Source: Thermosphaera aggregans DSM 11486
GTDB lineage: Archaea; Thermoproteota; Thermoprotei_A; Sulfolobales; Desulfurococcaceae
Reading direction: 5' to 3'
DNA length: 64,000 nt
Assembly: GCF_000092185.1 (NCBI RefSeq)
Contig: NC_014160.1
Span: 496,001-560,000 of the forward strand
Shown here: piece after piece, positions 1 to 64,000 of the stretch
Numbering within the stretch: the stretch's first letter is position 1
How the letters are laid out: each line of letters starts with the position of its first letter
Translations under genes and position numbers: made by a program
The notes under the pieces: generated by a model
What the model was told of the DNA's origin: nothing
The model's database searches: none
What the model saw: only the letters and a program-made list of their open reading frames with translations

Positions 1-1
1 C

Positions 2-91
2 AGGATTCTCGGAAAATGGACAAGCATCCCTGAGGAATCAATAAGTTTCTACCAAACATTGTTTCAAAAACGAGTAGGCATTAAAAAATAA
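2..91 (+). CDS. C-terminal end of an unidentified protein (partial, runs off left edge)
   Basis: The first 30 codons of the window in frame 2 are open and end in TAA at 89-91. The peptide reads RILGKWTSIPEESISF and closes with a basic tail ending VGIKK. Its composition looks like genuine protein rather than noise, and the A/T-rich DNA that follows has no continuing frame. The upstream part is outside the window, so the family cannot be named. It could equally be a chance open stretch, because 30 codons is short. Confidence 0.35.
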   Translation, partial: RILGKWTSIPEESISFYQTLFQKRVGIKK

Positions 92-689
92 CTGGCGATG
101 TCTTCAACATATTTAAATCCCCAAGCCAAAGAACTTTCACCCCCTTTACCGCTACTCTAGCGGCTTACACCCTCCTTAAAATACTCATCCACAATCCCTA
201 TTTCCACGTGTTTCAAAGGTGTTCAAAAACCGTAGAATACTGTAACCACTGGTTTTAAAGCACTGGTGAGAAGCCAGCTGGGTTCTCCCATTGCTCGAAT
301 AAAAACCGGATTGGAAAGTTATATAGGGCCCCGTCCTCTTTTGAAACCGGATTACTCCCAGCTCTTAAGCACTGTGCCAACACCTCTCATCTCTTAAGGT
401 TTGATGCTTTTCGATAACAGTATCTTATTGATTGAAGTAACAACCGCCCTCCAACCTCCTTCAGGGGATTACTCAGATCAACCCGTTTTAGGATACAATA
501 CTTTTACAGGCTCCATGAACCCCCCAGCTTAATGAAGCTATTTTCAACATCTAATAAGGCAACTTCAGTGAACTCGCCCAAATAATAAGGCCTTAAAAAC
601 CCATTTACACCTCTCATTGATAAAGTTAGCTCTAGAGGATTAAACGATTTACAGTGAAGAATGTTAAAACTGGTTTCGAAACCATGGGT
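92..689. other. 600-base gap without an intact gene; perfect hairpin and short open stretches
   Basis: No ORF here looks like a complete gene. Bases 149-163 form a perfect 6-bp stem with a 3-base loop (CCGCTA-CTC-TAGCGG). On the minus strand a short open frame around 530-640 reads protein-like (contains FLRPYYLGEFTEVALLD) and stops. A second minus-strand stretch around 240-390 contains GALYNFPIRFLFEQWEN. Neither has a convincing start or length. The gap could hold decayed genes, the end of a transposon, or a non-coding RNA; I cannot decide between them. Confidence 0.3.
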
Positions 690-2273
690 TTAAACAATCT
701 TTATCTTTACTGGAATGTTGTACTTCTCTTCCAACTTTCTAAGCCTCTTAACTCTTCTGTTATAATTCTTCAACATAGATCTGCTGATAGCTACAACGAT
801 TACGTTATCCTCAAAAGATACTTCAGCGTCAGGAAGTATTTTCTTCACGTTTTCAATAATGCTGTCGACAAGGCTAGGCTTGCCTCTAAGTTTTTTCACA
901 GGCACGACAACTGTCTGCTCGCCAAAAGTATATATCTCATACTCTAGTTCGCCTGTTAAGAAGTCCCTTACCTCGATAACGGGCCTCGACAGTTCGGCCT
1001 CCTTGAGCCCTGTTGGAAGCTTAACCGTCATCTTTACATCGTAAACCTTGTCTACCACGCCATTCCTAATGAAAATTACAGTGTCGATTATCGATGGAAT
1101 CATACCTAGCTCTACTCTTCCTATGAACCGCTGTACCGCGTCAATAGGGCTGGTGGCGTGTACAACGCCTATCATGCCAATGCCCGCTAGCCTTAAGTCT
1201 GCGAAAAGCTTGAAATCCTCGTCATACCTCATTTCATCGAAAACTGTGTAATCCGGCCTGGAAAGTAAAAGAATATCATGTAGCTCGCCCAGGTCTGCAT
1301 AGTTCTTACTGTACTGGGTTATATTGGGGGGAAGAATCATATCCCTTGGTGATTCAATAGTTTTCACTACCTTGCCCTGCCTCATATAGTATTCTGCCAG
1401 GGCTTGCGCGAAAGTTGTTTTACCCATTCCAGGGGCTCCCGCTATCAGTATGCCCTCGGCTCTCTCGCCAAGTCTCCTAACAAGCTCTTCGGGGAGATTA
1501 TACTCCTCCAGCTTCAGCTTCCTAACAGGTTTCACAGCTGTTATCTCCCATCCATCGCTGAGCGGCGGCCTAGTAATGACAATCCTGTACTCTCCTAGCT
1601 GGATGATTGTAGAACCCACTCTGTCTATCTCTATAAATGCGTCACTTCTCCTTCTAGACTCCTCAATGATTTCATTAGCCATCCTTTCAATATCATCTTT
1701 GCTCAAGGGTTTACTGGATAACACTGAATAAGCCCATTCCCCAGGCCTCCCCTTCTTGGCTAATGGCTCAACGCCTTCTTTCAGATGAACACTCATAGTT
1801 TCCTGGTCGAAGAACTTCTCAAACTCTAATCGTGTTTTCTCTTTAGGTGCGACGTAAAGCACTTGCAAACCATATGCCTGGGCTATTCTATACTGTATAG
1901 GGTCACCGGTCACTAGGATGGCTCCTAGGCTTCTCGCGTGTTCACGAATACTGTAGTTTATCTCGCTGATGACTTCCTCCTCCTTTAACCCTGTCCTCGG
2001 CTTCTCACCAATGAGCTCTAAGGCGATTAAGCCTTTCTCATGAAGGAGTCTCAGCCTTCTAATCTCTTCTAAACCGGTCATGCCTATTGCTTTACCCTGC
2101 GCAGAAAGCTGTTCAAAAACAGTAACTAAGCCCTTATGAATTAAAACCCTGCCCGAAACCTTTCCTTCATCAATCATTTTCGTCAAAATACCTTGAACAA
2201 TACCAGAGTAATCGGGAATGTAAATCTTCTCCTCGCTTATTTTAAATGCCAACCCAAACACCGTGTTTTCCAT
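690..2273 (-). CDS. PIN-domain ATPase of the PINA type (PIN - PilT-like ATPase - KH)
   Basis: The 527-residue protein has three parts. Residues 1-135 form a PIN-like domain with acidic residues at D21 and D124. The middle is a PilT/VirB11-like hexameric ATPase with Walker A GAPGMGKTT at 279-287 and a Walker B-like VFDE at 343-346. The C-terminal 75 residues look like a KH nucleic-acid-binding domain. This architecture matches archaeal PINA, described in Sulfolobus as a hexamer that promotes Holliday-junction migration and works with Hjc. Function here is by family. It is divergent from the metallophosphatase gene across a 70-base gap. The ATG start follows an A/T-rich promoter-like stretch. 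Confidence 0.85.
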   Translation of the reverse strand: MENTVFGLAFKISEEKIYIPDYSGIVQGILTKMIDEGKVSGRVLIHKGLVTVFEQLSAQGKAIGMTGLEEIRRLRLLHEKGLIALELIGEKPRTGLKEEEVISEINYSIREHARSLGAILVTGDPIQYRIAQAYGLQVLYVAPKEKTRLEFEKFFDQETMSVHLKEGVEPLAKKGRPGEWAYSVLSSKPLSKDDIERMANEIIEESRRRSDAFIEIDRVGSTIIQLGEYRIVITRPPLSDGWEITAVKPVRKLKLEEYNLPEELVRRLGERAEGILIAGAPGMGKTTFAQALAEYYMRQGKVVKTIESPRDMILPPNITQYSKNYADLGELHDILLLSRPDYTVFDEMRYDEDFKLFADLRLAGIGMIGVVHATSPIDAVQRFIGRVELGMIPSIIDTVIFIRNGVVDKVYDVKMTVKLPTGLKEAELSRPVIEVRDFLTGELEYEIYTFGEQTVVVPVKKLRGKPSLVDSIIENVKKILPDAEVSFEDNVIVVAISRSMLKNYNRRVKRLRKLEEKYNIPVKIKIV

Positions 2274-2343
2274 AGAAATGTTAAGGTTTTGCCATGCTTT
2301 TTAAGTTAACTAATTCATAGAAAAGCTTAATGGTGATTTTAAA

Positions 2344-3909
2344 ATGAGGTTAAAAGAGGGATTCCTATTCATTGCAGTAATTATTATCACATGTTCTATT
2401 ATTGGGACCTTTAATATTCAGGAGTCATTCTCGGCGCCTTCAACCCCCCTCATGGATCAAAGGCTTAAGCCCATACCCCAGAATCTTACATGGTACCCTA
2501 TAATGATCTTCGGTGATAACAGACCATCGAACATTTATGCAAACTATCCTCCAGAGGTATTCTACAGGGTTGTAAGCGAGATGGACGCTGCCAACCTTCT
2601 TGCCACGATAGGATTAGGAGATCACGTAGGATACGGGAATGAATCACAGTATGCAGTCTTCTATAGCATAATGAATTCAACACGTCTCGAAAACATTTGG
2701 CTAATCATGGGTAACCACGAAGTAGTTTACCCCAATGGCTGGGCTTATTGGAGACAGTATATAGGCCCCGAATACTACATAACTGACAGTATTCCAGGCT
2801 GGAGGCTCGCACTATTAAACACTGAAACCTCCCTTGAATCCTGGAATAACCAATTAACCCAGTCCGTAACAGGGCTAGGTGAAAGGACGTTAATATTGTT
2901 CATACATAGGCCGGTATACCCCTACGTTAACCATAACATTCAAGCAAACAAGAATGCTTCAATACATGAGTGGGCTAACACTTACGGATGGCCCCCGCTG
3001 GTCGTGCAGGCCCACTGGCATGGATGGGCATATTACAGGTTCAACAATACCGACTGGGTTATTTCAGGCAGCACCGGGTCACCCTTATACCCCACTTCCG
3101 AATGCCAGCCAGAGGCGATATGTGTCTCCGCATACCATTACATGTGGCTCATCCTTTACCCCAATCAAACATATCTCTTCAAGCCGGTTCACGCGACAGG
3201 CGGAAATCTTACCGTTACAACCCTAAATGAGACGGCTTACATTGTCATAAACAATAAAGTCGATGTTTATGGCAATCCGGTGGAAATCCCGGTTAGAGTG
3301 AAATATGTCGTGGGAGGTATAGAAGTATTCATCGTGTCCATCGTACCGGCAAACACTACCATAGTATTCAATATAAACCCGACAGAGAACTATTTAATTG
3401 AGACAAACGCGACAGAGTTCTACGTGTACTTTACGAAAGAAGACCCGTACTACGCTACTGTCCTCCTACCAGGGGATGATTTATCCCTTGGGAGGTACAA
3501 TGTAACTGGCGACATCGTCTTATACGAGCCTGTTACGTTAACTTCCCCCACGTCGACAACGACCACAACAATAAAAACAACCACCACTAAAACAACGACA
3601 ACAACATCCCCAATTCCTACCACGCATCAAACAACAACCACAACACCTGAACCGGACACCAACACTGCAACGAGTACTACTACCTCCAGTAGTACGACAA
3701 CCTCCACGACTATTGAAACTACTTTAGAAACAACGACCCCGACGCAGCCAAAACCCACTACGACCTCCACGCTGACTACAACAGTGCCTACAACTGGGAC
3801 ACCAATTCATTCTAATCCACCCAGAGATGACCTTCAACTTACCTTGATACTCGGAATTACTTTACTAGGAGTAGGAATAGGTTTATTCGCTGTGTTGAAA
3901 AAACGTTAA
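2344..3909 (+). CDS. Secreted, membrane-anchored metallophosphoesterase with Thr-rich stalk
   Basis: The 521-residue protein starts with a hydrophobic signal or anchor (residues 5-22). A calcineurin-like phosphoesterase domain follows, with metal-binding blocks GDNR (57-60), GDH (92-94), GNHE (123-126), then HRP and AHWHGW. Next comes a beta-rich region with several N-glycosylation sequons (NxT/NxS), then about 85 residues that are mostly Thr, Ser and Pro, and finally a transmembrane helix with a KKR stop-transfer end. The layout predicts an enzyme displayed outside the cell on a glycosylated stalk. Substrate is unknown. The first motif is GDN rather than DxH, so metal binding may differ from the classic set. 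A GGTG ribosome site precedes the ATG. The last 4 bases overlap the convergent neighbour. Confidence 0.75.
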   Translation: MRLKEGFLFIAVIIITCSIIGTFNIQESFSAPSTPLMDQRLKPIPQNLTWYPIMIFGDNRPSNIYANYPPEVFYRVVSEMDAANLLATIGLGDHVGYGNESQYAVFYSIMNSTRLENIWLIMGNHEVVYPNGWAYWRQYIGPEYYITDSIPGWRLALLNTETSLESWNNQLTQSVTGLGERTLILFIHRPVYPYVNHNIQANKNASIHEWANTYGWPPLVVQAHWHGWAYYRFNNTDWVISGSTGSPLYPTSECQPEAICVSAYHYMWLILYPNQTYLFKPVHATGGNLTVTTLNETAYIVINNKVDVYGNPVEIPVRVKYVVGGIEVFIVSIVPANTTIVFNINPTENYLIETNATEFYVYFTKEDPYYATVLLPGDDLSLGRYNVTGDIVLYEPVTLTSPTSTTTTTIKTTTTKTTTTTSPIPTTHQTTTTTPEPDTNTATSTTTSSSTTTSTTIETTLETTTPTQPKPTTTSTLTTTVPTTGTPIHSNPPRDDLQLTLILGITLLGVGIGLFAVLKKR

Positions 3910-5237
3910 ACCACTTTTTTACGAGCCTTTTCAAGGAACATGTCAACGTATTCTTTAATGCTGGGGCCCTCGACAACCTTCAATTTAAACTCCACTTTGA
4001 CAACGGGCTTATCGATCTTTATTAACCGGGTAATGTCGGATGGCGTGCCGAGCACAACGGCTTCTACCGGAGCCTTGTTAATTGTTTCCTCAAGCTCTCT
4101 CAACTGATCAGGCCTGTACCCTGTGCTCGGGAGTACAGGACCCATATGAGGATATTCCTCGAATATCTTCTTGAAGAAGCTTGTTGCAAAAGGCCTGGGG
4201 TCAACGGGCTCAGCCCCATATTTCATAGCGGCCACGTAGCCTGCTGCATACCTTGCCCCACCATGAGTTACTGTTGGAGAGTCCTCTATTACCAATACTT
4301 TTCTACCCATTATTAACTCAGGCTTATCCACGGTGACATCGCTTTCTGCCACTGTAATAACAGCGTCTGGATTACGGGTCTTAATATTCTCCTTTATCTT
4401 CAGTATTGCCCCTGGCTTCGCCTGATCAGCTTTGTTAATTATAACTGCGTCTGCGATTCTAAGATTTATCTCTCCAGGGAAGGCTGAAATCTCTATTCCA
4501 GGTCTCATCGCATCTGCTACTGTAACCATGAAATCCGGCTTGTAAAACGGCCAGTCATTATTGCCACCATCCCATAGGATGATATCGTTTTCTCTCTCCA
4601 TTTCTCTAAGTATTTTTCCATAGTCTACGCCAGCGTAAACTGGGAAACCTATTTTCAAGTAGTGCTCATACTCCTCTCTCTCCTCTACCGTGGCCTCATA
4701 CTTGTCTAGGTCGCTGAAGGTGTGGAAGATTTGGACAGCTGATTTCTCGAGATCGCCGTAGGGCATTGGATGCCTCACAATCCCCACTCGCAAACCTCTC
4801 CTCCTCATTTCCAAGGCAAACTCTCTTGAAACCATGCTTTTACCCGCACCTGTCTTAACACCTGTGACGGCTAGAACAGGCTTGACGCTTTCAAGCATTG
4901 TATCCATAGGTCCTAGTATCTTGAAGGTTAGCCCGGCGGCCGCAACTCTCGACAACACTTCTCCTAGCTCTTGATAGGTCAGGTCACTGTATGAGAGAAC
5001 GGCTTCCTCAACCCCGTATGTTTTCACAATATCCTCCAAATAGTCCATGCTCAATATTGGTATCCCATCCGGGTAGAGGCTCCCTGCTAAGCTAGGCGGA
5101 TACCTTCTCCCACTTATTCCAGGTATTTGTGTTTGGAGAAACGCTATGACGCGGTAGTCCGGATTATTCCTGTAGAACACGTTGAAGTTGTGAAAGTCTC
5201 TCCCGCTGGCTCCCAACACGACAACTTTCCTAGGCAT
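3906..5237 (-). CDS. Cyclic 2,3-diphosphoglycerate synthetase-like P-loop protein
   Basis: The protein has about 443 residues and a Rossmann-like N-terminus (VVVLGASGRDFHNF). A P-loop, GVKTGAGKS, lies near residue 126, followed by DGGNNDWPF and a nucleotide-specificity-like INKAD. Order and length fit the cyclic 2,3-diphosphoglycerate synthetase family known from Methanothermus, which closes 2,3-diphosphoglycerate to the thermoprotectant cDPG with ATP. Members in crenarchaea are often annotated this way without biochemical proof, so a related NTPase role is possible. I chose the internal ATG (fifth codon of the longest frame) because GGTGAT precedes it by about 8 bases. It lies downstream of and co-directional with the upstream metallophosphatase's opposite strand, and upstream of nothing it clearly partners; PEP synthase is next to it. 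Confidence 0.7.
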   Translation of the reverse strand: MPRKVVVLGASGRDFHNFNVFYRNNPDYRVIAFLQTQIPGISGRRYPPSLAGSLYPDGIPILSMDYLEDIVKTYGVEEAVLSYSDLTYQELGEVLSRVAAAGLTFKILGPMDTMLESVKPVLAVTGVKTGAGKSMVSREFALEMRRRGLRVGIVRHPMPYGDLEKSAVQIFHTFSDLDKYEATVEEREEYEHYLKIGFPVYAGVDYGKILREMERENDIILWDGGNNDWPFYKPDFMVTVADAMRPGIEISAFPGEINLRIADAVIINKADQAKPGAILKIKENIKTRNPDAVITVAESDVTVDKPELIMGRKVLVIEDSPTVTHGGARYAAGYVAAMKYGAEPVDPRPFATSFFKKIFEEYPHMGPVLPSTGYRPDQLRELEETINKAPVEAVVLGTPSDITRLIKIDKPVVKVEFKLKVVEGPSIKEYVDMFLEKARKKVV

Positions 5238-5323
5238 ATTAATCACCAAGTATTCATATATAGAAGTCTTGTAAATATATATTTTGGGATCTTAAAAAAG
5301 GAGTTTTAGGTGTGAGGATAAAA

Positions 5324-7816
5324 TTAGTATTCGAACTGCTTCAACTTGTTCATAACGTCTTCTAGGCGCTTCAACAGTATCTTTCTCTCTATGCTAGCCA
5401 CCAACCTTCTGGTCGGTATTACCGCATCCGGATTGACGCTCATACTGTCAATGCCAGCCTCAACGAGGAACTCGACTATTTCTGGATAAACGCTCGGAGC
5501 CTGGCCACATATGCTGACAGTGGCGCCTTTACTGTGGGCTTTCTCAATAATCATTCTTATCGCTTCTAAGACCGCTGGGTCTCTCTCATCGAAATATCCC
5601 ATCTCGGCTAGGATGTTGCTGTCTCTATCAGCTCCGAGTACAAGCTGGGTTAGATCATTGCTTCCAATGCTAAACCCATCCACGTACTCAGCGAACTTGT
5701 CTGCGAGCAATGCTATGCTTGGAACCTCAGCCATAGCCCATACTTTGAAGTCTTTGCTCCTCTTCAACCCTTCCTCTTCCATTATTGCAAGGGCCTTCTC
5801 AAGCTCCCACGTAGTTCTTACGAACGGGAACATTACCCAGACGTTGGTCAAGCCGAACTCTTCCCTTACTTTCTTAATAGCCCTTACCTCTAGCCTAAAC
5901 GCTGGCTCATACTTCGGGTGAATGTACCTGCTGACTCCTCTCCATCCGATCATTGGGTTTCTCTCATCCGGTTCATATTTCTCTCCGCCCTTCAGTCCTC
6001 TGTACTCGTTGGTCTTGAAGTCGCTGAACCTTACAACTATCGGTCTTGGATAGATTACTTGAGCTACCTTGGCAATTCCTTCTGCGAGTTTGTTTACAAA
6101 CTCCTCCGGTTTTCCAATCTCAATTAGGTATAATGGATGATACTGGACCCAGTCCGTTATTATGAACTCAATCCTCATTAATCCAATACCGTCGAACGGG
6201 AGGTCCTTGTACTTCTCAATAGCGTCCGGCTCTCCAAGGTTCATGTAAATCTTGGTCGCAGTAACAGGGTATAGTGGCAGGAGTTGCTCTGGACTTATGC
6301 CAACCGCCGCTACTCCTACAGCTACTTGTGAAGCCTCAGCCTTCGGTTTCACGAGCTCTTCAACAATTCCCTCGTAGACCACTCCTCTTCCACCGTCGAC
6401 TGTTACATCGACTCCGCTCGGCACTACTTGAGTGGCGTTTCCTGTGCCGACGATACATGGAATTCCAAGCTCCCTGCTGACTATTGCAGCGTGGCTTGTC
6501 ATCCCACCCTCGTCAGTGACTATTGCAGCGGCTTTTTTCATCAATGGAACCCAGTCGGGGTCAGTCATCTTGGTTACTAACACTTCTCCCTCCTTGAACT
6601 CCATAGCCTCCTTGCTCTTTGGGTCAAATATCACCTTTGCAACGCCTGCGCCAACACCGGGGCTCGCCGGCAATCCTTTTATGAGAATCTTAGCCTCAGC
6701 CATCTTGACGGTCTTCCCCTTAACCTCCACGCGCTTCTCCTCCTTAGCCTTCTTCAAGCTCCACACAGTTTCAGGCCTTGCTTGAACAATGAACACGTTT
6801 GACGGGAATGGAAGATCGTTGTCCACCGCCCACTCAATATCCATGTGCCTTCCATAGTGCTTCTGGATGAGTTTTGCAAGCTCTGCGAGCTTCAATGCTT
6901 CCTCTTTCGACAAGGCGGGTTTGTCCGGGTGAGCTATCTTTGCTAGCGGGGCAGCAGTTTCTCCTTCCTCAGCAACCCATTTACCAAGCTTTTCATCCCA
7001 TCTTAAATGTACATTCTTACCTTTCTCAGGATCGAAAGTGATCATGAAGATCTTCTTGTTTATCTTCTCCTCAACAATCCTCATGGATTCTTTATCGACA
7101 ACCCACTCGTCAGGAGTTACTTTTCCGCCTACAACGGATTCTCCTAAACCCCAAGAACCCTCGATAACAGCTACCTTCTCATCTCCTGTTACGGGGTGGA
7201 GGGTGAACATTACACCCGCCGCACGGCTGTTAACCATCTTCTGCACGGTCACACTCATCAGAGTTCTCTCGTGCGGAATACCCTGAGCCACACGATAGAA
7301 CGTTGCCCTAGCTGTGAATAAGCTGGCCCAGCATCTCTTCACATAATAAACGACGTTGTCTTCTCCATAAACGTTTAAGTAAGTGTCTTGCTGTCCTGCA
7401 AAGCTTGCCTCCGGCATGTCCTCTGCTGTGGCACTGCTCCTAACTGCTACCCTGACCATTTCAACAGGCATGTTGAGTCTCTTAGCGAGCTCGCGGTGGT
7501 ACTTTTTAATCTCGGACTCAACCTCCGGCGGCATGGGCTGATTCATAATCATTTCTCTAATCTTAGCAGTAGTCTCCTCCAACGCTTTAGTGTTATTAAC
7601 GTCGAGCTGTCTTAGCATTGAATATATCTTCTCCGCTAACCCAGTCTTGTCGAGGAAGTATTTGAAAGCATAAGCCGTTACCGCGTAACCCGGGGGCACC
7701 GGGATACCGGCGGCAATCATTTCTCCAAGATTTGCGTTCTTCCCGCCAACTAATGGAACATCTTCTTTCCTAACTTCATCTAGCCACAGAACGAACCTGG
7801 TTGACTTATCACTCAT
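5324..7816 (-). CDS. ppsA: Phosphoenolpyruvate synthase (pyruvate, water dikinase)
   Basis: The 830-residue enzyme converts pyruvate, ATP and water to PEP, AMP and phosphate, and in archaea may also run toward pyruvate. The N-terminal ATP-grasp domain begins with [14 protein letters not shown]. The phosphohistidine domain has the swivelling His in [15 protein letters not shown] near residue 440. The C-terminal PEP-binding barrel has the catalytic Cys in ICGQAPS near 770. All key residues are present and length is typical. The longest frame starts eight codons earlier with TTG; I prefer ATG at 7816 because TAGGAGA lies just upstream. A TATA-like element at 7861-7871 gives it its own promoter. 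Confidence 0.95.
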
Positions 7817-7860
7817 TGAGTACCATCTCCTACGTTTCAATTGAAGGAATAATGTTTAGG

Positions 7861-7871
7861 ATTAATAAAAG
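7861..7871 (-). promoter_or_regulatory. TATA element for PEP synthase
   Basis: On the minus strand this reads CTTTTATTAAT, about 50 bases before the chosen ATG at 7816. It predicts transcription starting near 7838 with a short leader that carries the ribosome site. Confidence 0.5.
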
Positions 7872-7923
7872 TTTCGTAAAAAGTAAATATACGTATCAAT
7901 ATTTTTGAAACACTTAAGAAGGA

Positions 7924-9441
7924 TTACCTGCTTTTTCTCAACCTCTCTCTCGTGGAAATGTAGTAGTACCATGCTTTCCTCTTCAACTTATCAATTCTCT
8001 CAGAATGTTCCTCCGCAGATTTCCTAGAGGACTCTAGGAATTTCCTAATATTTTTCCCTGCAAGCTCTTGGAGACCTGTCACTAGCAGTGCCTCTTCTCT
8101 AATTCTTTTTTCCAGCTCTTTTCTGAATAAATCGATATTCTGGGAGTATAGCTTGGTTGTATATACTCCGTTCACAAACTCTTCATGCTTAATTATCTCT
8201 TTTAACAAGGGGATATTAGTGAGTATTCCATCTATAATGTACTCCTTTAAACCTCTTTCTAATCGAAGGATAGCTGTTCTCCTATCAGGACCCCATGCAA
8301 TCAGCTTAGCGATCATGGGGTCGAACTCCGCGGATACCTTGGAACCGGCTTCGATTGAAGAGTCGACCCTAATCCCCGGCCCCGAGGGTTCTCTATAATA
8401 CTTAACCAGGCCTGTTGAAGGTTCTTCTTGAAGAGGGTTTTCAGCGTAAATTCTTGCCTCAATGGCGTGACCTCGCATTGAGATGTTGGATTGTTTTAAA
8501 TCTAAAACCTTGTACATCGTTATCTCTATCTGTTTCAAAACAATGTCCAAGCCAGTTATCATCTCTGTTACAGGATGTTCAACCTGTAATCTCGCGTTAA
8601 TCTCCATGAAATAATATCTTCTAGAGCTTGTATCGAACAACATTTCCACTGTACCAGCATTGCTGTATCGTATGGCGGTAGCTAGTTCTACTGCATGCTT
8701 AGTTATCGAATCCCTCTCGGCATTGGTTAAAAACGGGCTTGGCGCTTCCTCAACAATCTTCTGGAACCGTCTTTGAACACTACACTCTCTCTCGAATAAG
8801 TGAATTATGTTTTCGCCATCGCCCAGGATTTGAACCTCTATGTGTTTCACATTTTCCAAGAATGGCTCAACGTAAATCCTAGGGTCTTTGAAAGCCTTCT
8901 CGGCTTCTTTAGAAGCAACCTCGATAACCTTTCCAACGTCGTCCCCTTCCCTTAACAGCCTTACCCCTTTTCCACCCCCTCCACCAGCTGCTTTTACGAG
9001 TAGTGGAAACCCGTGTTCCCTTGCAAACTCAAGTACGTCTTTCTCATCCTTCACAATCATCCATGGAAGCGTTGGTATTCCCAGCTTACTAGCGATCTCC
9101 TTGGCTCTGAGCTTGTCACCGGAAAGCTCCATTGCCGAGGGAGATGGCCCGATGAAAGCAATGTTCCTCCTAGCAACCTCCCTTGCGAGCTCGGGGTTCT
9201 CGCTTAAAAAACCATAGCCAGGATGCAGAGCATCAGCCCCTAGTTCCTGAGCAGCTTCGACGATTTCCTCAATATCGAGATAGCTTGATACCTCCTTATC
9301 CTCCTTCAAGTATTTTCTATGAAGAGAGTGCTCATCCTCCTTGGTATATATGCCTATTGGAACAAACCCGTTTTCCAAAACTGTCCTAGCAATTCTAATA
9401 GCTATCTCTCCTCTATTAGCAATAAATATTCTAAACGACAT
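7924..9441 (-). CDS. Biotin carboxylase subunit (pyruvate or acyl-CoA carboxylase A subunit)
   Basis: This 505-residue protein carboxylates biotin on a carrier protein with ATP and bicarbonate. It has the biotin-carboxylase N-domain (IANRGEIAIRIART at 7-20), the Gly-rich ATP-grasp loop AAGGGGGKGV at 151-160 and the signature EINARLQVEHPVTE from 280. A charged C-terminal tail of about 50 residues, rich in Lys and Arg, extends past the usual end, as in archaeal PycA of about 500 residues. No biotin carrier or carboxyltransferase subunit lies in the window, so its partner is elsewhere. PEP synthase next door makes a pyruvate carboxylase role attractive, but that is inference. The JAMM gene ends 15 bases upstream, suggesting one transcript. 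Confidence 0.88.
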   Translation of the reverse strand: MSFRIFIANRGEIAIRIARTVLENGFVPIGIYTKEDEHSLHRKYLKEDKEVSSYLDIEEIVEAAQELGADALHPGYGFLSENPELAREVARRNIAFIGPSPSAMELSGDKLRAKEIASKLGIPTLPWMIVKDEKDVLEFAREHGFPLLVKAAGGGGGKGVRLLREGDDVGKVIEVASKEAEKAFKDPRIYVEPFLENVKHIEVQILGDGENIIHLFERECSVQRRFQKIVEEAPSPFLTNAERDSITKHAVELATAIRYSNAGTVEMLFDTSSRRYYFMEINARLQVEHPVTEMITGLDIVLKQIEITMYKVLDLKQSNISMRGHAIEARIYAENPLQEEPSTGLVKYYREPSGPGIRVDSSIEAGSKVSAEFDPMIAKLIAWGPDRRTAILRLERGLKEYIIDGILTNIPLLKEIIKHEEFVNGVYTTKLYSQNIDLFRKELEKRIREEALLVTGLQELAGKNIRKFLESSRKSAEEHSERIDKLKRKAWYYYISTRERLRKSR

Positions 9442-9456
9442 TCCGCTAGCACCTTT

Positions 9457-10134
9457 TCAAAGATACACAATCCTTAATGATTTCAACTTGCCAAATTCAC
9501 TAAAATATGAGAAAGGATCTCTCTTTTTAACGTTTTTGAGGAAAAAGAGTTCTTCAAGCCTGATAGGCTCTACCCTGTAGATAAATAAGCCCCCGCTGTA
9601 AGCTTCGATCCCATGGGCAATGCCTCTTAATGTGAATGATCTTACAATGGTATCCAAATCTATCAAACTCGGAATAGGGTGTTCTTCCGGATGTGTGTGA
9701 ACACTTAAAACAACATTTACCCATGGAATCCTCACCTTTTCAACACCGCCTTCTAACAGAAACCCCTCGCCTCCCGGAGTAACGCCCATGAAGTATTCAA
9801 GCCTGTTTCCCATTGTTAGAGGAAGCTTGCTCCTAACTAGACGCCTTAATCCTTCCACGTAGGTTTTAACTATGTTTCTATAGAGTTCCTTGAAGTTTCC
9901 ATTGACAGGTGAAATCTGGACATCAATCTCGTGAACTCTGGAGTAGTAAGTTAGGGAATCACTCACTTCTCCAACACAATTCACAGGATTTATAAACAAC
10001 GTTCCGTTCAGGGTCTCCACATAGATGTTTTCACACTCAGCATCCTCTATGAAGTCTTCCACGAACAATATGCAGCGGTATAAGAAGCCTATTTTTCTTG
10101 TATAATTATTTTTTATTTTCTCAAAATATTTCAA
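9457..10134 (-). CDS. JAMM/MPN-domain metalloprotease-like protein
   Basis: The C-terminal half carries a complete JAMM zinc motif: H146-T-H148, seven residues, S156, two residues, D159 (HTHPEEHPIPSLID). JAMM enzymes cleave isopeptide or peptide bonds next to ubiquitin-like modifiers; archaeal ones can remove SAMP proteins. The first 105 residues are unlike the standard MPN fold and I do not recognise them. The start is TTG with an AGAGGTTT-like ribosome site. It sits 27 bases after the M20 peptidase gene and 15 bases before biotin carboxylase, so the three are probably co-transcribed. Substrate is unknown. Confidence 0.7.
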   Translation of the reverse strand: MKYFEKIKNNYTRKIGFLYRCILFVEDFIEDAECENIYVETLNGTLFINPVNCVGEVSDSLTYYSRVHEIDVQISPVNGNFKELYRNIVKTYVEGLRRLVRSKLPLTMGNRLEYFMGVTPGGEGFLLEGGVEKVRIPWVNVVLSVHTHPEEHPIPSLIDLDTIVRSFTLRGIAHGIEAYSGGLFIYRVEPIRLEELFFLKNVKKRDPFSYFSEFGKLKSLRIVYL

Positions 10135-10161
10135 TACAAAAACCTCTTTAGCGAAAAAGTC

Positions 10162-11382
10162 TTAAATGAATGATTCAACCAGTTTAATGTAGACTTTTAT
10201 AGAATTATACAAGCTTTCCAGGGTAACGAACTCGTCTGCCTTATGAGCCATGTTTACCTCTCCGGGACCATATGCTACTGCGGGGATTCCTTTAGCTAGG
10301 TAATACTTTAAGTCCAAACCCCCCACGCAAATGGTCCGCGTAGGCTCGACTCCCAGTGCCTCCTTCACCGTCCGAGCCAGAGAGTTAACATATGGATGAT
10401 TCTCCTCAACGTAAACGGGGTTAGAGTAATCGACTATTTCCACCTCGCTTTCTATTCCTAGTTCTTTCGAGGCTGATTCGACAAATTTTCTCAGCTCGTC
10501 AATAACCTGTTCGGCTCTCTCCTCAACTATCAACCTTCTATCAATACTGAATCCCACCTGTCCGGGGACGATGTTGATAGAGCCAGGTGCTTCCAGTTTT
10601 CCCCCCAGGGTAATAGTTGGGAATGATGCACGGGGATCCTCATATTTTAAAGTGCTCTTCCTAGCTTCCAGCAACGGCTTGTATTTTTTCACGAAATAGT
10701 CTGCGAGAATAATCATTTTCTCGAAAGCGTTTTCACCAAGCCACGGAGTTGAACCATGTGCTTGTTTCCCACGAACCCTGATCATAGCCCACACGTTACC
10801 TCTATGCCCAATGTAGATGTTCCCGGCTCCTGACGGCTCGGCTATCACTGCGAAATCAGGCCTGCTCCCAAGCACATTCACCAAGTAGCCCGTGCCAGTT
10901 GCCCCACCGATTTCCTCGTCGGGTACAACGGCTCCTTCAACAACGATGTTGGGCTCTTTACTCGTTGTAGCAAAATATATCATGGTGGCTAAGAAGGCCG
11001 CAATGCCCGCCTTCATATCCGTTGTTCCGCGCCCGTAAATCTTTCCATTAGTGATCACAGGATTAAACGGGTCGGTTGACCAGCCGCCGCCTGCCGCTAC
11101 GACATCGTAGTGCCCATTAAACTGTAAGACCTTCTCACCGCTCCCTACGCGGGCTATCAGAATATATCTAGGCTTCTCAGGGTTGAACTGTTTAGGGAGA
11201 ACTTTTTCGCAGTATTCTTTGGGTACTTGATGAACCGTGGTGTGAATCCCATACTTCGATAACTCATCTGCATAATAGTATATGAGCTCCTCGTAATAAT
11301 CTCCGAGAATAGTTGGGTATTTCACACTATTGACCAGGATTCTCTGGGAGATCTCGAATACATTTTTCAAATCAGCATCCAT
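10162..11382 (-). CDS. M20-family metallopeptidase/deacylase (ArgE/DapE/carboxypeptidase G2 type)
   Basis: The 406-residue cytosolic hydrolase shows the M20 co-catalytic zinc motifs in order: FNGHYDVV, GRGTTDMKAGIAA, catalytic VVPDEEIGG, AEPSG, and a C-terminal GEVNMAHKADEFV that supplies a further His. The lid/dimerisation insert lies between. Members remove acyl or amino-acid groups from amides such as N-acetyl-ornithine, N-succinyl-diaminopimelate or dipeptides. No arginine or lysine biosynthesis genes are adjacent, so the substrate cannot be set. ATG start is preceded by TTGGTG. It leads a likely three-gene unit with the JAMM and biotin carboxylase genes. Confidence 0.85.
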   Translation of the reverse strand: MDADLKNVFEISQRILVNSVKYPTILGDYYEELIYYYADELSKYGIHTTVHQVPKEYCEKVLPKQFNPEKPRYILIARVGSGEKVLQFNGHYDVVAAGGGWSTDPFNPVITNGKIYGRGTTDMKAGIAAFLATMIYFATTSKEPNIVVEGAVVPDEEIGGATGTGYLVNVLGSRPDFAVIAEPSGAGNIYIGHRGNVWAMIRVRGKQAHGSTPWLGENAFEKMIILADYFVKKYKPLLEARKSTLKYEDPRASFPTITLGGKLEAPGSINIVPGQVGFSIDRRLIVEERAEQVIDELRKFVESASKELGIESEVEIVDYSNPVYVEENHPYVNSLARTVKEALGVEPTRTICVGGLDLKYYLAKGIPAVAYGPGEVNMAHKADEFVTLESLYNSIKVYIKLVESFI

Positions 11383-11428
11383 TTAAAACACCAAGCAGTT
11401 TGAAAGTGTAAGGTGTTCAAATAAAAAA

Positions 11429-11668
11429 TCAAACCTTCTCCAATATGATGATTTGAACAGGGCACGCGTTAGCAGCATCCTGTGCGCATGTAGCCAGATC
11501 TTCTGGGATTATGCCTACAGCTATGTTTCCGCCCTCCCTGTATTTTTCAACGATTTGGGACTTGTTATCATCAGGGTTCATTTCAAACACGTCTGGACAT
11601 ATGGATACACACACCATGTCTGAGATGCAGTTTTCACGAGGCTCTATCTTAACTCTGTATTTCGCCAT
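11429..11668 (-). CDS. Single-cluster ferredoxin with Asp as likely iron ligand
   Basis: This 79-residue electron carrier has C14-x2-D17-x2-C20 and a distal C69-P, where Asp replaces the usual second Cys. The pattern CISDMVCVSICPDVFEMN matches Pyrococcus furiosus ferredoxin, whose [4Fe-4S] cluster is held by three Cys and one Asp. C24 and C61 occupy the places of that protein's disulfide. It likely serves pyruvate or aldehyde:ferredoxin oxidoreductases. It is a stand-alone gene, divergent from the CDF gene, with its ATG preceded by GGTG. Confidence 0.9.
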   Translation of the reverse strand: MAKYRVKIEPRENCISDMVCVSICPDVFEMNPDDNKSQIVEKYREGGNIAVGIIPEDLATCAQDAANACPVQIIILEKV

Positions 11669-11850
11669 GTTTTCACCACGATATAAAATGAGTCAAGGGT
11701 GAAATAAAAACATAACGTTAATTCCAATCTTGCTCGGCATGGTTCAGCTATGCGGGACTTAATCACGGGTCATCTATAACCCAGGGTTCTTCATCATCGA
11801 TACGTATAAATTGTTTCAAAGGGATAATAACCCCTTCATGGTGGTTGTCA

Positions 11851-12639
11851 ATGAACATCGCTGTTATGCTTATCGTACTAGGAAGCATTACTGGAGGCTT
11901 ACTCAAAATAACCGGTGGATTATTCTTCGGGAGTAATACCCTGTTTGTGGATGCTCTAACTAGCTTTGCAAATCTATTATCACTTTTCATGATACTGCAT
12001 TTCAGACGCACTACCTTGATGCCTGCTGACACAGACCATCACTTTGGCCATGAGAGGTTTGAGTACGTGGGAATACTAGTAGCAATGCTGGCATACTCTT
12101 TTGTAGCCGGGGTTTCAGTAGCCAGACTGTCCTCTCTAAGAGACTACAGTGTTGGAATAGAGGCTTTCTATCTAGCCGTAGCATCGATCATAGCCTACCT
12201 ACCACCCGTGGTGCTTTCGAGAAGAATGTCTTCATCTATGAGAGCTTACGGCGAGTTTACCGCGAGCGAGTTCATCGAAGCCGGTGTTGGGATTATCGCA
12301 ACGCTTGGAGGCGCCCTGTACACCTACTTAATCGATTTCGCGGGGGCCTTGTTGCTTACTGGATACATATTTTACGAGTTACTAAACAACGGAAAAAGTC
12401 TCGTAGAGATAATGGTTGACGCCGCCCCACCGTTGAACATATATGAGAATATTGTTAAGGAGGCTGAAGGCCTCGGATTAGAGATAAAGGCTGTTAGGCT
12501 TAGGAGGCTATCACACATGAAATTCCATGGCGACATCCTGATCAAGGGGGGAGGGAATATGATGGAGAAGATTCCAAGATTCAAAAAAGCCCTGAAAACC
12601 AAATACGGAGTAGACCTGTGTGTGGAATGGGAGGAATAA
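11851..12639 (+). CDS. Cation diffusion facilitator family transporter
   Basis: This inner-membrane exporter of about 262 residues is predicted to move Zn, Mn, Fe or similar divalent ions out in exchange for protons. Its first half has the CDF helices with DALTSFANL and the loop HHFGHERFEYVG typical of the family. Four or more further hydrophobic segments follow, then a cytosolic C-terminal domain. Metal specificity cannot be read from sequence. The longest frame begins with TTG two codons earlier; ATG at 11851 after GGTGGT is the better start. A TATA-like CGTATAAATTG lies at about 11801-11811. It converges on marC with no gap. Confidence 0.85.
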   Translation: MNIAVMLIVLGSITGGLLKITGGLFFGSNTLFVDALTSFANLLSLFMILHFRRTTLMPADTDHHFGHERFEYVGILVAMLAYSFVAGVSVARLSSLRDYSVGIEAFYLAVASIIAYLPPVVLSRRMSSSMRAYGEFTASEFIEAGVGIIATLGGALYTYLIDFAGALLLTGYIFYELLNNGKSLVEIMVDAAPPLNIYENIVKEAEGLGLEIKAVRLRRLSHMKFHGDILIKGGGNMMEKIPRFKKALKTKYGVDLCVEWEE

Positions 12640-13254
12640 CTACTGCATGAAAAACTGTCTATAATACTGGTACACACCATAAGCTATCATTTCAACCGCT
12701 ACACCTGCTATGATAATCGCCATAAACCTGCCTATTGCTCTAACCGTCGAGACCTTCAAATAAGCAACCAACTTGTCGCTAACCATGAGTATGGCGAAAG
12801 TCGCTGTGCATGCAACAATCCCTGAAATAAAGACCATCCCGATATTGAAGGGTGACGGATCGCTCGAGGTAAGAAGCAACACTGTCGTTATAGTGCCCGG
12901 ACCTATGATTAGAGGAGTTGCTATGGGGACAACCGCGATATCGCCCGGGTTTACCTGCTTGGTTCTCGGCATTTCTCCAAGCATGTCGAGAGCTATGGTT
13001 AACAGTATGATGCCTCCTCCCACTCTCAAGCCTGGTATTGATACGTCGAAGGCTTCGAGAATGTATTTGCCAACAAGAGTGAACGCTATCAGAATGATCA
13101 ACCCGGCTAGATAGGCTTTCCTTACAATGCCGACCCTTTCTTTATGAGACATACTTTCTGTTAACGATATGAAAGTCGGGATCGCTGAGAAAGGATTCAT
13201 TATTGCTAGGAGCTGGGTGAAATAAGAGATGAATATTATCAGTAGATCAGACAT
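12640..13254 (-). CDS. MarC/NAAT-family integral membrane protein
   Basis: The 204-residue protein has six hydrophobic segments with the family hallmarks NPFSAIPTFISLTE near the start and PLIIGPGTITTVLLLTS in the middle. It belongs to the MarC/SnatA family; a Thermococcus member transports neutral amino acids, while bacterial MarC is of unknown role. The gene overlaps the end of dihydroorotase by 8 bases, so the two are probably translated from one message, though no functional tie is evident. Confidence 0.88.
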   Translation of the reverse strand: MSDLLIIFISYFTQLLAIMNPFSAIPTFISLTESMSHKERVGIVRKAYLAGLIILIAFTLVGKYILEAFDVSIPGLRVGGGIILLTIALDMLGEMPRTKQVNPGDIAVVPIATPLIIGPGTITTVLLLTSSDPSPFNIGMVFISGIVACTATFAILMVSDKLVAYLKVSTVRAIGRFMAIIIAGVAVEMIAYGVYQYYRQFFMQ

Positions 13255-14587
13255 TCATCCCCACCTTCCCAAGCTCTCCGACATACACGCCTGTTCCAGG
13301 CTCTCCAACAAGCTCTCCCTTCTCAATAATCAACTCACCATGAACCATGAGATAGTACGGGTGACCGTACAAGCTTAAACCCTCCCAAGGTGTCCAATCA
13401 ACCTTATGATGATGTGTTTTCGAAGATATATGCCTAGGCTCGCGAGTGTTTAAGACTACGATATCGGCGAGGCTTCCAACGAAGATTTCCCCGAGAAGAG
13501 GATAGAGCCCTAGGAGTTTGGCAGGATTTCTCGAAAAGACATTAATGAATGTTTGCAGACTTATCCTCCCTTTTAAAACCCCATACGTGAACAAGAAGGG
13601 CCCCATTATCTCGAGATTAGGGATCCCTCCCCAGGCAGACCACACATCTTTCTCTTTAAGACTCCTCGGAGAGGGTGCGTTGTCACTAGCATACACTTCT
13701 ACTAAACCCGTCTCGAGAGCATTCCACAATGCTTCACGGTCTATGCTGGTCTTAAGCGTGGGGGCCATTTTGAGATAAGTTCCATATGCTTTGCTATCCT
13801 CTCTTGTGAAAAACAAGTAGTGAGGGCACGTCTCAGCCGTTACTCTAGGGTTTTTGCTTTTAAGGAAGGCCAAGGCGTCAACACCCTCCTTACTCGATAA
13901 GTGTGCTATGTGTAAACGAGCCCCTGTTTCCAACGAGTAATACCCAAGCTTCAACACTGCCGCTGCCTCGGCCCATGGACTCCTGCTTAAATGATATGCT
14001 TCTATATCATCTCTTACCCTGTATCTGCTCTCTAGTAATGTTAGGAGGCCTTCATCCTCGGCATGTGCTATTATCGCTACATTTTTCTCAGCCGCCTTCT
14101 CGAAGATTTTTCCCAACCCTTTATCAGACGTCTGGAAAGGCCTGCACGTAAATACTTTAAAGGTTTTAACGCCGATTTTCTCAAGCTCTTCAATAGCGTT
14201 ATAGTTTTGTTCGTTAAGAAATCCGCCGGTCAATCCGTAGTTAATATAGGATTCTCTTCTAGCAGCTTGGATTTTCTCGAGAGCAGTCTCGGTTTTATCG
14301 ACAAACACTCTTAGAGGCATATCTATCAGTGTCGTAATACCTCCATAAGAAGCTGCGAGGCTTCCTGAACGCCAGTCTTCGTGTTCAAGGTTGTCTGGAT
14401 CGTAGACATGAGCATGGACGTCTATTCCTCCGGGTACAGCTAATAATCCATTCCCATCTAAGACTTCGTCTGCTTCAAAAGTCTTTTTCGAGACCGCCCT
14501 GATAACCTTATCTTCTATAAGTATAGAGCCCTCGACAAGCTCGCCTCCTACGGGGATTTTAACGTTTTTTAAAAGAATCGTTCGCAT
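13247..14587 (-). CDS. pyrC: Dihydroorotase or closely related cyclic amidohydrolase
   Basis: The 446-residue metal-dependent amidohydrolase shows the zinc-site motifs in order: GGIDVHAHVYDP (H58, H60), IIAHAEDEG, RLHIAHLSSKEG, AETCPHYLFF and YASDNAPSP with the catalytic Asp. Class I dihydroorotase closes carbamoyl-aspartate in pyrimidine synthesis; hydantoinase and allantoinase are close relatives, and no other pyr gene is adjacent. The conserved CPHYL block favours dihydroorotase. The ATG lies after GGGGGTGTTTAA. Downstream marC overlaps by 8 bases. Confidence 0.82.
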   Translation of the reverse strand: MRTILLKNVKIPVGGELVEGSILIEDKVIRAVSKKTFEADEVLDGNGLLAVPGGIDVHAHVYDPDNLEHEDWRSGSLAASYGGITTLIDMPLRVFVDKTETALEKIQAARRESYINYGLTGGFLNEQNYNAIEELEKIGVKTFKVFTCRPFQTSDKGLGKIFEKAAEKNVAIIAHAEDEGLLTLLESRYRVRDDIEAYHLSRSPWAEAAAVLKLGYYSLETGARLHIAHLSSKEGVDALAFLKSKNPRVTAETCPHYLFFTREDSKAYGTYLKMAPTLKTSIDREALWNALETGLVEVYASDNAPSPRSLKEKDVWSAWGGIPNLEIMGPFLFTYGVLKGRISLQTFINVFSRNPAKLLGLYPLLGEIFVGSLADIVVLNTREPRHISSKTHHHKVDWTPWEGLSLYGHPYYLMVHGELIIEKGELVGEPGTGVYVGELGKVGMNV

Positions 14588-14627
14588 TTAAACACCCCCT
14601 TAGGTTAAATTACTGGTTTCTTAGGTT

Positions 14628-15710
14628 TTAAAGAGTCCTTGAAACAAACATTCTTGTTATCGATAGTAAATACTCCTTGAGATGTTTAGGGAGTTTTTCA
14701 TACACCTGCGATAGAAATCCAACAACTATGAGCCTCGTCGCCTCCTCTTCGCTTAAACCCCTGGTCATCAAGTAGAAGACCTCGTCGCTCTTTATCTTAC
14801 CAAGGCTTGCCTCATGGGTTAACTCGGAATCCATTGAAACCGATTTGAGCGAAGGAATTGTTTCAAACACCGCGTTGCCTAATAGTAAACCAGTACACTC
14901 TACATGGCCTTTAGTCTCTCCAGACCAGGCCTCCAGCGTGATGTCATGCTTAATGAATGATTGATCGTGCGCAACACTTTTCACGTTAACGATCGCGGAG
15001 GACCCGCTTCCCTTTAACCTTACGCGAGTATTGTGAAGCACCCGGGAGTTTCTATGTCCTATGGTTGAAGAATAAATCTCAACCCTTGCTTTCCCATAAG
15101 CGTTAACCTCGCTAGTCAACGTTATCGCATCTACGGGTGTGAGTTTCACATAATACTCTCTGAACACTGAACCCTCGCCAAGGCTTACACTAGTTTTAGC
15201 TCCTACTTTCACTTTAGACCTCCAGTTATGAACCATTATGCTTGTCACGTCGGAATTGCTTCCGATATCTATGAGGGTTAAGGCTGAATGTACTCCTTCC
15301 TCGACTATTGCAGCACATCCCTTTGCCAATGTGACCTGGGCATTGTCCTCTATATCAATAATATTCAAGATTTTCTGGTAGAATCCTGGAGATTCTAGTA
15401 TAAAACAGTAATAGAGCGGGGTCTCCAATCTTAGCCCTGCCGGAACCTTAACGTAAAGCCCTGTTAATCCTTGTTGCTGAAACACGTCTTTTTTCAATCC
15501 ATTCTTCTCTAGAATGTTGATAATCTTTTCCGCGTATTCCTTATTATTAAACGCTGTTTTCACATCTTCTAATACTATACCCTTGCCTGAGAGCGTCTTA
15601 ATATACGACTTCATGAATAGCTTTTCGTTCACTACAACACTTGATACCTCACCTGGAAAGGGTAAACCCGTCTTCGCTAAAAGCTTATCAGTAGTGTCTG
15701 TGCTCGGCAA
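14628..15710 (-). CDS. SufB/SufD-family iron-sulfur cluster assembly scaffold protein
   Basis: The 360-residue protein has the beta-helix core of SufBD and the diagnostic end: IPSLKSVSMDSELTHEASLG followed by DEVFYLMTRGLSEEEATRLIV. SufB with SufC ATPase builds Fe-S clusters. No sufC lies next to it, so the ATPase partner must be elsewhere or this is a stand-alone paralogue. The start is TTG directed by a strong AAGGAGGAT ribosome site. It follows leuS on the same strand after 38 bases. Confidence 0.85.
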   Translation of the reverse strand: MPSTDTTDKLLAKTGLPFPGEVSSVVVNEKLFMKSYIKTLSGKGIVLEDVKTAFNNKEYAEKIINILEKNGLKKDVFQQQGLTGLYVKVPAGLRLETPLYYCFILESPGFYQKILNIIDIEDNAQVTLAKGCAAIVEEGVHSALTLIDIGSNSDVTSIMVHNWRSKVKVGAKTSVSLGEGSVFREYYVKLTPVDAITLTSEVNAYGKARVEIYSSTIGHRNSRVLHNTRVRLKGSGSSAIVNVKSVAHDQSFIKHDITLEAWSGETKGHVECTGLLLGNAVFETIPSLKSVSMDSELTHEASLGKIKSDEVFYLMTRGLSEEEATRLIVVGFLSQVYEKLPKHLKEYLLSITRMFVSRTL

Positions 15711-15748
15711 ACCAATCCTCCTTGAATAAACGTGTAAAACAGATCATG

Positions 15749-18664
15749 TTAATCTACATAAATCGCTGGCTTTAAAGGCTGGGCCTTCTCGCTACGAGGA
15801 ATCCCTCTCGCCCTTGCCTCATCTTCCCACAACACTTCTATCTTTAACCCTGTTTTCCTTTCTAGAAAGTTCACCGAGTATTCTAAAACTTCATACTCTC
15901 TTTTACTAGACGTCTTGAATACATCCTCGTTTGGATTCTTGCTAAATGTCTGAACTGTTTCAACAATCTCTAGTTCCCGTCCTCTCAGGTTATACTTGCT
16001 TTTCAACTCCTCGATGATGCTTTTTATCCCTTTTCCCTCACGATACAGTTTCAATGCTTCTCTCTTCCACTCGGGCGCTACAATGATCACTGCCTTGGTC
16101 GCTGGTTTCTTCAAAACCTCTAGTATTTTCTTCACGTCTTCCACCAATGCGAAGAGAGAATCCACCAATATCTCGGATTCTTCATCCTCCCAATACCTGC
16201 TACCCGTTGGCCATTCGGATGTACTGAGGAATCCGCTACCTCCGAGCAGTTCGTTAAGCTCCTCCGTTAAGTGAGGGATAACTGGGTTTAACATTATCAA
16301 CCAGTCTTTGGATATATACTTCACAGCCTTTAAGTAATTCTCCCCAACCAAATCCCTATATTGTTCGATAAGATTCATCACATGGTAGAAGGCCTTTTGA
16401 ACGTAATCCCTTACTTCAAGTAATTCCATCGATTTCCTCGAATCCGAGATTATCCTCCTAAACTTGCTGGCAAACCATCTCCCATAGAAGTCACTGGGTA
16501 TCTCTCCCCCGATACTTCTTGCCTGCAACATGATGTTGGTGAACCTGTAGAGCCCGTCTAAAACCAGTTCTATCTCCTTCTGCTTCCAATCTAAAACACT
16601 ATCCAGACTGGCCGCGCTCGCTATGTAGAATCTGAACAAGTCGGCGGAGTAGTTTCTCGCAATATCTCTTAAAGGTATAACGTTCCCCTTACTCTTCGAC
16701 ATTTTAGCGCCTTCTCTTATCACGGTCTCGTTCAGAGAAATTATGCGCGGCCACTTGTCCTCGGGGAATATTGCGGTATGGTGGAACAGGTAGAAGGTTA
16801 AGTGATTGCTTATGTGAGGAATCCCCGTATGCCTATGGTCGACGGGGTACCAGTAGTTGAATTCTTTCCTCATTTCTTCTATAAGCTCGACTGGGATGCC
16901 TGTCTCCTTGCTAATTTCCTCAGCACACCCCTCTCCCAGAAAGACGTAGTCGAAGAATGCGGGAATCAGCTTCTCGGGCGGTATGCGATACTCCCTTATC
17001 TTGTGGGCAATAGTGTAGAATGCCATATAGATAGTGGAGTCGCTCAAACTTTCAATAATCCAGTCAGGCTCCCAGGGGAGTTTAGTGCCAAGACCTCTCT
17101 TCCTTGCACACGGTCTTTTCTCCACCCATTCCAGAACATCTTGAAAAGCCTTCTTATACTTGGGAGGAATTATCTCAAGTCTCTCGTTTATCAGATTCCT
17201 CGTCCTATCCTTCCACCAGGGTACGCTGTAATCTATGAACCATTGATCTCTTATTTTCGCTACTATTATTTCGCCGCCTCCCCTGCAGAACGCCCTCCTG
17301 TTCAACTCGTAGAAAACCATTGCTTTTCCATCAGAGATTAGTTTTTTCTTCATCTTTTCCCTGGCTTCAGGTACGCTGAGGCCTTTGAAATCTGGGTGGT
17401 CAACGATTAATTTGCCATTGTAAAACTGCTCCCTGTAAACTTCTCTCGTCGCTTCTTCGAGCCTGTCGTCAAGCTGACTTGTAATCCCGTATTTCTCGAC
17501 AACTGCCTTAGCATGGTGGTCGGCTATTCCCGGAACCTCTATTATTTTAATGGGGTTTATGTTCTCAACAATTCTCGCATCCATCCCATATGCTTCCAGA
17601 AGGTGTGGGTTTGCCTTCAACTCGATTAACGCAACATAGTCGTAAGGAGCGTCGCTAGGCTCGGAGTAAACGATGCCAGTAGCGTTATCGGGATCAACAA
17701 AGGCGGCGGGTAAGACTAAGAGTTTTTGACCAAGAGGGCTTTCAACGGTTTTACCGATTAATTCAGAGCCTTTCAACTCCCCGAGTATTCTTATGTCTGA
17801 TTCAACATGCTGATGGGCTAGCTTCACCCATGCTTTTTTAGAAATTATTAATCTCTCCCCGTTAAACTCGACAATAACGTACTCGGCCTCCGGGTTAACC
17901 CATATGTTGGTGGCGCCGAGGAGTGTTTCGGGTCGAAGCGTTGACGCCAGCAACGACGACTCGCTTCCTTCAAGCTTGAACTTTATAGCTGTATACTCAA
18001 GTATTTCAACAGGATTTACGTCAGCGTCTTGAATATCGTCCTCTCCCTCAGGCTGTTTATGAAGCAGGCAGTAAGTTACCATGTGCTCTCCCTTGGCGAC
18101 CACTCCCAGCTGTCTTAGCCTATTGTACTGCCACGTCACAAAAGCATTGTAGATCGGCTCGCCTGTGTGAAACTTTCTACGCCAGTCAATGCTGTACCCG
18201 AGCGCCTCAAAGTCTGACTGGACTTTTTCAGCGAAGAAAGTAGCAAGCTTCAACGGGTCTTTAAACGACTCCAAAATCTCCTCTACCTTCTCACGGTCTT
18301 CAATATAGTAGGATATGTAAGACCTGTACATGTCAAGAGTCTTCGCATCTTTATTCGCAATCCTCTCCGATATAGCAATGATCGGCGTACCCGTTATGTG
18401 GAAAGCCATTGGGAATAAAACATTGTAACCTGTCAGCCTTTTGAAACGAGCAATAATGTCCCCAATCGTATATGTTCTCCCGTGGCCTATGTGGAGCGGG
18501 CCATTAGTGTACGGGTAAGGAACGGTTAAGAAGTACTTCACCTTACTCTCTTCAACCTTGGGTTCGAAAACTCCTGCCTCCTTCCACTTTTTCTGCCATT
18601 TAGCTTCAATACTTCTCATCCATTCGAGAAAATCCTTCTTATCCAGAGTAATCAATGCGAACAC
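15749..18664 (-). CDS. leuS: Leucyl-tRNA synthetase, archaeal/eukaryotic type
   Basis: The 971-residue class Ia synthetase charges tRNA-Leu. The ATP-binding HIGH motif lies in GPLHIGHGRTYTIGD (58-61), the CP1 editing domain follows, and the KMSKS loop is GAKMSKSKGNV near residue 655. The anticodon-binding helical bundle and a charged C-terminal domain complete it. Length is usual for archaeal LeuRS. The start is uncertain: GTG at 18664, or TTG three codons later, which has AAGGTG at a better distance. It lies 33 bases downstream of the MFS gene. Confidence 0.96.
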   Translation of the reverse strand: MFALITLDKKDFLEWMRSIEAKWQKKWKEAGVFEPKVEESKVKYFLTVPYPYTNGPLHIGHGRTYTIGDIIARFKRLTGYNVLFPMAFHITGTPIIAISERIANKDAKTLDMYRSYISYYIEDREKVEEILESFKDPLKLATFFAEKVQSDFEALGYSIDWRRKFHTGEPIYNAFVTWQYNRLRQLGVVAKGEHMVTYCLLHKQPEGEDDIQDADVNPVEILEYTAIKFKLEGSESSLLASTLRPETLLGATNIWVNPEAEYVIVEFNGERLIISKKAWVKLAHQHVESDIRILGELKGSELIGKTVESPLGQKLLVLPAAFVDPDNATGIVYSEPSDAPYDYVALIELKANPHLLEAYGMDARIVENINPIKIIEVPGIADHHAKAVVEKYGITSQLDDRLEEATREVYREQFYNGKLIVDHPDFKGLSVPEAREKMKKKLISDGKAMVFYELNRRAFCRGGGEIIVAKIRDQWFIDYSVPWWKDRTRNLINERLEIIPPKYKKAFQDVLEWVEKRPCARKRGLGTKLPWEPDWIIESLSDSTIYMAFYTIAHKIREYRIPPEKLIPAFFDYVFLGEGCAEEISKETGIPVELIEEMRKEFNYWYPVDHRHTGIPHISNHLTFYLFHHTAIFPEDKWPRIISLNETVIREGAKMSKSKGNVIPLRDIARNYSADLFRFYIASAASLDSVLDWKQKEIELVLDGLYRFTNIMLQARSIGGEIPSDFYGRWFASKFRRIISDSRKSMELLEVRDYVQKAFYHVMNLIEQYRDLVGENYLKAVKYISKDWLIMLNPVIPHLTEELNELLGGSGFLSTSEWPTGSRYWEDEESEILVDSLFALVEDVKKILEVLKKPATKAVIIVAPEWKREALKLYREGKGIKSIIEELKSKYNLRGRELEIVETVQTFSKNPNEDVFKTSSKREYEVLEYSVNFLERKTGLKIEVLWEDEARARGIPRSEKAQPLKPAIYVD

Positions 18665-18697
18665 CTTAATGATTATAAGATGTAAGGATACTTAAAA

Positions 18698-19873
18698 TTA
18701 GTTATCGAAAACTCGATTTCTCCGCGAATAAATGATCAAGTATACCACTATAATAATGGAACCTATCTCCGAAACCATTATAAGCGCTCTCAAATACTGT
18801 AAGCCCAGCATGTAAGTAAATCCTTGTGCAACACCTCCCAGCATTAGAGACAATCCATAAAACAACCCGAAAACACCGTATGCAAGTGAGCGTCGAGAAG
18901 CCTCCACCAAGTCTGAGACAGCCACTCGAACATTGGTTTCGAAAACCCCCATTACAAAACCCCATATCACAGCGTAAATTAATAAAGACTCAGCCCTTGG
19001 TTCCAGGAAGTATGCTGAAAGAATTAATGCGCACGGAGCTACCAATATGCTTGAAAACCCGATTCTATCGTACATTATCCCGACTGGTATTGCTGCAAGC
19101 CCGTCAACAAGCATGGCAACTGTGTAAAACAACGGTATGCTCTCATCGCTTACAACACTATTCGACTTTACACTGTAGGAGAAAACATCCCAGCTGAGAA
19201 AGCCTAGGGACATAAGCATTAACCCGGCAACGTACATGTAGAACGGGTTGCCAAGTCCTTTAAAACCCAGTCTTCGTCCCTGTGATGAGACGGCTTTAAG
19301 CGACGGGTACAGCATCATAGATGTTAGCACTAACCCGACGGCTATCAACCCTGGAATACCAAGTATTATGAAAACCAGTTCGTAATTGCCCGAGGTATTC
19401 AACAATATGAGTGAAGCAATCAAAGGCCCTGTGAAGGCTCCAACTTGGTCTAAAAACTCGTGTATGCCAAACCCTAGGCCCTTGCCAATGCCCTCGGTTA
19501 CTTCTGAAAGAATTACGTCCCTGGCCGGTGCCCTAAGTCCTTTCCCAATTCTTTCAAGAACAACAAGAGCCAGAACAAGCTCCCATTTCTTAGCAAAGGC
19601 TAGGAGAGGAATCGCTATAACGTTGATACCGTAACCTAATATCACCAGCATCCATAAAACTTTCGAGCTCCTGTAATAATCTCCTATAAGGCCGCTGAGA
19701 AACCTGGTCAAGTAGTTAATTATTTCACCAATCTTGAGAACCCCCGCGATCATTGCCGAGGTGCCAATCAAGTATAAATAACTCCCCCTAACAGACGTGG
19801 CCCCCTCATAGGTAATGTCAGCGAAAAGTGAAACCAAGCCCAGGAGTATGAAAACCAGTATTAGTTTTTTCAA
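18698..19873 (-). CDS. Major facilitator superfamily transporter
   Basis: This polytopic protein of about 391 residues has around 12 hydrophobic segments. The first helix ends in SLFADITYEGATS, typical of a group of prokaryotic MFS permeases of unknown substrate, and GLRAPARDVILSE follows helix 4. The longest frame extends 22 codons upstream to 19939, but that part covers the likely promoter. A TTG at 19873 preceded by GGTGGG is a better start, with the TATA-like ATATTTTTAAC about 35 bases before. The divergent lysS gene shares this short promoter region. Confidence 0.8.
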   Translation of the reverse strand: MKKLILVFILLGLVSLFADITYEGATSVRGSYLYLIGTSAMIAGVLKIGEIINYLTRFLSGLIGDYYRSSKVLWMLVILGYGINVIAIPLLAFAKKWELVLALVVLERIGKGLRAPARDVILSEVTEGIGKGLGFGIHEFLDQVGAFTGPLIASLILLNTSGNYELVFIILGIPGLIAVGLVLTSMMLYPSLKAVSSQGRRLGFKGLGNPFYMYVAGLMLMSLGFLSWDVFSYSVKSNSVVSDESIPLFYTVAMLVDGLAAIPVGIMYDRIGFSSILVAPCALILSAYFLEPRAESLLIYAVIWGFVMGVFETNVRVAVSDLVEASRRSLAYGVFGLFYGLSLMLGGVAQGFTYMLGLQYLRALIMVSEIGSIIIVVYLIIYSRRNRVFDN

Positions 19874-19955
19874 TCTCCCACCAGTGAGCACCTGAATAAA
19901 GAGTAAAGTTAAAAATATTACGATAATTGAAATATTCAACGTTAAGGAGAGATTT

Positions 19956-21593
19956 ATGAAAGGTTTTAGACACTGGATAGATGAGCTCGCCGACCAAGTA
20001 TACGAGGACTTATTGAAAAGAGGAAAGGAAGTCTACGTGTTCAATGGGGGATTATCAGTATCTGGTCTGCAACATGTGGGAAGACTTAGGGGAGAGATAA
20101 TCATAACGGAGACCCTCAGGAAAATCTTGTCCGCAAGAGGCTTGAGGATAAAACAATATCTCACCCTATACACTCAGGACGCGTGGAAAGGTAAGCAAGC
20201 ACAGCTTAACGCTTTCCCCAATCCGGATGAAGCGAAGAAGTTTAAAGGATGGCCCTTGATAAAAGTACCAGATCCCTTGGGCTGTCACGCAAACTGGGTT
20301 GAACACTACTGGAGCGACTTCGGCCCTTTTATCAAGGATTTCACAGATGGTAACATCGAAGTCGTAACTACTACGGAAATGTACCGGAAGATACTTGTAC
20401 CTTTCATAAAGGAGACTATTGCTAGAAGGATGGATGTCAGGAGGGTTGTCAATAAGTATAGGGGGCGAAAACCATATGATGAGTCCTGGATACCTGTGGA
20501 ACCGGTCTGCGGGAATTGTGGAAGAATCGATACAACCGAGACGGTTAAGATAAACGACGATGACACCGTGGAATACGTATGCGAGCATTGCGGGTTTAGA
20601 GGGAGAACAAGCATTACCGATGGAAAGTTGATGTGGAGAATAGAATGGGTGGCTGTCTGGTGGGGGCTTGGAGTTGACTTTGAACCATATGGGAAAGACC
20701 ACGCTATGCCCGGAGGTAGTAGAGACAGTTGCGTCGACCTCGCGATTAATGTTTACGGGTTGAAGCCGCCTTTCGGGCTACCCTACGAATGGGTTGCTCT
20801 ACGCCGCCCTGATGGAAGCGAGGTTGACATGGGGAGTAGCGACTTCCTTGGTTTCACGCCGAAAGACTGGGTAGAAGTAGCTCATCCACATATCTACAGG
20901 TTCATAGTTTTGAAAACTCCCCCGATGAAGAAATACAGTGTAAGCCTGTACGAAATACCTCAATACTATTCTCAATACTACAAGGCTGAAAGAATATACT
21001 ATGGGTTGGAGAAAGCCAGGGATGCTGAGGAGGAAGTAGTGTTGAAAAGGAGCTACGAATTAAGCTATCCTAAGGAGCCTCCCCCGAGCCAGCCGCCTGA
21101 GCAGGTTCCCTACACGCACTTAGCAATAATTTCCCAGATTCTTCCAAGGGATAAGTGGCGCGTTGAGGCTGTGAAAAGATTGCAGATAAGTGGACATCTA
21201 CCTCCCAATCCCACAGACTTCGGGATTAGAAGAGTAATGGAGACTCTTGAGAAGGCTAGTGTCTGGGTTAGGAAGTACGGTCCGGAAAACCTGGTTTTCA
21301 ACCTGTCCAGTCCCCCAACCCCGTCTCAAATCGGAGACATTCCTGAAAAATACATTACAGTATTCAAAAAATTGTTGAAAAATCTTGAAGAATTGGAGGA
21401 TTGGAGTGAGGAGAGTATTAGGAACGCTATGGTTGATTCAACGAAGGATCTCCCGTCTCACGAGGTTAACGAATATTACAAATTCTTCTACAAGCTATTC
21501 ATAGGGAAGGAGAGCGGTCCTAGAGCGGCCCCGTTCATATCCCTTCTAGGCAGGGAAACAGTGCTAGCCTATCTCCAAGTTTTCAAACACTAG
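19956..21593 (+). CDS. lysS: Lysyl-tRNA synthetase, class I
   Basis: The 545-residue class I LysRS occurs in most archaea and some bacteria instead of the class II enzyme. The HIGH-equivalent is GGLSVSGLQHVGRLRGE at about 31-47, the KMSKS-equivalent is VDMGSSDF near 289, and two CxxC pairs (CGNCG, CEHCG) form a zinc site around 185-215. The C-terminal alpha-helical anticodon domain is complete. A strong AAGGAGAG site precedes the ATG by 5 bases. T-rich DNA follows the stop. Confidence 0.95.
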   Translation: MKGFRHWIDELADQVYEDLLKRGKEVYVFNGGLSVSGLQHVGRLRGEIIITETLRKILSARGLRIKQYLTLYTQDAWKGKQAQLNAFPNPDEAKKFKGWPLIKVPDPLGCHANWVEHYWSDFGPFIKDFTDGNIEVVTTTEMYRKILVPFIKETIARRMDVRRVVNKYRGRKPYDESWIPVEPVCGNCGRIDTTETVKINDDDTVEYVCEHCGFRGRTSITDGKLMWRIEWVAVWWGLGVDFEPYGKDHAMPGGSRDSCVDLAINVYGLKPPFGLPYEWVALRRPDGSEVDMGSSDFLGFTPKDWVEVAHPHIYRFIVLKTPPMKKYSVSLYEIPQYYSQYYKAERIYYGLEKARDAEEEVVLKRSYELSYPKEPPPSQPPEQVPYTHLAIISQILPRDKWRVEAVKRLQISGHLPPNPTDFGIRRVMETLEKASVWVRKYGPENLVFNLSSPPTPSQIGDIPEKYITVFKKLLKNLEELEDWSEESIRNAMVDSTKDLPSHEVNEYYKFFYKLFIGKESGPRAAPFISLLGRETVLAYLQVFKH

Positions 21594-21594
21594 T

Positions 21595-21625
21595 CTTTTT
21601 CATAAATTTTAATTTTATATTGAGA
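21595..21625. terminator. T/A-rich intergenic segment between convergent lysS and ABC permease genes
   Basis: After the lysS stop the plus strand has CTTTTTCATAAATTTTAATTTTATAT. Oligo-T tracts of this sort end transcription in archaea. The opposite strand is also A/T rich, so it may serve both converging units. Confidence 0.4.
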
Positions 21626-21651
21626 AAGGAAGAAGGAAGAAAGAAAAAAGC

Positions 21652-22554
21652 TTACACGGTTTTTTCTTCCTTATAGTATATCTTGCCAAGACTCTGCGGT
21701 GAGGCAAATATTCTTCCCAGCCTAGTGAAACTATAGGCCAGCATTGCTCCAAGGGCGCCAATGAAAGGTATTAACTTGGCTACATCAGCCGGTAGTTTCA
21801 GCAAGGATTGTATTGTAACACTATATTCTACAAGACCTCCGAATAGAAATGCCATCGGTATCAAGAATATTGGATGTCTACCAGCGGCCAACGCTATTGT
21901 GAACGCGAGCCATCCGTAACCAAGCGTGTAGACTTTGAGATCCCAGTACTTCTGCCAAAGAAGTGGGAAGAATGAGGCTCCAAACCCTATTATAGCGAAG
22001 CCGATCGCGGCTGCGACTAATCGAGTCGCAAGAACGTTGACACCCAAGGCTGATGCTGCGTGGGGATTCTCGCCTGATGCTCTAATTGCAGCTCCCAGTT
22101 TTGTTTTCTCGATTAAATAGTATGTTAGAACGCCTAGTAGCAATGCCAAACCTACCATTTCAAATAATGCTTCGTCGGAATAGCAGAAGGCGTAGAGCGC
22201 GCCAACTTGTTGTCTAACTGGATATCCTAACACTATACCTAACCCATAGCCCAGGAATTGTAGGGAAAGCCCTACGGCCCCGTGACTGATAGGCAGAGCT
22301 GTCAGCAGATAAGCCATTACTAGCCCGAATAAGGAGGCCACTAGTGCAGCAGTCAAGCTACCTGCTATTGGAGTTCCAAACACCACGGCCCCGAGCACGG
22401 CAGCGCCTGTTGACATGAAGAAGATGCCATCTATAGCCAGGTCTAATAATCCCGCTTTTTCAAATACGCTGTGACCCAGTGCTACGAGATAAAATGTTAT
22501 GAATGCTGCGGCAATATCCCCCACTACTCCCAGAACGTTCTCGAGCCCGTTCAT
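21652..22554 (-). CDS. ABC transporter permease, second subunit (BmpA/Nup-type nucleoside importer)
   Basis: The 300-residue membrane protein has about eight hydrophobic segments and the BPD_transp_2 fold. DLAIDGIFFMSTGAA near the N-terminus and GENPHAASALGVNV in the middle are typical of the NupQ/YufQ-like permease. It pairs with the permease encoded just upstream, whose stop overlaps this start by 4 bases. Together with the ATPase and BmpA protein they form an importer; characterised relatives carry nucleosides. Confidence 0.88.
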   Translation of the reverse strand: MNGLENVLGVVGDIAAAFITFYLVALGHSVFEKAGLLDLAIDGIFFMSTGAAVLGAVVFGTPIAGSLTAALVASLFGLVMAYLLTALPISHGAVGLSLQFLGYGLGIVLGYPVRQQVGALYAFCYSDEALFEMVGLALLLGVLTYYLIEKTKLGAAIRASGENPHAASALGVNVLATRLVAAAIGFAIIGFGASFFPLLWQKYWDLKVYTLGYGWLAFTIALAAGRHPIFLIPMAFLFGGLVEYSVTIQSLLKLPADVAKLIPFIGALGAMLAYSFTRLGRIFASPQSLGKIYYKEEKTV

Positions 22555-23720
22555 TCCCTGATCACCCTCACCTCATAGTCGGAAAGAAATCTCAACACCG
22601 AGTAGGTCAGGAGGATTGAACCGATCATTATCCACCGGAAGGACAGCTCTGCTCCAGCAAACCCTGCCTGCGCGAGAGCTTGCTTAACCTCCGGCGCCGA
22701 GCTTTGCGCTATTCCAGCATTAGTGAGGCTGGATATTATGTATGCAGAAACCGGGACCAGGGCTATGTCTAGCAGTGAAAGCCATGCTACGAGTATAGCG
22801 AGGTACCCATACCCTGCTGTCTGACTCTCTATTGGATACTCCAATCTTAACAAGTAGCCTAGAAGATAAAGAGCTGACATAAGGCCGACTATCCCCCCGG
22901 ATATTGCAAAGGTAGCAATGGTCACCTTCCTAACGTCCCAACCAGCAGTCACGAGGTAGTCTGGATTTGAACCTAAAACCTTTACTTTTAGGCCTAATGA
23001 GGTCTTGTTGAAGAACCACCACACTGCGATCATAACCATCGCTAGAGCTAGAACCCACCATCCAAAAATTATCAACTCCCTCACATACGAGAGCACGCCA
23101 TCGATAACCGGGTTTCCTGTCGGCGCAAGTTGCACTTTTATACTCAGCTGGTAGGCCTCGGGTATTAAATCTGTTCTCTTATACCCGTACACATACTTGC
23201 CCTGGAAGGGCCCGAGAATCAGTATGTTCACCAGATAGTATGCTACATAGTTTAAGATGAGGGTAACAGGTACTTCGTCAACACCTGCATATGCTTTAAT
23301 AGCTCCTGCAATAGTCCCCCATAACCCCCCGAACAATATGGCGAGAATTATTGACCCAGCTATTACCAGAACAGATTGAATAATTGAAACACTCCCTGTA
23401 GTGAAGAACACGATAGTCGTCAGATATATTACTGGAACAGCGCCCATGTAGAACTGGCCTTCAGCCCCAATATTCCATAGAGACCCTTTGAAGGCAACTA
23501 ATAATGCGTATCCCAGCACGGTTAACACGATGAAGTCTTTGACAACCCCACTCGATATGAATGATGCCGAGATTATTGAGAACGTTAGTAGTGGACTTAC
23601 TCCTATAACTGCCAGTATTAGCGTGTATAGCAGTATGCCTGCCGCTAGCGACAGAGCAATTGTGGTGAGTCTTCCATATTTTAATGGACGGGCCCTTCTC
23701 AGAACGACAAGCCTAATCAT
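22551..23720 (-). CDS. ABC transporter permease, first subunit (BmpA/Nup-type nucleoside importer)
   Basis: The 389-residue permease is of the YufP/NupP type, with an N-terminal cytosolic stretch and about nine hydrophobic segments. GSLWNIGAEGQFYMGA is the family signature loop, and AYAGVDEVPVTLILNYVAYY is also characteristic. It starts 2 bases after the ATPase gene's stop and overlaps the second permease by 4 bases, so these are tightly coupled in one operon. Confidence 0.9.
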   Translation of the reverse strand: MIRLVVLRRARPLKYGRLTTIALSLAAGILLYTLILAVIGVSPLLTFSIISASFISSGVVKDFIVLTVLGYALLVAFKGSLWNIGAEGQFYMGAVPVIYLTTIVFFTTGSVSIIQSVLVIAGSIILAILFGGLWGTIAGAIKAYAGVDEVPVTLILNYVAYYLVNILILGPFQGKYVYGYKRTDLIPEAYQLSIKVQLAPTGNPVIDGVLSYVRELIIFGWWVLALAMVMIAVWWFFNKTSLGLKVKVLGSNPDYLVTAGWDVRKVTIATFAISGGIVGLMSALYLLGYLLRLEYPIESQTAGYGYLAILVAWLSLLDIALVPVSAYIISSLTNAGIAQSSAPEVKQALAQAGFAGAELSFRWIMIGSILLTYSVLRFLSDYEVRVIRE

Positions 23721-23722
23721 AC

Positions 23723-25228
23723 CTACATCACCATTAACTTTTCAATCTCTTCTTTCGGCGTGGTTTCAGGATCGAATGGACCATGTATTTTACCGCTGTT
23801 CATTACGTAAATAGTATCGCTTAATTGATAAACTTCGTCCAGGTCCTCGCTAGCGAATAAAACAGCTATTCTTTCATTCATTGCTTTAGCCTTGATGATC
23901 CTTCTGACCTGGACTGCCGTTATCTCGTCAAGTGCTCTAGTAGGGTTGTAAGCTACGAGCGCCCTCCTACTATAATTCAATTCTCTCCCTACAACCACTT
24001 TCATTAGATTGCCGCCTGATAGTATTTTAACGGGATAAAACTCGCTAGGGGTTAGTATTTTGAAAGTTTTAATAATGTTCCGTGTTAATTCTTGTATTTT
24101 AACCCAGTCGATAACGAATTTCTCTCTATGGAATAAAACTGCAATGTTTTCCATAATGTTGTTGTCTTGTGAAACCCCGAATCTCAGGGGAAGATCGGGG
24201 ATGAAGCCTATTCCCATTTTTCGCACCTGCCCAATCCCCTTGTTCGTGACGTCTAGACCGTCAATGGTGATCCGTCCTTTATCGATCCTTCTTAGACCGA
24301 TCAATGCCTCAAGTAGTTCTCTCTGACCATTCCCCACGACTCCAGCTATCCCTGCGACCTCGCCTTCCTTGACTTCAATGCTTACACCTTTGACTGCGTG
24401 GACGCCGAAGTCTCCCTGTACCCATAAATCCTCGACCTTTATAACCGGTTTCTCCCCCTTGACTGAGCCGGGAAGCCTCTCGTACGTTATCTCTTTGGCT
24501 GCTTCAGCGAACATTAACTCCCTCACCTTTTCCAAGCTTGCTTCATCCCTAGTTAGCTCTCCCGAGACCCTGCCCCTTCTTAGGACAACAATTCTATCAG
24601 CCACCTCAAGTGCTTCCGGTATTTTATGTGTTATAACGACTACGGCCCCTCCATTTCTTTTAAATTCTTGAAGGAATACGTAGAATTTCTTACGTTCTTC
24701 TATTGGAAGGTATGTTAATGCTTCATCGAGGATCAGTATTTTAGCACCGAGTATCAATGCCCTTACGATCTCTACAAGTTGCTTCTGCGTGTATGTGAGA
24801 GACCAAACCTTATCTTCGGGCTTTATCTTAACGCCTACTTTCAAACTGTATTCTTTTATCATCTTACTCGCTGTGGAAAATCCTCCCAACGGCTTAACGT
24901 ATTCGAGGCCGAGTGTAAGGTTTTCTGCTACTGTTAATTTATCTATTAATTGCGGACTCTGAGAGACCATGACAATGCCTTTCCTAATAGCGTCTGAGGG
25001 TTTCCTTATCGATAAAACCTCATCGTTAAGTATTATGGAGCCCTTATCTGGAGTGTATATGCCATATAGGATTTTCATCAGTGTTGACTTACCAGCGCCG
25101 TTCTCTCCTAAGAGTGCCACGAACTCCCCACCCCCCAGCCTCATTGACACGTCTTGCAGGGCAACAACGCCTCCGGGAAAAGTCTTCGTCACGTCTTTCA
25201 GGATTAGCTCTAATTGTTGAGAACCCAC
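23723..25228 (-). CDS. ABC transporter ATPase with two nucleotide-binding domains (BmpA/Nup-type)
   Basis: The 501-residue protein has two fused ATPase domains. The first has Walker A GENGAGKST at 41-49 and Walker B ILILDEA, but its signature is LTYTQKQ rather than LSGGQ. The second has a degenerate Walker A GVVGNGQRE near 300, a good signature ILSGGNLMKV, and no classical DE at Walker B (LVAYNPTRALD). This asymmetry is normal for the ribose/nucleoside class of importers. The start is GTG. It follows bmpA after 89 bases that contain a T7 tract. Confidence 0.92.
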   Translation of the reverse strand: MGSQQLELILKDVTKTFPGGVVALQDVSMRLGGGEFVALLGENGAGKSTLMKILYGIYTPDKGSIILNDEVLSIRKPSDAIRKGIVMVSQSPQLIDKLTVAENLTLGLEYVKPLGGFSTASKMIKEYSLKVGVKIKPEDKVWSLTYTQKQLVEIVRALILGAKILILDEALTYLPIEERKKFYVFLQEFKRNGGAVVVITHKIPEALEVADRIVVLRRGRVSGELTRDEASLEKVRELMFAEAAKEITYERLPGSVKGEKPVIKVEDLWVQGDFGVHAVKGVSIEVKEGEVAGIAGVVGNGQRELLEALIGLRRIDKGRITIDGLDVTNKGIGQVRKMGIGFIPDLPLRFGVSQDNNIMENIAVLFHREKFVIDWVKIQELTRNIIKTFKILTPSEFYPVKILSGGNLMKVVVGRELNYSRRALVAYNPTRALDEITAVQVRRIIKAKAMNERIAVLFASEDLDEVYQLSDTIYVMNSGKIHGPFDPETTPKEEIEKLMVM

Positions 25229-25290
25229 TATAGCCTACCCTCTCCTACTTATTTACCGGGTTTGTAAGAAGATTATAGAAAGGTAGGGAT

Positions 25291-25297
25291 AAAAAAA
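25291..25297 (-). terminator. T7 tract after the substrate-binding-protein gene
   Basis: On the minus strand, 20 bases past the bmpA stop, there are seven T residues. This could end part of the transcripts, so that more binding protein than membrane components is made. Confidence 0.4.
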
Positions 25298-25317
25298 TCT
25301 AATGGTGTGGGAGAAGC

Positions 25318-26709
25318 CTAACCTTCCTTAATGACCCAGCTCATGAAGAAGTCCATGTTCCATAGGTCATCGTGACCCAGTCTTGTCCCTGCTGGAATAT
25401 TAACAGTTGCGCCCTTAGCCTTGCCGCTACACCATGCAGACAACGGGTTGTCCATTAGACAGTATCCTGTTAACGGTCCTGTGAACGGGTCGTACTCTGA
25501 AGCAATCGGATATGGCTTCTCTCCTATCATTCCTCCCCAGTTCATTGTAATTGACAAAGTGTTTTCATACTTATGGGTCTCGCTGGAGAACTGGAACGGT
25601 ATGACTGCGAATGCTCCCCTCATCTGCCAGTATCTCCTCATGACCAGGTCGTATACACTGATTCTCTCCCCGGTTAACTTATCAGTCACCATTATACCTT
25701 TGAGGGTGGGCTCATACCTCGGGTTTATCAATACTGGCCTACCATTGTCACCGATGTCTCCACCCAAGTCTACTGCGCCGGAGCTCAGCAAGTACCAGTA
25801 GTCAACTTTCTCTAAGTTATATGGTGTGAGCACGCCTGCTTTTATCTTCACGAGTATATCTGCGTAGATAACTTCCCATCTCACAATCTGACCGCTAACC
25901 GTATATGTGGGACCGTATTTCGCCATGGGGCCGTAGTGGCTGAAAACATGCACTCCGTTCTGCTCACCATATTCTATAACCGCGCTGGAATCCTCGGTGA
26001 AGGCCAGCACGTCAACGTTGTATTGTTTTTTCAACGTGTCGGCTGCTTGTCTGGCCTTTGTCGGATCATACCATGAACCAATTTCGATTACGTGGACAGT
26101 TATGTTCTTGCCCAGGGCATCACCCACTTCTTTGGCGCCGATGGCGAACGCGTTAATATGCCTTACTACTTCAGGGATGAGGTATGCTGCTACATATCCT
26201 ATTTGACCTGTCTGAGTGAGAGCCCCAGCCATGAGGCCGTTTAAATAGTAGACCTCATAAAGGTCGGCGAAATATGTTCCCACGTTAGGCGCCCTCCTAT
26301 AGCCTGAGCAGTGGAAGAACATTACATTAGGATATTTCTTAGCGGCCTCTATCGTAGCATCCATGAAGTCGAAGGAGGTAGTGAATATTACATTGTATCC
26401 TTTAGAGACCAGATCATCCACGGTAGAAACTACTTTATCAGGGGTCACGCTTTCAACATATGTTGTCTCAAGCCAGTCTTTGAATATTGTCTCAACATAT
26501 CTACGCCCAATATCATGCATGAATGTCCATCCAGCATCCCCAATAGGGCCCACATATATCCATGCTGCCTTTATCTTCTGTGGGGGCGTATATTGTTGGG
26601 CTGGTGCTCCTGTCTGTTGCCCAACAATATACCCAACGGCTCCAGATATTATGATGAGGACGATGAAGATACCTATTAGGATGTTGGTTTTCACATGCTT
26701 CACCTTCAT
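25318..26709 (-). CDS. BmpA/PnrA-type substrate-binding protein of ABC importer
   Basis: The 463-residue protein has an N-terminal membrane anchor (ILIGIFIVLIIISGAVGYIV) and then the periplasmic-binding fold. IGDAGWTFMHDIGRRYVE matches the start of BmpA/PnrA/Med proteins, which bind purine nucleosides. No lipobox Cys is seen after the anchor, as often in archaea. The longest frame starts 24 codons earlier, but TATA at 26731-26740 sits 26 bases before the ATG at 26709, so the mRNA should be leaderless and begin there. It is the first gene of the four-gene operon. Confidence 0.9.
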   Translation of the reverse strand: MKVKHVKTNILIGIFIVLIIISGAVGYIVGQQTGAPAQQYTPPQKIKAAWIYVGPIGDAGWTFMHDIGRRYVETIFKDWLETTYVESVTPDKVVSTVDDLVSKGYNVIFTTSFDFMDATIEAAKKYPNVMFFHCSGYRRAPNVGTYFADLYEVYYLNGLMAGALTQTGQIGYVAAYLIPEVVRHINAFAIGAKEVGDALGKNITVHVIEIGSWYDPTKARQAADTLKKQYNVDVLAFTEDSSAVIEYGEQNGVHVFSHYGPMAKYGPTYTVSGQIVRWEVIYADILVKIKAGVLTPYNLEKVDYWYLLSSGAVDLGGDIGDNGRPVLINPRYEPTLKGIMVTDKLTGERISVYDLVMRRYWQMRGAFAVIPFQFSSETHKYENTLSITMNWGGMIGEKPYPIASEYDPFTGPLTGYCLMDNPLSAWCSGKAKGATVNIPAGTRLGHDDLWNMDFFMSWVIKEG

Positions 26710-26730
26710 CAGAATATATTTGTTCCCACT

Positions 26731-26740
26731 TAAATATAAA
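26731..26740 (-). promoter_or_regulatory. TATA box of the nucleoside ABC importer operon
   Basis: The minus strand reads TTTATATTTA centred 26 bases before the ATG at 26709, a textbook archaeal spacing for a leaderless transcript. Confidence 0.65.
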
Positions 26741-26745
26741 TGTTT

Positions 26746-26767
26746 CCATATGATCTGGGGCCATATG
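26746..26767. promoter_or_regulatory. Repeated heptamer upstream of the importer promoter, possible operator
   Basis: CCATATG occurs at 26746-26752 and again at 26761-26767, spaced 15 bases, just outside the TATA box. The core CATATG is palindromic, so each copy could be a half-site for a dimeric regulator. It lies between the importer operon and the divergent glycosyltransferase gene. Confidence 0.35.
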
Positions 26768-26822
26768 TTTCTCTTTAACATTTAAAGGTTTTCCAATCAT
26801 CTTGTTAAACATGGCGAGATAA

Positions 26823-27593
26823 TTGAGCACGAAAATTACAATCGTGCTACCAACTTACAACGAGGCTGAGAACCTCCCATTGGTTATCGAAGAACTGAGT
26901 AAGGTTATGGATAAGCTGAGCTTTGAATGGGAGGTCATCGTGGTTGATGACAACAGCCCGGATGGGACTGCCGAGATTGCGAGACAGCTTTCCTCGAAAT
27001 ACCCCGTTAAAGTCATAGTTAGGCCGGGGAGAATGGGGCTGAACTCGGCAATTAATCTCGGGATGAAAAACGCGAAGGGTGATTTAATCATAGTGATGGA
27101 CGCTGACCTGCAACACCCTCCCTCGACTATTCCTCTACTAGTCCAGAAGTCGTCAGAGTGCGACCTGGTGATTGCTTCAAGATATGTGAAAGGTGGAAAA
27201 ATCATTGGCTTCCCTTTGCTGAGAAGGATAACCTCTATCGGGGCCATAATACTAACGCGAATACTTGTCAAGAAGGCCAGAAGCGTTAAGGATCCTGTAA
27301 GTGGTTTCTTTCTCGTAAAAAAGAATATCGCGAGAAAATGGGAACCTATAGAGCCCTTCGGGTATAAAGCGTTGACAGAGATCCTTGCCGTTTCCGGCGA
27401 AGCCAGAGTTTGCGAAGTACCCTTTGAATTCAAGGCAAGGATGAAGGGTTCCTCTAAACTATCCTTTAAAATCATCCTAGCTCACGTCAAAACTTTGGCA
27501 AAGCTGAATCCAACTGGTTTCACCCTTCTAGCTGTGGGGTGCTTAGGAGTGGTCGCAACTCTCTTGTACATTATTCATCAAGTTGTCTCATAG
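26823..27593 (+). CDS. Dolichol-phosphate mannosyltransferase-like GT2 enzyme
   Basis: The 256-residue GT2 protein has VLPTYNEAENLP at its start, VDDNSPDGT for nucleotide binding, and MDADLQHPP with the metal-binding DxD. One or more hydrophobic segments at the C-terminus should anchor it. Such enzymes move mannose or glucose from a nucleotide sugar to polyprenol phosphate, making lipid-linked donors for protein N-glycosylation. The start is TTG after GGCGAG. It lies outside the main glycan island, so it may be the general housekeeping copy. Confidence 0.88.
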   Translation: MSTKITIVLPTYNEAENLPLVIEELSKVMDKLSFEWEVIVVDDNSPDGTAEIARQLSSKYPVKVIVRPGRMGLNSAINLGMKNAKGDLIIVMDADLQHPPSTIPLLVQKSSECDLVIASRYVKGGKIIGFPLLRRITSIGAIILTRILVKKARSVKDPVSGFFLVKKNIARKWEPIEPFGYKALTEILAVSGEARVCEVPFEFKARMKGSSKLSFKIILAHVKTLAKLNPTGFTLLAVGCLGVVATLLYIIHQVVS

Positions 27594-27658
27594 TACGCCA
27601 TAATTTTAAATTCGATTACACCATTATTGATGAAATAGTGTTCCAACGGTGGTTTTGA

Positions 27659-30600
27659 TTGAACACTAATGAGTGGCGGCTAGAAGGAAGATATATTCCA
27701 CACAGCGTGGAGAACACTGTTTTAAAATATTGGAAAGACAAGAACATATATCGGCTCGTTAAGAGCAGGAACTCGGAAAGAACTCGAAAATTCAACTTCA
27801 TCGATGGCCCGCCCTACACGTCAGGGGACATTCCTCACATAGGTACTGCTTGGAACAAGTCCCTGAAGGATGCGATACTTAGATATAAGCGCATGCAGGG
27901 ATACAAGGTCTATGATCAGCCGGGTTACGACTGCCATGGCCTACCCATTGAGGTGAAGGTTGAGCAGAAATTGGGTGTTAGGTTTAAAAAAGAAATAGAG
28001 GAAAAAATAGGCATCGACAGGTTCATAGCTGAATGCCGCAGGCTAGCGTTAGATAATGCCTCGGCGATGACAAAGTGGTTTATTGACCTAGGCGTTTTCA
28101 TGGATTGGGATAATCTCTACCTAACCTTGAAGAACGAGTATATTGAGGCGGCTTGGTGGCTTGTTAAAAAAGCCGATGAGCAAGGATTGTTGGATAAGGA
28201 TACGAGAATAGTACATTGGTGTCCAAGATGCTCTACCACCCTTGCCGAGTATGAGATCGAGTATAAAGAGCTTGAAGACCCCAGCATTTATGTTAAACTA
28301 CCAGTTGTCGGACAGGATAAAACATATCTCGTAATATGGACGACAACCCCGTGGACTCTGCCGGCAAACACGTTTGTAATGGTTCATCCTGAAGCATACT
28401 ATGTTAAAATCAAGGTTGGCGATGAGATATGGGTGGTTGCCGAGGAGAGATTGAAGGCTTTCCTTGACGAGACAGGTATTAAAGACTATCAATTGGTTGA
28501 GAGGGTAAAGGGAAGCTCACTAGTTGGCGTCAGGTATACTCATCCATTGAAAGATCTTGTGTCGATACAGCAAGAACTGGAACAGTATCATGTGGTGTTG
28601 CCCGCACCCGAGTTCGTAACCATGTATGAGGGCACGGGGCTCGTTCACAGTGCTCCCGGACACGGCTTCGAAGACTTCACGGTAGCTGTCAGGCATGGCA
28701 TTAGATTCATAGCGAGCCCGGTGGATGATGAAGGAAGGTTTACAATGGAGGCGGGCAAGTACGCTGGGATGTTTGTTAGGGATGCAAACCCGGTCATTAT
28801 TAAAGACCTCAGAGAGAGGAACGCGCTAATTGCCAGTAGTTCGATCGTTCACAACTATCCTGTCTGCTGGCGGTGTAAGACACCGGTATTCCTTAGGGCA
28901 ACCCAGCAGTGGGTGATTAAAGTATCAAGACTCAAGGATAAGCTTCAACAAGAAGTTGAAAAAATTAACTGGATGCCTGAATGGGCTCTCGATAGAATGA
29001 AAAACATGCTTGAAAACCTGCAGGACTGGGTTATTTCGAGACAAAGATACTGGGGTACTCCACTCCCCATATGGACATGCCCAAGTGGTCACAGAATAGT
29101 GGTGGAGAGCGTTGAAGATATCAAGGCTCGCGGCGGCAAGCTTCCGAGCGAGCTTCACAAGCCCTGGATAGATGAGGTTGTATTAAAATGCCCCGTGTGC
29201 GGCCTTGAAATGCACAGGGTCCCAGACGTGATGGATGTTTGGTTTGACAGCGGTGTTTGCTTTTACGCGGCTAAGGGGCATCCGAAGAAACTCTCCCTAG
29301 ACGACATAATACTTGACTTTATTGCTGAGGGTCATGATCAAATCCGAGGATGGTTCTTCTCCCTCCTCAGGGCCGGGGTATTAGGCTTCGATCTCGCGCC
29401 GTATAAAAATGTCCTGGTCCACGGCTTCATGCTTGACGAGCAGGGAAGAGAAATGCATAAGAGTCTTGGTAATTACGTTGGAACAGACGAAGCCATTGCC
29501 AAAGCTGGGAGAGACCCTCTCAGACTATGGTTATTGTCAAATACTACGTGGGAGGATGCCAAGTTCTCTTGGAAAAGTATTGAAGAAGTGGCAAGGGATC
29601 TTTCAATAGCGTGGAACGTGTTCGTTTTCGCCAAGACATACATGGTTTTAGACGGGTTCAAACCTGAGCAGTACACTTTAGAGGATTTAATGGATTCTTT
29701 GAGATTAGAGGATAAATGGATATTGAGTAGAACCAATACTTTAATCCAGAAAATAACGCATCTATTAGATAATTACGAAGTCCATACAGCTGTGAGAATG
29801 CTTCGCGAATTCATTGTTGAAGACCTTAGCCACTGGTACATAAGGTTAATAAGGCCTAGAGTATGGATCGAGGAAAACACGAGAGATAAGCTGGCGGCTT
29901 ATACGGTTCTCTACTACGTCCTAGATAGATTAGTGAGAATGCTCTCGCCCTTCACTCCCTTCATCACTGAATACATTTACCAAGCAATGTTCAAGGAGAA
30001 ATACAAGGAAGAATCCGTTCACCTGCTAGAGTGGCCTAAACCTGAGGAATCCCTCATAAATCCAGAACTAGAGGAGGCAATGATTGTTTTGAAAAAGATT
30101 TTCGAAGCAGCAGCTTCTGCGAGAATGAAAGCTGGGTTGAAACTAAGGCAACCTGTTAAAACACTTACCGTCTACGTTAACGATCCCAGGATAAGCGAAA
30201 TAGTTGTTAAAAACCAGGATATCATAAAGCTCATCGCCAATGTTAAAACCGTTGAAACCAAACCCTTATCAATGCTCAAGGAGGTCACCAAGTACAGAGT
30301 TGAGCCAGTTTACAGCGTGTTAGGGCCGAGATTCAAGCAGAGGACACGGCTCGTCATAGCCTATATTGCGGAAAACCAGGATAAGATAGCGTTAGATATC
30401 CTCGGCAAGAAAGCCCATGAGACAGTTATTGAAGGTGAAAAGATAGTGATTGACGAGTCGTGCGTCAAGATCACGCCTTATTTCATTGAAGGATACTCTG
30501 TCGTGGACACGGACTGGGGCAGTATCGCTATCGATACAAGGCTAAGCGAAGAAGAGGTAGCTGAGGGCTTGACCAGAGACCTTGTTAGAAGGATACAGGT

Positions 30601-30832
30601 GATGAGGAAAATGCTAAACCTCCCGCTTGACGCGAAGATCAGAGTCGTCATAACTACCCCTCCCGATAAGGAGCGGATAGTCCTCTCGAAGAGTGACTAC
30701 ATTGCGGGTGAAACCAGAGCTGTAGAAGTCAAGGTTTCCGCAAACCCTAGTGTCTTGACAGAGCTTAAGGGTTTGGTAAAAGAGTGGGATATTGATGGTG
30801 AAACCTACAACATAGGGGTTGAACAGGTTTGA
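27659..30832 (+). CDS. ileS: Isoleucyl-tRNA synthetase
   Basis: The 1057-residue class Ia synthetase has HIGH as DIPHIGTAWNKSLKD (60-63) and the KMSKS loop as EMHKSLGNYVG near residue 600. It includes the CP1 editing domain (TTTPWTLPANT) and Cys pairs CPRC and CPVC/CWRC that can bind zinc. The MHKS form of the loop is one I take as normal for archaeal IleRS. The start is TTG directed by GGTGGTTTTGA. The stop codon overlaps the ATG of cytidine deaminase (TGATG), showing translational coupling. Confidence 0.95.
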   Translation: MNTNEWRLEGRYIPHSVENTVLKYWKDKNIYRLVKSRNSERTRKFNFIDGPPYTSGDIPHIGTAWNKSLKDAILRYKRMQGYKVYDQPGYDCHGLPIEVKVEQKLGVRFKKEIEEKIGIDRFIAECRRLALDNASAMTKWFIDLGVFMDWDNLYLTLKNEYIEAAWWLVKKADEQGLLDKDTRIVHWCPRCSTTLAEYEIEYKELEDPSIYVKLPVVGQDKTYLVIWTTTPWTLPANTFVMVHPEAYYVKIKVGDEIWVVAEERLKAFLDETGIKDYQLVERVKGSSLVGVRYTHPLKDLVSIQQELEQYHVVLPAPEFVTMYEGTGLVHSAPGHGFEDFTVAVRHGIRFIASPVDDEGRFTMEAGKYAGMFVRDANPVIIKDLRERNALIASSSIVHNYPVCWRCKTPVFLRATQQWVIKVSRLKDKLQQEVEKINWMPEWALDRMKNMLENLQDWVISRQRYWGTPLPIWTCPSGHRIVVESVEDIKARGGKLPSELHKPWIDEVVLKCPVCGLEMHRVPDVMDVWFDSGVCFYAAKGHPKKLSLDDIILDFIAEGHDQIRGWFFSLLRAGVLGFDLAPYKNVLVHGFMLDEQGREMHKSLGNYVGTDEAIAKAGRDPLRLWLLSNTTWEDAKFSWKSIEEVARDLSIAWNVFVFAKTYMVLDGFKPEQYTLEDLMDSLRLEDKWILSRTNTLIQKITHLLDNYEVHTAVRMLREFIVEDLSHWYIRLIRPRVWIEENTRDKLAAYTVLYYVLDRLVRMLSPFTPFITEYIYQAMFKEKYKEESVHLLEWPKPEESLINPELEEAMIVLKKIFEAAASARMKAGLKLRQPVKTLTVYVNDPRISEIVVKNQDIIKLIANVKTVETKPLSMLKEVTKYRVEPVYSVLGPRFKQRTRLVIAYIAENQDKIALDILGKKAHETVIEGEKIVIDESCVKITPYFIEGYSVVDTDWGSIAIDTRLSEEEVAEGLTRDLVRRIQVMRKMLNLPLDAKIRVVITTPPDKERIVLSKSDYIAGETRAVEVKVSANPSVLTELKGLVKEWDIDGETYNIGVEQV

Positions 30833-31218
30833 TGCCCGACGACCAGACACTGGTTTCCAGCGCGGTTAAAGCGCTGAGAAACAGTTATGCACCTTACAGT
30901 AACATCCACGTTGCAGCATCCGTACTGGGCTCTAATGGAAAGGTTTACACAGGAGTAAATGTTGAAAACGCTAGCTATGGCTTAACAATATGTGCTGAAA
31001 GATCCGCCGTAGTACAAATGGTTAGCGACGGTGAGAGAAAGCCCGTAAAAATAGCTATTGTGACAGACCTGAAAAACCCGATCCCTCCTTGCGGTGCATG
31101 TAGACAGTTTATTGCAGAGTTCAATCCAGACGTGGAAATAATTCTTTACAGCGTTTCATCAGGTAAGACGGTTAGGACAAGGCTTTCCGAGCTTTTCCCC
31201 AACCCTTTCACGCTTTAA
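30832..31218 (+). CDS. cdd: Cytidine deaminase
   Basis: The 128-residue tetrameric-type enzyme converts cytidine to uridine for salvage. The zinc and catalytic motifs are intact: CAERSAVVQM (Cys ligand, catalytic Glu) and PPCGACRQF (two Cys ligands). The substrate-binding NVENASYG lies just before. I use the ATG at 30832 that overlaps the ileS stop rather than the TTG one codon earlier. Together with the nucleoside importer 4-9 kb away it suggests active nucleoside salvage. Confidence 0.93.
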   Translation: MPDDQTLVSSAVKALRNSYAPYSNIHVAASVLGSNGKVYTGVNVENASYGLTICAERSAVVQMVSDGERKPVKIAIVTDLKNPIPPCGACRQFIAEFNPDVEIILYSVSSGKTVRTRLSELFPNPFTL

Positions 31219-31895
31219 CCTTTGTGTTTAACCGCTGTCATCAAAATATTTCTTGTTTCAGCCGGTCTCCTAGGGTTTTCCACTACTACTTCCACCTTAT
31301 CGATCAAAAAGCCAGCGCTCTCTACTTCGTCTCTGAGCTCTGGTATCGAGTAGAAATGATAGAATCTCTCGCCAAAACTAGACGAGACCATCACGCCATC
31401 ACAAACCTCGCTCCCCCTGGGTTTTTCCACTGGGAACCAAACCGAGAGCAGGAGAATCCCTCCATCGGTAAGCACTCTATTGATCTCCTTTAGAAACAAA
31501 AGCCTGCACTCCCTGGTTGGGAAGTGATGTAATACCGCTAAAGATATCACTACGTCAACGGATTTGTCAATGAACGGTGTGTTCAAGCCATCTCCGCTAA
31601 CGGTTATTAAGTTTCCGGTTTTCAATCCTAATTGGGGGTTTTTATCGTAAGCGGGATCCATTAGTATAAGCAATCTATCATTAGGAATATTCTTCCTCCA
31701 GTATCCTGCTTGTCCGGCGCCAATATCGAGAACCCTTCCCCTCAAATACTTGCTCACGTCAATGCTCCGCCATCCCGATTTTCTATATCTTGGGATTTTG
31801 CGAAAATATTCAACCGTGCGAACAAGTGCTTTCTCACAAATATTCCAGCATTTCTCCACAGAGTTCAACGTCTCTGCCATGCCTCTTTGATTCAT
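31215..31895 (-). CDS. SAM-dependent methyltransferase, Trm9/ALKBH8-like
   Basis: The 226-residue Rossmann-fold methyltransferase has motif I VLDIGAGQAGYW, the acidic MDPAYD at the end of beta 2, GDGLNTPF, and ISLAVLHHFPTRE as motif IV. The stretch RFYHFYSIPELRDEVESAGF near the end resembles Trm9 and ALKBH8, which methylate modified wobble uridine in tRNA. That role is inferred. Its last 4 bases overlap the convergent cytidine deaminase gene. Confidence 0.75.
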   Translation of the reverse strand: MNQRGMAETLNSVEKCWNICEKALVRTVEYFRKIPRYRKSGWRSIDVSKYLRGRVLDIGAGQAGYWRKNIPNDRLLILMDPAYDKNPQLGLKTGNLITVSGDGLNTPFIDKSVDVVISLAVLHHFPTRECRLLFLKEINRVLTDGGILLLSVWFPVEKPRGSEVCDGVMVSSSFGERFYHFYSIPELRDEVESAGFLIDKVEVVVENPRRPAETRNILMTAVKHKG

Positions 31896-31937
31896 GGTTA
31901 AAATAAGTAGTCGGGGCAGATTTAATAAGGTGTTGCG

Positions 31938-33206
31938 TCAGATTCGAACTTTATAGTAGTTCTCTGAAGCCTTCTTAAGCTCTTCCAGACTTGGGTTGAT
32001 CAATGGCGCGTCTCCAGCAGTCTTCCTGATAACATCCGGATCCTTCAAGCCGTGACCTGTAATTAGGACAACTATTGTCTCATCCTTATCGACAAGCCCC
32101 TCGTTGACGGCTTTAACCAGCCCTGCAAGCCCCGCGGCACCACTGGGCTCTGCGAAAATACCCTCTAAGCTTGCAAGTAATTTCATGGCTTGGATTATTT
32201 CCTCGTCCGAGACAACCACTCCATACCCGTTCGTCGCATACATTGCCTTCAACGCAGCGTCTCCATCCCATGGGAAAGTGTCTTCAAGTCCTGTGGCTAT
32301 GGTCTCCGGCGGCTTCTCCCAAGGCCTTATATTTAACGGGTCTTGTCTTTCCCGCCAAGCCCTGACCAAGGGGTAGTTGCCCTCAGGTTGAACAGCAACC
32401 ATTTTCGGATATTTATTTATGAGTCCAACCGCGTTGAAGTCTCTGAAACCGTTGTAAACACCTGTTAGTAAGCTACCAGCCCCAGTTGGAACGAATACCT
32501 GGTCCGGAGTATTCCACTCTAATTGCTCAACTATCTCCATCGAAATCGTCTTAGGGCCTTCTATTTGATACGGGTTGTATACTCCGAAGCTAGGGCTCGG
32601 GTAAAACCCGTATTTCTCAACGACAAGTCTCATCATTTTAACAGTAGGATCCTCCGCCTCCGTCCACCTTACCTTGAAGACTTTTGCCCCGTAATACAAT
32701 AGTTGGGCTATTTTCCCGTAGCCGGCGAAGTCGGGTACGAAGGCGAAGACGTCTAACCCGGCTTTGGCACCATATGCTGCTAGCGCTGCGGCCGCGTTAC
32801 CGCTACTCGCTATGGCTGCTTTTTTAAAACCGAAGAACTTCGCCATTGAGACTGAAACGCTCATTGCCCTATCCTTAAAGCTTCCTGTGGGATTTCTCGT
32901 CTCGTCTTTAAGGTAGAGATTTCTCAACCCTAGGGCCTCCGCTAGTCTAGTTGATTTCAAGAGAGGGGTGCCACCTTCGCCGAGAGACACCACATATTTT
33001 TGGCTGGGAACGGGTAGAAACTCAATATACCTCCACATGTTGAATGGTCTTTTCCCTAGATTCTCAACATTGAATGCTCTTTCCAACTTCTCATAATCAT
33101 ATATCACGTCCAACCGGCCGAGGTCGTTGTTTTCACATAGGACTGGCTTAGAATCTAGTTTGTATTCTCTACCACATCTATTACACTTTAAGTATTTTAC
33201 AAACAT
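31938..33206 (-). CDS. thrC: Threonine synthase
   Basis: The 422-residue PLP enzyme converts O-phosphohomoserine to threonine. An N-terminal Cys-containing finger (LKCNRCGREYKL...VLCENN) precedes the fold-type II core. The PLP Lys is in TGSFKDRAMSVS, SSGNAAAALAAYG is the phosphate/substrate loop, and PTGAGSLLTG is the glycine-rich cofactor cup. Length and motifs are standard. No other threonine pathway gene is adjacent. The ATG is preceded by an AGGTATT element. Confidence 0.92.
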   Translation of the reverse strand: MFVKYLKCNRCGREYKLDSKPVLCENNDLGRLDVIYDYEKLERAFNVENLGKRPFNMWRYIEFLPVPSQKYVVSLGEGGTPLLKSTRLAEALGLRNLYLKDETRNPTGSFKDRAMSVSVSMAKFFGFKKAAIASSGNAAAALAAYGAKAGLDVFAFVPDFAGYGKIAQLLYYGAKVFKVRWTEAEDPTVKMMRLVVEKYGFYPSPSFGVYNPYQIEGPKTISMEIVEQLEWNTPDQVFVPTGAGSLLTGVYNGFRDFNAVGLINKYPKMVAVQPEGNYPLVRAWRERQDPLNIRPWEKPPETIATGLEDTFPWDGDAALKAMYATNGYGVVVSDEEIIQAMKLLASLEGIFAEPSGAAGLAGLVKAVNEGLVDKDETIVVLITGHGLKDPDVIRKTAGDAPLINPSLEELKKASENYYKVRI

Positions 33207-33251
33207 GAATAATACCTCATAGTTATATTTGAAAAAATGTTCAGGATGAGC

Positions 33252-34172
33252 TTAAATTCCTTCTCTTTCCCAGATAAACTTTACAACTTCATCATGAGTT
33301 GGCACACAGTGGGAGCCGAGGCTTGAAATTTTCAACGCAGCCACGGCATTACCGTATTGAAGGGATTTTCTCAAACTATAACCTCTTAGAAAGCCCGTTA
33401 TGAACCCTGATGCGAAAGCGTCCCCGGCCCCGGTGGTGTCAATCACGTTGTCAACCTTGTAAGCCGGTATCTCCTCCTGTAGCTCCTTACTGTAAACATA
33501 TACTCCTTTTTCGCCTCTTTTCACGATCACTATCTCCGGCCCGGTTGAAGCGATCTCTTTGGCTGCTTCCTTGTAGTCTTCAATACCGGTTAACAGTGAT
33601 GCTTCCTTATGATTCAGGAAGACAACGTTGACCCGGGATACAACTGGTTTCAGCTTCTCCAACCCCTGTGATGCCAGTACTCTTCCAGGATCCCATGAAG
33701 ACTTCAACCCGTATTTTTCAGCAATCCTGAGAGCCTCAATCGTTGTATCCAGTCTCAAGCTTGCTATGTGAATCCATTTAGCCCTTGAAATCGCGTACTC
33801 ACTGAGGTCTGAGGGCTCAAGCGTCTCAGCCGCGCCTTTATACCCGTACATCGTGATTTCCCCCTTCTTGTTAATAGCGACTATGGTGAACCCTGTTTGG
33901 CCCAGGCTTATCCTTAAACCACTTATATCCACGCCCTCCTTCAACAAGTCGTCAACTATTATTCTCCCGAAACTGTCGAAACCGATTTTCGCTAGAATGC
34001 TCGACTTCAAGCCCAGCCTTCTAACCCCAATGGCAACGTTAACGGCTGAGCCGCCGCTCCCCCAGGACTGCTCGAGGACTTTACTCTCGAGATCTATCCC
34101 TGGAAAAGCCTCCACTAAAATCCTTATGTCTACTAGAGCATGCCCTACTGTCACAACGTCTATGCTCGACAT
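33252..34172 (-). CDS. PfkB-family carbohydrate kinase (candidate ATP-dependent phosphofructokinase)
   Basis: The 306-residue ribokinase-fold enzyme has the N-terminal GSGGSAVNVAIGVRRLG and the C-terminal anion-hole/catalytic motif DTTGAGDAFASGF. PfkB kinases phosphorylate fructose-6-P, ribose or nucleosides. The gene begins 15 bases after the class I aldolase stop, which favours a glycolytic kinase, and an ATP-PFK of this family has been purified from Desulfurococcus. Specificity still cannot be read from motifs. I use ATG at 34172, three codons inside the longest frame, because GGTG lies just before it. Confidence 0.85.
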   Translation of the reverse strand: MSSIDVVTVGHALVDIRILVEAFPGIDLESKVLEQSWGSGGSAVNVAIGVRRLGLKSSILAKIGFDSFGRIIVDDLLKEGVDISGLRISLGQTGFTIVAINKKGEITMYGYKGAAETLEPSDLSEYAISRAKWIHIASLRLDTTIEALRIAEKYGLKSSWDPGRVLASQGLEKLKPVVSRVNVVFLNHKEASLLTGIEDYKEAAKEIASTGPEIVIVKRGEKGVYVYSKELQEEIPAYKVDNVIDTTGAGDAFASGFITGFLRGYSLRKSLQYGNAVAALKISSLGSHCVPTHDEVVKFIWEREGI

Positions 34173-34186
34173 CCCTAACACACCGG

Positions 34187-35002
34187 TTACTGCATTGTTT
34201 TATAAGCCTCTTCAGCGGTCAAACCTTCGTGAACAATCTTCATAACTGCTTTTATCGCTAACGCAGGGTTTTCATGCATGAACACGTTTCTGCCTACGAC
34301 TACTCCCTGAGCCCCAGCCTTCATCACGTCTTCAACATCCTTTAAGAAGTCTATGAAGTTCTTTCTAGGAGCCCCTCCACTCATTAAAACCGGTACTCCT
34401 GAAGCAGCTTTAACCACTTCTCTAAAAGTCTCCCGACTACCAGTGTAGTACGTTTTTATCAAATCCGCGCCAACCTCTATGGCTGCTCTCACGCCGTATT
34501 TAACCACTTCTACATCATACATGTTTTTAATGCTGGGGCCTCTCGGGTATGCCAGCTGTAGACAGGGGTAGCCGTATCTCTCAGCCTCTTCTTTTATCGA
34601 AACCCATTGAGAAAGCATTGCGTCCTCGTATTGACTGCCCCAGTAGACAGTGGCGGCAACCGCGTCCGCCCCCAGCGATACTGCTTCCTCAACTGTTCCA
34701 ATAATGCTTTGGAGCAACTTCTGATCTTCAGGCCTTAAATTTGTTTTACCAGTTATCTTCACGATAAGACTTGTCCTTCCCAGCCAGGAATCCCTGGTGA
34801 CATGGGCAAGCCCTGCTGTTAACATAACCGCGTCAACGCCTGCGTCAACTATTTTCTTCAACACCCCCCTGGGGTCTATGGTTTCGCTCGTGAAATCTCC
34901 TGGACCATGCTCGAATCCGTGGTCAAAGGCGAATACAACTGCCCTCCCATCACGGAGGATTCTGGTTAGTCTCACGGTTTTCCCAATGTTCGAGTACGAC
35001 AT
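34187..35002 (-). CDS. fba: Class I fructose-bisphosphate aldolase, archaeal (DhnA) type
   Basis: The 271-residue TIM-barrel enzyme cleaves or forms fructose-1,6-bisphosphate. FAFDHGFEHGP near the start and the Schiff-base lysine in ADLIKTYYTGS are the family marks, with MSGGAPR and VVGRNVFMHENP binding phosphate near the end. In many hyperthermophilic archaea this family also has FBP phosphatase activity (FBPA/P), but that subfamily is longer (about 370 residues). The gene is co-directional with the PfkB kinase and preceded by AAGGTGG. Confidence 0.92.
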   Translation of the reverse strand: MSYSNIGKTVRLTRILRDGRAVVFAFDHGFEHGPGDFTSETIDPRGVLKKIVDAGVDAVMLTAGLAHVTRDSWLGRTSLIVKITGKTNLRPEDQKLLQSIIGTVEEAVSLGADAVAATVYWGSQYEDAMLSQWVSIKEEAERYGYPCLQLAYPRGPSIKNMYDVEVVKYGVRAAIEVGADLIKTYYTGSRETFREVVKAASGVPVLMSGGAPRKNFIDFLKDVEDVMKAGAQGVVVGRNVFMHENPALAIKAVMKIVHEGLTAEEAYKTMQ

Positions 35003-35071
35003 ACTACCACCTTACATGTTTGATTTAATTCTTAAGATGAGTTTTAAACTCAAATTCCGTTAAGGTTTGAC

Positions 35072-35575
35072 TTAAAGTAGGAAAATCGATTTCATTATTG
35101 ATAATCCGAGGTAAACTGCTGAATAAACTATTAACGATGCTATCAACACTCCAGAACTTATCGCAACTATAGCTTTCCTCTTATCCAGTCGGAGTAGGAA
35201 TGCCACTAGACTTCCAGTCCACGCACCTGTTGCGGGAAAAGGAACAGCAACAAATAACGCTAGAGATATGAAGGTGATTTTTTCCATCTTCGAGGCTTTC
35301 TCCCACGCCTTCTCAATTATTTTGAAATACAGGTTTCTGAGGAAACTTGGAAACTTTTCATTCATGATTATTTTCTCAACTATTGAAAGGATGTTCAACG
35401 CAACAGGCGCTATAAGCAGGTTCGCGAAGACGCCTGTTAATGCTAGAATAGTCATTGAAGCAGCATCATTCCCTGCTTTGATTATAGCGTATGGTATGGC
35501 TCCTCTTACCTCGCTAATAGGGAGGAACCCGAGGATAAACGCTATCATTATGCTTTGCAAGTCTACGCCGCTCAT
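35072..35575 (-). CDS. Small multidrug-export-like membrane protein (COG2426)
   Basis: The 167-residue protein has about four or five hydrophobic segments and the loops LPISEVRGAIPYAI and VPFPATGAWTGSLVAFLL that define the COG2426 family, often called small multidrug export protein. The functional name has weak experimental support. It sits alone between the HD gene and aldolase on the same strand. Confidence 0.82.
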   Translation of the reverse strand: MSGVDLQSIMIAFILGFLPISEVRGAIPYAIIKAGNDAASMTILALTGVFANLLIAPVALNILSIVEKIIMNEKFPSFLRNLYFKIIEKAWEKASKMEKITFISLALFVAVPFPATGAWTGSLVAFLLRLDKRKAIVAISSGVLIASLIVYSAVYLGLSIMKSIFLL

Positions 35576-35624
35576 CCTGCACAGCCCTATCTCTGGGATA
35601 AAATATTCATGTTAGAAGAGGGTT

Positions 35625-37220
35625 TTAACTAGTTTCGGGCGCTTCTCTCCCTCCTCCGTACAAGGCTTCTTTTATAACCTCCTCAGCGCTTTCCTGGGCT
35701 TTCTTTATATCACTGCTGGAGAGATCCTTGTATATCTCCCGGTTGACGTATATTGTGAATAATACCTCGGGTATGAGCCCATGCTGTTGCGCAAACTCTT
35801 CATAGGTTAACTCTTCCAAGTCTATAACCTTGCCGCCGCGAATCTCTACAACGTGTATTTTATCTAAAACCTCAGAGCCCGAGGACGGGTATATTTCAAC
35901 CTTGTCAATAATCGTTAGAATATCAGATGGGTTGACATTTTTACTTTTCAACACGGTTGAGATTTCTTCACCGATCTTATCTTTCAATGTTTTCTGATAA
36001 GCCTCTCCGAAGCGTTCACTGAACAAGTGTTTTGCGTGTTTCAAATTATAGTTAAACCTACCCACCATCTTCCACACGGGCTTCCTTTCAATAAAGAGGC
36101 TTTGCAACGCCTTTCTAGCCAAATCCTTGTCTACACACTCATATGCTGAAGGATCTTCATGCATCAAACCTGCTAGCATGGTGTAAAGGGAGTGATCGGT
36201 TAGCAGGAAGTATTTTGACAAGTTTTCAGGGCTCTGCAACATCTCCTCAATTATCTCGACAAGCCTAGACCTCAAGCATTGGAGAAGATAACCAATCATC
36301 TCGATAAAAGCTACGTTCACAGGATGGAGGTATACGTTCTTATACATTATCTTCCTCGCGTCGAAGAGTCTTGCTATCTCGTCCAAAGACTTGCGAGTAA
36401 CCCCCGGGATGATCATATTGTTCTTCTCAACTAGAAACGTATTTCTAATAATCCAGTCATCATTAATCTCCCCTACTGGAACCCCCGTGAAAAAGCTATC
36501 TCTCTTAAGGTAATCCATGATGTCGCTAGTGTAGGCGTAATCCCTGACAACTAGCCTAACAATACTGCTCAAGCCGTTAACGGATGGATTGTAAAAGTCC
36601 TTATCTGAAAGAAGAGACCGGCTAACCAGGTCTGTGAAATCCCTCATACCCCTTGGAGGCTTCATGCCTTCATCAAGCAGTGAGATAAGTACCTCCGGGT
36701 CGAGGCCGAGGGTTTTCGCAGAATTCAATGCCAGCTCGAATATTTTCTCCCTTAAAACCTGCCTGTAGATTAGATACCCGACGACTTCATGATTACCAAC
36801 GCTGTAGCCCAAGAACTCTCTGGTTTTGTAAACGTATTTGTCGAAGGCGTGGCTAAATGGGCCGTGCCCTAGGTCATGCATTAACCCCAGCAATCTAGAG
36901 GCGAAAATAATCTCCTTCTGATGCTTAATAATTTCCCTCCTAGACTCAGACTCTTCCGGTAAATGGTATGAAGTCCTCAGCAAGTTGTTAACGTATTTGA
37001 AAGATGAGTGCATAACACCTATCGAATGAGCGAATCTTGTATGCGTAGCGTTCGGGTAAATAAAGTGGGCTGCCTGAAGCTGGTAAATATATCTCAACCT
37101 CTGCAGTGGCCACGAATCGATCACCTTGTCTTCGAATCCTTTCACGAAATCTATATAACCGTATAACACGTCTCTTATCTGCCCGTTAAACGGGATGAAC
37201 GGGGACTGAGAGGGCTCCAT
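35625..37220 (-). CDS. HD-domain phosphohydrolase (COG1078, dGTPase-like)
   Basis: The protein of about 531 residues has the HD metal site: H60/H65 in THTRFAHSIGVM and H115-D116 in MHDLGHGPFSHAFDK. This order is that of COG1078, related to dNTP triphosphohydrolases and SAMHD1. The C-terminal 200 residues are helical and charged. It may clean up nucleotides, but archaeal members are little studied. ATG at 37220 follows GGTGGAG, and a TATA-like TATATATT at 37247-37254 lies about 30 bases before, so I reject the 18 additional upstream codons. Confidence 0.85.
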   Translation of the reverse strand: MEPSQSPFIPFNGQIRDVLYGYIDFVKGFEDKVIDSWPLQRLRYIYQLQAAHFIYPNATHTRFAHSIGVMHSSFKYVNNLLRTSYHLPEESESRREIIKHQKEIIFASRLLGLMHDLGHGPFSHAFDKYVYKTREFLGYSVGNHEVVGYLIYRQVLREKIFELALNSAKTLGLDPEVLISLLDEGMKPPRGMRDFTDLVSRSLLSDKDFYNPSVNGLSSIVRLVVRDYAYTSDIMDYLKRDSFFTGVPVGEINDDWIIRNTFLVEKNNMIIPGVTRKSLDEIARLFDARKIMYKNVYLHPVNVAFIEMIGYLLQCLRSRLVEIIEEMLQSPENLSKYFLLTDHSLYTMLAGLMHEDPSAYECVDKDLARKALQSLFIERKPVWKMVGRFNYNLKHAKHLFSERFGEAYQKTLKDKIGEEISTVLKSKNVNPSDILTIIDKVEIYPSSGSEVLDKIHVVEIRGGKVIDLEELTYEEFAQQHGLIPEVLFTIYVNREIYKDLSSSDIKKAQESAEEVIKEALYGGGREAPETS

Positions 37221-37290
37221 ATTAAACACTCCACCATGTTCATACCTATATATTGGAATATACGTTTCAACCAATTCCTCGAACCCACTA

Positions 37291-37304
37291 GTGATCAGTG
37301 ATCA
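37291..37304. promoter_or_regulatory. Tandem TGATCA palindromes, possible operator
   Basis: The sequence GTGATCAGTGATCA contains two TGATCA palindromes, and CACTAGTG adjoins on the left. It lies midway between the HD gene and the divergent hemerythrin-domain gene, outside both proposed TATA boxes. This kind of nested symmetry often binds dimeric regulators, but no factor can be named. Confidence 0.3.
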
Positions 37305-37363
37305 TGGTAATACTTGTTAAATCAAGTATTTAAACTTACCACCCCACAAACTCCGGGCGAAAA

Positions 37364-37372
37364 TATTTATAA
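37364..37372 (+). promoter_or_regulatory. TATA element for hemerythrin-domain gene
   Basis: TTTATAATT lies 42-50 bases before the ATG at 37414, predicting a short leader that holds the AAGGTG ribosome site. Confidence 0.5.
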
Positions 37373-37413
37373 TTTGCAGTTTAAATTGCCATATATTCAC
37401 CAAGGTGTTTATT

Positions 37414-38151
37414 ATGAGGGATTTTCAAGAGTGCTTGAATATAGTTTCCCGCAAGGTTAGCAACGATCTCCATAGTTTGGAGAAATTACTCGACATTAGT
37501 GAGGTCATCATCAGTGAAAGAGTGAGAGGGAATTTATCAAGAATACTGGACAGTGTTGCCAACGCAAATCCCGAGGAATACTATTTCGTCGAGATTTATA
37601 ACGAGGAGCTTAAGGCAAGATGCATATTGGTTTTCGAGGGAGGAAATCTCTTAAGAGTCGCCTTCGGAGGAACCGATTCCAATGTTCTTGTGAATCCCGA
37701 AGACTTTTGCAGAAGGATAAGCGATTCTGAAATAGCCTTATTCAAAGTAGTATTGCCTTTACTACAGTGGAAGCAGGATATGGTTTTCGGGTTTGAACCC
37801 ATGGATTCACAACACGAAAAGATTCTTCATAAATGGAATGAGCTTATAAGAGAGTTATTAAGGGGAGAGGGTAAGGAAGCTGTGGTATTGAAGGAGCTTG
37901 TCAACGAGGTTTTCAAACATCTTGCTTACGAAGAGGATTTGATGAGGAGGTATAAGTATCCGAAGGCGAAACAGCATTTCAAGGATCACGAAGCCTTTAG
38001 AAGCCTTTTAAACCAGTTGATAAGTAGGGCTGATAAAATTGGAGTAATAGGTATGCTTAGGGAGAATATTGGATTTGTGTATGCATATCTTGCACACTTG
38101 AATAGCGCTGATCGCGAGCTTGCATCGTTTTTGAAAAAGAATATTCTCTAG
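37414..38151 (+). CDS. Hemerythrin-domain protein with uncharacterised N-terminal domain
   Basis: The 245-residue protein has a C-terminal bacteriohemerythrin four-helix bundle (about 118-245). All seven di-iron ligands are present: H134, H169, E173, H188, H192, H228 and D233, at the usual spacings. Such domains bind O2 reversibly or sense it. The first 115 residues are not hemerythrin and I do not recognise them; they read as a mixed alpha/beta module. Peroxiredoxin and flavodiiron protein follow on the same strand, suggesting a role in O2 handling. The start ATG follows AAGGTG. Confidence 0.85.
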   Translation: MRDFQECLNIVSRKVSNDLHSLEKLLDISEVIISERVRGNLSRILDSVANANPEEYYFVEIYNEELKARCILVFEGGNLLRVAFGGTDSNVLVNPEDFCRRISDSEIALFKVVLPLLQWKQDMVFGFEPMDSQHEKILHKWNELIRELLRGEGKEAVVLKELVNEVFKHLAYEEDLMRRYKYPKAKQHFKDHEAFRSLLNQLISRADKIGVIGMLRENIGFVYAYLAHLNSADRELASFLKKNIL

Positions 38152-38268
38152 AATTTCCACGTACCAATCTCGTAAACTTGTCATCAAGTATGCTTTCAAG
38201 CTAAAATGCCTTAGTGGAGACTATATTCGGATTCTGGAAATAAGGGGTAGGTTTTTGAAATAAAAAGG

Positions 38269-38278
38269 TTTAAAAAGC
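38269..38278 (+). promoter_or_regulatory. TATA element for peroxiredoxin
   Basis: TTTAAAAAGC is centred about 37 bases before the ATG at 38311. It gives the peroxiredoxin its own promoter, separate from the hemerythrin gene 159 bases upstream. Confidence 0.5.
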
Positions 38279-38310
38279 TAATAAACCATTAAGAAAAATT
38301 GGTGAAAAAT

Positions 38311-39015
38311 ATGCCAGGCCAAATACCGTTAATCGGTGAGAAATTCCCTGAAATGGAAGTAGTTACAACGCACGGTAAGAAGAAGCTGCCTGACGATTAT
38401 AAAGGAAAATACCTAGTACTCTTCAGCCATCCCGCGGACTTCACTCCTGTCTGCACCACGGAATTCGTGGGATTCGCGAAGAGGTATGAGGATTTCAAGA
38501 GGTTGAATGCGGAGTTACTTGGGCACAGCGTTGACGGAGTGTTCGCCCATATCAAATGGGTTGAGTGGATAAAGGAGAAGCTAGGAGTGGAAATACCCTT
38601 CCCAATAATAGCCGATCCGGCCGGTGAAGTGGGCAGGAAGCTAGGCTTCCTGCACGCTCAGAGCACTACACACACTGTCAGAGCCGTGATGATAGTGGAT
38701 ACGGAGGGAGTCATACGCGCCATACTTTACTACCCCCAGGAGGCAGGCAGGAACATTGATGAAATACTGAGACTGGTTAAAGCCCTGCAATTGAACGACA
38801 AGTACAAGAGGGCTGTGCCACACCTGTGGCCGAACAACGAGTTAATAAAAGACTCACTAATAGTGCCCCCGCCGACGACTGTTCAGGCAGCTAAAGAGAG
38901 ATTGGCGGCTTACAAGTGCTACGACTGGTGGTTCTGCTACGAGGAAGGAAAAGTCCCCGGGGAAGAGGTCGTAGAAGTTAGAAAGTGGCTTGAAAGAGCC
39001 GCTTCTAAACCCTAA
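38311..39015 (+). CDS. Peroxiredoxin (archaeal Prx6/thioredoxin-peroxidase type)
   Basis: The 234-residue enzyme reduces H2O2 and organic peroxides. The peroxidatic Cys48 is in [12 protein letters not shown]-terminal pair, C203 and C209 (CYDWWFC), reproduces the spacing of C207 and C213 in Aeropyrum pernix thioredoxin peroxidase, so the same Cys relay is likely. The extended C-terminus forms the decamer interface in relatives. The ATG follows GGTG; four upstream codons of the longest frame are rejected. A T6 tract follows the stop. Confidence 0.94.
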
Positions 39016-39021
39016 TTTTTT
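39016..39021 (+). terminator. T6 tract after peroxiredoxin
   Basis: A run of six T residues directly follows the stop codon, as expected for archaeal intrinsic termination. Confidence 0.4.
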
Positions 39022-39081
39022 CCATTAACACCTTTAAAGGTTAAATTCTCGCCTCCCATTATCTTGCATAGGGGATTAATA

Positions 39082-40296
39082 GTGAGCAACACTGTGTATT
39101 CCAGAGTGGGAGATAACCTGTACATGCTTCAATACAGGGATTACGAGACAAAGTATTTCGAAGGATTATGGCACATACCCGAGGGTGTTACCTATAACTC
39201 CTTCATACTTGAAACCAGGGAGGGCTTAGTAGTGTTCGACACGTGGAAAAGGTCGCTGAGAGGGCTGTTTATTGAGGAGTTCTCAAAACACTTCGACGTT
39301 AGAGACGTCAAATACCTTGTCGTACACCACATGGAGCCGGACCACAGCGGCTCAATACCTTACTTGCTCGCCTCTAATCCTGAGGTAACCGTTCTCGGGC
39401 ATGTTCTCTCGAAAGGAATGATCGAATCATTCTATCAAGTGAAACCCCGTTTCCAGCCTGTTAAAGACGGGGAGGTCTTGCAGTTAGGAGGTTTCAGGCT
39501 GAGATTCTTGCACACGCCATGGCTACACTGGCCTGAAACGATCATGACCTACGTGGAGGAGGAAGAGGCCCTTTTAACCTGCGACGCGTTCGGATCCTAC
39601 GGAGTCCCCAGCAGAATATTCCACGATGAACTAAGTGTTGAGGAGAAGGAAAGGTTCTCGCGATACATGGTGAAATACTTCGCCAACATTATCGGGCACT
39701 TCAGGGAATGGGTTGTTAAAAACATTGAGAAAATCTCTCAGCAAAACCTCAAAATCTCCGCAATCCTACCTGCTCACGGGGTTCTCTACAGAGGGGATTC
39801 CGTCAGAGAGGTTGTCGAGAAGTATAGGAGCCTGGGCGCTGGCGAAACCGTTCCGGGTAAAACCGTGATTGCTTACACGAGCATGTATGGGTTTGTATCA
39901 GAAGTGGTGGATGACGCAGTAAGCCTTCTAGATAAATATGGTATTAAGCCATTGGTCTACGGGTTCACAGACAGGGAGCGCGCGGATTTCAGCGAGCTAG
40001 TTGCCGACGCGTATCAGGCGGAAAACTTAATAATAGCCACCGCAACATATGAGGCGAGAACGTTTCCTTTGATGAAAGAAGTGGTGGAGCTGATTATTGA
40101 GAAAACCCCTGTCAACAAGAATGTCCTAGTCATCGCGCTATACGGGTGGGGAGGTAAGGCCGGGGCCGAGCTGGAAGAGCTTCTCACCAAGAACGGGTTT
40201 AGAAAACGAGAGGTCATAGAGTTCAGGGCTGGGCAGCGCGAGAACGTGCGGAAAGAATTAGAGGACAGAATGCCGAGACTCCTGGGTAGGAGGTAA
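39082..40296 (+). CDS. Flavodiiron protein (F420/rubredoxin-linked O2 or NO reductase)
   Basis: The protein of about 404 residues has an N-terminal metallo-beta-lactamase-like di-iron domain, with HHMEPDHSGS supplying His, Glu, Asp and His ligands, followed by TPWLHWPETIMTY. The C-terminal 150 residues form a flavodoxin domain that begins IAYTSMYGF and binds FMN. Such enzymes reduce O2 to water or NO to N2O in the cytosol of anaerobes. GTG at 39082 after an AGGGGATT site is my preferred start; TTG at 39064 is possible. It is 66 bases after peroxiredoxin and completes an oxygen-defence set. Confidence 0.93.
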   Translation: MSNTVYSRVGDNLYMLQYRDYETKYFEGLWHIPEGVTYNSFILETREGLVVFDTWKRSLRGLFIEEFSKHFDVRDVKYLVVHHMEPDHSGSIPYLLASNPEVTVLGHVLSKGMIESFYQVKPRFQPVKDGEVLQLGGFRLRFLHTPWLHWPETIMTYVEEEEALLTCDAFGSYGVPSRIFHDELSVEEKERFSRYMVKYFANIIGHFREWVVKNIEKISQQNLKISAILPAHGVLYRGDSVREVVEKYRSLGAGETVPGKTVIAYTSMYGFVSEVVDDAVSLLDKYGIKPLVYGFTDRERADFSELVADAYQAENLIIATATYEARTFPLMKEVVELIIEKTPVNKNVLVIALYGWGGKAGAELEELLTKNGFRKREVIEFRAGQRENVRKELEDRMPRLLGRR

Positions 40297-40383
40297 TGCA
40301 CTAGAAGAAACTCTTTGACGAAAGCCACATTAATTAAATGATTTCACCGGAACTATATCATTGTTTTAGCAGAACATTTAAGC

Positions 40384-40755
40384 ATGAAACCCTTAAGAAG
40401 ATTTTTAAAACTAGCGGAAAACGAGCAATCACATACTACGCGCCTCGAAAAATATAATCCAGTGAAGGACTGCGTAGCCCTGGTTTCATGCTGAGGGTTA
40501 AAGCATTATCGTACAAAATTTTTCGCCAGATTAAAAGGGTATAGAGCTTTCTTAAGCCTAATAGAGGCCTTAGAGGCCTCCGCTATAAGGATCTACTGAA
40601 ACTACTCGGCAAGGCCAACGGCTAGTTTGAGAAGCAACTTTTGGAGAGTCTTCTCCGAGATGAAATCACGCATGAAATAAGTCTACAGGAAGAGATTCGC
40701 CTACATGTGGAAAAACCTAGAGATGCGTGAAGGATTGGAGCGCGGAAACTGTTAA
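40384..40755 (+). pseudogene. Decayed gene with three in-frame stops, possible transposase remnant
   Basis: From ATG 40384 to TAA 40753-40755 one frame reads as protein across 124 codons but contains TGA at 40492, TGA at 40597 and TAA at 40678. The segments include MKPLRRFLKLAENEQ, HYRTKFFARLKGYRAFLSLI and RVFSEMKSRMK-stop-VYRKRF. The last one resembles the basic C-terminal block after the final acidic residue in IS6-like transposases, but that is a weak visual match. A frame preserved across three stops suggests recent decay. It lies exactly at the border between the housekeeping block and the glycan island. Confidence 0.45.
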
Positions 40756-40847
40756 CCCATGCTTCTACTTACATAGTGCTCGAGGCAGAGATAAAGCCGC
40801 GTAAAACCCGGTTGACTCCGAGGAAACTTGAAATACTACATGTGGCT

Positions 40848-41399
40848 TTAGTACTCGAAGTTTGTTTCCGCTTCTCTTAGTGGTGGGCACTTCTTATCTT
40901 TCTCGCTTAATATCACGTTCTCTTTCACCGGCCATTGAACCCCTATTTCCTGATCATCCCACTTAATGCACCTCTCGTGCTGTGGTGAGTACTCCTTTGT
41001 TACTAGGTATAGGAAGTACGCGTCTTCGAGGGCTTGGAATCCGTGTGCGAAGCCGGGTGGTATCCATAGAGCATAACCGGGTTCTAGAAAAACCCCAACG
41101 TACTTGCCGAACCATGGAGATCCTTTTCTGATATCCACTGCTACATCGTAGACCCGGCCACTTATAACGTAGACTAGTTTGCCCTGCTCCATTGGCTTCA
41201 ATTGGTAGTGAAGGCCCCTGATAACGCCTCTCCTAGAGAAACTAAGATTGGTCTGCACGAAGTCGTATGGTATGTCATTGGCGAGAAAATCCGTTCTCTT
41301 ATAGAGCTCTGCGAAGAAGCCACGCTCATCAGGGAACCTAGTGTACTCGACGAGAACAATGCCCGGTATATCTAGCTTCTTAAATGACTTAAAAGGCAT
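40848..41399 (-). CDS. rmlC: dTDP-4-dehydrorhamnose 3,5-epimerase
   Basis: The 183-residue cupin epimerises dTDP-4-keto-6-deoxyglucose at C3 and C5. RGFFAELYKRTDF, RGVIRGLHYQLKP with the catalytic His, and IPPGFAHGFQALED are family marks. It starts directly after the rmlD stop and is the last gene of rmlA-B-D-C, all on the minus strand. Length is standard. Confidence 0.95.
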   Translation of the reverse strand: MPFKSFKKLDIPGIVLVEYTRFPDERGFFAELYKRTDFLANDIPYDFVQTNLSFSRRGVIRGLHYQLKPMEQGKLVYVISGRVYDVAVDIRKGSPWFGKYVGVFLEPGYALWIPPGFAHGFQALEDAYFLYLVTKEYSPQHERCIKWDDQEIGVQWPVKENVILSEKDKKCPPLREAETNFEY

Positions 41400-42296
41400 T
41401 TACAACCCCTCTATAAACCTCCTATATGTCGAGACCATGTCTTTTAGGCAATCAGGCACAGGTGGGAGAGACAAACCCAGCACTCTGGCCTTCGCCGTGT
41501 TGAGGCTTGAATCCCTCGGCCTCCTAGCTGGGAGATTAACCGATTCAAGAGGCCTCGGCTTCACGAGATTCTCGCCCACCCCCAACACCTCGGCGAATAG
41601 TCTAGCGAACTCGTATCTCGACAAGCGCTCTCCAGCAATGTGTAAGACCCCCGTGGGCTTTGTATCCACTAGTTTAGCCAGGATCTCGCTGAGGAACCTC
41701 GTATATGTCGGCGAAAGCCATTGATCAATGAATGCTTCAACATTCTCTCCTCTAAGCAGTCTCTCTAGTACTATCACTCCGAAGTTCTTCTTACCAGTTG
41801 GGCTATAACCATAGAGGCCGCTAACCCTGACTATGACGCTGTTCTTGGGTAGGATCGCTCTAACAGCTACTTCTCCCAGGAGCTTGCTCAGCCCATAATA
41901 ATTAACTGGTGCAGGTGTATCCTCCTCCCTGTAGAGTCCTTTTTCACCATTGAACACGTAGTCGGTGGACACATATATGAAGTAGTCCGTCTCCCGGCCC
42001 GCCCTTGCAAGGGCCTCTGTGCCGAGATAGTTGACTCTATATGCCTTCTCCTTGTTGACCTCGCATCCATCCACGTCGGTGTATGCCGCGGAGTGCACTA
42101 TTATGTCAGGCCTAACCTCCCTGACAACACTTATTATACTTTCAGGATCCTCTAGGTTTAACTTGATCCAAGCGGCTTCTAGTCCCGGCGGATTCTTCTC
42201 ATTGTATGTGGCGTAAACCTTGAACCCCTTGGATGAATAGGTCTCAGCAATCCAGTATCCTAGGAGGCCTGTGCCACCTGTTACTAGGACTCTCAT
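41400..42296 (-). CDS. rmlD: dTDP-4-dehydrorhamnose reductase
   Basis: The 298-residue short-chain dehydrogenase makes dTDP-L-rhamnose with NAD(P)H. It has the Rossmann VTGGTGLLGYW at the N-terminus, STDYVFNGEKG, and the catalytic YYGLSKLLGE (YxxxK). The longest frame starts eight codons earlier, but GGTGAAACC directly precedes the ATG at 42296, which also puts the nucleotide-binding motif at the usual place. It ends directly where rmlC begins. Confidence 0.94.
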   Translation of the reverse strand: MRVLVTGGTGLLGYWIAETYSSKGFKVYATYNEKNPPGLEAAWIKLNLEDPESIISVVREVRPDIIVHSAAYTDVDGCEVNKEKAYRVNYLGTEALARAGRETDYFIYVSTDYVFNGEKGLYREEDTPAPVNYYGLSKLLGEVAVRAILPKNSVIVRVSGLYGYSPTGKKNFGVIVLERLLRGENVEAFIDQWLSPTYTRFLSEILAKLVDTKPTGVLHIAGERLSRYEFARLFAEVLGVGENLVKPRPLESVNLPARRPRDSSLNTAKARVLGLSLPPVPDCLKDMVSTYRRFIEGL

Positions 42297-42329
42297 GGTT
42301 TCACCATTAAATTGATCCATTAGGGGGTT

Positions 42330-43346
42330 TCAATGCCTCCATGGGGTATCGCTTAATACATATACTTCGTCTACGAGCGGTCTCCACCACCATTCATTAC
42401 GGGTATACCACTCGATGGTCTTTGCTAGTCCCTCCCCTAGCTTAACAAGCGGCTTCCAGCCTAGCCCGAGTATTTTATTGCACTTCATTGCGTACCTCCT
42501 GTCCTCGCCTGGCCTCCCCTTCACGTAGACTATGTCTCTCGCTGGGTCTCTTCCCATGGACTCTACCACCCTATAGACTATTTCCCTCACTGTAGCTGAC
42601 TCGCTGGCGCATATGTTGTACACTTCTTGGTATCCCCCTCTGGTGAGTATTGTGTATAGTGCTCTCGCAGTGTCTTCAACGTAGAGCCAGTCTCTAACTT
42701 GTGATCCATCCCCGTAGATGGTGGCTGGTTTCCCGTGCAGTAGCCTTATAATAGTCCTCGGTATCAGCTTCTCGGGGTGCTGGTAGGGCCCGTAGTTATT
42801 GGAGGGCCTGGCTAATATGTACTTTAACCCGTATGTCCTGCCATAGGATTTAATCAATAAGTCGCCGGATGCCTTGGAGGCTGAGTATGGGCTGGATGGG
42901 TTTAGCGGCCATTTCTCGTCTGCTTCTCCCTCGACTCCGTATAGGTCTCCATATACTTCATCCGTGGACATGTGTAGTAGTCTATTAACGTCTAGTCTCC
43001 TGGAGACCTCGAGGATTGTGAATACTCCGTATATATTTGTCTGGAGGAATGGGGCTGGGTTGTTGATTGATCTATCCACGTGTGTCTCCGCCGCGAAGTT
43101 AACTATTGCATCGGCTTGGAACTCCCTTAACGCGTGTTCGAGGAGTTCCTCGTTGCATATGTCTCCCCGTATAAACTTTAATCGCTTGTTTTCCAAGAGG
43201 CCGTGGAGGTTTTCCAGTCTACCAGCATATGTTAGTTTATCGTATACGAGGACTTGTACGTCTTCATGGTTGCTCACTAGGTATCTCACAAAGTTGCTCC
43301 CTATGAATCCAGCACCACCCAAGACAGCTATTCTCAAGTCAACCAC
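42330..43346 (-). CDS. rmlB: dTDP-glucose 4,6-dehydratase
   Basis: The 338-residue extended SDR enzyme has the NAD motif LGGAGFIGSNFVR, the STDEVYGD loop with catalytic Asp and Glu, and YSASKASGD with the YxxxK pair. It converts dTDP-glucose to the 4-keto-6-deoxy sugar. It follows rmlA with no gap. Confidence 0.96.
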   Translation of the reverse strand: MVDLRIAVLGGAGFIGSNFVRYLVSNHEDVQVLVYDKLTYAGRLENLHGLLENKRLKFIRGDICNEELLEHALREFQADAIVNFAAETHVDRSINNPAPFLQTNIYGVFTILEVSRRLDVNRLLHMSTDEVYGDLYGVEGEADEKWPLNPSSPYSASKASGDLLIKSYGRTYGLKYILARPSNNYGPYQHPEKLIPRTIIRLLHGKPATIYGDGSQVRDWLYVEDTARALYTILTRGGYQEVYNICASESATVREIVYRVVESMGRDPARDIVYVKGRPGEDRRYAMKCNKILGLGWKPLVKLGEGLAKTIEWYTRNEWWWRPLVDEVYVLSDTPWRH

Positions 43347-44414
43347 CTAGAACTCTACAATACTGTTGTCAGATATAACCAGCCTGGCTTCTCCATGGTT
43401 CCCCCTTCGAGATTTGACAATGGATCTAGCTCCTATAATGCTATCCCTTAGCCTGAGAACCCCGATGTCCAAACTGGCCTCCTCGAGCACTAGGCTCCTG
43501 GAGAGAGAACCAGACAGTATCTTGGCCCCCTGCTCAATGGACGTGTAGTGCTCGATACTAGTGTCTTTCTCTACGACTACGTTTCTACCTATGTATGCTG
43601 GTCCATAGACTCTGCCCTCTACTACAGCCTCCTTCTCAACTATTGCTCTACCAATAACTTCCCCTCTGATATCGCCTTCAAATCTCTCATTTACATTATC
43701 TAGTAGTAGGTATAGTGCTTCGAGGAGCCCATTATATGTACCCACATCTTTCCACCAACCTGTTATCACGTCATATTCTACTTGGTAATTGTTATCTATA
43801 AACCACTGAATGAGCTCTGTGATCTCATACTCCCCCCTCCACGAAGGCTTTAATGTTTTAAATGCTTTAACGACGAGATCAGGGTCTCTAAACATGTATA
43901 CTCCCACGACGGCGAGATCTGAGACAAACTCCCTCGGCTTCTCAACAAGCCTAACCACCCTTCCATCTCTGAGGACTGCAACGCCGAATCTAGAAGGATC
44001 CTTCACTTTAGAGAGCAAGATGTATACGTCTGCATCTTTTTCTAAAAATCTTCTGACATTTTGTCTAACTCCTCTAGATAATATGTTGTCTCCGAGATAA
44101 ACAATGAATGGCTTGTCCAAGAATCCTTCTTCAATAGATAAATATATAGCGTGCGCGATGCCGAGTCTCTTCTCCTGGACAATATAGCTGAGCCTGTAAT
44201 TATTGGAGCCTTCTCCAAGAGCATCTTTAATAAGATCTTTGAAATACCCTACTACAACACCAATATCTTTAACACCAGAGTCCACGAGGTCGTCAATAGC
44301 GTATTGAATCATAGGCTTACCGAGCAGTGGAATAAGGTGTTTAGGCCTAGAGAACGTGAATGGTCTAAGCCTAGAACCCTCACCAGCAGCAAGAACAAGG
44401 CCCTTTAAATCCAT
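43347..44414 (-). CDS. rmlA: Glucose-1-phosphate thymidylyltransferase, long archaeal form
   Basis: The 355-residue protein has a nucleotidyltransferase domain (LAAGEGSRLRPFTFSRPKHL, then GDNILSRGV) and a C-terminal left-handed beta-helix of hexad repeats (VIGRAIVEKEAVVEGRVYGP). It makes dTDP-glucose from dTTP and glucose-1-P. The added beta-helix is typical of the long archaeal RmlA. It is the first gene of the rhamnose operon, with a TATA at 44451-44458. Confidence 0.93.
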   Translation of the reverse strand: MDLKGLVLAAGEGSRLRPFTFSRPKHLIPLLGKPMIQYAIDDLVDSGVKDIGVVVGYFKDLIKDALGEGSNNYRLSYIVQEKRLGIAHAIYLSIEEGFLDKPFIVYLGDNILSRGVRQNVRRFLEKDADVYILLSKVKDPSRFGVAVLRDGRVVRLVEKPREFVSDLAVVGVYMFRDPDLVVKAFKTLKPSWRGEYEITELIQWFIDNNYQVEYDVITGWWKDVGTYNGLLEALYLLLDNVNERFEGDIRGEVIGRAIVEKEAVVEGRVYGPAYIGRNVVVEKDTSIEHYTSIEQGAKILSGSLSRSLVLEEASLDIGVLRLRDSIIGARSIVKSRRGNHGEARLVISDNSIVEF

Positions 44415-44450
44415 ATAAGCATCCTCAAAGTACTCAATGAAAAGGAGAAA

Positions 44451-44458
44451 TATTTAAA
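44451..44458 (-). promoter_or_regulatory. TATA box of the rhamnose operon
   Basis: The minus strand reads TTTAAATA about 40 bases before the rmlA ATG, with purine-rich DNA upstream that fits a BRE. The four rml genes have no larger gap after it. Confidence 0.6.
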
Positions 44459-44549
44459 CATGTGCGAAACACAGCCATCTCTTATATTACTCCTCTCAGA
44501 TTTTAAATCGGAAGAAGTCTAATTAGTATCTAAATGTTGAGGGCAACTA

Positions 44550-45620
44550 TTAATCCTCTATAGTTAAGAGGTTTAAGTTCTTATAAGCCCAGTTCTCAAA
44601 GTATTTTTTAACGATGCGTCTAGCTGTGAAGAACACTGGAAGATCTCTTAGCGTTATTTTAACTAGTGGGGCTTTATAAATGTCTAGGAATACTCCTTGA
44701 TTCTTTAATCTCCTACCTAATCTTACCCCATCAACAACTACTCTTGCCTTAGTCTTCGCGAGGCTGCTAAACCCTGTTCTAGGTAGGAATAAAGTTATGA
44801 GGTTTCTCAGCGCGTGTAACAATACTACTTGTTTATACCTAGTATTAGTGATCTGAGTTAAAGCTACTCTATTCCTCTCACCTAAGTAAGTTGAAATAGT
44901 GCTCTTCCCCCTACCAAAAGTTAGCCCCCTTGCATGACTAGCTATGACCTCCGGTATAGCTATTAATCTGCAGCCGCAACTCCACAACATTAATCCAAGT
45001 ACATTGTCATCACCATATCCGAAAAACTCATTAATAAACAGCTTGCCACCAGTACACTTCAATAGGCTTTCAACTCTATAGAGTGAGCAACAACCATCAG
45101 CATACGTCACGTAGATCGGCTTGCGTAAAGTCCACGGATACACTTGATTATTTCCAAGAGGATGTGTTAGTAGTAATTCATCAACATAGTCTCCAGCAGT
45201 ATCTATGAGTCTAGACCCATACTTCAATACAACACCCTGTAATCCAGCAATACCACTATAGTTTTCAGCGTATTCAACTAGAACTCTAAGACCCTCTTGA
45301 AACAACACCGCATCATTATTCAGTAAAAGCACATATTTACTCTCCCTATCCCTAGCTATAAAGCCAATATTATTCCCACCAGTGAAGCCGAGGTTATAGT
45401 CTAACTTAATAATCTTTCTTCTAAGATTACTTTTCCTCTCAAGAAACTCCTTAATCTTCTCAAAGCTACCATCAGTAGAACCATTATCAACAACTATAAG
45501 CTCATACCTATCACTAGGGTAGTCAATGCTTGCAATGGATTCGAGGGATTGTAGCACTAGTGGTAGTATCTTCATAGAGTTGTGGTTAAGCCAGATGATG
45601 GAGATTTTTGGGTAAGCCAT
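44550..45620 (-). CDS. GT2 glycosyltransferase (rhamnosyltransferase-like)
   Basis: The 356-residue protein starts with the GT-A fold ISIIWLNHNSMKIL, then VVDNGSTDGS and LLLNNDAVLF, where NDA is the metal-binding motif. The variable acceptor domain and basic helices follow. The NNDA form is common in rhamnosyltransferases of surface polysaccharides, and the rml operon is next, so rhamnose transfer is plausible but inferred. C-terminal hydrophobicity is weak, so it may attach to the membrane peripherally. Confidence 0.85.
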   Translation of the reverse strand: MAYPKISIIWLNHNSMKILPLVLQSLESIASIDYPSDRYELIVVDNGSTDGSFEKIKEFLERKSNLRRKIIKLDYNLGFTGGNNIGFIARDRESKYVLLLNNDAVLFQEGLRVLVEYAENYSGIAGLQGVVLKYGSRLIDTAGDYVDELLLTHPLGNNQVYPWTLRKPIYVTYADGCCSLYRVESLLKCTGGKLFINEFFGYGDDNVLGLMLWSCGCRLIAIPEVIASHARGLTFGRGKSTISTYLGERNRVALTQITNTRYKQVVLLHALRNLITLFLPRTGFSSLAKTKARVVVDGVRLGRRLKNQGVFLDIYKAPLVKITLRDLPVFFTARRIVKKYFENWAYKNLNLLTIED

Positions 45621-45698
45621 ATATCATCAAATCCTCAAAACTAGACAAATGTGCAGTGATATAAAAAGTTGTGTGGGGTTTTAGCTATAGCTATCTTC

Positions 45699-47159
45699 TT
45701 ACCTTGTCTTATTTATCTCTACTATGTATATATTCGATGTTGTACCTCTATAAAGAAGCTCTACTCTCACACTCTCTATACCTATATAGAATTGTTTGTA
45801 TTCCTCTCCTAGTTGTAGAGCTAGCGTTGTATTATAGAGATCTGGTTTCTCTCTAAACGTCTCCAGATCTCTACTCATATTGGTAGAGGTTACTGTGATT
45901 ATTTTCGATAAGTTGTTTTTAGCTATGTAAGCTATAGACATTATCAATGTAGGTTCTCTGCTTAATGGTACAATGTTTGTAGGGTTCCTCATATATAGGT
46001 GGATCTGTGGATACAAGCCTAAGCTAACTAGTACTACCCCTTCCTGTAAAGCTATAATCTCTGCAATCTTCTCCACATCACTTAAGTTCTTTAGAGCTGG
46101 CTCTAGTTTCCACGGGTACCCAGATGCTCGATCTAGTGGCGTCTTTGCCCATATCCTGAAGTGTTCAAATCCGTTTTCTGTGAACGGGTATGCGGAACCT
46201 AGGAGAACGATTGGAATAGTTGCTATTGCTAGGATATTTTTGTTTATTCTAGTCAAACCTGCTACTATATAGGGGGTTGTAATGGATAAGAGTATTGTAA
46301 ACCACCTGTGCTGATCGGTTGGGGCTATAACACATAGCGCTGGTGCAATGAATGCTAGGAATAGAAGTGCTATTGTTAGCTTAGTCCTCACATTTATAGA
46401 CCTCCATATAGTGGCTATAGTTATTGATGGTGATAGGAGGAGTAGACATGTGATTGTATAGTTGAGTGCTGTAGCAGGGTTATACTCTATATTTCCAGCT
46501 ACATAAACCCCACTAGGAGTCAACGCCATTACGGGTGTCTGTGGAAACCGTACATACCACAGTAACACTAGTAGTGTAAATATGAGTGTAGCCGAGAACA
46601 GCAACTTCTTCTTACCCTTGGCAAGCAGGGTCTCAGCTATAGATAGGAACAATGCTAGAACAGCTACTGGTTCATATGCTAATGCCCCTAAGACGAGTAT
46701 AAAGGCTCTATGCAGGTGTTTCGCCTTAGACTCGCAGAAGTAGAGATAAGCCGTGAGAAGCACTAACCCGAGCACATGCCTATGCCACTGCTGACTCTGC
46801 CCAAGCACATAGGGGTTGAAAACGGTTAGCAAAGCCGCTGTAATGGCTATTACCTTAGACTCTGTAAGTCTATGTGTGATCATTGCTGATAACATTGATA
46901 ACAAGCCAACCATGATTGGTGGATATACCTTGAAGAAGAGCTGTGGATCTATGCCGAGGACTGCTAGAGATCCTGGAATCCATGTTAGTAGTGGAGGTAG
47001 GTTTCTCCAACCCCCTAGCCATATGTATCTTGTCAAGAGCTTCGACTCGTAGGCGAAGTCTCTTGCATTAGACATGTATTCAAGGGTGTCCCAGCCTACT
47101 GGTAGACTTGGGTATTTTAGTTCTGGGTATAGTCTTACCGTGAAGCAGGGCTTAAACAT
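45699..47159 (-). CDS. Polytopic membrane protein, GT-C glycosyltransferase-like, apparently N-truncated
   Basis: The 486-residue protein has about 10 hydrophobic segments and a C-terminal soluble part. It shares blocks with the protein at 59793-61793: GWDT-EY, GG-RN-PPLL and FKVYP. In that longer protein about 190 residues with several membrane helices precede GWDT; here only about 22 residues do. GT-C enzymes need the first helix before the catalytic loop, so the 5' end looks lost. In-frame TAG stands two codons before the ATG. A possible transposon tail adjoins at 47172-47297. It may be a non-functional or altered transferase. Confidence 0.65.
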   Translation of the reverse strand: MFKPCFTVRLYPELKYPSLPVGWDTLEYMSNARDFAYESKLLTRYIWLGGWRNLPPLLTWIPGSLAVLGIDPQLFFKVYPPIMVGLLSMLSAMITHRLTESKVIAITAALLTVFNPYVLGQSQQWHRHVLGLVLLTAYLYFCESKAKHLHRAFILVLGALAYEPVAVLALFLSIAETLLAKGKKKLLFSATLIFTLLVLLWYVRFPQTPVMALTPSGVYVAGNIEYNPATALNYTITCLLLLSPSITIATIWRSINVRTKLTIALLFLAFIAPALCVIAPTDQHRWFTILLSITTPYIVAGLTRINKNILAIATIPIVLLGSAYPFTENGFEHFRIWAKTPLDRASGYPWKLEPALKNLSDVEKIAEIIALQEGVVLVSLGLYPQIHLYMRNPTNIVPLSREPTLIMSIAYIAKNNLSKIITVTSTNMSRDLETFREKPDLYNTTLALQLGEEYKQFYIGIESVRVELLYRGTTSNIYIVEINKTR

Positions 47160-47171
47160 GAACTAGAAGCC

Positions 47172-47297
47172 ATGCTCGCAGGGTTTAAGCCAATCTGCGA
47201 ACGAGATTAGAGCCCCGGGAAACCCCCGGTAGCAGACCTATGCTTCGAGTAGGAGTAGGGCCTGGTAGAGGAGGGGTCTACGGCTCTAAATCCCTGA
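47172..47297 (+). other. Broken 42-codon frame with GC hairpin, possible transposon (TnpB) tail
   Basis: From ATG 47172 the frame has TAG at codons 13, 27 and 29 yet the pieces (SPGKPPVADLCFE, GLVEEGSTALNP) read protein-like and Pro-rich. CCGGG...CCCGG at 47215-47229 can form a hairpin. Archaeal IS605-type TnpB genes often end in such tails overlapping their guide RNA. I cannot verify this. It directly adjoins a membrane-protein gene that lacks its 5' end. Confidence 0.25.
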
Positions 47298-47330
47298 TGC
47301 AACGTGAGAAAAATAAGCAAGTTTAGAGAG

Positions 47331-47340
47331 TTATTATATA
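47331..47340 (+). promoter_or_regulatory. TATA-like element before the small Cys protein
   Basis: TTATTATATA is followed about 25 bases later by codons that read as the N-terminus of the next gene, though no start codon is visible there. Confidence 0.35.
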
Positions 47341-47407
47341 GGGGTGGTCTACGAGTCCCTCGTACAGGGTTAGAGTATGTGTTAAGGAGGTTAAAGGGAG
47401 CTGCGCC

Positions 47408-47719
47408 ATGGACTATAAACTAGGCGACTGCTTCACCGTGGAGAAGTTCTACGTTTCTGACGCAGAGAAGGGTATATGTATACACGCACTAAGCTCAATG
47501 CTAACACTACTATCACCACTCCTCAAAGGAGTATCGGCAAAAGTTCTCGGTATAGGTGAGCAGGATGACGTCGGCTATGTTCAGTGTCCAGACCCTGGGA
47601 GACCCCTTACTTGTGGTATGGTGTTGCCCGAGTATTTACTAGTAGCTCTTCCTCGTTATCCTAGAGACTATTTTCTCCCCTATGTCACGCCTCGATGTAA
47701 AGTACTTGGCTATGTTTAA
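47408..47719 (+). CDS. Small protein resembling TIGR04076 family, probably damaged at its 5' end
   Basis: The 103-residue frame from ATG 47408 contains LGDCFTVEKFYV, GICIHALSSMLTLLSPL and YVQCPDPGRPLTCG, which look like the TIGR04076 family of small Cys-containing proteins of unknown role. In-frame codons before the ATG (from 47363) read YRVRVCVKEVKGSCA, which matches how such proteins begin, but no ATG, GTG or TTG is found there. So the natural start may be lost. The last 27 codons lie antisense to the nucleotidyltransferase gene and may not be native. Confidence 0.45.
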   Translation: MDYKLGDCFTVEKFYVSDAEKGICIHALSSMLTLLSPLLKGVSAKVLGIGEQDDVGYVQCPDPGRPLTCGMVLPEYLLVALPRYPRDYFLPYVTPRCKVLGYV

Positions 47720-48520
47720 TAGTGTACCCCTGAGTAGTGGGTCGTTTACTAGTTTACCCATGTATGCTCTAAGCATTATACTTGGCTTAAGCCTACACGG
47801 TGCTTCTACGAGGTTGTTCCTAATGAGGCTACATGTCTCTAGTAGCATCTCCAAGGACTCCTCAACACGATGTTCTGCAGCTATATTCCATGCTCTCTTA
47901 TTAAGCCAACTCCACGCCACTAGGCAGTCCATTAGTAGAACCAAGTGCTCCTTGTAAACAGCGTGTGCAGCGGCAACAGCTACCTCGGCCTCCCTACTCA
48001 GAGCCTTCGCGACTAAATCTCCAACATCAACTTCTTCAACACAGCAATCTAAGAGACCCCCACCATCCATGTAGACAACCCAGGCGAAGGAGGGGTGCGT
48101 GTAGAGGTCTACGATAAACCCACCCCTATCAAGGGTGGCCGTGTATGGTTCCCAGACAACGACTTTGAATCCCCTGGAAACCAAGGCTCTAACAGCCCTG
48201 GGAACATCCTCAACTCTAACAAGTATGTCTAGGTCTACAGAGACGTGTTCAAAAGGCCTCCTAAACTTATACAAGGCGTATGTAGCCCCAATGCTCTCCA
48301 GAACCCCGACAACCTCGGCAGCGTTCCTAGTAAACCACCTGTACCTGGCTTCCTCGTGAACAAGTTCATCCCACAAAGAATCCCCAACTCTCCTGAGGTA
48401 GGCTAAGTAGAGCTTATTCAACTTAGCAACCCCGGCAAACCTCTCAACCTCCTTACCACTAGGACTGTACGAGCCGAGCAGAGTCTTCAATAGCTTTACC
48501 GTGTCCGTTTCTCGAGACAT
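47639..48520 (-). CDS. Nucleotidyltransferase-like protein (NTP_transf_5 type)
   Basis: The 293-residue protein has VSVDLDILVRVEDVP in the middle, a D-x-D metal motif as in the PF14907 group of uncharacterised nucleotidyltransferases, followed by FIVDLYTHPSF with a further Asp. The C-terminal half is helical. Members occur in polysaccharide and lasso-peptide clusters with no settled function. Its start overlaps the end of the upstream kinase-like gene by 25 bases, suggesting the two are made together and may modify a common sugar-lipid or nucleotide. Confidence 0.65.
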   Translation of the reverse strand: MSRETDTVKLLKTLLGSYSPSGKEVERFAGVAKLNKLYLAYLRRVGDSLWDELVHEEARYRWFTRNAAEVVGVLESIGATYALYKFRRPFEHVSVDLDILVRVEDVPRAVRALVSRGFKVVVWEPYTATLDRGGFIVDLYTHPSFAWVVYMDGGGLLDCCVEEVDVGDLVAKALSREAEVAVAAAHAVYKEHLVLLMDCLVAWSWLNKRAWNIAAEHRVEESLEMLLETCSLIRNNLVEAPCRLKPSIMLRAYMGKLVNDPLLRGTLLNIAKYFTSRRDIGEKIVSRITRKSY

Positions 48521-49122
48521 CTAATCACCTCAGCCACAACCCTAACAGGCTCACTCCTACCAGTGTCAATAGAGCACTTAGCGAAGTACCTAGCAAGAAT
48601 ATTGTAAATAGCGAGCTCCCTAACAATAAATTCTCTTGCAACATCAGCCCTCCTAGCAAGAGTATCAACATCAGCATAGAGATAAACAATATTGCCCCTA
48701 GAGACAAGTCTAATAAGAAACCTGCCAATCAAAGTATTGAGGATCCAGGGAGCATCAAGAGTAGCAATGAGCCAGACAACGAAGTCGAGCAAACCGCGAT
48801 CATAAACAACAACCTTGCAAACCCTCTTAAGCAGAAGCCTTGCAAAGAGATGGGGAAGGAGAGAGGCAAACTCGAGAAAAACCCAAAAACCCTTCAACTC
48901 CTCAGGAACACAAATACTGTAGTAAGGATTACAAGAACCACGAAAAGACTTGAAGTTGTGGAGAAACCTGGCAAGAACAGAGGCAAAAAGATGGGACCCC
49001 CTAAACCAATGAACACATACATCGCCATACCTAGAGAAGCACGGCAACAAAAGCTTAGTGGTAGTAGTCTTACCAGAACCATCAGCACCTGAAATGGTCA
49101 TATATATGTTCTTTTTAGTCAA
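48496..49122 (-). CDS. Thymidylate-kinase-like P-loop protein
   Basis: The 208-residue protein has Walker A SGADGSGKTTTTK near residue 11 and VVVYDRGLLDF in the place of the DR-x motif of thymidylate kinases. Helical regions between are more hydrophobic than in housekeeping Tmk. In glycan clusters such proteins may phosphorylate a sugar, lipid or nucleotide; a true dTMP kinase role supporting dTDP-rhamnose synthesis is also possible. It overlaps the nucleotidyltransferase-like gene by 25 bases. Confidence 0.65.
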   Translation of the reverse strand: MTKKNIYMTISGADGSGKTTTTKLLLPCFSRYGDVCVHWFRGSHLFASVLARFLHNFKSFRGSCNPYYSICVPEELKGFWVFLEFASLLPHLFARLLLKRVCKVVVYDRGLLDFVVWLIATLDAPWILNTLIGRFLIRLVSRGNIVYLYADVDTLARRADVAREFIVRELAIYNILARYFAKCSIDTGRSEPVRVVAEVIRCLEKRTR

Positions 49123-49187
49123 TGCTTTTACACTCTATATGCAATTCCTTAGTGAGTTATACCTTAGCATTTTTATGCAGCTCATCT

Positions 49188-50249
49188 CTATCTTTGTATA
49201 CCCCTTAAAAACTTCCATATATCGCCACTATATGGAACCATATACCTTCGAATGTCCCTATCTTTTCTAACTCTTAAGCTTTGCACTAAGGCTCTTTTTC
49301 TCACGATTTTCCTAAGGTTCTTGAGTATGTATATCAAGGCTCTAATAATTTGAACTCCATATACGTTTTGCCTTGTGAGAAAGAAGTACATAGCTGTTAA
49401 TATGTACTCTATGGTTGTAACAAAGAGTGCTATGAGCATGTTACGAACTTCGTAGTTCTTTACTAGCATAATTAGCCTATTATGTTTGATGAGATAGTAA
49501 AACTCCGGTTTAGCTCTTGGTGCCCCCATCTTCTCTCTACTGCTACCACCGCCTTTATGATAAATAATTGATTGAGGTACGTAAACAACCTTATACCCTA
49601 TTAAATAGAGTCTCCAGCCAAGATCTATATCTTCATATCCAAATAGAAATGAAGTATCAAAGCCTCCAACTTTAAAGAAAGTATCCCTCCTAAAAATAGT
49701 GCTAACCCCAAACTCGTATGTAAGTTTATCGTATTGACCGTAGTCAATTTCTCTTACACCCCGTGTGTAATTGTTACCAAAATAATCTATCCATCTACCT
49801 GCTGCAGCCGCATCATCAAATCTGTTACGCTCGTAGAAATTCATATACTTCGCGTCTGCAGCGGCCACCCAAGGCATTTTCTCTAAGATCTCAACTAAAG
49901 GCATAAGCCAGTTCTCATCAGCCTCAATATCATTATTTAGTAAAGCTACGTACTTACCCTTAGCAATGATAGCTCCTGCCATAAAGCCTCCAGCCGCATA
50001 TATGTTTTTACTGAGCCTAACTATCTTTACCGTGGGGTAGTTCTGCTGAACAAACTCTACACTTCCATCTGTAGACCCATTATCAACTAGTATAATCTCA
50101 AAGTTAGGATACTTAGTTCGTAACAATGAGTCTAGACACGTCTTTAAATGGTGCTTCCCGTTATAGTTCAGAACAACTATACTAACTAGTGGATACCTCT
50201 CCTTATTAACCTTATTAACATCACTACTAGTATTATTAGCATCAATCAT
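49188..50249 (-). CDS. GT2 glycosyltransferase (rhamnosyltransferase-like)
   Basis: The 353-residue protein has SIVVLNYNGKHHLKTCLDSL at the N-terminus, LVDNGSTDGS, and ALLNNDIEADENW with the DxE metal motif. FGYEDIDLGWRLYLIGY is the usual acceptor-side ED motif. C-terminal helices are basic and hydrophobic. The N-terminus has an extra 20 residues rich in Asn and Asp. It resembles family GT2 enzymes that add rhamnose. The P-loop kinase gene ends 13 bases upstream of it. Confidence 0.87.
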   Translation of the reverse strand: MIDANNTSSDVNKVNKERYPLVSIVVLNYNGKHHLKTCLDSLLRTKYPNFEIILVDNGSTDGSVEFVQQNYPTVKIVRLSKNIYAAGGFMAGAIIAKGKYVALLNNDIEADENWLMPLVEILEKMPWVAAADAKYMNFYERNRFDDAAAAGRWIDYFGNNYTRGVREIDYGQYDKLTYEFGVSTIFRRDTFFKVGGFDTSFLFGYEDIDLGWRLYLIGYKVVYVPQSIIYHKGGGSSREKMGAPRAKPEFYYLIKHNRLIMLVKNYEVRNMLIALFVTTIEYILTAMYFFLTRQNVYGVQIIRALIYILKNLRKIVRKRALVQSLRVRKDRDIRRYMVPYSGDIWKFLRGIQR

Positions 50250-50262
50250 AGCCTCACCTAGA

Positions 50263-50937
50263 TCACTTTAAATAAAGGTACTTGATATCAACATTAATTT
50301 TATGTTCTTTGCATACCTGGACAAATAGGTTAAAGAAGTATCTGACGAGAATAGCGAATCTAGCATCATAAGGAGTTACATGCCCTCTTCTACGCCAAAA
50401 CAATGTTAACTTTTCCCGGCTTCTATCAATAAAGTATACACGAATCCTGCTTACTCTCGATAAAAAGCGTAGAAACATAATATCGAGCCTCATAAGCATC
50501 TCAACATGTCTCGGCATAAACGCTTTCTTACGAATCATTAGATTATAATAGTTTGCCCACCCCAGAGAGAACCACTCATCAATGACAACATTCCTACACA
50601 TTAATGCTAATATGATGAATAAAAAGAACCTTACAAACTTATAGATCGCCTCCAGCAAAAAATCGATGAAAGCTATTCTCTTTAGGAGCCCTGAACTAAT
50701 AAGTAGTATGGGGTCTCTCCTCTCACGCTTTAATACCTGCATAGTTTTAAGATCCTCAGAAACCTTCATAACACTAAGCACGCTCACAGAAAGTATTACT
50801 CGAAGTAGAAGCTCTGCAAATAAGTTCAGGAAACCAAGACGCTTAAAACCATAAACCTTGAAACTAAACCTTCTAGCTAAGAACACTACTATCGTTGATT
50901 TTCCGGAGGCAGGAGGACCATCAATAATTATTATCAC
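50263..50937 (-). CDS. P-loop kinase-like protein
   Basis: The 224-residue protein starts IIIIDGPPASGKSTIVVFLA with a Walker A and has VVIDEWFSLGWANYY in mid-protein. Long hydrophobic helices (FVRFFLFIILALM) suggest membrane contact. It is only distantly like thymidylate kinases. It starts with GTG that overlaps the stop of the upstream broken frame (GTGA), so in the past the two were translationally coupled. It is the second such kinase in the island. Confidence 0.6.
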   Translation of the reverse strand: MIIIIDGPPASGKSTIVVFLARRFSFKVYGFKRLGFLNLFAELLLRVILSVSVLSVMKVSEDLKTMQVLKRERRDPILLISSGLLKRIAFIDFLLEAIYKFVRFFLFIILALMCRNVVIDEWFSLGWANYYNLMIRKKAFMPRHVEMLMRLDIMFLRFLSRVSRIRVYFIDRSREKLTLFWRRRGHVTPYDARFAILVRYFFNLFVQVCKEHKINVDIKYLYLK

Positions 50938-51498
50938 GCAATAACCACCGTAACACTTACAAGGCTAAAGATATGTCTGGAATCAGCCGCATGGTCGGAT
51001 ATCTTGCAAATGGCTCTATAGTTTAAGCACTTTGTAAGTCTCTTCAATACAAATAAAATTCCTCTAACTCTATCTAAATAAGCCTTACATGGTACTAAGA
51101 ATAGTTTTCTTCTAAATGTTTCCTCCATATCTCTTAAATCAAACATTAACAGCTCTTTACCTGCAACAGTAACAACCTTTCCCTCCATGCAACAGCATCT
51201 ACAAGATGATTATAGTTTGCAGATGTTAGGTCTATGTGTAGAGGGTACCAGTGAAGCAGATCCTTTGAAACTAGAATAGCTATTGGTACCCTAAGCAACC
51301 AATGTAGTAATCATCAAATCTCGTTATGGATGTGAACCGTATGTATCGATAACCATCAACTTTCAAGGATATCGTCTCAGCTTGTTTTCACCAACGTTGT
51401 ATATGGGTTGCACCACTCCCTGCGATATAGTAGTCAAAGCTAAATATACGCTTATCCCTCTCCATAAGCATAGACATGATCTGCGCAGCATTCTGCAT
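50934..51498 (-). pseudogene. Eroded gene readable only across several frames
   Basis: Starting at ATG 51498 (MQNAAQIMSMLMERDKR) the protein-like reading switches frame at least three times: SFDYYIAGSGATHI, then YNVGENKLRRYP, then LKVDGYRYIRF and SITRFDDYYIG, then VPIAILVSKDLLHWYPLHID and ANYNHLVDAVAW, and finally EGKVVTVAGKELLMFDLRD within the 84-codon frame that ends at 50934. No complete frame exists. The family is not recognised. It ends coupled to the start of the P-loop kinase gene, so it was once part of this operon. Confidence 0.55.
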
Positions 51499-51573
51499 AG
51501 AAGACTCCAACCAGTCCCATAATTATGGAAACTTATTACAGGTGAGGTTAGCATAACTAAAGTATTTAACTTC

Positions 51574-51857
51574 CTAATGCAGGGCGTATTTGTTAACGAG
51601 TACATGACAAAAGAATTTTTCAAGAACTCTTCTTTTCTTTAAGAGCCTAGCATAGATCTTTCGAGCTTTAATAGCATGCCTTAAATGTTTAGTAATTAGT
51701 CTTGTAATTACAAGTATTATAACCCTTCTTTGTATGGCAGGGCCTTTGATGAAGTGAAACAACATAACTATTGCACTAAGTAGTAATGCTTTAATTAGAT
51801 ATGATCCATAGAAATACTTTAGGATGTTTAACACTCTGTTCTTATTAATAAAGTAAA
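51574..51857 (-). pseudogene. Detached C-terminal part of the GT2 gene after a frameshift
   Basis: In a different frame, directly following the GT2 gene, the codons read FINKNRVLNILKYFYGSYL, then hydrophobic and basic helices to a stop at 51574. This is the usual membrane-associated C-terminal region of GT2 enzymes (a NRxxxxxK-like block). One added T in the T5 run at 51855-51859 would join TLF-YF-INKNRV in a single frame. Confidence 0.65.
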
Positions 51858-52580
51858 AAGTGTGATAGGGTTAAGACTATGTATCTTTGAAATTGTTCCC
51901 GAAACAAAGTGAATGTAGCTTGTGTAAGTGCAACCAAGGATTTTAAAACCTAAGGCTCTAAATCTAAAACCTAAATCAGCTTCATCGTAGTATAAGAAAT
52001 AATCCGATGGAAAACCGCCGACAGATTCAAATACATCTTTTTTAATGAGGAGAGCAGCTCCAAAAGCAAATAATGTTTCGGAACAAGTCTTAGCAAATCT
52101 AGTATTTTTGGGTAGTTGCGGCAGAATATCAACACTATACCCAGCTTTATTTAGTGTTCCTCCAACTTTAATACGTTTCCTCGTAGGCTTTATTTCAAGG
52201 CCTTGTATAGCTACTGCATCAGGATTCTGCTTTAGAATCTCAATAAGCTTTGCAACGTAATCCCTAGATAAGATTGCATCAGGGTTTTGGAAAAGCACAT
52301 ACTTTGCATCGCTACTTATGTATCTTAGTGCCAAGTTGTTTCCAAGACAATAACCGTAATTCTTCGCGAGCTTTACAACCTTGACTTTATCGCCATACTT
52401 GTTCCTAATATATTCGTATGTATCATCAGATGAGTTATTGTCTACTACTAGAAGCTCGATATTGGGATAGCTCTGGTTAAGAGCACTCTGAACGGCTTTA
52501 TCTAGGATATCTCCTAATGTAGATTTGGCGTTATATGTTAGAATCACTATAGAGACCTTTGGCGATGCGGAATAATTCAT
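51828..52580 (-). CDS. GT2 glycosyltransferase, C-terminus cut off by a frameshift
   Basis: The 250-residue frame has VSIVILTYNAKSTLGDIL, VVDNNSSDDTYEYI and FQNPDAILSRDYV with the metal-binding PDA, then FLYYDEADLGFRFRALGFK. The catalytic domain is complete, but the frame ends with LLIRTEC shortly after, where homologous proteins go on for about 80 residues. Those residues are present in the next frame down to 51574. Its start overlaps the deacetylase stop by 4 bases, so it is the tail gene of a coupled operon. It could be a sequencing error, a real mutation or a slippage site. Confidence 0.8.
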   Translation of the reverse strand: MNYSASPKVSIVILTYNAKSTLGDILDKAVQSALNQSYPNIELLVVDNNSSDDTYEYIRNKYGDKVKVVKLAKNYGYCLGNNLALRYISSDAKYVLFQNPDAILSRDYVAKLIEILKQNPDAVAIQGLEIKPTRKRIKVGGTLNKAGYSVDILPQLPKNTRFAKTCSETLFAFGAALLIKKDVFESVGGFPSDYFLYYDEADLGFRFRALGFKILGCTYTSYIHFVSGTISKIHSLNPITLFTLLIRTEC

Positions 52581-53230
52581 CCTAGCAATTCCTTCACAGT
52601 ATAGAACCTTGCATTAAAAATCTTCCTAAAGATATTTAACATCGTTGTTATGAGCCAAGGTTCCTCATCATGAAAGACCAAGATTATTTTGACCTCTTCA
52701 GCTTTCATTGCTGAGTTAGAAAGCAGTTTTAGAGCCGCGTAAAAGAGGGATTTAGGGGCTAGGCGACATAAAGTATATCTATCGTGCCCATCTATACGTG
52801 AAGTATAAACCAACTTCTTGCAACTCTTTATATGTTTTAAGTGAACCGTTACGGCATATTCGTAATACTGCTTAACCAAATCTATTATTTTACTGTTATA
52901 AAAGCCGTAAGGGTAGGCGAAGCCATACACCTCGCGTCCTGTAGCTTCCTCCAATAACTCCTTTGAATCCCTGACCTCTCTCAAAACTTCGTTATAGCTT
53001 GCACTCGAAAGATTTATATGCCTGCAACCATGAATTCCAATTTCATGTCCCATTCTTGAAATCTCTTTAACTTCCTGCAACGATAACAAAGGTTCAGCAT
53101 CTACAGGATGTTTTTCTAAACACGTCGGAACGAAGAATGTTGTTTTAATGCCTCTTGAAGCTAGGAGTGCGGCTACATAGTACTGTCTTTTGTACGCATC
53201 ATCAAACGTTACTGCAATCTTCATTCTCAT
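52577..53230 (-). CDS. Polysaccharide deacetylase (CE4, NodB homology)
   Basis: The 217-residue protein has VTFDDAYKRQY with the catalytic Asp pair (D10, D11), EIGIHGCRHINLSS with metal His residues, and FAYPYGFYNSKII. These are the CE4 motifs in order. It should remove N-acetyl groups from an amino-sugar glycan. No signal peptide is seen, so it may act on a lipid-linked intermediate on the cytosolic face. It lies 6 bases after one GT2 and overlaps the next by 4 bases. Confidence 0.85.
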   Translation of the reverse strand: MRMKIAVTFDDAYKRQYYVAALLASRGIKTTFFVPTCLEKHPVDAEPLLSLQEVKEISRMGHEIGIHGCRHINLSSASYNEVLREVRDSKELLEEATGREVYGFAYPYGFYNSKIIDLVKQYYEYAVTVHLKHIKSCKKLVYTSRIDGHDRYTLCRLAPKSLFYAALKLLSNSAMKAEEVKIILVFHDEEPWLITTMLNIFRKIFNARFYTVKELLG

Positions 53231-53236
53231 AACGCC

Positions 53237-54274
53237 TCAAACCATCTTTTTGTCGTAGAGAGGTTTAACTATGATGTAGGATACCAGCGCTAAAGCTCTT
53301 AGCACCCTACTTAATAGAATTGCAGGGCCTGCGAGAATCCTTAGTATTAGGGTAGTGTTTTGGGGATATACTATTAATGAATACAATGATGATGAGAATA
53401 CCATTATGAATAGTAGTAACAATGTTACTATAGTCGAATATAGGCTCGTTAACATCAGTGCAAAGGGTATGAGCATATATATCACGTATTCTAGCTTGTA
53501 CTTCAGCGGTGCAATCTTAAGGACTTCGTAAAGTGCGTATGCCTTCCTAAGGCTAGTATACAAAACAAAACGTTTCAATGTTTGCTTAACTAATCTTAGC
53601 TTTGAGCTTTTAGAGTGACTGCTCCCTGCAGGCACAAATTTGATATGAAGCAAAGGCTCTCTACCATCTATCAATACCTTACATCCATGCTTGCGGATTC
53701 TCATAATATACTCTAAATCCTCATATATTGTCTTCGGATACCCTAGCTTTTCATTGAAGAACCCAACCCTCTCAAAAACCTCCCACTTAACAAGCAGTGC
53801 ACCAGTACCTGCAGGACCTTCAGCTATCTTACCTAAATACCTACACCACATAACTTTCTCAAATAGCGAAGGATTAGATGTTAAGCATAGCCCTCCTACA
53901 GCACCTATTCTTGGATCACTTTCAGCTAATTCAATCAGTTTAGTAAGTGTAGTGGGATTCAATACGACATCGCTATCCAAGAACATTAAGTAAGAACCTG
54001 GTAAAGCTCTTTTAATACCCTCATTACGTACTTTCGATGTAGTTTCTCTCTGGCTTAATCTGACAACTTCTATAGAATGAAATTTCTCCTCATATTTCTG
54101 CTTGAATTCCATAGCTATCTGCGGGCTTGTATCGGTGGAAGAGTCATCAACAATAACAATCCTTATATATTTATGAGGGTATTCAAGCCTTAGGAGGGAA
54201 TCTAAAACTAGAGGTAGGGTTTTTTCAGAGTTATAGACAGGTATAATGATGGTTATGTACTTAATCTCCTTCAA
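53237..54274 (-). CDS. GT2 glycosyltransferase with C-terminal membrane helices
   Basis: The 345-residue protein has ITIIIPVYNSEKTLPLVLDS, VDDSSTDTSPQ and FLDSDVVLNPTTL with the DSD metal motif, then YPKTIYEDLEYIMRIRKHG. Several hydrophobic segments near the C-terminus (LIPFALMLTSLYSTIVTLLL) should place it in the membrane. It overlaps the upstream GT2 by 4 bases and precedes the deacetylase by 6 bases. Confidence 0.87.
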   Translation of the reverse strand: MKEIKYITIIIPVYNSEKTLPLVLDSLLRLEYPHKYIRIVIVDDSSTDTSPQIAMEFKQKYEEKFHSIEVVRLSQRETTSKVRNEGIKRALPGSYLMFLDSDVVLNPTTLTKLIELAESDPRIGAVGGLCLTSNPSLFEKVMWCRYLGKIAEGPAGTGALLVKWEVFERVGFFNEKLGYPKTIYEDLEYIMRIRKHGCKVLIDGREPLLHIKFVPAGSSHSKSSKLRLVKQTLKRFVLYTSLRKAYALYEVLKIAPLKYKLEYVIYMLIPFALMLTSLYSTIVTLLLLFIMVFSSSLYSLIVYPQNTTLILRILAGPAILLSRVLRALALVSYIIVKPLYDKKMV

Positions 54275-55287
54275 TTATTTACACCTTTGCGTAAAAGTTT
54301 ACGCAGGAACATCTCTTGTCGTAAACCATGTAAGTGTCCAACGGAATAACCTACTCGTCTATAGAAATAGAGTAGGGGTAAAAAGAATGCTTCAAGAGAT
54401 GTACATGCTTGTACCTTAGTCATAAGTATTGTAACTGAATTAATGATAGATGTATTTAAGGTGTACTGAGTTTGTATCATTCTCGATATAGAACATTTGT
54501 TGCCATACGTACTGAATAGATACATCACTATTTTCCCGTATTCCCATGTTACTGCCTGCCTAAACCATGCCCTAAGGCTGTCCCTTGTAAAGTAATACAA
54601 CGTTGAATTAAATGGTCTCATTTTGTAACCATTACTAATCAGCTTAAGGAACACATCAATATCTTCTGCCGCAACCAAATATGGATTAAACCCTCCAACC
54701 TTACGTAGTGCTTCAATATTACAGAAGGTCCCTTGCGCAGGAGTGTAAGGTAACATCCTCTGTATAGGATCTTCTAATCGCTCACTTAACAACTTTTTTG
54801 CTATAGCGAAAAGCTTGCTATTGCTTTGGCATGCTAAGACCTTACCATAACAAGCTATTAGCCTTGAAGCAAAGTTTCTCTTCTTAAGAACAGAAATAGC
54901 TCTTTGAGGATATAACACCGCAATGTTTTCGTGATTTATTTTCTCTATTTCCTTAACGGCTTTTAACACATAGTCTTGTGCTAAGACATTGTCACTATCT
55001 ATCCAAAGGATCCAGTCTCCCTGTGCTTCTTTTAAGGCAAGGTTTCTTGCATAGCCTACACCAACACCTTCTTGAAGAATTATATGCCTAGTGAATTGGC
55101 TTAGGAACCTTTCTTTAAGTTTTTGAATCTCTTCAGCTACAATCTTGAGTGTGTTATCCTTGGAGTAACCATCAACAACTATTAGCTCAAAGGCTACATT
55201 ATCTGGGATTTTCTGTCTATAGACAGATCTTAGTGCAAACCTTACAGTGTCTTCAGAATTCTTTGTGAGAAGGGCTATGGTCAACAA
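54271..55287 (-). CDS. GT2 glycosyltransferase
   Basis: The 338-residue protein has TIALLTKNSEDTVRFALRSV, VVDGYSKDNTLKIVAEE and WILWIDSDNVLAQDYV (DSD metal motif), with VGGFNPYLVAAEDIDVFLKL as the acceptor-side ED block. The C-terminal third is basic with weak hydrophobicity. It follows the polytopic gene by 6 bases and overlaps the next GT2 by 4, inside a tightly packed operon. Confidence 0.86.
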   Translation of the reverse strand: MLTIALLTKNSEDTVRFALRSVYRQKIPDNVAFELIVVDGYSKDNTLKIVAEEIQKLKERFLSQFTRHIILQEGVGVGYARNLALKEAQGDWILWIDSDNVLAQDYVLKAVKEIEKINHENIAVLYPQRAISVLKKRNFASRLIACYGKVLACQSNSKLFAIAKKLLSERLEDPIQRMLPYTPAQGTFCNIEALRKVGGFNPYLVAAEDIDVFLKLISNGYKMRPFNSTLYYFTRDSLRAWFRQAVTWEYGKIVMYLFSTYGNKCSISRMIQTQYTLNTSIINSVTILMTKVQACTSLEAFFLPLLYFYRRVGYSVGHLHGLRQEMFLRKLLRKGVNN

Positions 55288-55293
55288 CTTTGG

Positions 55294-57069
55294 TTACACT
55301 TTAAAGACGATTTCATCCTCGAAATTAATTACAATGCTATAGTTTGCTACGGATATACTAAGATTGCTTGGATCAACTACATTAATATTAGTCATTGGTG
55401 CATCCCCTATTGTGCATCCGCGTATATAGAGCATCTTATACAAAGCGTCGCCAAATCTGCTATAAACCATTGCTATATGACCCCCATAAGTTGTCAACCT
55501 TTCAAAACGCAGAGAATACTTCGAGAAAAACATTAAATCATTAAAGTCCTTAATTTCACCCACCAAATTAACAGTAATGTTCGCTTTCACTATATCGCTT
55601 TGGGTTGTTACCATAGTGAGTGCTTCCTCTGGTATGCCCCTAGACTTTAATCTGTACAGAGGTGATATCTCTGGATCTCTTGTAGCTAGGAAGGAGCTGA
55701 AAGCTAGGATGAACACAATTATTAAAGCTAAGGATCCCTTCCTGGAGTTAATAACTCTTCTAATAGCCTCAGCAGCTAGAGGTATAAAGAACGAAAAAGC
55801 TACATAGGCACCTCTATACAGTTGTGTTGAGACAGCAGTAAGTATTGCTAAGAGATAGCCTAGACCGACGAATAGAGCCCCAGCAACATAAAACGTCAGC
55901 ATGATTATATCTATGCTATTCCTTAACACGTTGTAAGCAACGATTGCTGTCGCTGACGAAGCTGTTAAAGCCCATAAAAACGCCTGATAAAAGGGTATAT
56001 CTTGGTAGTCGTACAATGATAACTTAAATCCTATACTTTCCTCCCCAGTAAACAAGGTTAATAGCCTGGTTATCAGACCCTCGACACCACTATAACCCAA
56101 GCTATACACATACTTAGCATACAACTCTTCGTAGGCTACTCTAAAGATCCCGAGAGCAAGGAAAATTATGATAGCGTTTGTCACAAGTGGAGGGATCTTT
56201 AAGTTCACTTCTTTTCTTTCAAATACGAGCTTTAGTAAGGCGAACATTAATGGAAATACTATTACAACATAAGCTGTTGCATGAGTCAATATCGCTGCAA
56301 CATAAAGCAGTATTATCGGTATGAAATCTGTTCTCCTTGGTCTTTCCAATGTTTTTATAAGTATTGCTATGCTTAAGAGCCACATAATGGTTGCAGGAAC
56401 TTGATAAGCATGACCTGTTACTACAAGGTATGGTGTCAAAGCACCGATTATTACCGCAAGTATTGCGATGTTATGGCTCGAAGTTGTTCTTAATGTCAAG
56501 CTGTACACTGCTAAGTCGAATGCTAGTGTAGTAATTAGCAACATTATATATGCCACGAACCAGCTAAACCAAGGAATACCTGTGATATAGGAAAGTGCAG
56601 CACGGAGAAAAGCCATTGTTGGAAAGGGATTATATGAGGGGTTATGTGCTAGTTCAGGGATCCACTTACCATATATAACCATGGTTCTGGTCATGTGAAC
56701 TCCCTCGGTTATAGATAGCAGATCTGGCGGCATTGTAAGACCTAGCAGTAGCAGGTGCCAAAGTAATACTGTGGCAAACATTAATTTAGGTTCAGAATCC
56801 ATTGCTAATAGTGACACTATTGTTGCTAGCACTATGGTAGCAATAATGGTTTGGAAGGCATAATCAATTCTGCCTAGAAGCAGCAAGACGTTGCTGATTA
56901 TAAGGATTATGTAGAGAAAGATCATTATTGTAAATAGAGCTTTCTTAGAAATGTTAAGTTTCGTGTTTATGTGACTTTTCTTCTCTGAAGCTATGAGGAG
57001 TAGAAGGAATAGCAAAGTCTGAATAACAAAGAACACTGGGATTGCTCTGCTAAATGTCAGCGTTATCAT
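55294..57069 (-). CDS. Large polytopic membrane protein, GT-C or polymerase-like
   Basis: The 591-residue protein has about 12-13 hydrophobic segments. A loop near residue 125 reads SITEGVHMTRTMVIYGKWIPE followed by NPSYNPFPTMAFLRAAL, the kind of extracytosolic loop that carries the acidic catalytic residue of GT-C transferases. A soluble C-terminal part of about 110 residues follows the last helix. It may transfer sugars from polyprenol phosphate or polymerise repeats. It overlaps the GT4 gene by one base. Confidence 0.6.
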   Translation of the reverse strand: MITLTFSRAIPVFFVIQTLLFLLLLIASEKKSHINTKLNISKKALFTIMIFLYIILIISNVLLLLGRIDYAFQTIIATIVLATIVSLLAMDSEPKLMFATVLLWHLLLLGLTMPPDLLSITEGVHMTRTMVIYGKWIPELAHNPSYNPFPTMAFLRAALSYITGIPWFSWFVAYIMLLITTLAFDLAVYSLTLRTTSSHNIAILAVIIGALTPYLVVTGHAYQVPATIMWLLSIAILIKTLERPRRTDFIPIILLYVAAILTHATAYVVIVFPLMFALLKLVFERKEVNLKIPPLVTNAIIIFLALGIFRVAYEELYAKYVYSLGYSGVEGLITRLLTLFTGEESIGFKLSLYDYQDIPFYQAFLWALTASSATAIVAYNVLRNSIDIIMLTFYVAGALFVGLGYLLAILTAVSTQLYRGAYVAFSFFIPLAAEAIRRVINSRKGSLALIIVFILAFSSFLATRDPEISPLYRLKSRGIPEEALTMVTTQSDIVKANITVNLVGEIKDFNDLMFFSKYSLRFERLTTYGGHIAMVYSRFGDALYKMLYIRGCTIGDAPMTNINVVDPSNLSISVANYSIVINFEDEIVFKV

Positions 57070-58193
57070 TACTGAGCAACCTCAATATATAGATCCACCA
57101 GTTTCTTTGCTACTTCACTCCATGTGTATGGCTTTTCAACGATTCTAAACATGTCAATGTTATTAAGTACATATGTTATTCCCTTTGCTAAGCTGTTAGC
57201 ATCAGCGTTTACAACTATTCCCTCAACCGCGTTCTTTATCCTATACGGTAAAGCTCCATAGTTTGTTACCACTAATGGCTTTCCTCGCGCCTTCACCTCA
57301 TCGATTATTATGGAGTAGTTTTCTCCTGCATGCCTTGAGGGTATGACAACCAGTTCTGATGCATCTATAAGTCCTATCTTATCTTCTTCTGGTATGTAGC
57401 CCAGGTACCTAATCTTGTTGTGTATGCTAAGCATTTTCGCTATGTTCAGGCATTTCCTAAGGTACTTCTCATCTCCTTTGCCAGCTATAACAAGCTTGAG
57501 GTCGGGTTCTGTTTTTACGATCTTTGCAAATGCTTTTATTAGGAGGTCTACACCTTTTGTTAGGTGTATCCTGCCTATGTATGAAATGATTCTTCCATCT
57601 ACATTGTACTTGTTTCTGAGGTATTTTGCCATGTTAGGTAATCTGAAGTATATCTCGTCTACTCCGTGAGGAATCACGAAGGAGTCTAGACCATACCCAG
57701 CCTTAAGCAGTTCCTTCTCAAACTCATTAGTTGTGAAAGGTGTATCCACTATCTCTGCAAGCCTCTTTGTGAGTGTTCTCTGATACTGAAAGCCTAGCAA
57801 CTTAAACAATGGATTGTAATGGCGCTGCAAATAATCCACACCTATAAAGTACATACCCACAGGTTTTCCATGATTCTTAGCCTCCTTAACCATCCTATAT
57901 ACAAAGTAGTATGCGTGACCCCAACCAACAACTATATCAGCATTTTTCAAAACATCCCTGGGTATTTCCCTTGGAACTATGAGGTAAGGATAGGGATTCT
58001 TCCACGACTTGACCCTAACAACTGTAATAAGGCCCTTCTCAACCCTAGGCCTATCCTCAGCATAAGCATCAGAAGTAACAACCGTGACCTCATGACCTAC
58101 CTTGGCCTGCTCCTCAGCAACCCTCTGAACAGCTCTCTCAAGACCACCAACAAATGGAAAGAAAAGTGTAGATACATGAACTATCCTCAACAT
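57069..58193 (-). CDS. GT4 glycosyltransferase
   Basis: The 374-residue GT-B enzyme has the N-terminal FFPFVGGLERAVQRVAEE, SYIGRIHLTKGVDLLIKAF at the start of the nucleotide-sugar domain, then VIAGKGDE and the E-x7-E block GENYSIIIDEVKARGKPLV, in which Asp replaces the second Glu. It should use a nucleotide sugar with retention. It is the first gene of the packed run down to 51574. A TATA-like TTATAAAG lies about 70 bases before its ATG. Confidence 0.88.
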   Translation of the reverse strand: MLRIVHVSTLFFPFVGGLERAVQRVAEEQAKVGHEVTVVTSDAYAEDRPRVEKGLITVVRVKSWKNPYPYLIVPREIPRDVLKNADIVVGWGHAYYFVYRMVKEAKNHGKPVGMYFIGVDYLQRHYNPLFKLLGFQYQRTLTKRLAEIVDTPFTTNEFEKELLKAGYGLDSFVIPHGVDEIYFRLPNMAKYLRNKYNVDGRIISYIGRIHLTKGVDLLIKAFAKIVKTEPDLKLVIAGKGDEKYLRKCLNIAKMLSIHNKIRYLGYIPEEDKIGLIDASELVVIPSRHAGENYSIIIDEVKARGKPLVVTNYGALPYRIKNAVEGIVVNADANSLAKGITYVLNNIDMFRIVEKPYTWSEVAKKLVDLYIEVAQ

Positions 58194-58286
58194 TCTGCAC
58201 CTATGCTAAACCATTTTCACATCATTGAAACCTCTGGCCCAAGCTCACAAAATGATATCATAACCTTTATAATCTTTAATTCTCTG

Positions 58287-58417
58287 TCAAAGTAAATTCC
58301 CGATAATACTTGTTTCGTGGTCTGCTCTAGCAGGTCTTTCAGCAACGGATTTAACTACGTATTCTACGCCTCCTATGTGTGGGTGGTAGGATAGTGCTAT
58401 GAACGGTATCCTCGTTT
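58287..58417 (-). pseudogene. N-terminal remnant of a GT4 glycosyltransferase
   Basis: A minus-strand frame of about 42 codons reads RIPFIALSYHPHIGGVEYVV then KSVAERPARADHETS before a stop at 58287. This is the glycine-rich start of GT4 enzymes (PHIGGVE-VV--LA--L). No start codon is present and an in-frame TGA stands just before, and no body of the enzyme follows. The fragment lies between the intact GT4 gene and the GT2 gene at 58443, so it may be left from a replaced or duplicated GT4. Confidence 0.6.
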
Positions 58418-58442
58418 TGTTACCCCTTCATCTGCTTATTGA

Positions 58443-59540
58443 TCAGCTCTTCTCCTGTTTTTCCCAAGCTATTTCTTTTGTCCATAGGTTTCTTATGGTT
58501 GCTGTGACTAGGTATGCTTGTGTCGCTATCCATGTTCTGTAGGGCTTAAATAAGAGTAGTGCTGTTCCTGCTGCTAGTAGTATTGTTGCTGTTGCTGTGC
58601 CAGTCAATGCTTTGTAGAGCAGGATTGTTGTTGCTACTAGTAGTAGCCATGCCTCAGCCAATAGAACCGGCTTAAACCCTCTTGGAGCCTTTGATAGTAA
58701 GCCCAGGGCTTTGGCGAAGTGTTGTATTAGGTGTTGAGCTCTCCTAATTCTCCACATGTGATACCCCTCTCTCGGGACCAGCTCTGTGCAGAGAGCGTTG
58801 TCGACAGCTATTGCTCTAAAACCACTGATCGCTATCAACGTAGCTGTGTGGCTATCATCAGCCCCAATATCCACTGGAAACCCGCCCAGCTTAACTAGGA
58901 GGTCTCTACGGAAAGCCGCAAGCTCTCCGTGGAAAACTGGTGTTGAAAACCTCTTGCTCTCACAAAGCCTAACAACGTTGTAGAGGTCTCTATAACCCCT
59001 CTCAACACCGATAAAGCCCCCTCTAGTTGGCACTTTGAGACACGTAACTGCACCTACTAGTGGATCACTAAACCACGACAAAGCACTTGCCAGTGTATCT
59101 CTAGATGGCCATGCCGAGTCAACATCTGTAATAATAACTACTTCTCCCATAGCAACTTTTAGTGTTTTATTTAGAGCGTGAGCTTTACCCCTCCTAGCAT
59201 TCTCTTCAATCAGCTTAGCCTTAACATCTCTATGATCAGCAATCCACTCTTTAACGACTTCTAGTGTTCCATCAGTACTTGCAGAGTCGACAACAATGAT
59301 CTCTACGAGGTTCTTCGGGTAATCCTGAGAGGCAATATCATCCAGCTTCTGCCTGACCAACTTCGCCTCATTATATGTCGGTACAATAATAGACACCCTA
59401 GGCTTATACTCAGGATCACTCCTCACATCCCAGGGCTTGTTCAGCCACAGCTTCTTCAAGTAGCAGTAGTATGCTAGTGGAAAGCCAAAGTGTAGTAGTC
59501 CTAGCCCGATCGCTACAATTAACAATGCGTCGAAATGCAT
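58443..59540 (-). CDS. Membrane GT2 glycosyltransferase, processive type
   Basis: The 365-residue protein begins with a membrane helix, then SIIVPTYNEAKLVRQKLDDI, VVDSASTDGT, and ITDVDSAWPSRDTL (DVD metal motif). GADDSHTATLIA and RIRRAQHLIQ correspond to the ED and QxxRW-like motifs of processive enzymes such as hyaluronan and cellulose synthases, with the R-A-Q form divergent. Two or more C-terminal helices complete it. It could extend a polymer or act once. ATG start; the tautomerase gene ends 12 bases upstream. Confidence 0.85.
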   Translation of the reverse strand: MHFDALLIVAIGLGLLHFGFPLAYYCYLKKLWLNKPWDVRSDPEYKPRVSIIVPTYNEAKLVRQKLDDIASQDYPKNLVEIIVVDSASTDGTLEVVKEWIADHRDVKAKLIEENARRGKAHALNKTLKVAMGEVVIITDVDSAWPSRDTLASALSWFSDPLVGAVTCLKVPTRGGFIGVERGYRDLYNVVRLCESKRFSTPVFHGELAAFRRDLLVKLGGFPVDIGADDSHTATLIAISGFRAIAVDNALCTELVPREGYHMWRIRRAQHLIQHFAKALGLLSKAPRGFKPVLLAEAWLLLVATTILLYKALTGTATATILLAAGTALLLFKPYRTWIATQAYLVTATIRNLWTKEIAWEKQEKS

Positions 59541-59552
59541 AGAAGGTCTAGG

Positions 59553-59756
59553 CTATGGTGGCCTTTCCTCCTTGAATTTCTCGCTTGCTTGTTCTCCCCC
59601 TACTCCCCAGTTCTCCCTGGGCACCTCAAGTATTACTACCTCCACTGCGTGCCCTGGTATCCCTAGCTCTTCAAATACCTTTGTTATGCCCTTGATTATT
59701 TTATCCTTAGCCTCTCTCGATACCCCGCTCCACATGTACACGTGGACTATGGGCAT
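59553..59756 (-). CDS. 4-oxalocrotonate tautomerase-like protein
   Basis: The 67-residue protein starts Met-Pro, leaving the catalytic Pro at the mature N-terminus, and has VEVVILEVPRENWGVGG typical of the small tautomerase family. Members catalyse keto-enol shifts on various acids. It sits between glycan genes with 12 and 36 bases of spacing, so it is probably co-transcribed, but no sugar-related role is known to me. Confidence 0.85.
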   Translation of the reverse strand: MPIVHVYMWSGVSREAKDKIIKGITKVFEELGIPGHAVEVVILEVPRENWGVGGEQASEKFKEERPP

Positions 59757-59792
59757 GGTTGTCGCCGTAATACTATGATTGTATTGATTGCT

Positions 59793-61793
59793 TTAATTAC
59801 TTAGTGTTTCTCGTATCGTGGTGTTTGTTTCTATGTTCTCTTTTACTCGTGCCACTAGTATCCATGGGTGCTCCTCGTCAACCGGTTTTATGTCTAACAA
59901 GCACTTGTACATAGTGGTGTTTGTGTCCGGTGTCTTCGCGGCTACTAGTACTATCTCTTTGGCCCCTGTGGACTCTGCGATCCTGCATATTGTCTCGTTT
60001 GTAGCATAGTTCACCCAGATAAGCCTCGACGGGTCGGGGTTTCTAATGGCTAGGTGCACGTATCTAGCGTAGTCTGGATGCGCCACTATAACCGTGCTTC
60101 CTGTGAAATCATTGTTCTTGAAGAAGCTCAGTGTCTCAAGCAACTTATCATCAACTGGTACTGGTGCAGGAGTAAACAATATGGGGAACTCTCTCAGTGC
60201 ACTCGTATAGTCAAATGACCAGTTGTAGCCATATGCGAGAGCGAGGCCTGGTAGTGAAGCGATAACCAGGTATAATAGTGTAACCCACTTGTTTCTCACG
60301 GAGTCAGCGAGCCCTATAATGCTCAGAGTGCTTGCTAATGGTGCAGCGCCAATCAAGAACCTGTACCAGGTGGCAACGGATGAGTAGGGTGCTATGAGTG
60401 GTGATAAACCAGCGAGGAGTAGGACTGTTACAGTGGATGCAATATACGGCTTCCCATGGTTAGCGAGAGCTATGAGTACTAATGGCAGTGTTACACCGTA
60501 GCCTGCCACGAGGTATGAGACTACCTGAGAGTGCTCGAAGCTCACTGTTAACCCAGGTGGTAGCACACCGACTGCTTCAATAAAACTGTATGGTTTACGC
60601 CAATACCAGGTCTCCAGCAGAGCGTTAACCACAGCCCCCGTTAACCCGGTGAACACGCTGTGCCTGCTCCCCTTCTTCAACCCGTGATACATTAGCACCA
60701 GTGATAGAGTAAAGCCGACGAGCCCTGTGACCTCGTGGCTCAACCCGCAGGCAGCTAGCATCAAAAACGCGGTGATTGATTGCTTGAAGCCGTGCACAAC
60801 ACCCCACTCCTCGAGCAGTATTATAGTTGCGAGCATTACAACTGATCCAAGTAGTTGCCTCTGGTAATCCCAGGATATCCTGAGGTTTAGGATGTACAGT
60901 GTTGTGAACAAGCCTGCGAGCAACCCTACACGCCAACTCCTCTCGTAAACCCTAACCGCGATCAGCGATGACAAAGCAGCGAGAAGCCCGTAAGCCACGC
61001 TCGGGTATACTTTGAATATCGTCCAGGCATCAATGATCAACGTGAACGGGGATAGCAGCAATACTAGTAACGGGGGAGTATTCCTCAGCCCACCCATCCA
61101 GTAGTAGCTTGTAAACGGGTTCAACCTCTCAACGTAATCCATTAAGTGGGCAACGTACTCAGGTGTATCCCAGCCAATGAGCCAAGGCCAGTAGTGGAGT
61201 TCGGGTATAAACCTATAAGTGAACGCTACTAACCACACAGCAAGAGCCACGAGCACTACATGCTTCTCGAAAACCCTCGCCACATATTGTGCAATAAACA
61301 TTAAACCATTGTATGCGTCTATTAGGCACGGCTTTGGCTTAACAAATACTACACCACCCAGCACGGCGTGGAGAACGTTTGTGACTCCAACCATGAAGGA
61401 CCCAGCTAGCACTAGGATAGACCACATGAAACCCTCCAAAGTATACATGGATCCTATGAGGCCGTTGAAGTACCCGAGGACGAAGGTATAATTGTAGATT
61501 ATGCTCACCAGTCTGCCCACAACAACAAACACTCCGCCAACAACTAGTGGCATGATAGTCGAGTACAGCGGCTTATCCCGCAGTCTCCTCAACTCACCGT
61601 ACACTGATGTAAGGGAGAGTATTGTTGAAGCCCAGACGAAGTAGTCATAAGTCACTCTCCTAGTCAACAGTGGATTGTAGCGTAGTAAACCAGTAGTTAT
61701 TAACGCAAGGGACAGCACTGATAACAGAACATTGAGTAAGCCGGAGTGCATTAAACATTTAGTGCGAAGACACTTATTCACCAATGTAACCAC
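59793..61793 (-). CDS. Large polytopic membrane protein, GT-C glycosyltransferase-like
   Basis: The 666-residue protein has about 14 hydrophobic segments and a soluble C-terminal part with a Rossmann-like look (GSTVIVAHPDYARYVHLA). GWDTPEYVAHL and MGGLRNTPPLLVLL are shared with the shorter protein at 45699-47159, as is FKVYPS. Asp and Glu of GWDTPEY could be catalytic in a GT-C fold. The frame starts with GTG; ATG 15 codons later (61748) is an alternative. Upstream lies the fossil-rich zone. Confidence 0.65.
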   Translation of the reverse strand: MVTLVNKCLRTKCLMHSGLLNVLLSVLSLALITTGLLRYNPLLTRRVTYDYFVWASTILSLTSVYGELRRLRDKPLYSTIMPLVVGGVFVVVGRLVSIIYNYTFVLGYFNGLIGSMYTLEGFMWSILVLAGSFMVGVTNVLHAVLGGVVFVKPKPCLIDAYNGLMFIAQYVARVFEKHVVLVALAVWLVAFTYRFIPELHYWPWLIGWDTPEYVAHLMDYVERLNPFTSYYWMGGLRNTPPLLVLLLSPFTLIIDAWTIFKVYPSVAYGLLAALSSLIAVRVYERSWRVGLLAGLFTTLYILNLRISWDYQRQLLGSVVMLATIILLEEWGVVHGFKQSITAFLMLAACGLSHEVTGLVGFTLSLVLMYHGLKKGSRHSVFTGLTGAVVNALLETWYWRKPYSFIEAVGVLPPGLTVSFEHSQVVSYLVAGYGVTLPLVLIALANHGKPYIASTVTVLLLAGLSPLIAPYSSVATWYRFLIGAAPLASTLSIIGLADSVRNKWVTLLYLVIASLPGLALAYGYNWSFDYTSALREFPILFTPAPVPVDDKLLETLSFFKNNDFTGSTVIVAHPDYARYVHLAIRNPDPSRLIWVNYATNETICRIAESTGAKEIVLVAAKTPDTNTTMYKCLLDIKPVDEEHPWILVARVKENIETNTTIRETLSN

Positions 61794-61962
61794 GCGTAAA
61801 ACAAGGTGAGTGTATTCAACGCGGGCTTAAACCCCCAGACTACTGGCACACCCCAACACTGTTCTCCGACAAATATACTCCCGCTGCCTGCCGGGATCTC
61901 GTGAACACGGTGCAGCATCATATGTCGAGTCAATATACTTATACTATTGTGCAGGGGTCTAC

Positions 61963-62176
61963 GCGCCTAGTGTTATATGTGTTAGAGTTCCCAGGGAATT
62001 CAGGGAGGGTATGAAGGAGTTTAGTAGCGTCAACTGGAGTGTGTTGGTAAGAGGCCGTTTCCCGTTTGAATGCTGAGGAGTTGCTTAGTAAGGTTGAGAG
62101 AGACCTTGGAGACCTTCCAGAGCTCCCAGAGGCGGGTGTCTCCAGTTGAATTAGATTTGACAGGGGTAGCCGCTGA
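61963..62176 (+). pseudogene. Decayed VapB-type antitoxin gene
   Basis: The plus strand reads VICVRVPREFREGMKEFSSV then NWSVLVRGR; the next segment, in another frame, is LNAEELLSKVERDLGDLPEL, followed after a stop by IRFDRGSR. This is the usual layout of crenarchaeal VapB antitoxins: V-S-V-R-V-P-x-E-L, VNW, an acidic helix, a Leu-Pro hinge, and a DR-x-SR end. One frameshift (near 62065), one in-frame TGA and the loss of the start codon leave it broken. No VapC toxin follows. Confidence 0.65.
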
Positions 62177-62196
62177 ATCCTCATAGTCCTCCCTAA

Positions 62197-62690
62197 CTAT
62201 TGGTTTTTGGCTCTGAAGAAGCACTCTAGTAGCAGGACAACTGCTGCCACTGCTGCTAGTACTGCACCAGTCTCCGTTACTAGCGGACCCTCCAGGTCTC
62301 TCTGCGTGAAGCCCTGCTTCACTGTTGCAACTGCTGAGCCGGGGGTTACTGTTATGCCTGTGGCTGTTGATGCTCCAATATGAATCGATATGAGGGCTGA
62401 ACCTCCGCCTCGGCCGCTGGGTCTTACTACGGCCCCCAGGTCCGTAAGCCATAGTGACGGGCCTGGCACCTTTATCAGCGGGGTCTCTAGTCTGCTTTAA
62501 ACCTTGTCTCTACCCATAAGCTCTGCTTCAAGCCCGGTGTGAAGGGTGGTTTAATTCTCTTCATAATGTACACATTTAGAGGCCTGTAGCCTCCTTTACC
62601 TCTTGTAATGCGCTCTATCCGAGAACTCTCCACATTGATGGTAGATTCAGGTAGCCTATTCCTAGTGTTATGAGTCTTTAAAGTCCTCTA
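62197..62690 (-). pseudogene. C-terminal remnant of a membrane-anchored surface protein
   Basis: The last 100 codons read VPGPSLWLTDLGAVVR, then Ser/Thr/Ala/Val-rich beta-type sequence, and end with the membrane helix TGAVLAAVAAVVLLLECFF and a short basic tail. Before a stop near 62493 another frame reads RIERITRGKGGYRPLNVY and PPFTPGLKQSLWVETRF, which looks like the same protein's upstream part. So one frameshift and loss of the N-terminus are likely. A Ser/Thr-rich body plus a C-terminal helix is typical of archaeal S-layer or secreted proteins. Confidence 0.5.
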
Positions 62691-63031
62691 GTGCCTCCTT
62701 TAACCCCTGTCTGAGGGCTACTCGTACGCCATAGTATATTGCTCTACCCCTTAGAGTGGAGAGCTCTATTTCAACCATGATTCCTGCTAGTATATCGCTT
62801 AAAACACGTGACTTAACAATCTTCAAACACCTAGATGCGAGTAGTAGCGCGCGAGGTGGTGGGTAACTTAGACCACACACCAGTGCGTACTGCTTTACGA
62901 ATAAACCTCGAGATTAAACTACTCGTTACTGCCCCGCCAATGCTCTCTCTAACCTTCCCAAGCGCTAGCTTAACAATTCCCCCTGGAACACCGCTATACC
63001 TAGCTGCGGCGAACGCGCTGGCTATGGCCAA
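62668..63031 (-). pseudogene. Frameshifted remnant of an unidentified protein
   Basis: Codons from 63031 read AIASAFAAARYSGVPGGIVK, then LALGKVRESIGGAVTSSLIS and RFIRKAVRTGVWSKL, to a stop at 62831. In the next frame CLKIVKSRVLSDILAGIMVE and RGRAIYYGVRVALRQGLKEA follow down to 62668. Both parts have helical, protein-like composition and probably belong together. There is no good start codon. The family is not recognised. Confidence 0.5.
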
Positions 63032-63097
63032 CAGCTAATCCCTCGACGCGGGTGTGTGGGTAAGCGCGAAGTCAATAATGTCTAATCCGTGGTTTGA

Positions 63098-64000
63098 TTA
63101 ATAAGAATTACGATTGATCGCTACGTTCCCCCGGGAGGCCTGCCAGGCCTCGCTCCCCACCTTCTTCTCGAGATCCCTTAATGCCCTCAAGACCCTTATC
63201 TCGAATCTCTTGAAGTATAGTGTTAGAACTGCGAGGATTGACCACAGTGCTCCCAGGCCGCTGAGCGTTATACCCGCTAGTGCTCTAACATGGTGTACTA
63301 CACCGTAGAATAGCCATCTATATAGAACAAACATGTCTAGGTACAGCCCTGGGATCAGCATTAGCGCTCCGAGAGCGAGTATGAAGAATACTGGGCTATA
63401 CCTCCAGGTCAATCTAACTATGTTTAATGCTATTTTAAAACCATGTCTAACGCCAAGCTTCTTCCTGCCGACACGCCTCCTGTAGCCTATTGGTACCTCT
63501 GTGACTCTAAAACCGGTTGAGGCAGCGTGTGCTACAATCTCTGCTTCAACACTGAAGCCGGTGAGCTCGAAGCCTACCTCCCTCAGCAGTTTTCTCCTAG
63601 CAGGGTACATTCCACTTAGCACATCGCTCAACTTGACGCCGAATAGTACTCTGAAGAACAGTGAGAAAGCCTTATTACCTAGCTTGAACAGCGTGCTCTG
63701 GGAGCCTTTCTCCAAGTACACTCTCGAGCCGATAACTAGGTCATACCCGTTCTCGAGCTGCTTAAGCAGGTCGTGTATGTGCCTCGCCGGGTAAGTGTAG
63801 TCGCCGTCCATGAATACGATGCACTCGCTACCAGCGTTCTCGACGCCTGTTTTAACAGCCATTGCTTTACCCTTACCCTCCTGGAGTATTACTCTGAAAC
63901 CCCTCGACTCGGCGATCTCCCTGCTACCATCACTCGAGTTGCCGTCAACAATTAAAACCCTATCCCTCGGTATACCGTTCTCCACCAGCTCCGTTAGAAC
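63098..64000 (-). CDS. Polyprenol-phosphate-type GT2 glycosyltransferase (partial, N-terminus beyond window)
   Basis: The visible 300 codons begin inside the GT-A fold (VLIVDGNSSDGSREIAE), with FMDGDYTYPARHIHDLL as the DGD metal motif, EKGSQSTLFKLGNKAFSLFF, and VEAEIVAHA followed by RRRVGRKKLGVRHGFK. Two C-terminal helices follow. It resembles AglJ- and DPM-like enzymes that charge polyprenol phosphate in archaeal N-glycosylation. The frame is open to base 64000, so about 20-30 residues are missing. Confidence 0.88.
   Translation of the reverse strand, partial: VLTELVENGIPRDRVLIVDGNSSDGSREIAESRGFRVILQEGKGKAMAVKTGVENAGSECIVFMDGDYTYPARHIHDLLKQLENGYDLVIGSRVYLEKGSQSTLFKLGNKAFSLFFRVLFGVKLSDVLSGMYPARRKLLREVGFELTGFSVEAEIVAHAASTGFRVTEVPIGYRRRVGRKKLGVRHGFKIALNIVRLTWRYSPVFFILALGALMLIPGLYLDMFVLYRWLFYGVVHHVRALAGITLSGLGALWSILAVLTLYFKRFEIRVLRALRDLEKKVGSEAWQASRGNVAINRNSY

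Follow-up and report, generated by a model that had tools for sequence, protein, structure and literature searches.

The nearest described parallel to the gene considered here is the chitinase PF1234/PF1233 of Pyrococcus furiosus, which is reported to be split by one inserted nucleotide (PMC3575233). The likeness lies in a one-base change that, in a hyperthermophilic archaeon, interrupts a carbohydrate-active enzyme encoded by one unbroken frame in a relative; for the chitinase the authors infer that the mutation is very recent or that some selection persists (PMC3575233). The two cases differ in the enzyme, a hydrolase there and a GT2 glycosyltransferase here, and in that the effect of the chitinase split on growth on chitin was, by the same report, tested by genetics. 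A further archaeal carbohydrate-active enzyme gene that lies in two frames and needs a -1 shift is fucA of Saccharolobus solfataricus (PMC8037382; PMC8211752), the species of the one archaeal -1 case that a 2021 review counts (PMC8211752). As described, fucA has rare flanking codons, a putative stem-loop, and a heptamer of the canonical type (PMC8037382); in the split GT2 we find no such heptamer and no such downstream structure.

The gene lies in the Thermosphaera aggregans M11TL genome, a single contig of 1,316,595 bp, of which positions 496001-560000 (64,000 nucleotides; herein the window) were analyzed; all coordinates below are those of the window unless a contig is named. Its homologue in another genome (G005, locus L002) is 37-41% identical to it in the core and shares the GT-A domain and an NRNR-like segment, but occupies one continuous frame of 341 codons from stop to stop; the same domain and segment recur in the intact paralogue within the window (table 1), again in one continuous frame. 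Among the papers listed in literature searches, titles and abstract openings give nothing on this gene.

Table 1. Features of the split GT2 gene and its neighbors (window coordinates).
Feature	Position	Strand	Remarks
Polysaccharide deacetylase-like gene	52577-53230	minus	immediately upstream; 4-base overlap with GT2 start
GT2 glycosyltransferase, zero frame	51828-52580	minus	250 aa; catalytic GT-A domain complete, final 8 residues (TLLIRTEC) off-family
Interval bound to contain the frame change	51831-51870	minus	both frames open
Coding-strand T5 run (plus-strand A5)	51855-51859	minus	likeliest site of the change
GTG, one base ahead of the GT2 zero-frame stop	51832-51834	minus	formal start of a downstream 86-aa ORF
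GT2 C-terminal part, -1 frame	51574-51855	minus	93 residues and stop
Remnant in three frames, C-terminal third of an uncharacterized gene intact in G031	50937-51522	minus	composite match
P-loop protein gene	50263-50937	minus	224 aa, intact frame; kinase-like only by weak, sub-cut-off profile matches
GT2 paralogue, intact	49188-50249	minus	353 aa; internal yardstick

A frame change splits the GT2 gene

The zero frame ends in ...NPITLFTLLIRTEC and stops at 51828-51830; the -1 frame, which reads ...FYFINKNRVLNILKYFYG, stays free of stops from 51870 until it terminates at 51574, and a read-through of the two frames comprises 335 residues, with 242 before the break and 93 after it. An earlier sequence-only reading had proposed a single-base frameshift in the A5/T5 run, in a GT2 frame ending LLIRTEC, with an 80-residue C-terminus in the other frame. 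The coordinates that it gave for the run are exact, the zero-frame translation does end in these residues, and both a frame change and a family-like tail are present, but the tail is slightly longer than proposed and the location of the change can only be narrowed to 51831-51870: the exact changed base cannot be fixed, since equivalent changes anywhere in this interval lead to an identical frame change. The T5 run is nevertheless the likeliest place.

At the off-frame stop rate of the same strand (693 stops in 6,850 codons of nine window genes), 93 open codons would arise by chance with a probability of about 5e-5, and the longest off-frame open stretches in the same nine genes span 22-83 codons (18 values). 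Third-position G+C does not discriminate among the three frames of the tail (0.30, 0.38, and 0.26). When a C-terminus profile built from four relatives (L002, L004, L005, and L006) is searched against 1,736 window frames, only the intact paralogue (E=7e-12) scores better than the -1 frame (E=6e-4), and the frame in third place has E=1.2. Including the paralogue in the profile gives E=8e-4 for the -1 frame; a profile of all 12 relatives places it third (E=0.0037; next 0.33), after two paralogues that contributed to this profile.

The alignment comprises 13 relatives, namely 11 of the 20 loci found by protein search and two window paralogues; eight loci with weaker or N-terminal-only matches (L013-L020) were left out, and the remaining one (L001) is the gene itself. 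A natural end at the break, which the sequence-only reading had named as grounds against a frameshift, is seen in none of the 13; instead, 12 run on in a continuous frame for 70-136 residues beyond it, and the thirteenth (L003) reaches its contig end 56 residues after it. Continuity of the relatives where a gene changes frame, by which a pseudogene made by frameshift is recognized, is hence found in 12 of the 13. The read-through aligns across the break and beyond residue 270 with nine of the 11 loci (L002-L008, L011, and L012), as it does across the break with the paralogue at 49188-50249, and the segment FYFINKNRVLNILKYF after the break falls on the NRNR-like segment of the family (FYLANRNRIRIIVKNYE in L004, YYLIKHNRLIMLVKNYE in this paralogue). 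Replacing the 250-aa protein by the read-through raises the scores from 111 to 132 bits with L004, from 109 to 130 with L005, and from 95 to 104 with the same paralogue, and in whole-genome searches lowers E from 1.7e-28 to 5.9e-35 (G003) and from 3.5e-28 to 2.6e-34 (G037). Little or nothing is gained with four other genomes (G027, where the match meets a contig edge, G036, G020, and G038), with loci L009 and L010, or with the paralogue at 44550-45620. Many weaker GT2 matches span the N-terminal half only. Some distant ones have open frames of about 240-260 codons, but their similarity is confined to at most roughly the first 130 residues, and they lie outside the alignment. The alignment, profile, and open-frame tests bear out the splitting of a GT2 gene by a frameshift, and the proposal that an inserted base restores a C-terminus like those of other GT2 enzymes agrees both with the profile match and with the alignment across the break; they demonstrate a frame change with a family-like tail in the other frame.

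The retained domain and the displaced tail

The zero-frame product matches Pfam PF00535 (Glycos_transf_2) with E=7e-25 and 88.3 bits (cut-off 23.3) over profile positions 1-167 of 168, and its motifs DNNSSD, NPDA, and YYDEAD, which we take to be the acidic motifs of the GT-A site, are aligned with those of the relatives; there is no other visible damage in the catalytic domain. Against the rhamnosyltransferase model TIGR01556 it scores 53.9 bits over profile positions 21-203 of 281, far below the cut-off of 200.55; the match of the paralogue, also far below the cut-off, extends to position 261. Predicted structures built from three-row alignments reach a mean pLDDT of 57.4 for the truncated protein and 47.3 for the paralogue, values too poor to use.

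The tail is strongly basic, with a net charge of +19, and contains a single moderately hydrophobic segment (19 residues, Kyte-Doolittle 1.99); a Kyte-Doolittle value of at least 1.75 is reached past residue 200 in seven of the 11 relatives measured, and such tails may associate with the membrane. A short, 250-aa GT2 might still work, because complete enzymes of about 250 residues occur in other GT2 subfamilies (SpsA, with a chain of 255, and the TuaG profile, of 252).

The ratio of tail identity to core identity is 0.64 for the read-through (10 pairs) versus 0.61 with a standard deviation of 0.20 among intact relatives (45 pairs), after L003 (contig edge), L005 (a near-duplicate of L004), and L006 (start trimmed) had been dropped. 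The tail has hence drifted no more than those of intact relatives, and the break looks young for this reason; an undrifted tail nonetheless fits a young break, a sequencing error, and a still-translated tail alike and does not discriminate among them. A contig scan with the 250-aa protein, from which very near genomes may have been excluded, found no close relative by which the break could be dated, and in the same-genus genomes the best protein match of the split GT2 has E=2.3e-6 in G001, with none in G002.

A decayed neighbor and a variable glycan cluster

The split gene is surrounded by GT2 genes, GT4 genes, and a dTDP-rhamnose-type set, and it is adjoined directly downstream by the remnant listed in table 1, in which the part that matches the G031 gene spans about 51135-51459 and the rest consists of flanking open pieces. 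The composite, which was pieced together by eye prior to any knowledge of the G031 match, matches that gene with E=5.8e-6, and the 316-aa G031 protein (L033:934-1884) in turn finds the place of the remnant with E=7e-4; their alignment reaches 38.5 bits, whereas none of 100 shuffles exceeds 21.6. The match is confined to about the final third of the G031 protein, and the first part of the gene appears to be missing or unrecognizable. The family occurs in two of 61 genomes, T. aggregans included. A search of the genome for a second copy of the remnant DNA returned only the remnant itself, and among the matches listed for its pieces within the window there are only weak, short ones besides the pieces themselves. 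Neither the remnant nor its G031 relative has a Pfam match, and a tentative identification as a nucleotidyltransferase pseudogene was dropped on these grounds. A P-loop gene comes next after the G031 relative, as it does after the remnant, and is likewise kinase-like only by matches below the Pfam cut-offs. A shared gene order of remnant and P-loop gene was considered and rejected, the 224-aa protein having no match there at E 1e-3; the two P-loop genes show only a loose likeness.

The surroundings of the split gene differ among genomes of the genus. Between 40.3 and 57.9 kb the window has no DNA match in either same-genus genome (G001 or G002), a query of 38.0-57.9 kb matching them only within about 38.2-40.2 kb, whereas a query of 57.9-64.0 kb gives five matches in G001 (58.7-59.0, 59.2-59.5, 60.0-61.2, 62.6-62.8, and 63.2-64.0 kb) and none in G002. 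The G+C content is 0.36-0.40 over 50-58 kb and near 0.48 over 40-44 kb; the genome paper gives 46.7% genome-wide. The glycan stretch (about 40300-57900), with its low-G+C part at 50-58 kb, suggests lateral acquisition.

Similar clusters elsewhere offer several points of comparison. In G005 the nearest relative of the split gene (L002) is followed by relatives of the 208-aa P-loop protein and the 293-aa, weakly NTP_transf_5-like protein of the window; the gene order GT2, P-loop, weakly NTP_transf_5-like is common to window positions 47639-50249 (minus strand) and G005 L042:14288-17114, and this set may be a conserved unit. A GT2-like stretch interrupted by 11 in-frame stops is located about 2.4 kb from that closest relative, at G005:C1:671510-672256, so that at least one further cluster of this kind contains decayed glycosyltransferase genes. 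The glycan cluster of G031 (L043:6966-8651) contains three short open frames next to one another (208, 176, and 176 codons) that, by eye, look like broken glycosyltransferases.

Possible causes of the frame change

We consider it likely, though well short of certain, that the GT2 gene of this T. aggregans glycan cluster has undergone a recent loss-of-frame mutation, in which the loss of one base in or beside the short T run would most probably account for the single frame change. The resulting protein of 250 residues would retain the GT-A catalytic domain but end in eight wrong residues and lack the roughly 93-residue basic tail of the family; the frameshift, which we infer to be real in the strain and recent, would abolish or weaken the enzyme. 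Among the options raised by the sequence-only reading (sequencing error, phase-variable slippage, and true loss), true loss fits best, given the remnant next door, the variable surroundings, and the undrifted tail. Sequencing or assembly error, whereby the gene of the strain is intact and a short homopolymer was miscounted in the published sequence, is an unlikely alternative. Reads of the 454 type are prone to homopolymer miscounts, and the catalytic domain and the tail both look undamaged and undrifted. The draft was indeed made from 454 reads according to the genome paper, but the same paper reports that 360 Mb of Illumina reads improved the consensus, with an error rate of less than 1 in 100,000, and the run is only five bases long. 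On the coding strand, 30 T5 and four T6 runs are spread over 23 of the 46 long open frames of the window, the split GT2 included, and runs of five or more are hence common; an error is possible but made less likely by the Illumina-polished genome. The abundance of such runs also bears on phase variation, whereby the enzyme would be switched reversibly by changes in the length of the T run. Bacteria offer classic examples of phase-variable genes among their surface-glycan glycosyltransferases. Here, however, we find no positive evidence for phase-variable slippage, and the 7-mer CTTTTTA occurs four times in three long open frames, namely the split GT2 and two whose frames are open; of the explanations weighed, this one seems to us the least likely.

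The tail could also still be translated. Recoding, either by ribosomal -1 frameshifting or by RNA polymerase slippage on the T run, would yield some full-length enzyme and would agree with an undrifted tail and with a frame change of the -1 kind, as in the Saccharolobus fucA gene, which is described as being expressed via -1 frameshifting at the slippery site A-AAA-AAT (PMC8037382). Among the 13 zero-frame heptamers in the vicinity of the overlap, however, there is none of the form X XXY YYZ. Folding of the 95 downstream bases does not exceed that of shuffled sequences (z +0.70; equalled or bettered by 153 of 200 shuffles), a large proportion of bacterial genomes are reported to avoid slippage-prone A/T runs from a length of nine bases upward (PMC1088944), and the 12 aligned relatives whose ends are visible all lack the frame change. 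Recoding therefore strikes us as improbable, and we are equally doubtful of a non-canonical -1 shift at the short T run by which both a short and a full-length GT2 are made, although if true it would be the second archaeal case of -1 recoding by the count of the 2021 review (PMC8211752), and one without the classical heptamer. Translation as two coupled cistrons, with the 250-aa catalytic piece and the GTG-started tail forming a split enzyme, has in its favor the position of the GTG, the overlap of the two ORFs by seven bases, and again the undrifted tail; we see, by eye, no Shine-Dalgarno-like sequence ahead of the GTG, the 12 relatives with visible ends are not split in this manner, and we hold the arrangement to be very unlikely.

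Gene loss by frameshift, the reading that we prefer, is an ordinary and already familiar kind of event, of which this gene is a new instance; the genome paper lists 23 pseudogenes. The locus would illustrate clearly how genes turn over in a glycan cluster of an archaeon, in which a freshly broken glycosyltransferase stands beside a more decayed remnant, within a stretch that is absent as DNA from two same-genus genomes. It also constitutes an annotation trap, as the 250-aa product resembles a full GT2 domain and might be annotated as functional.
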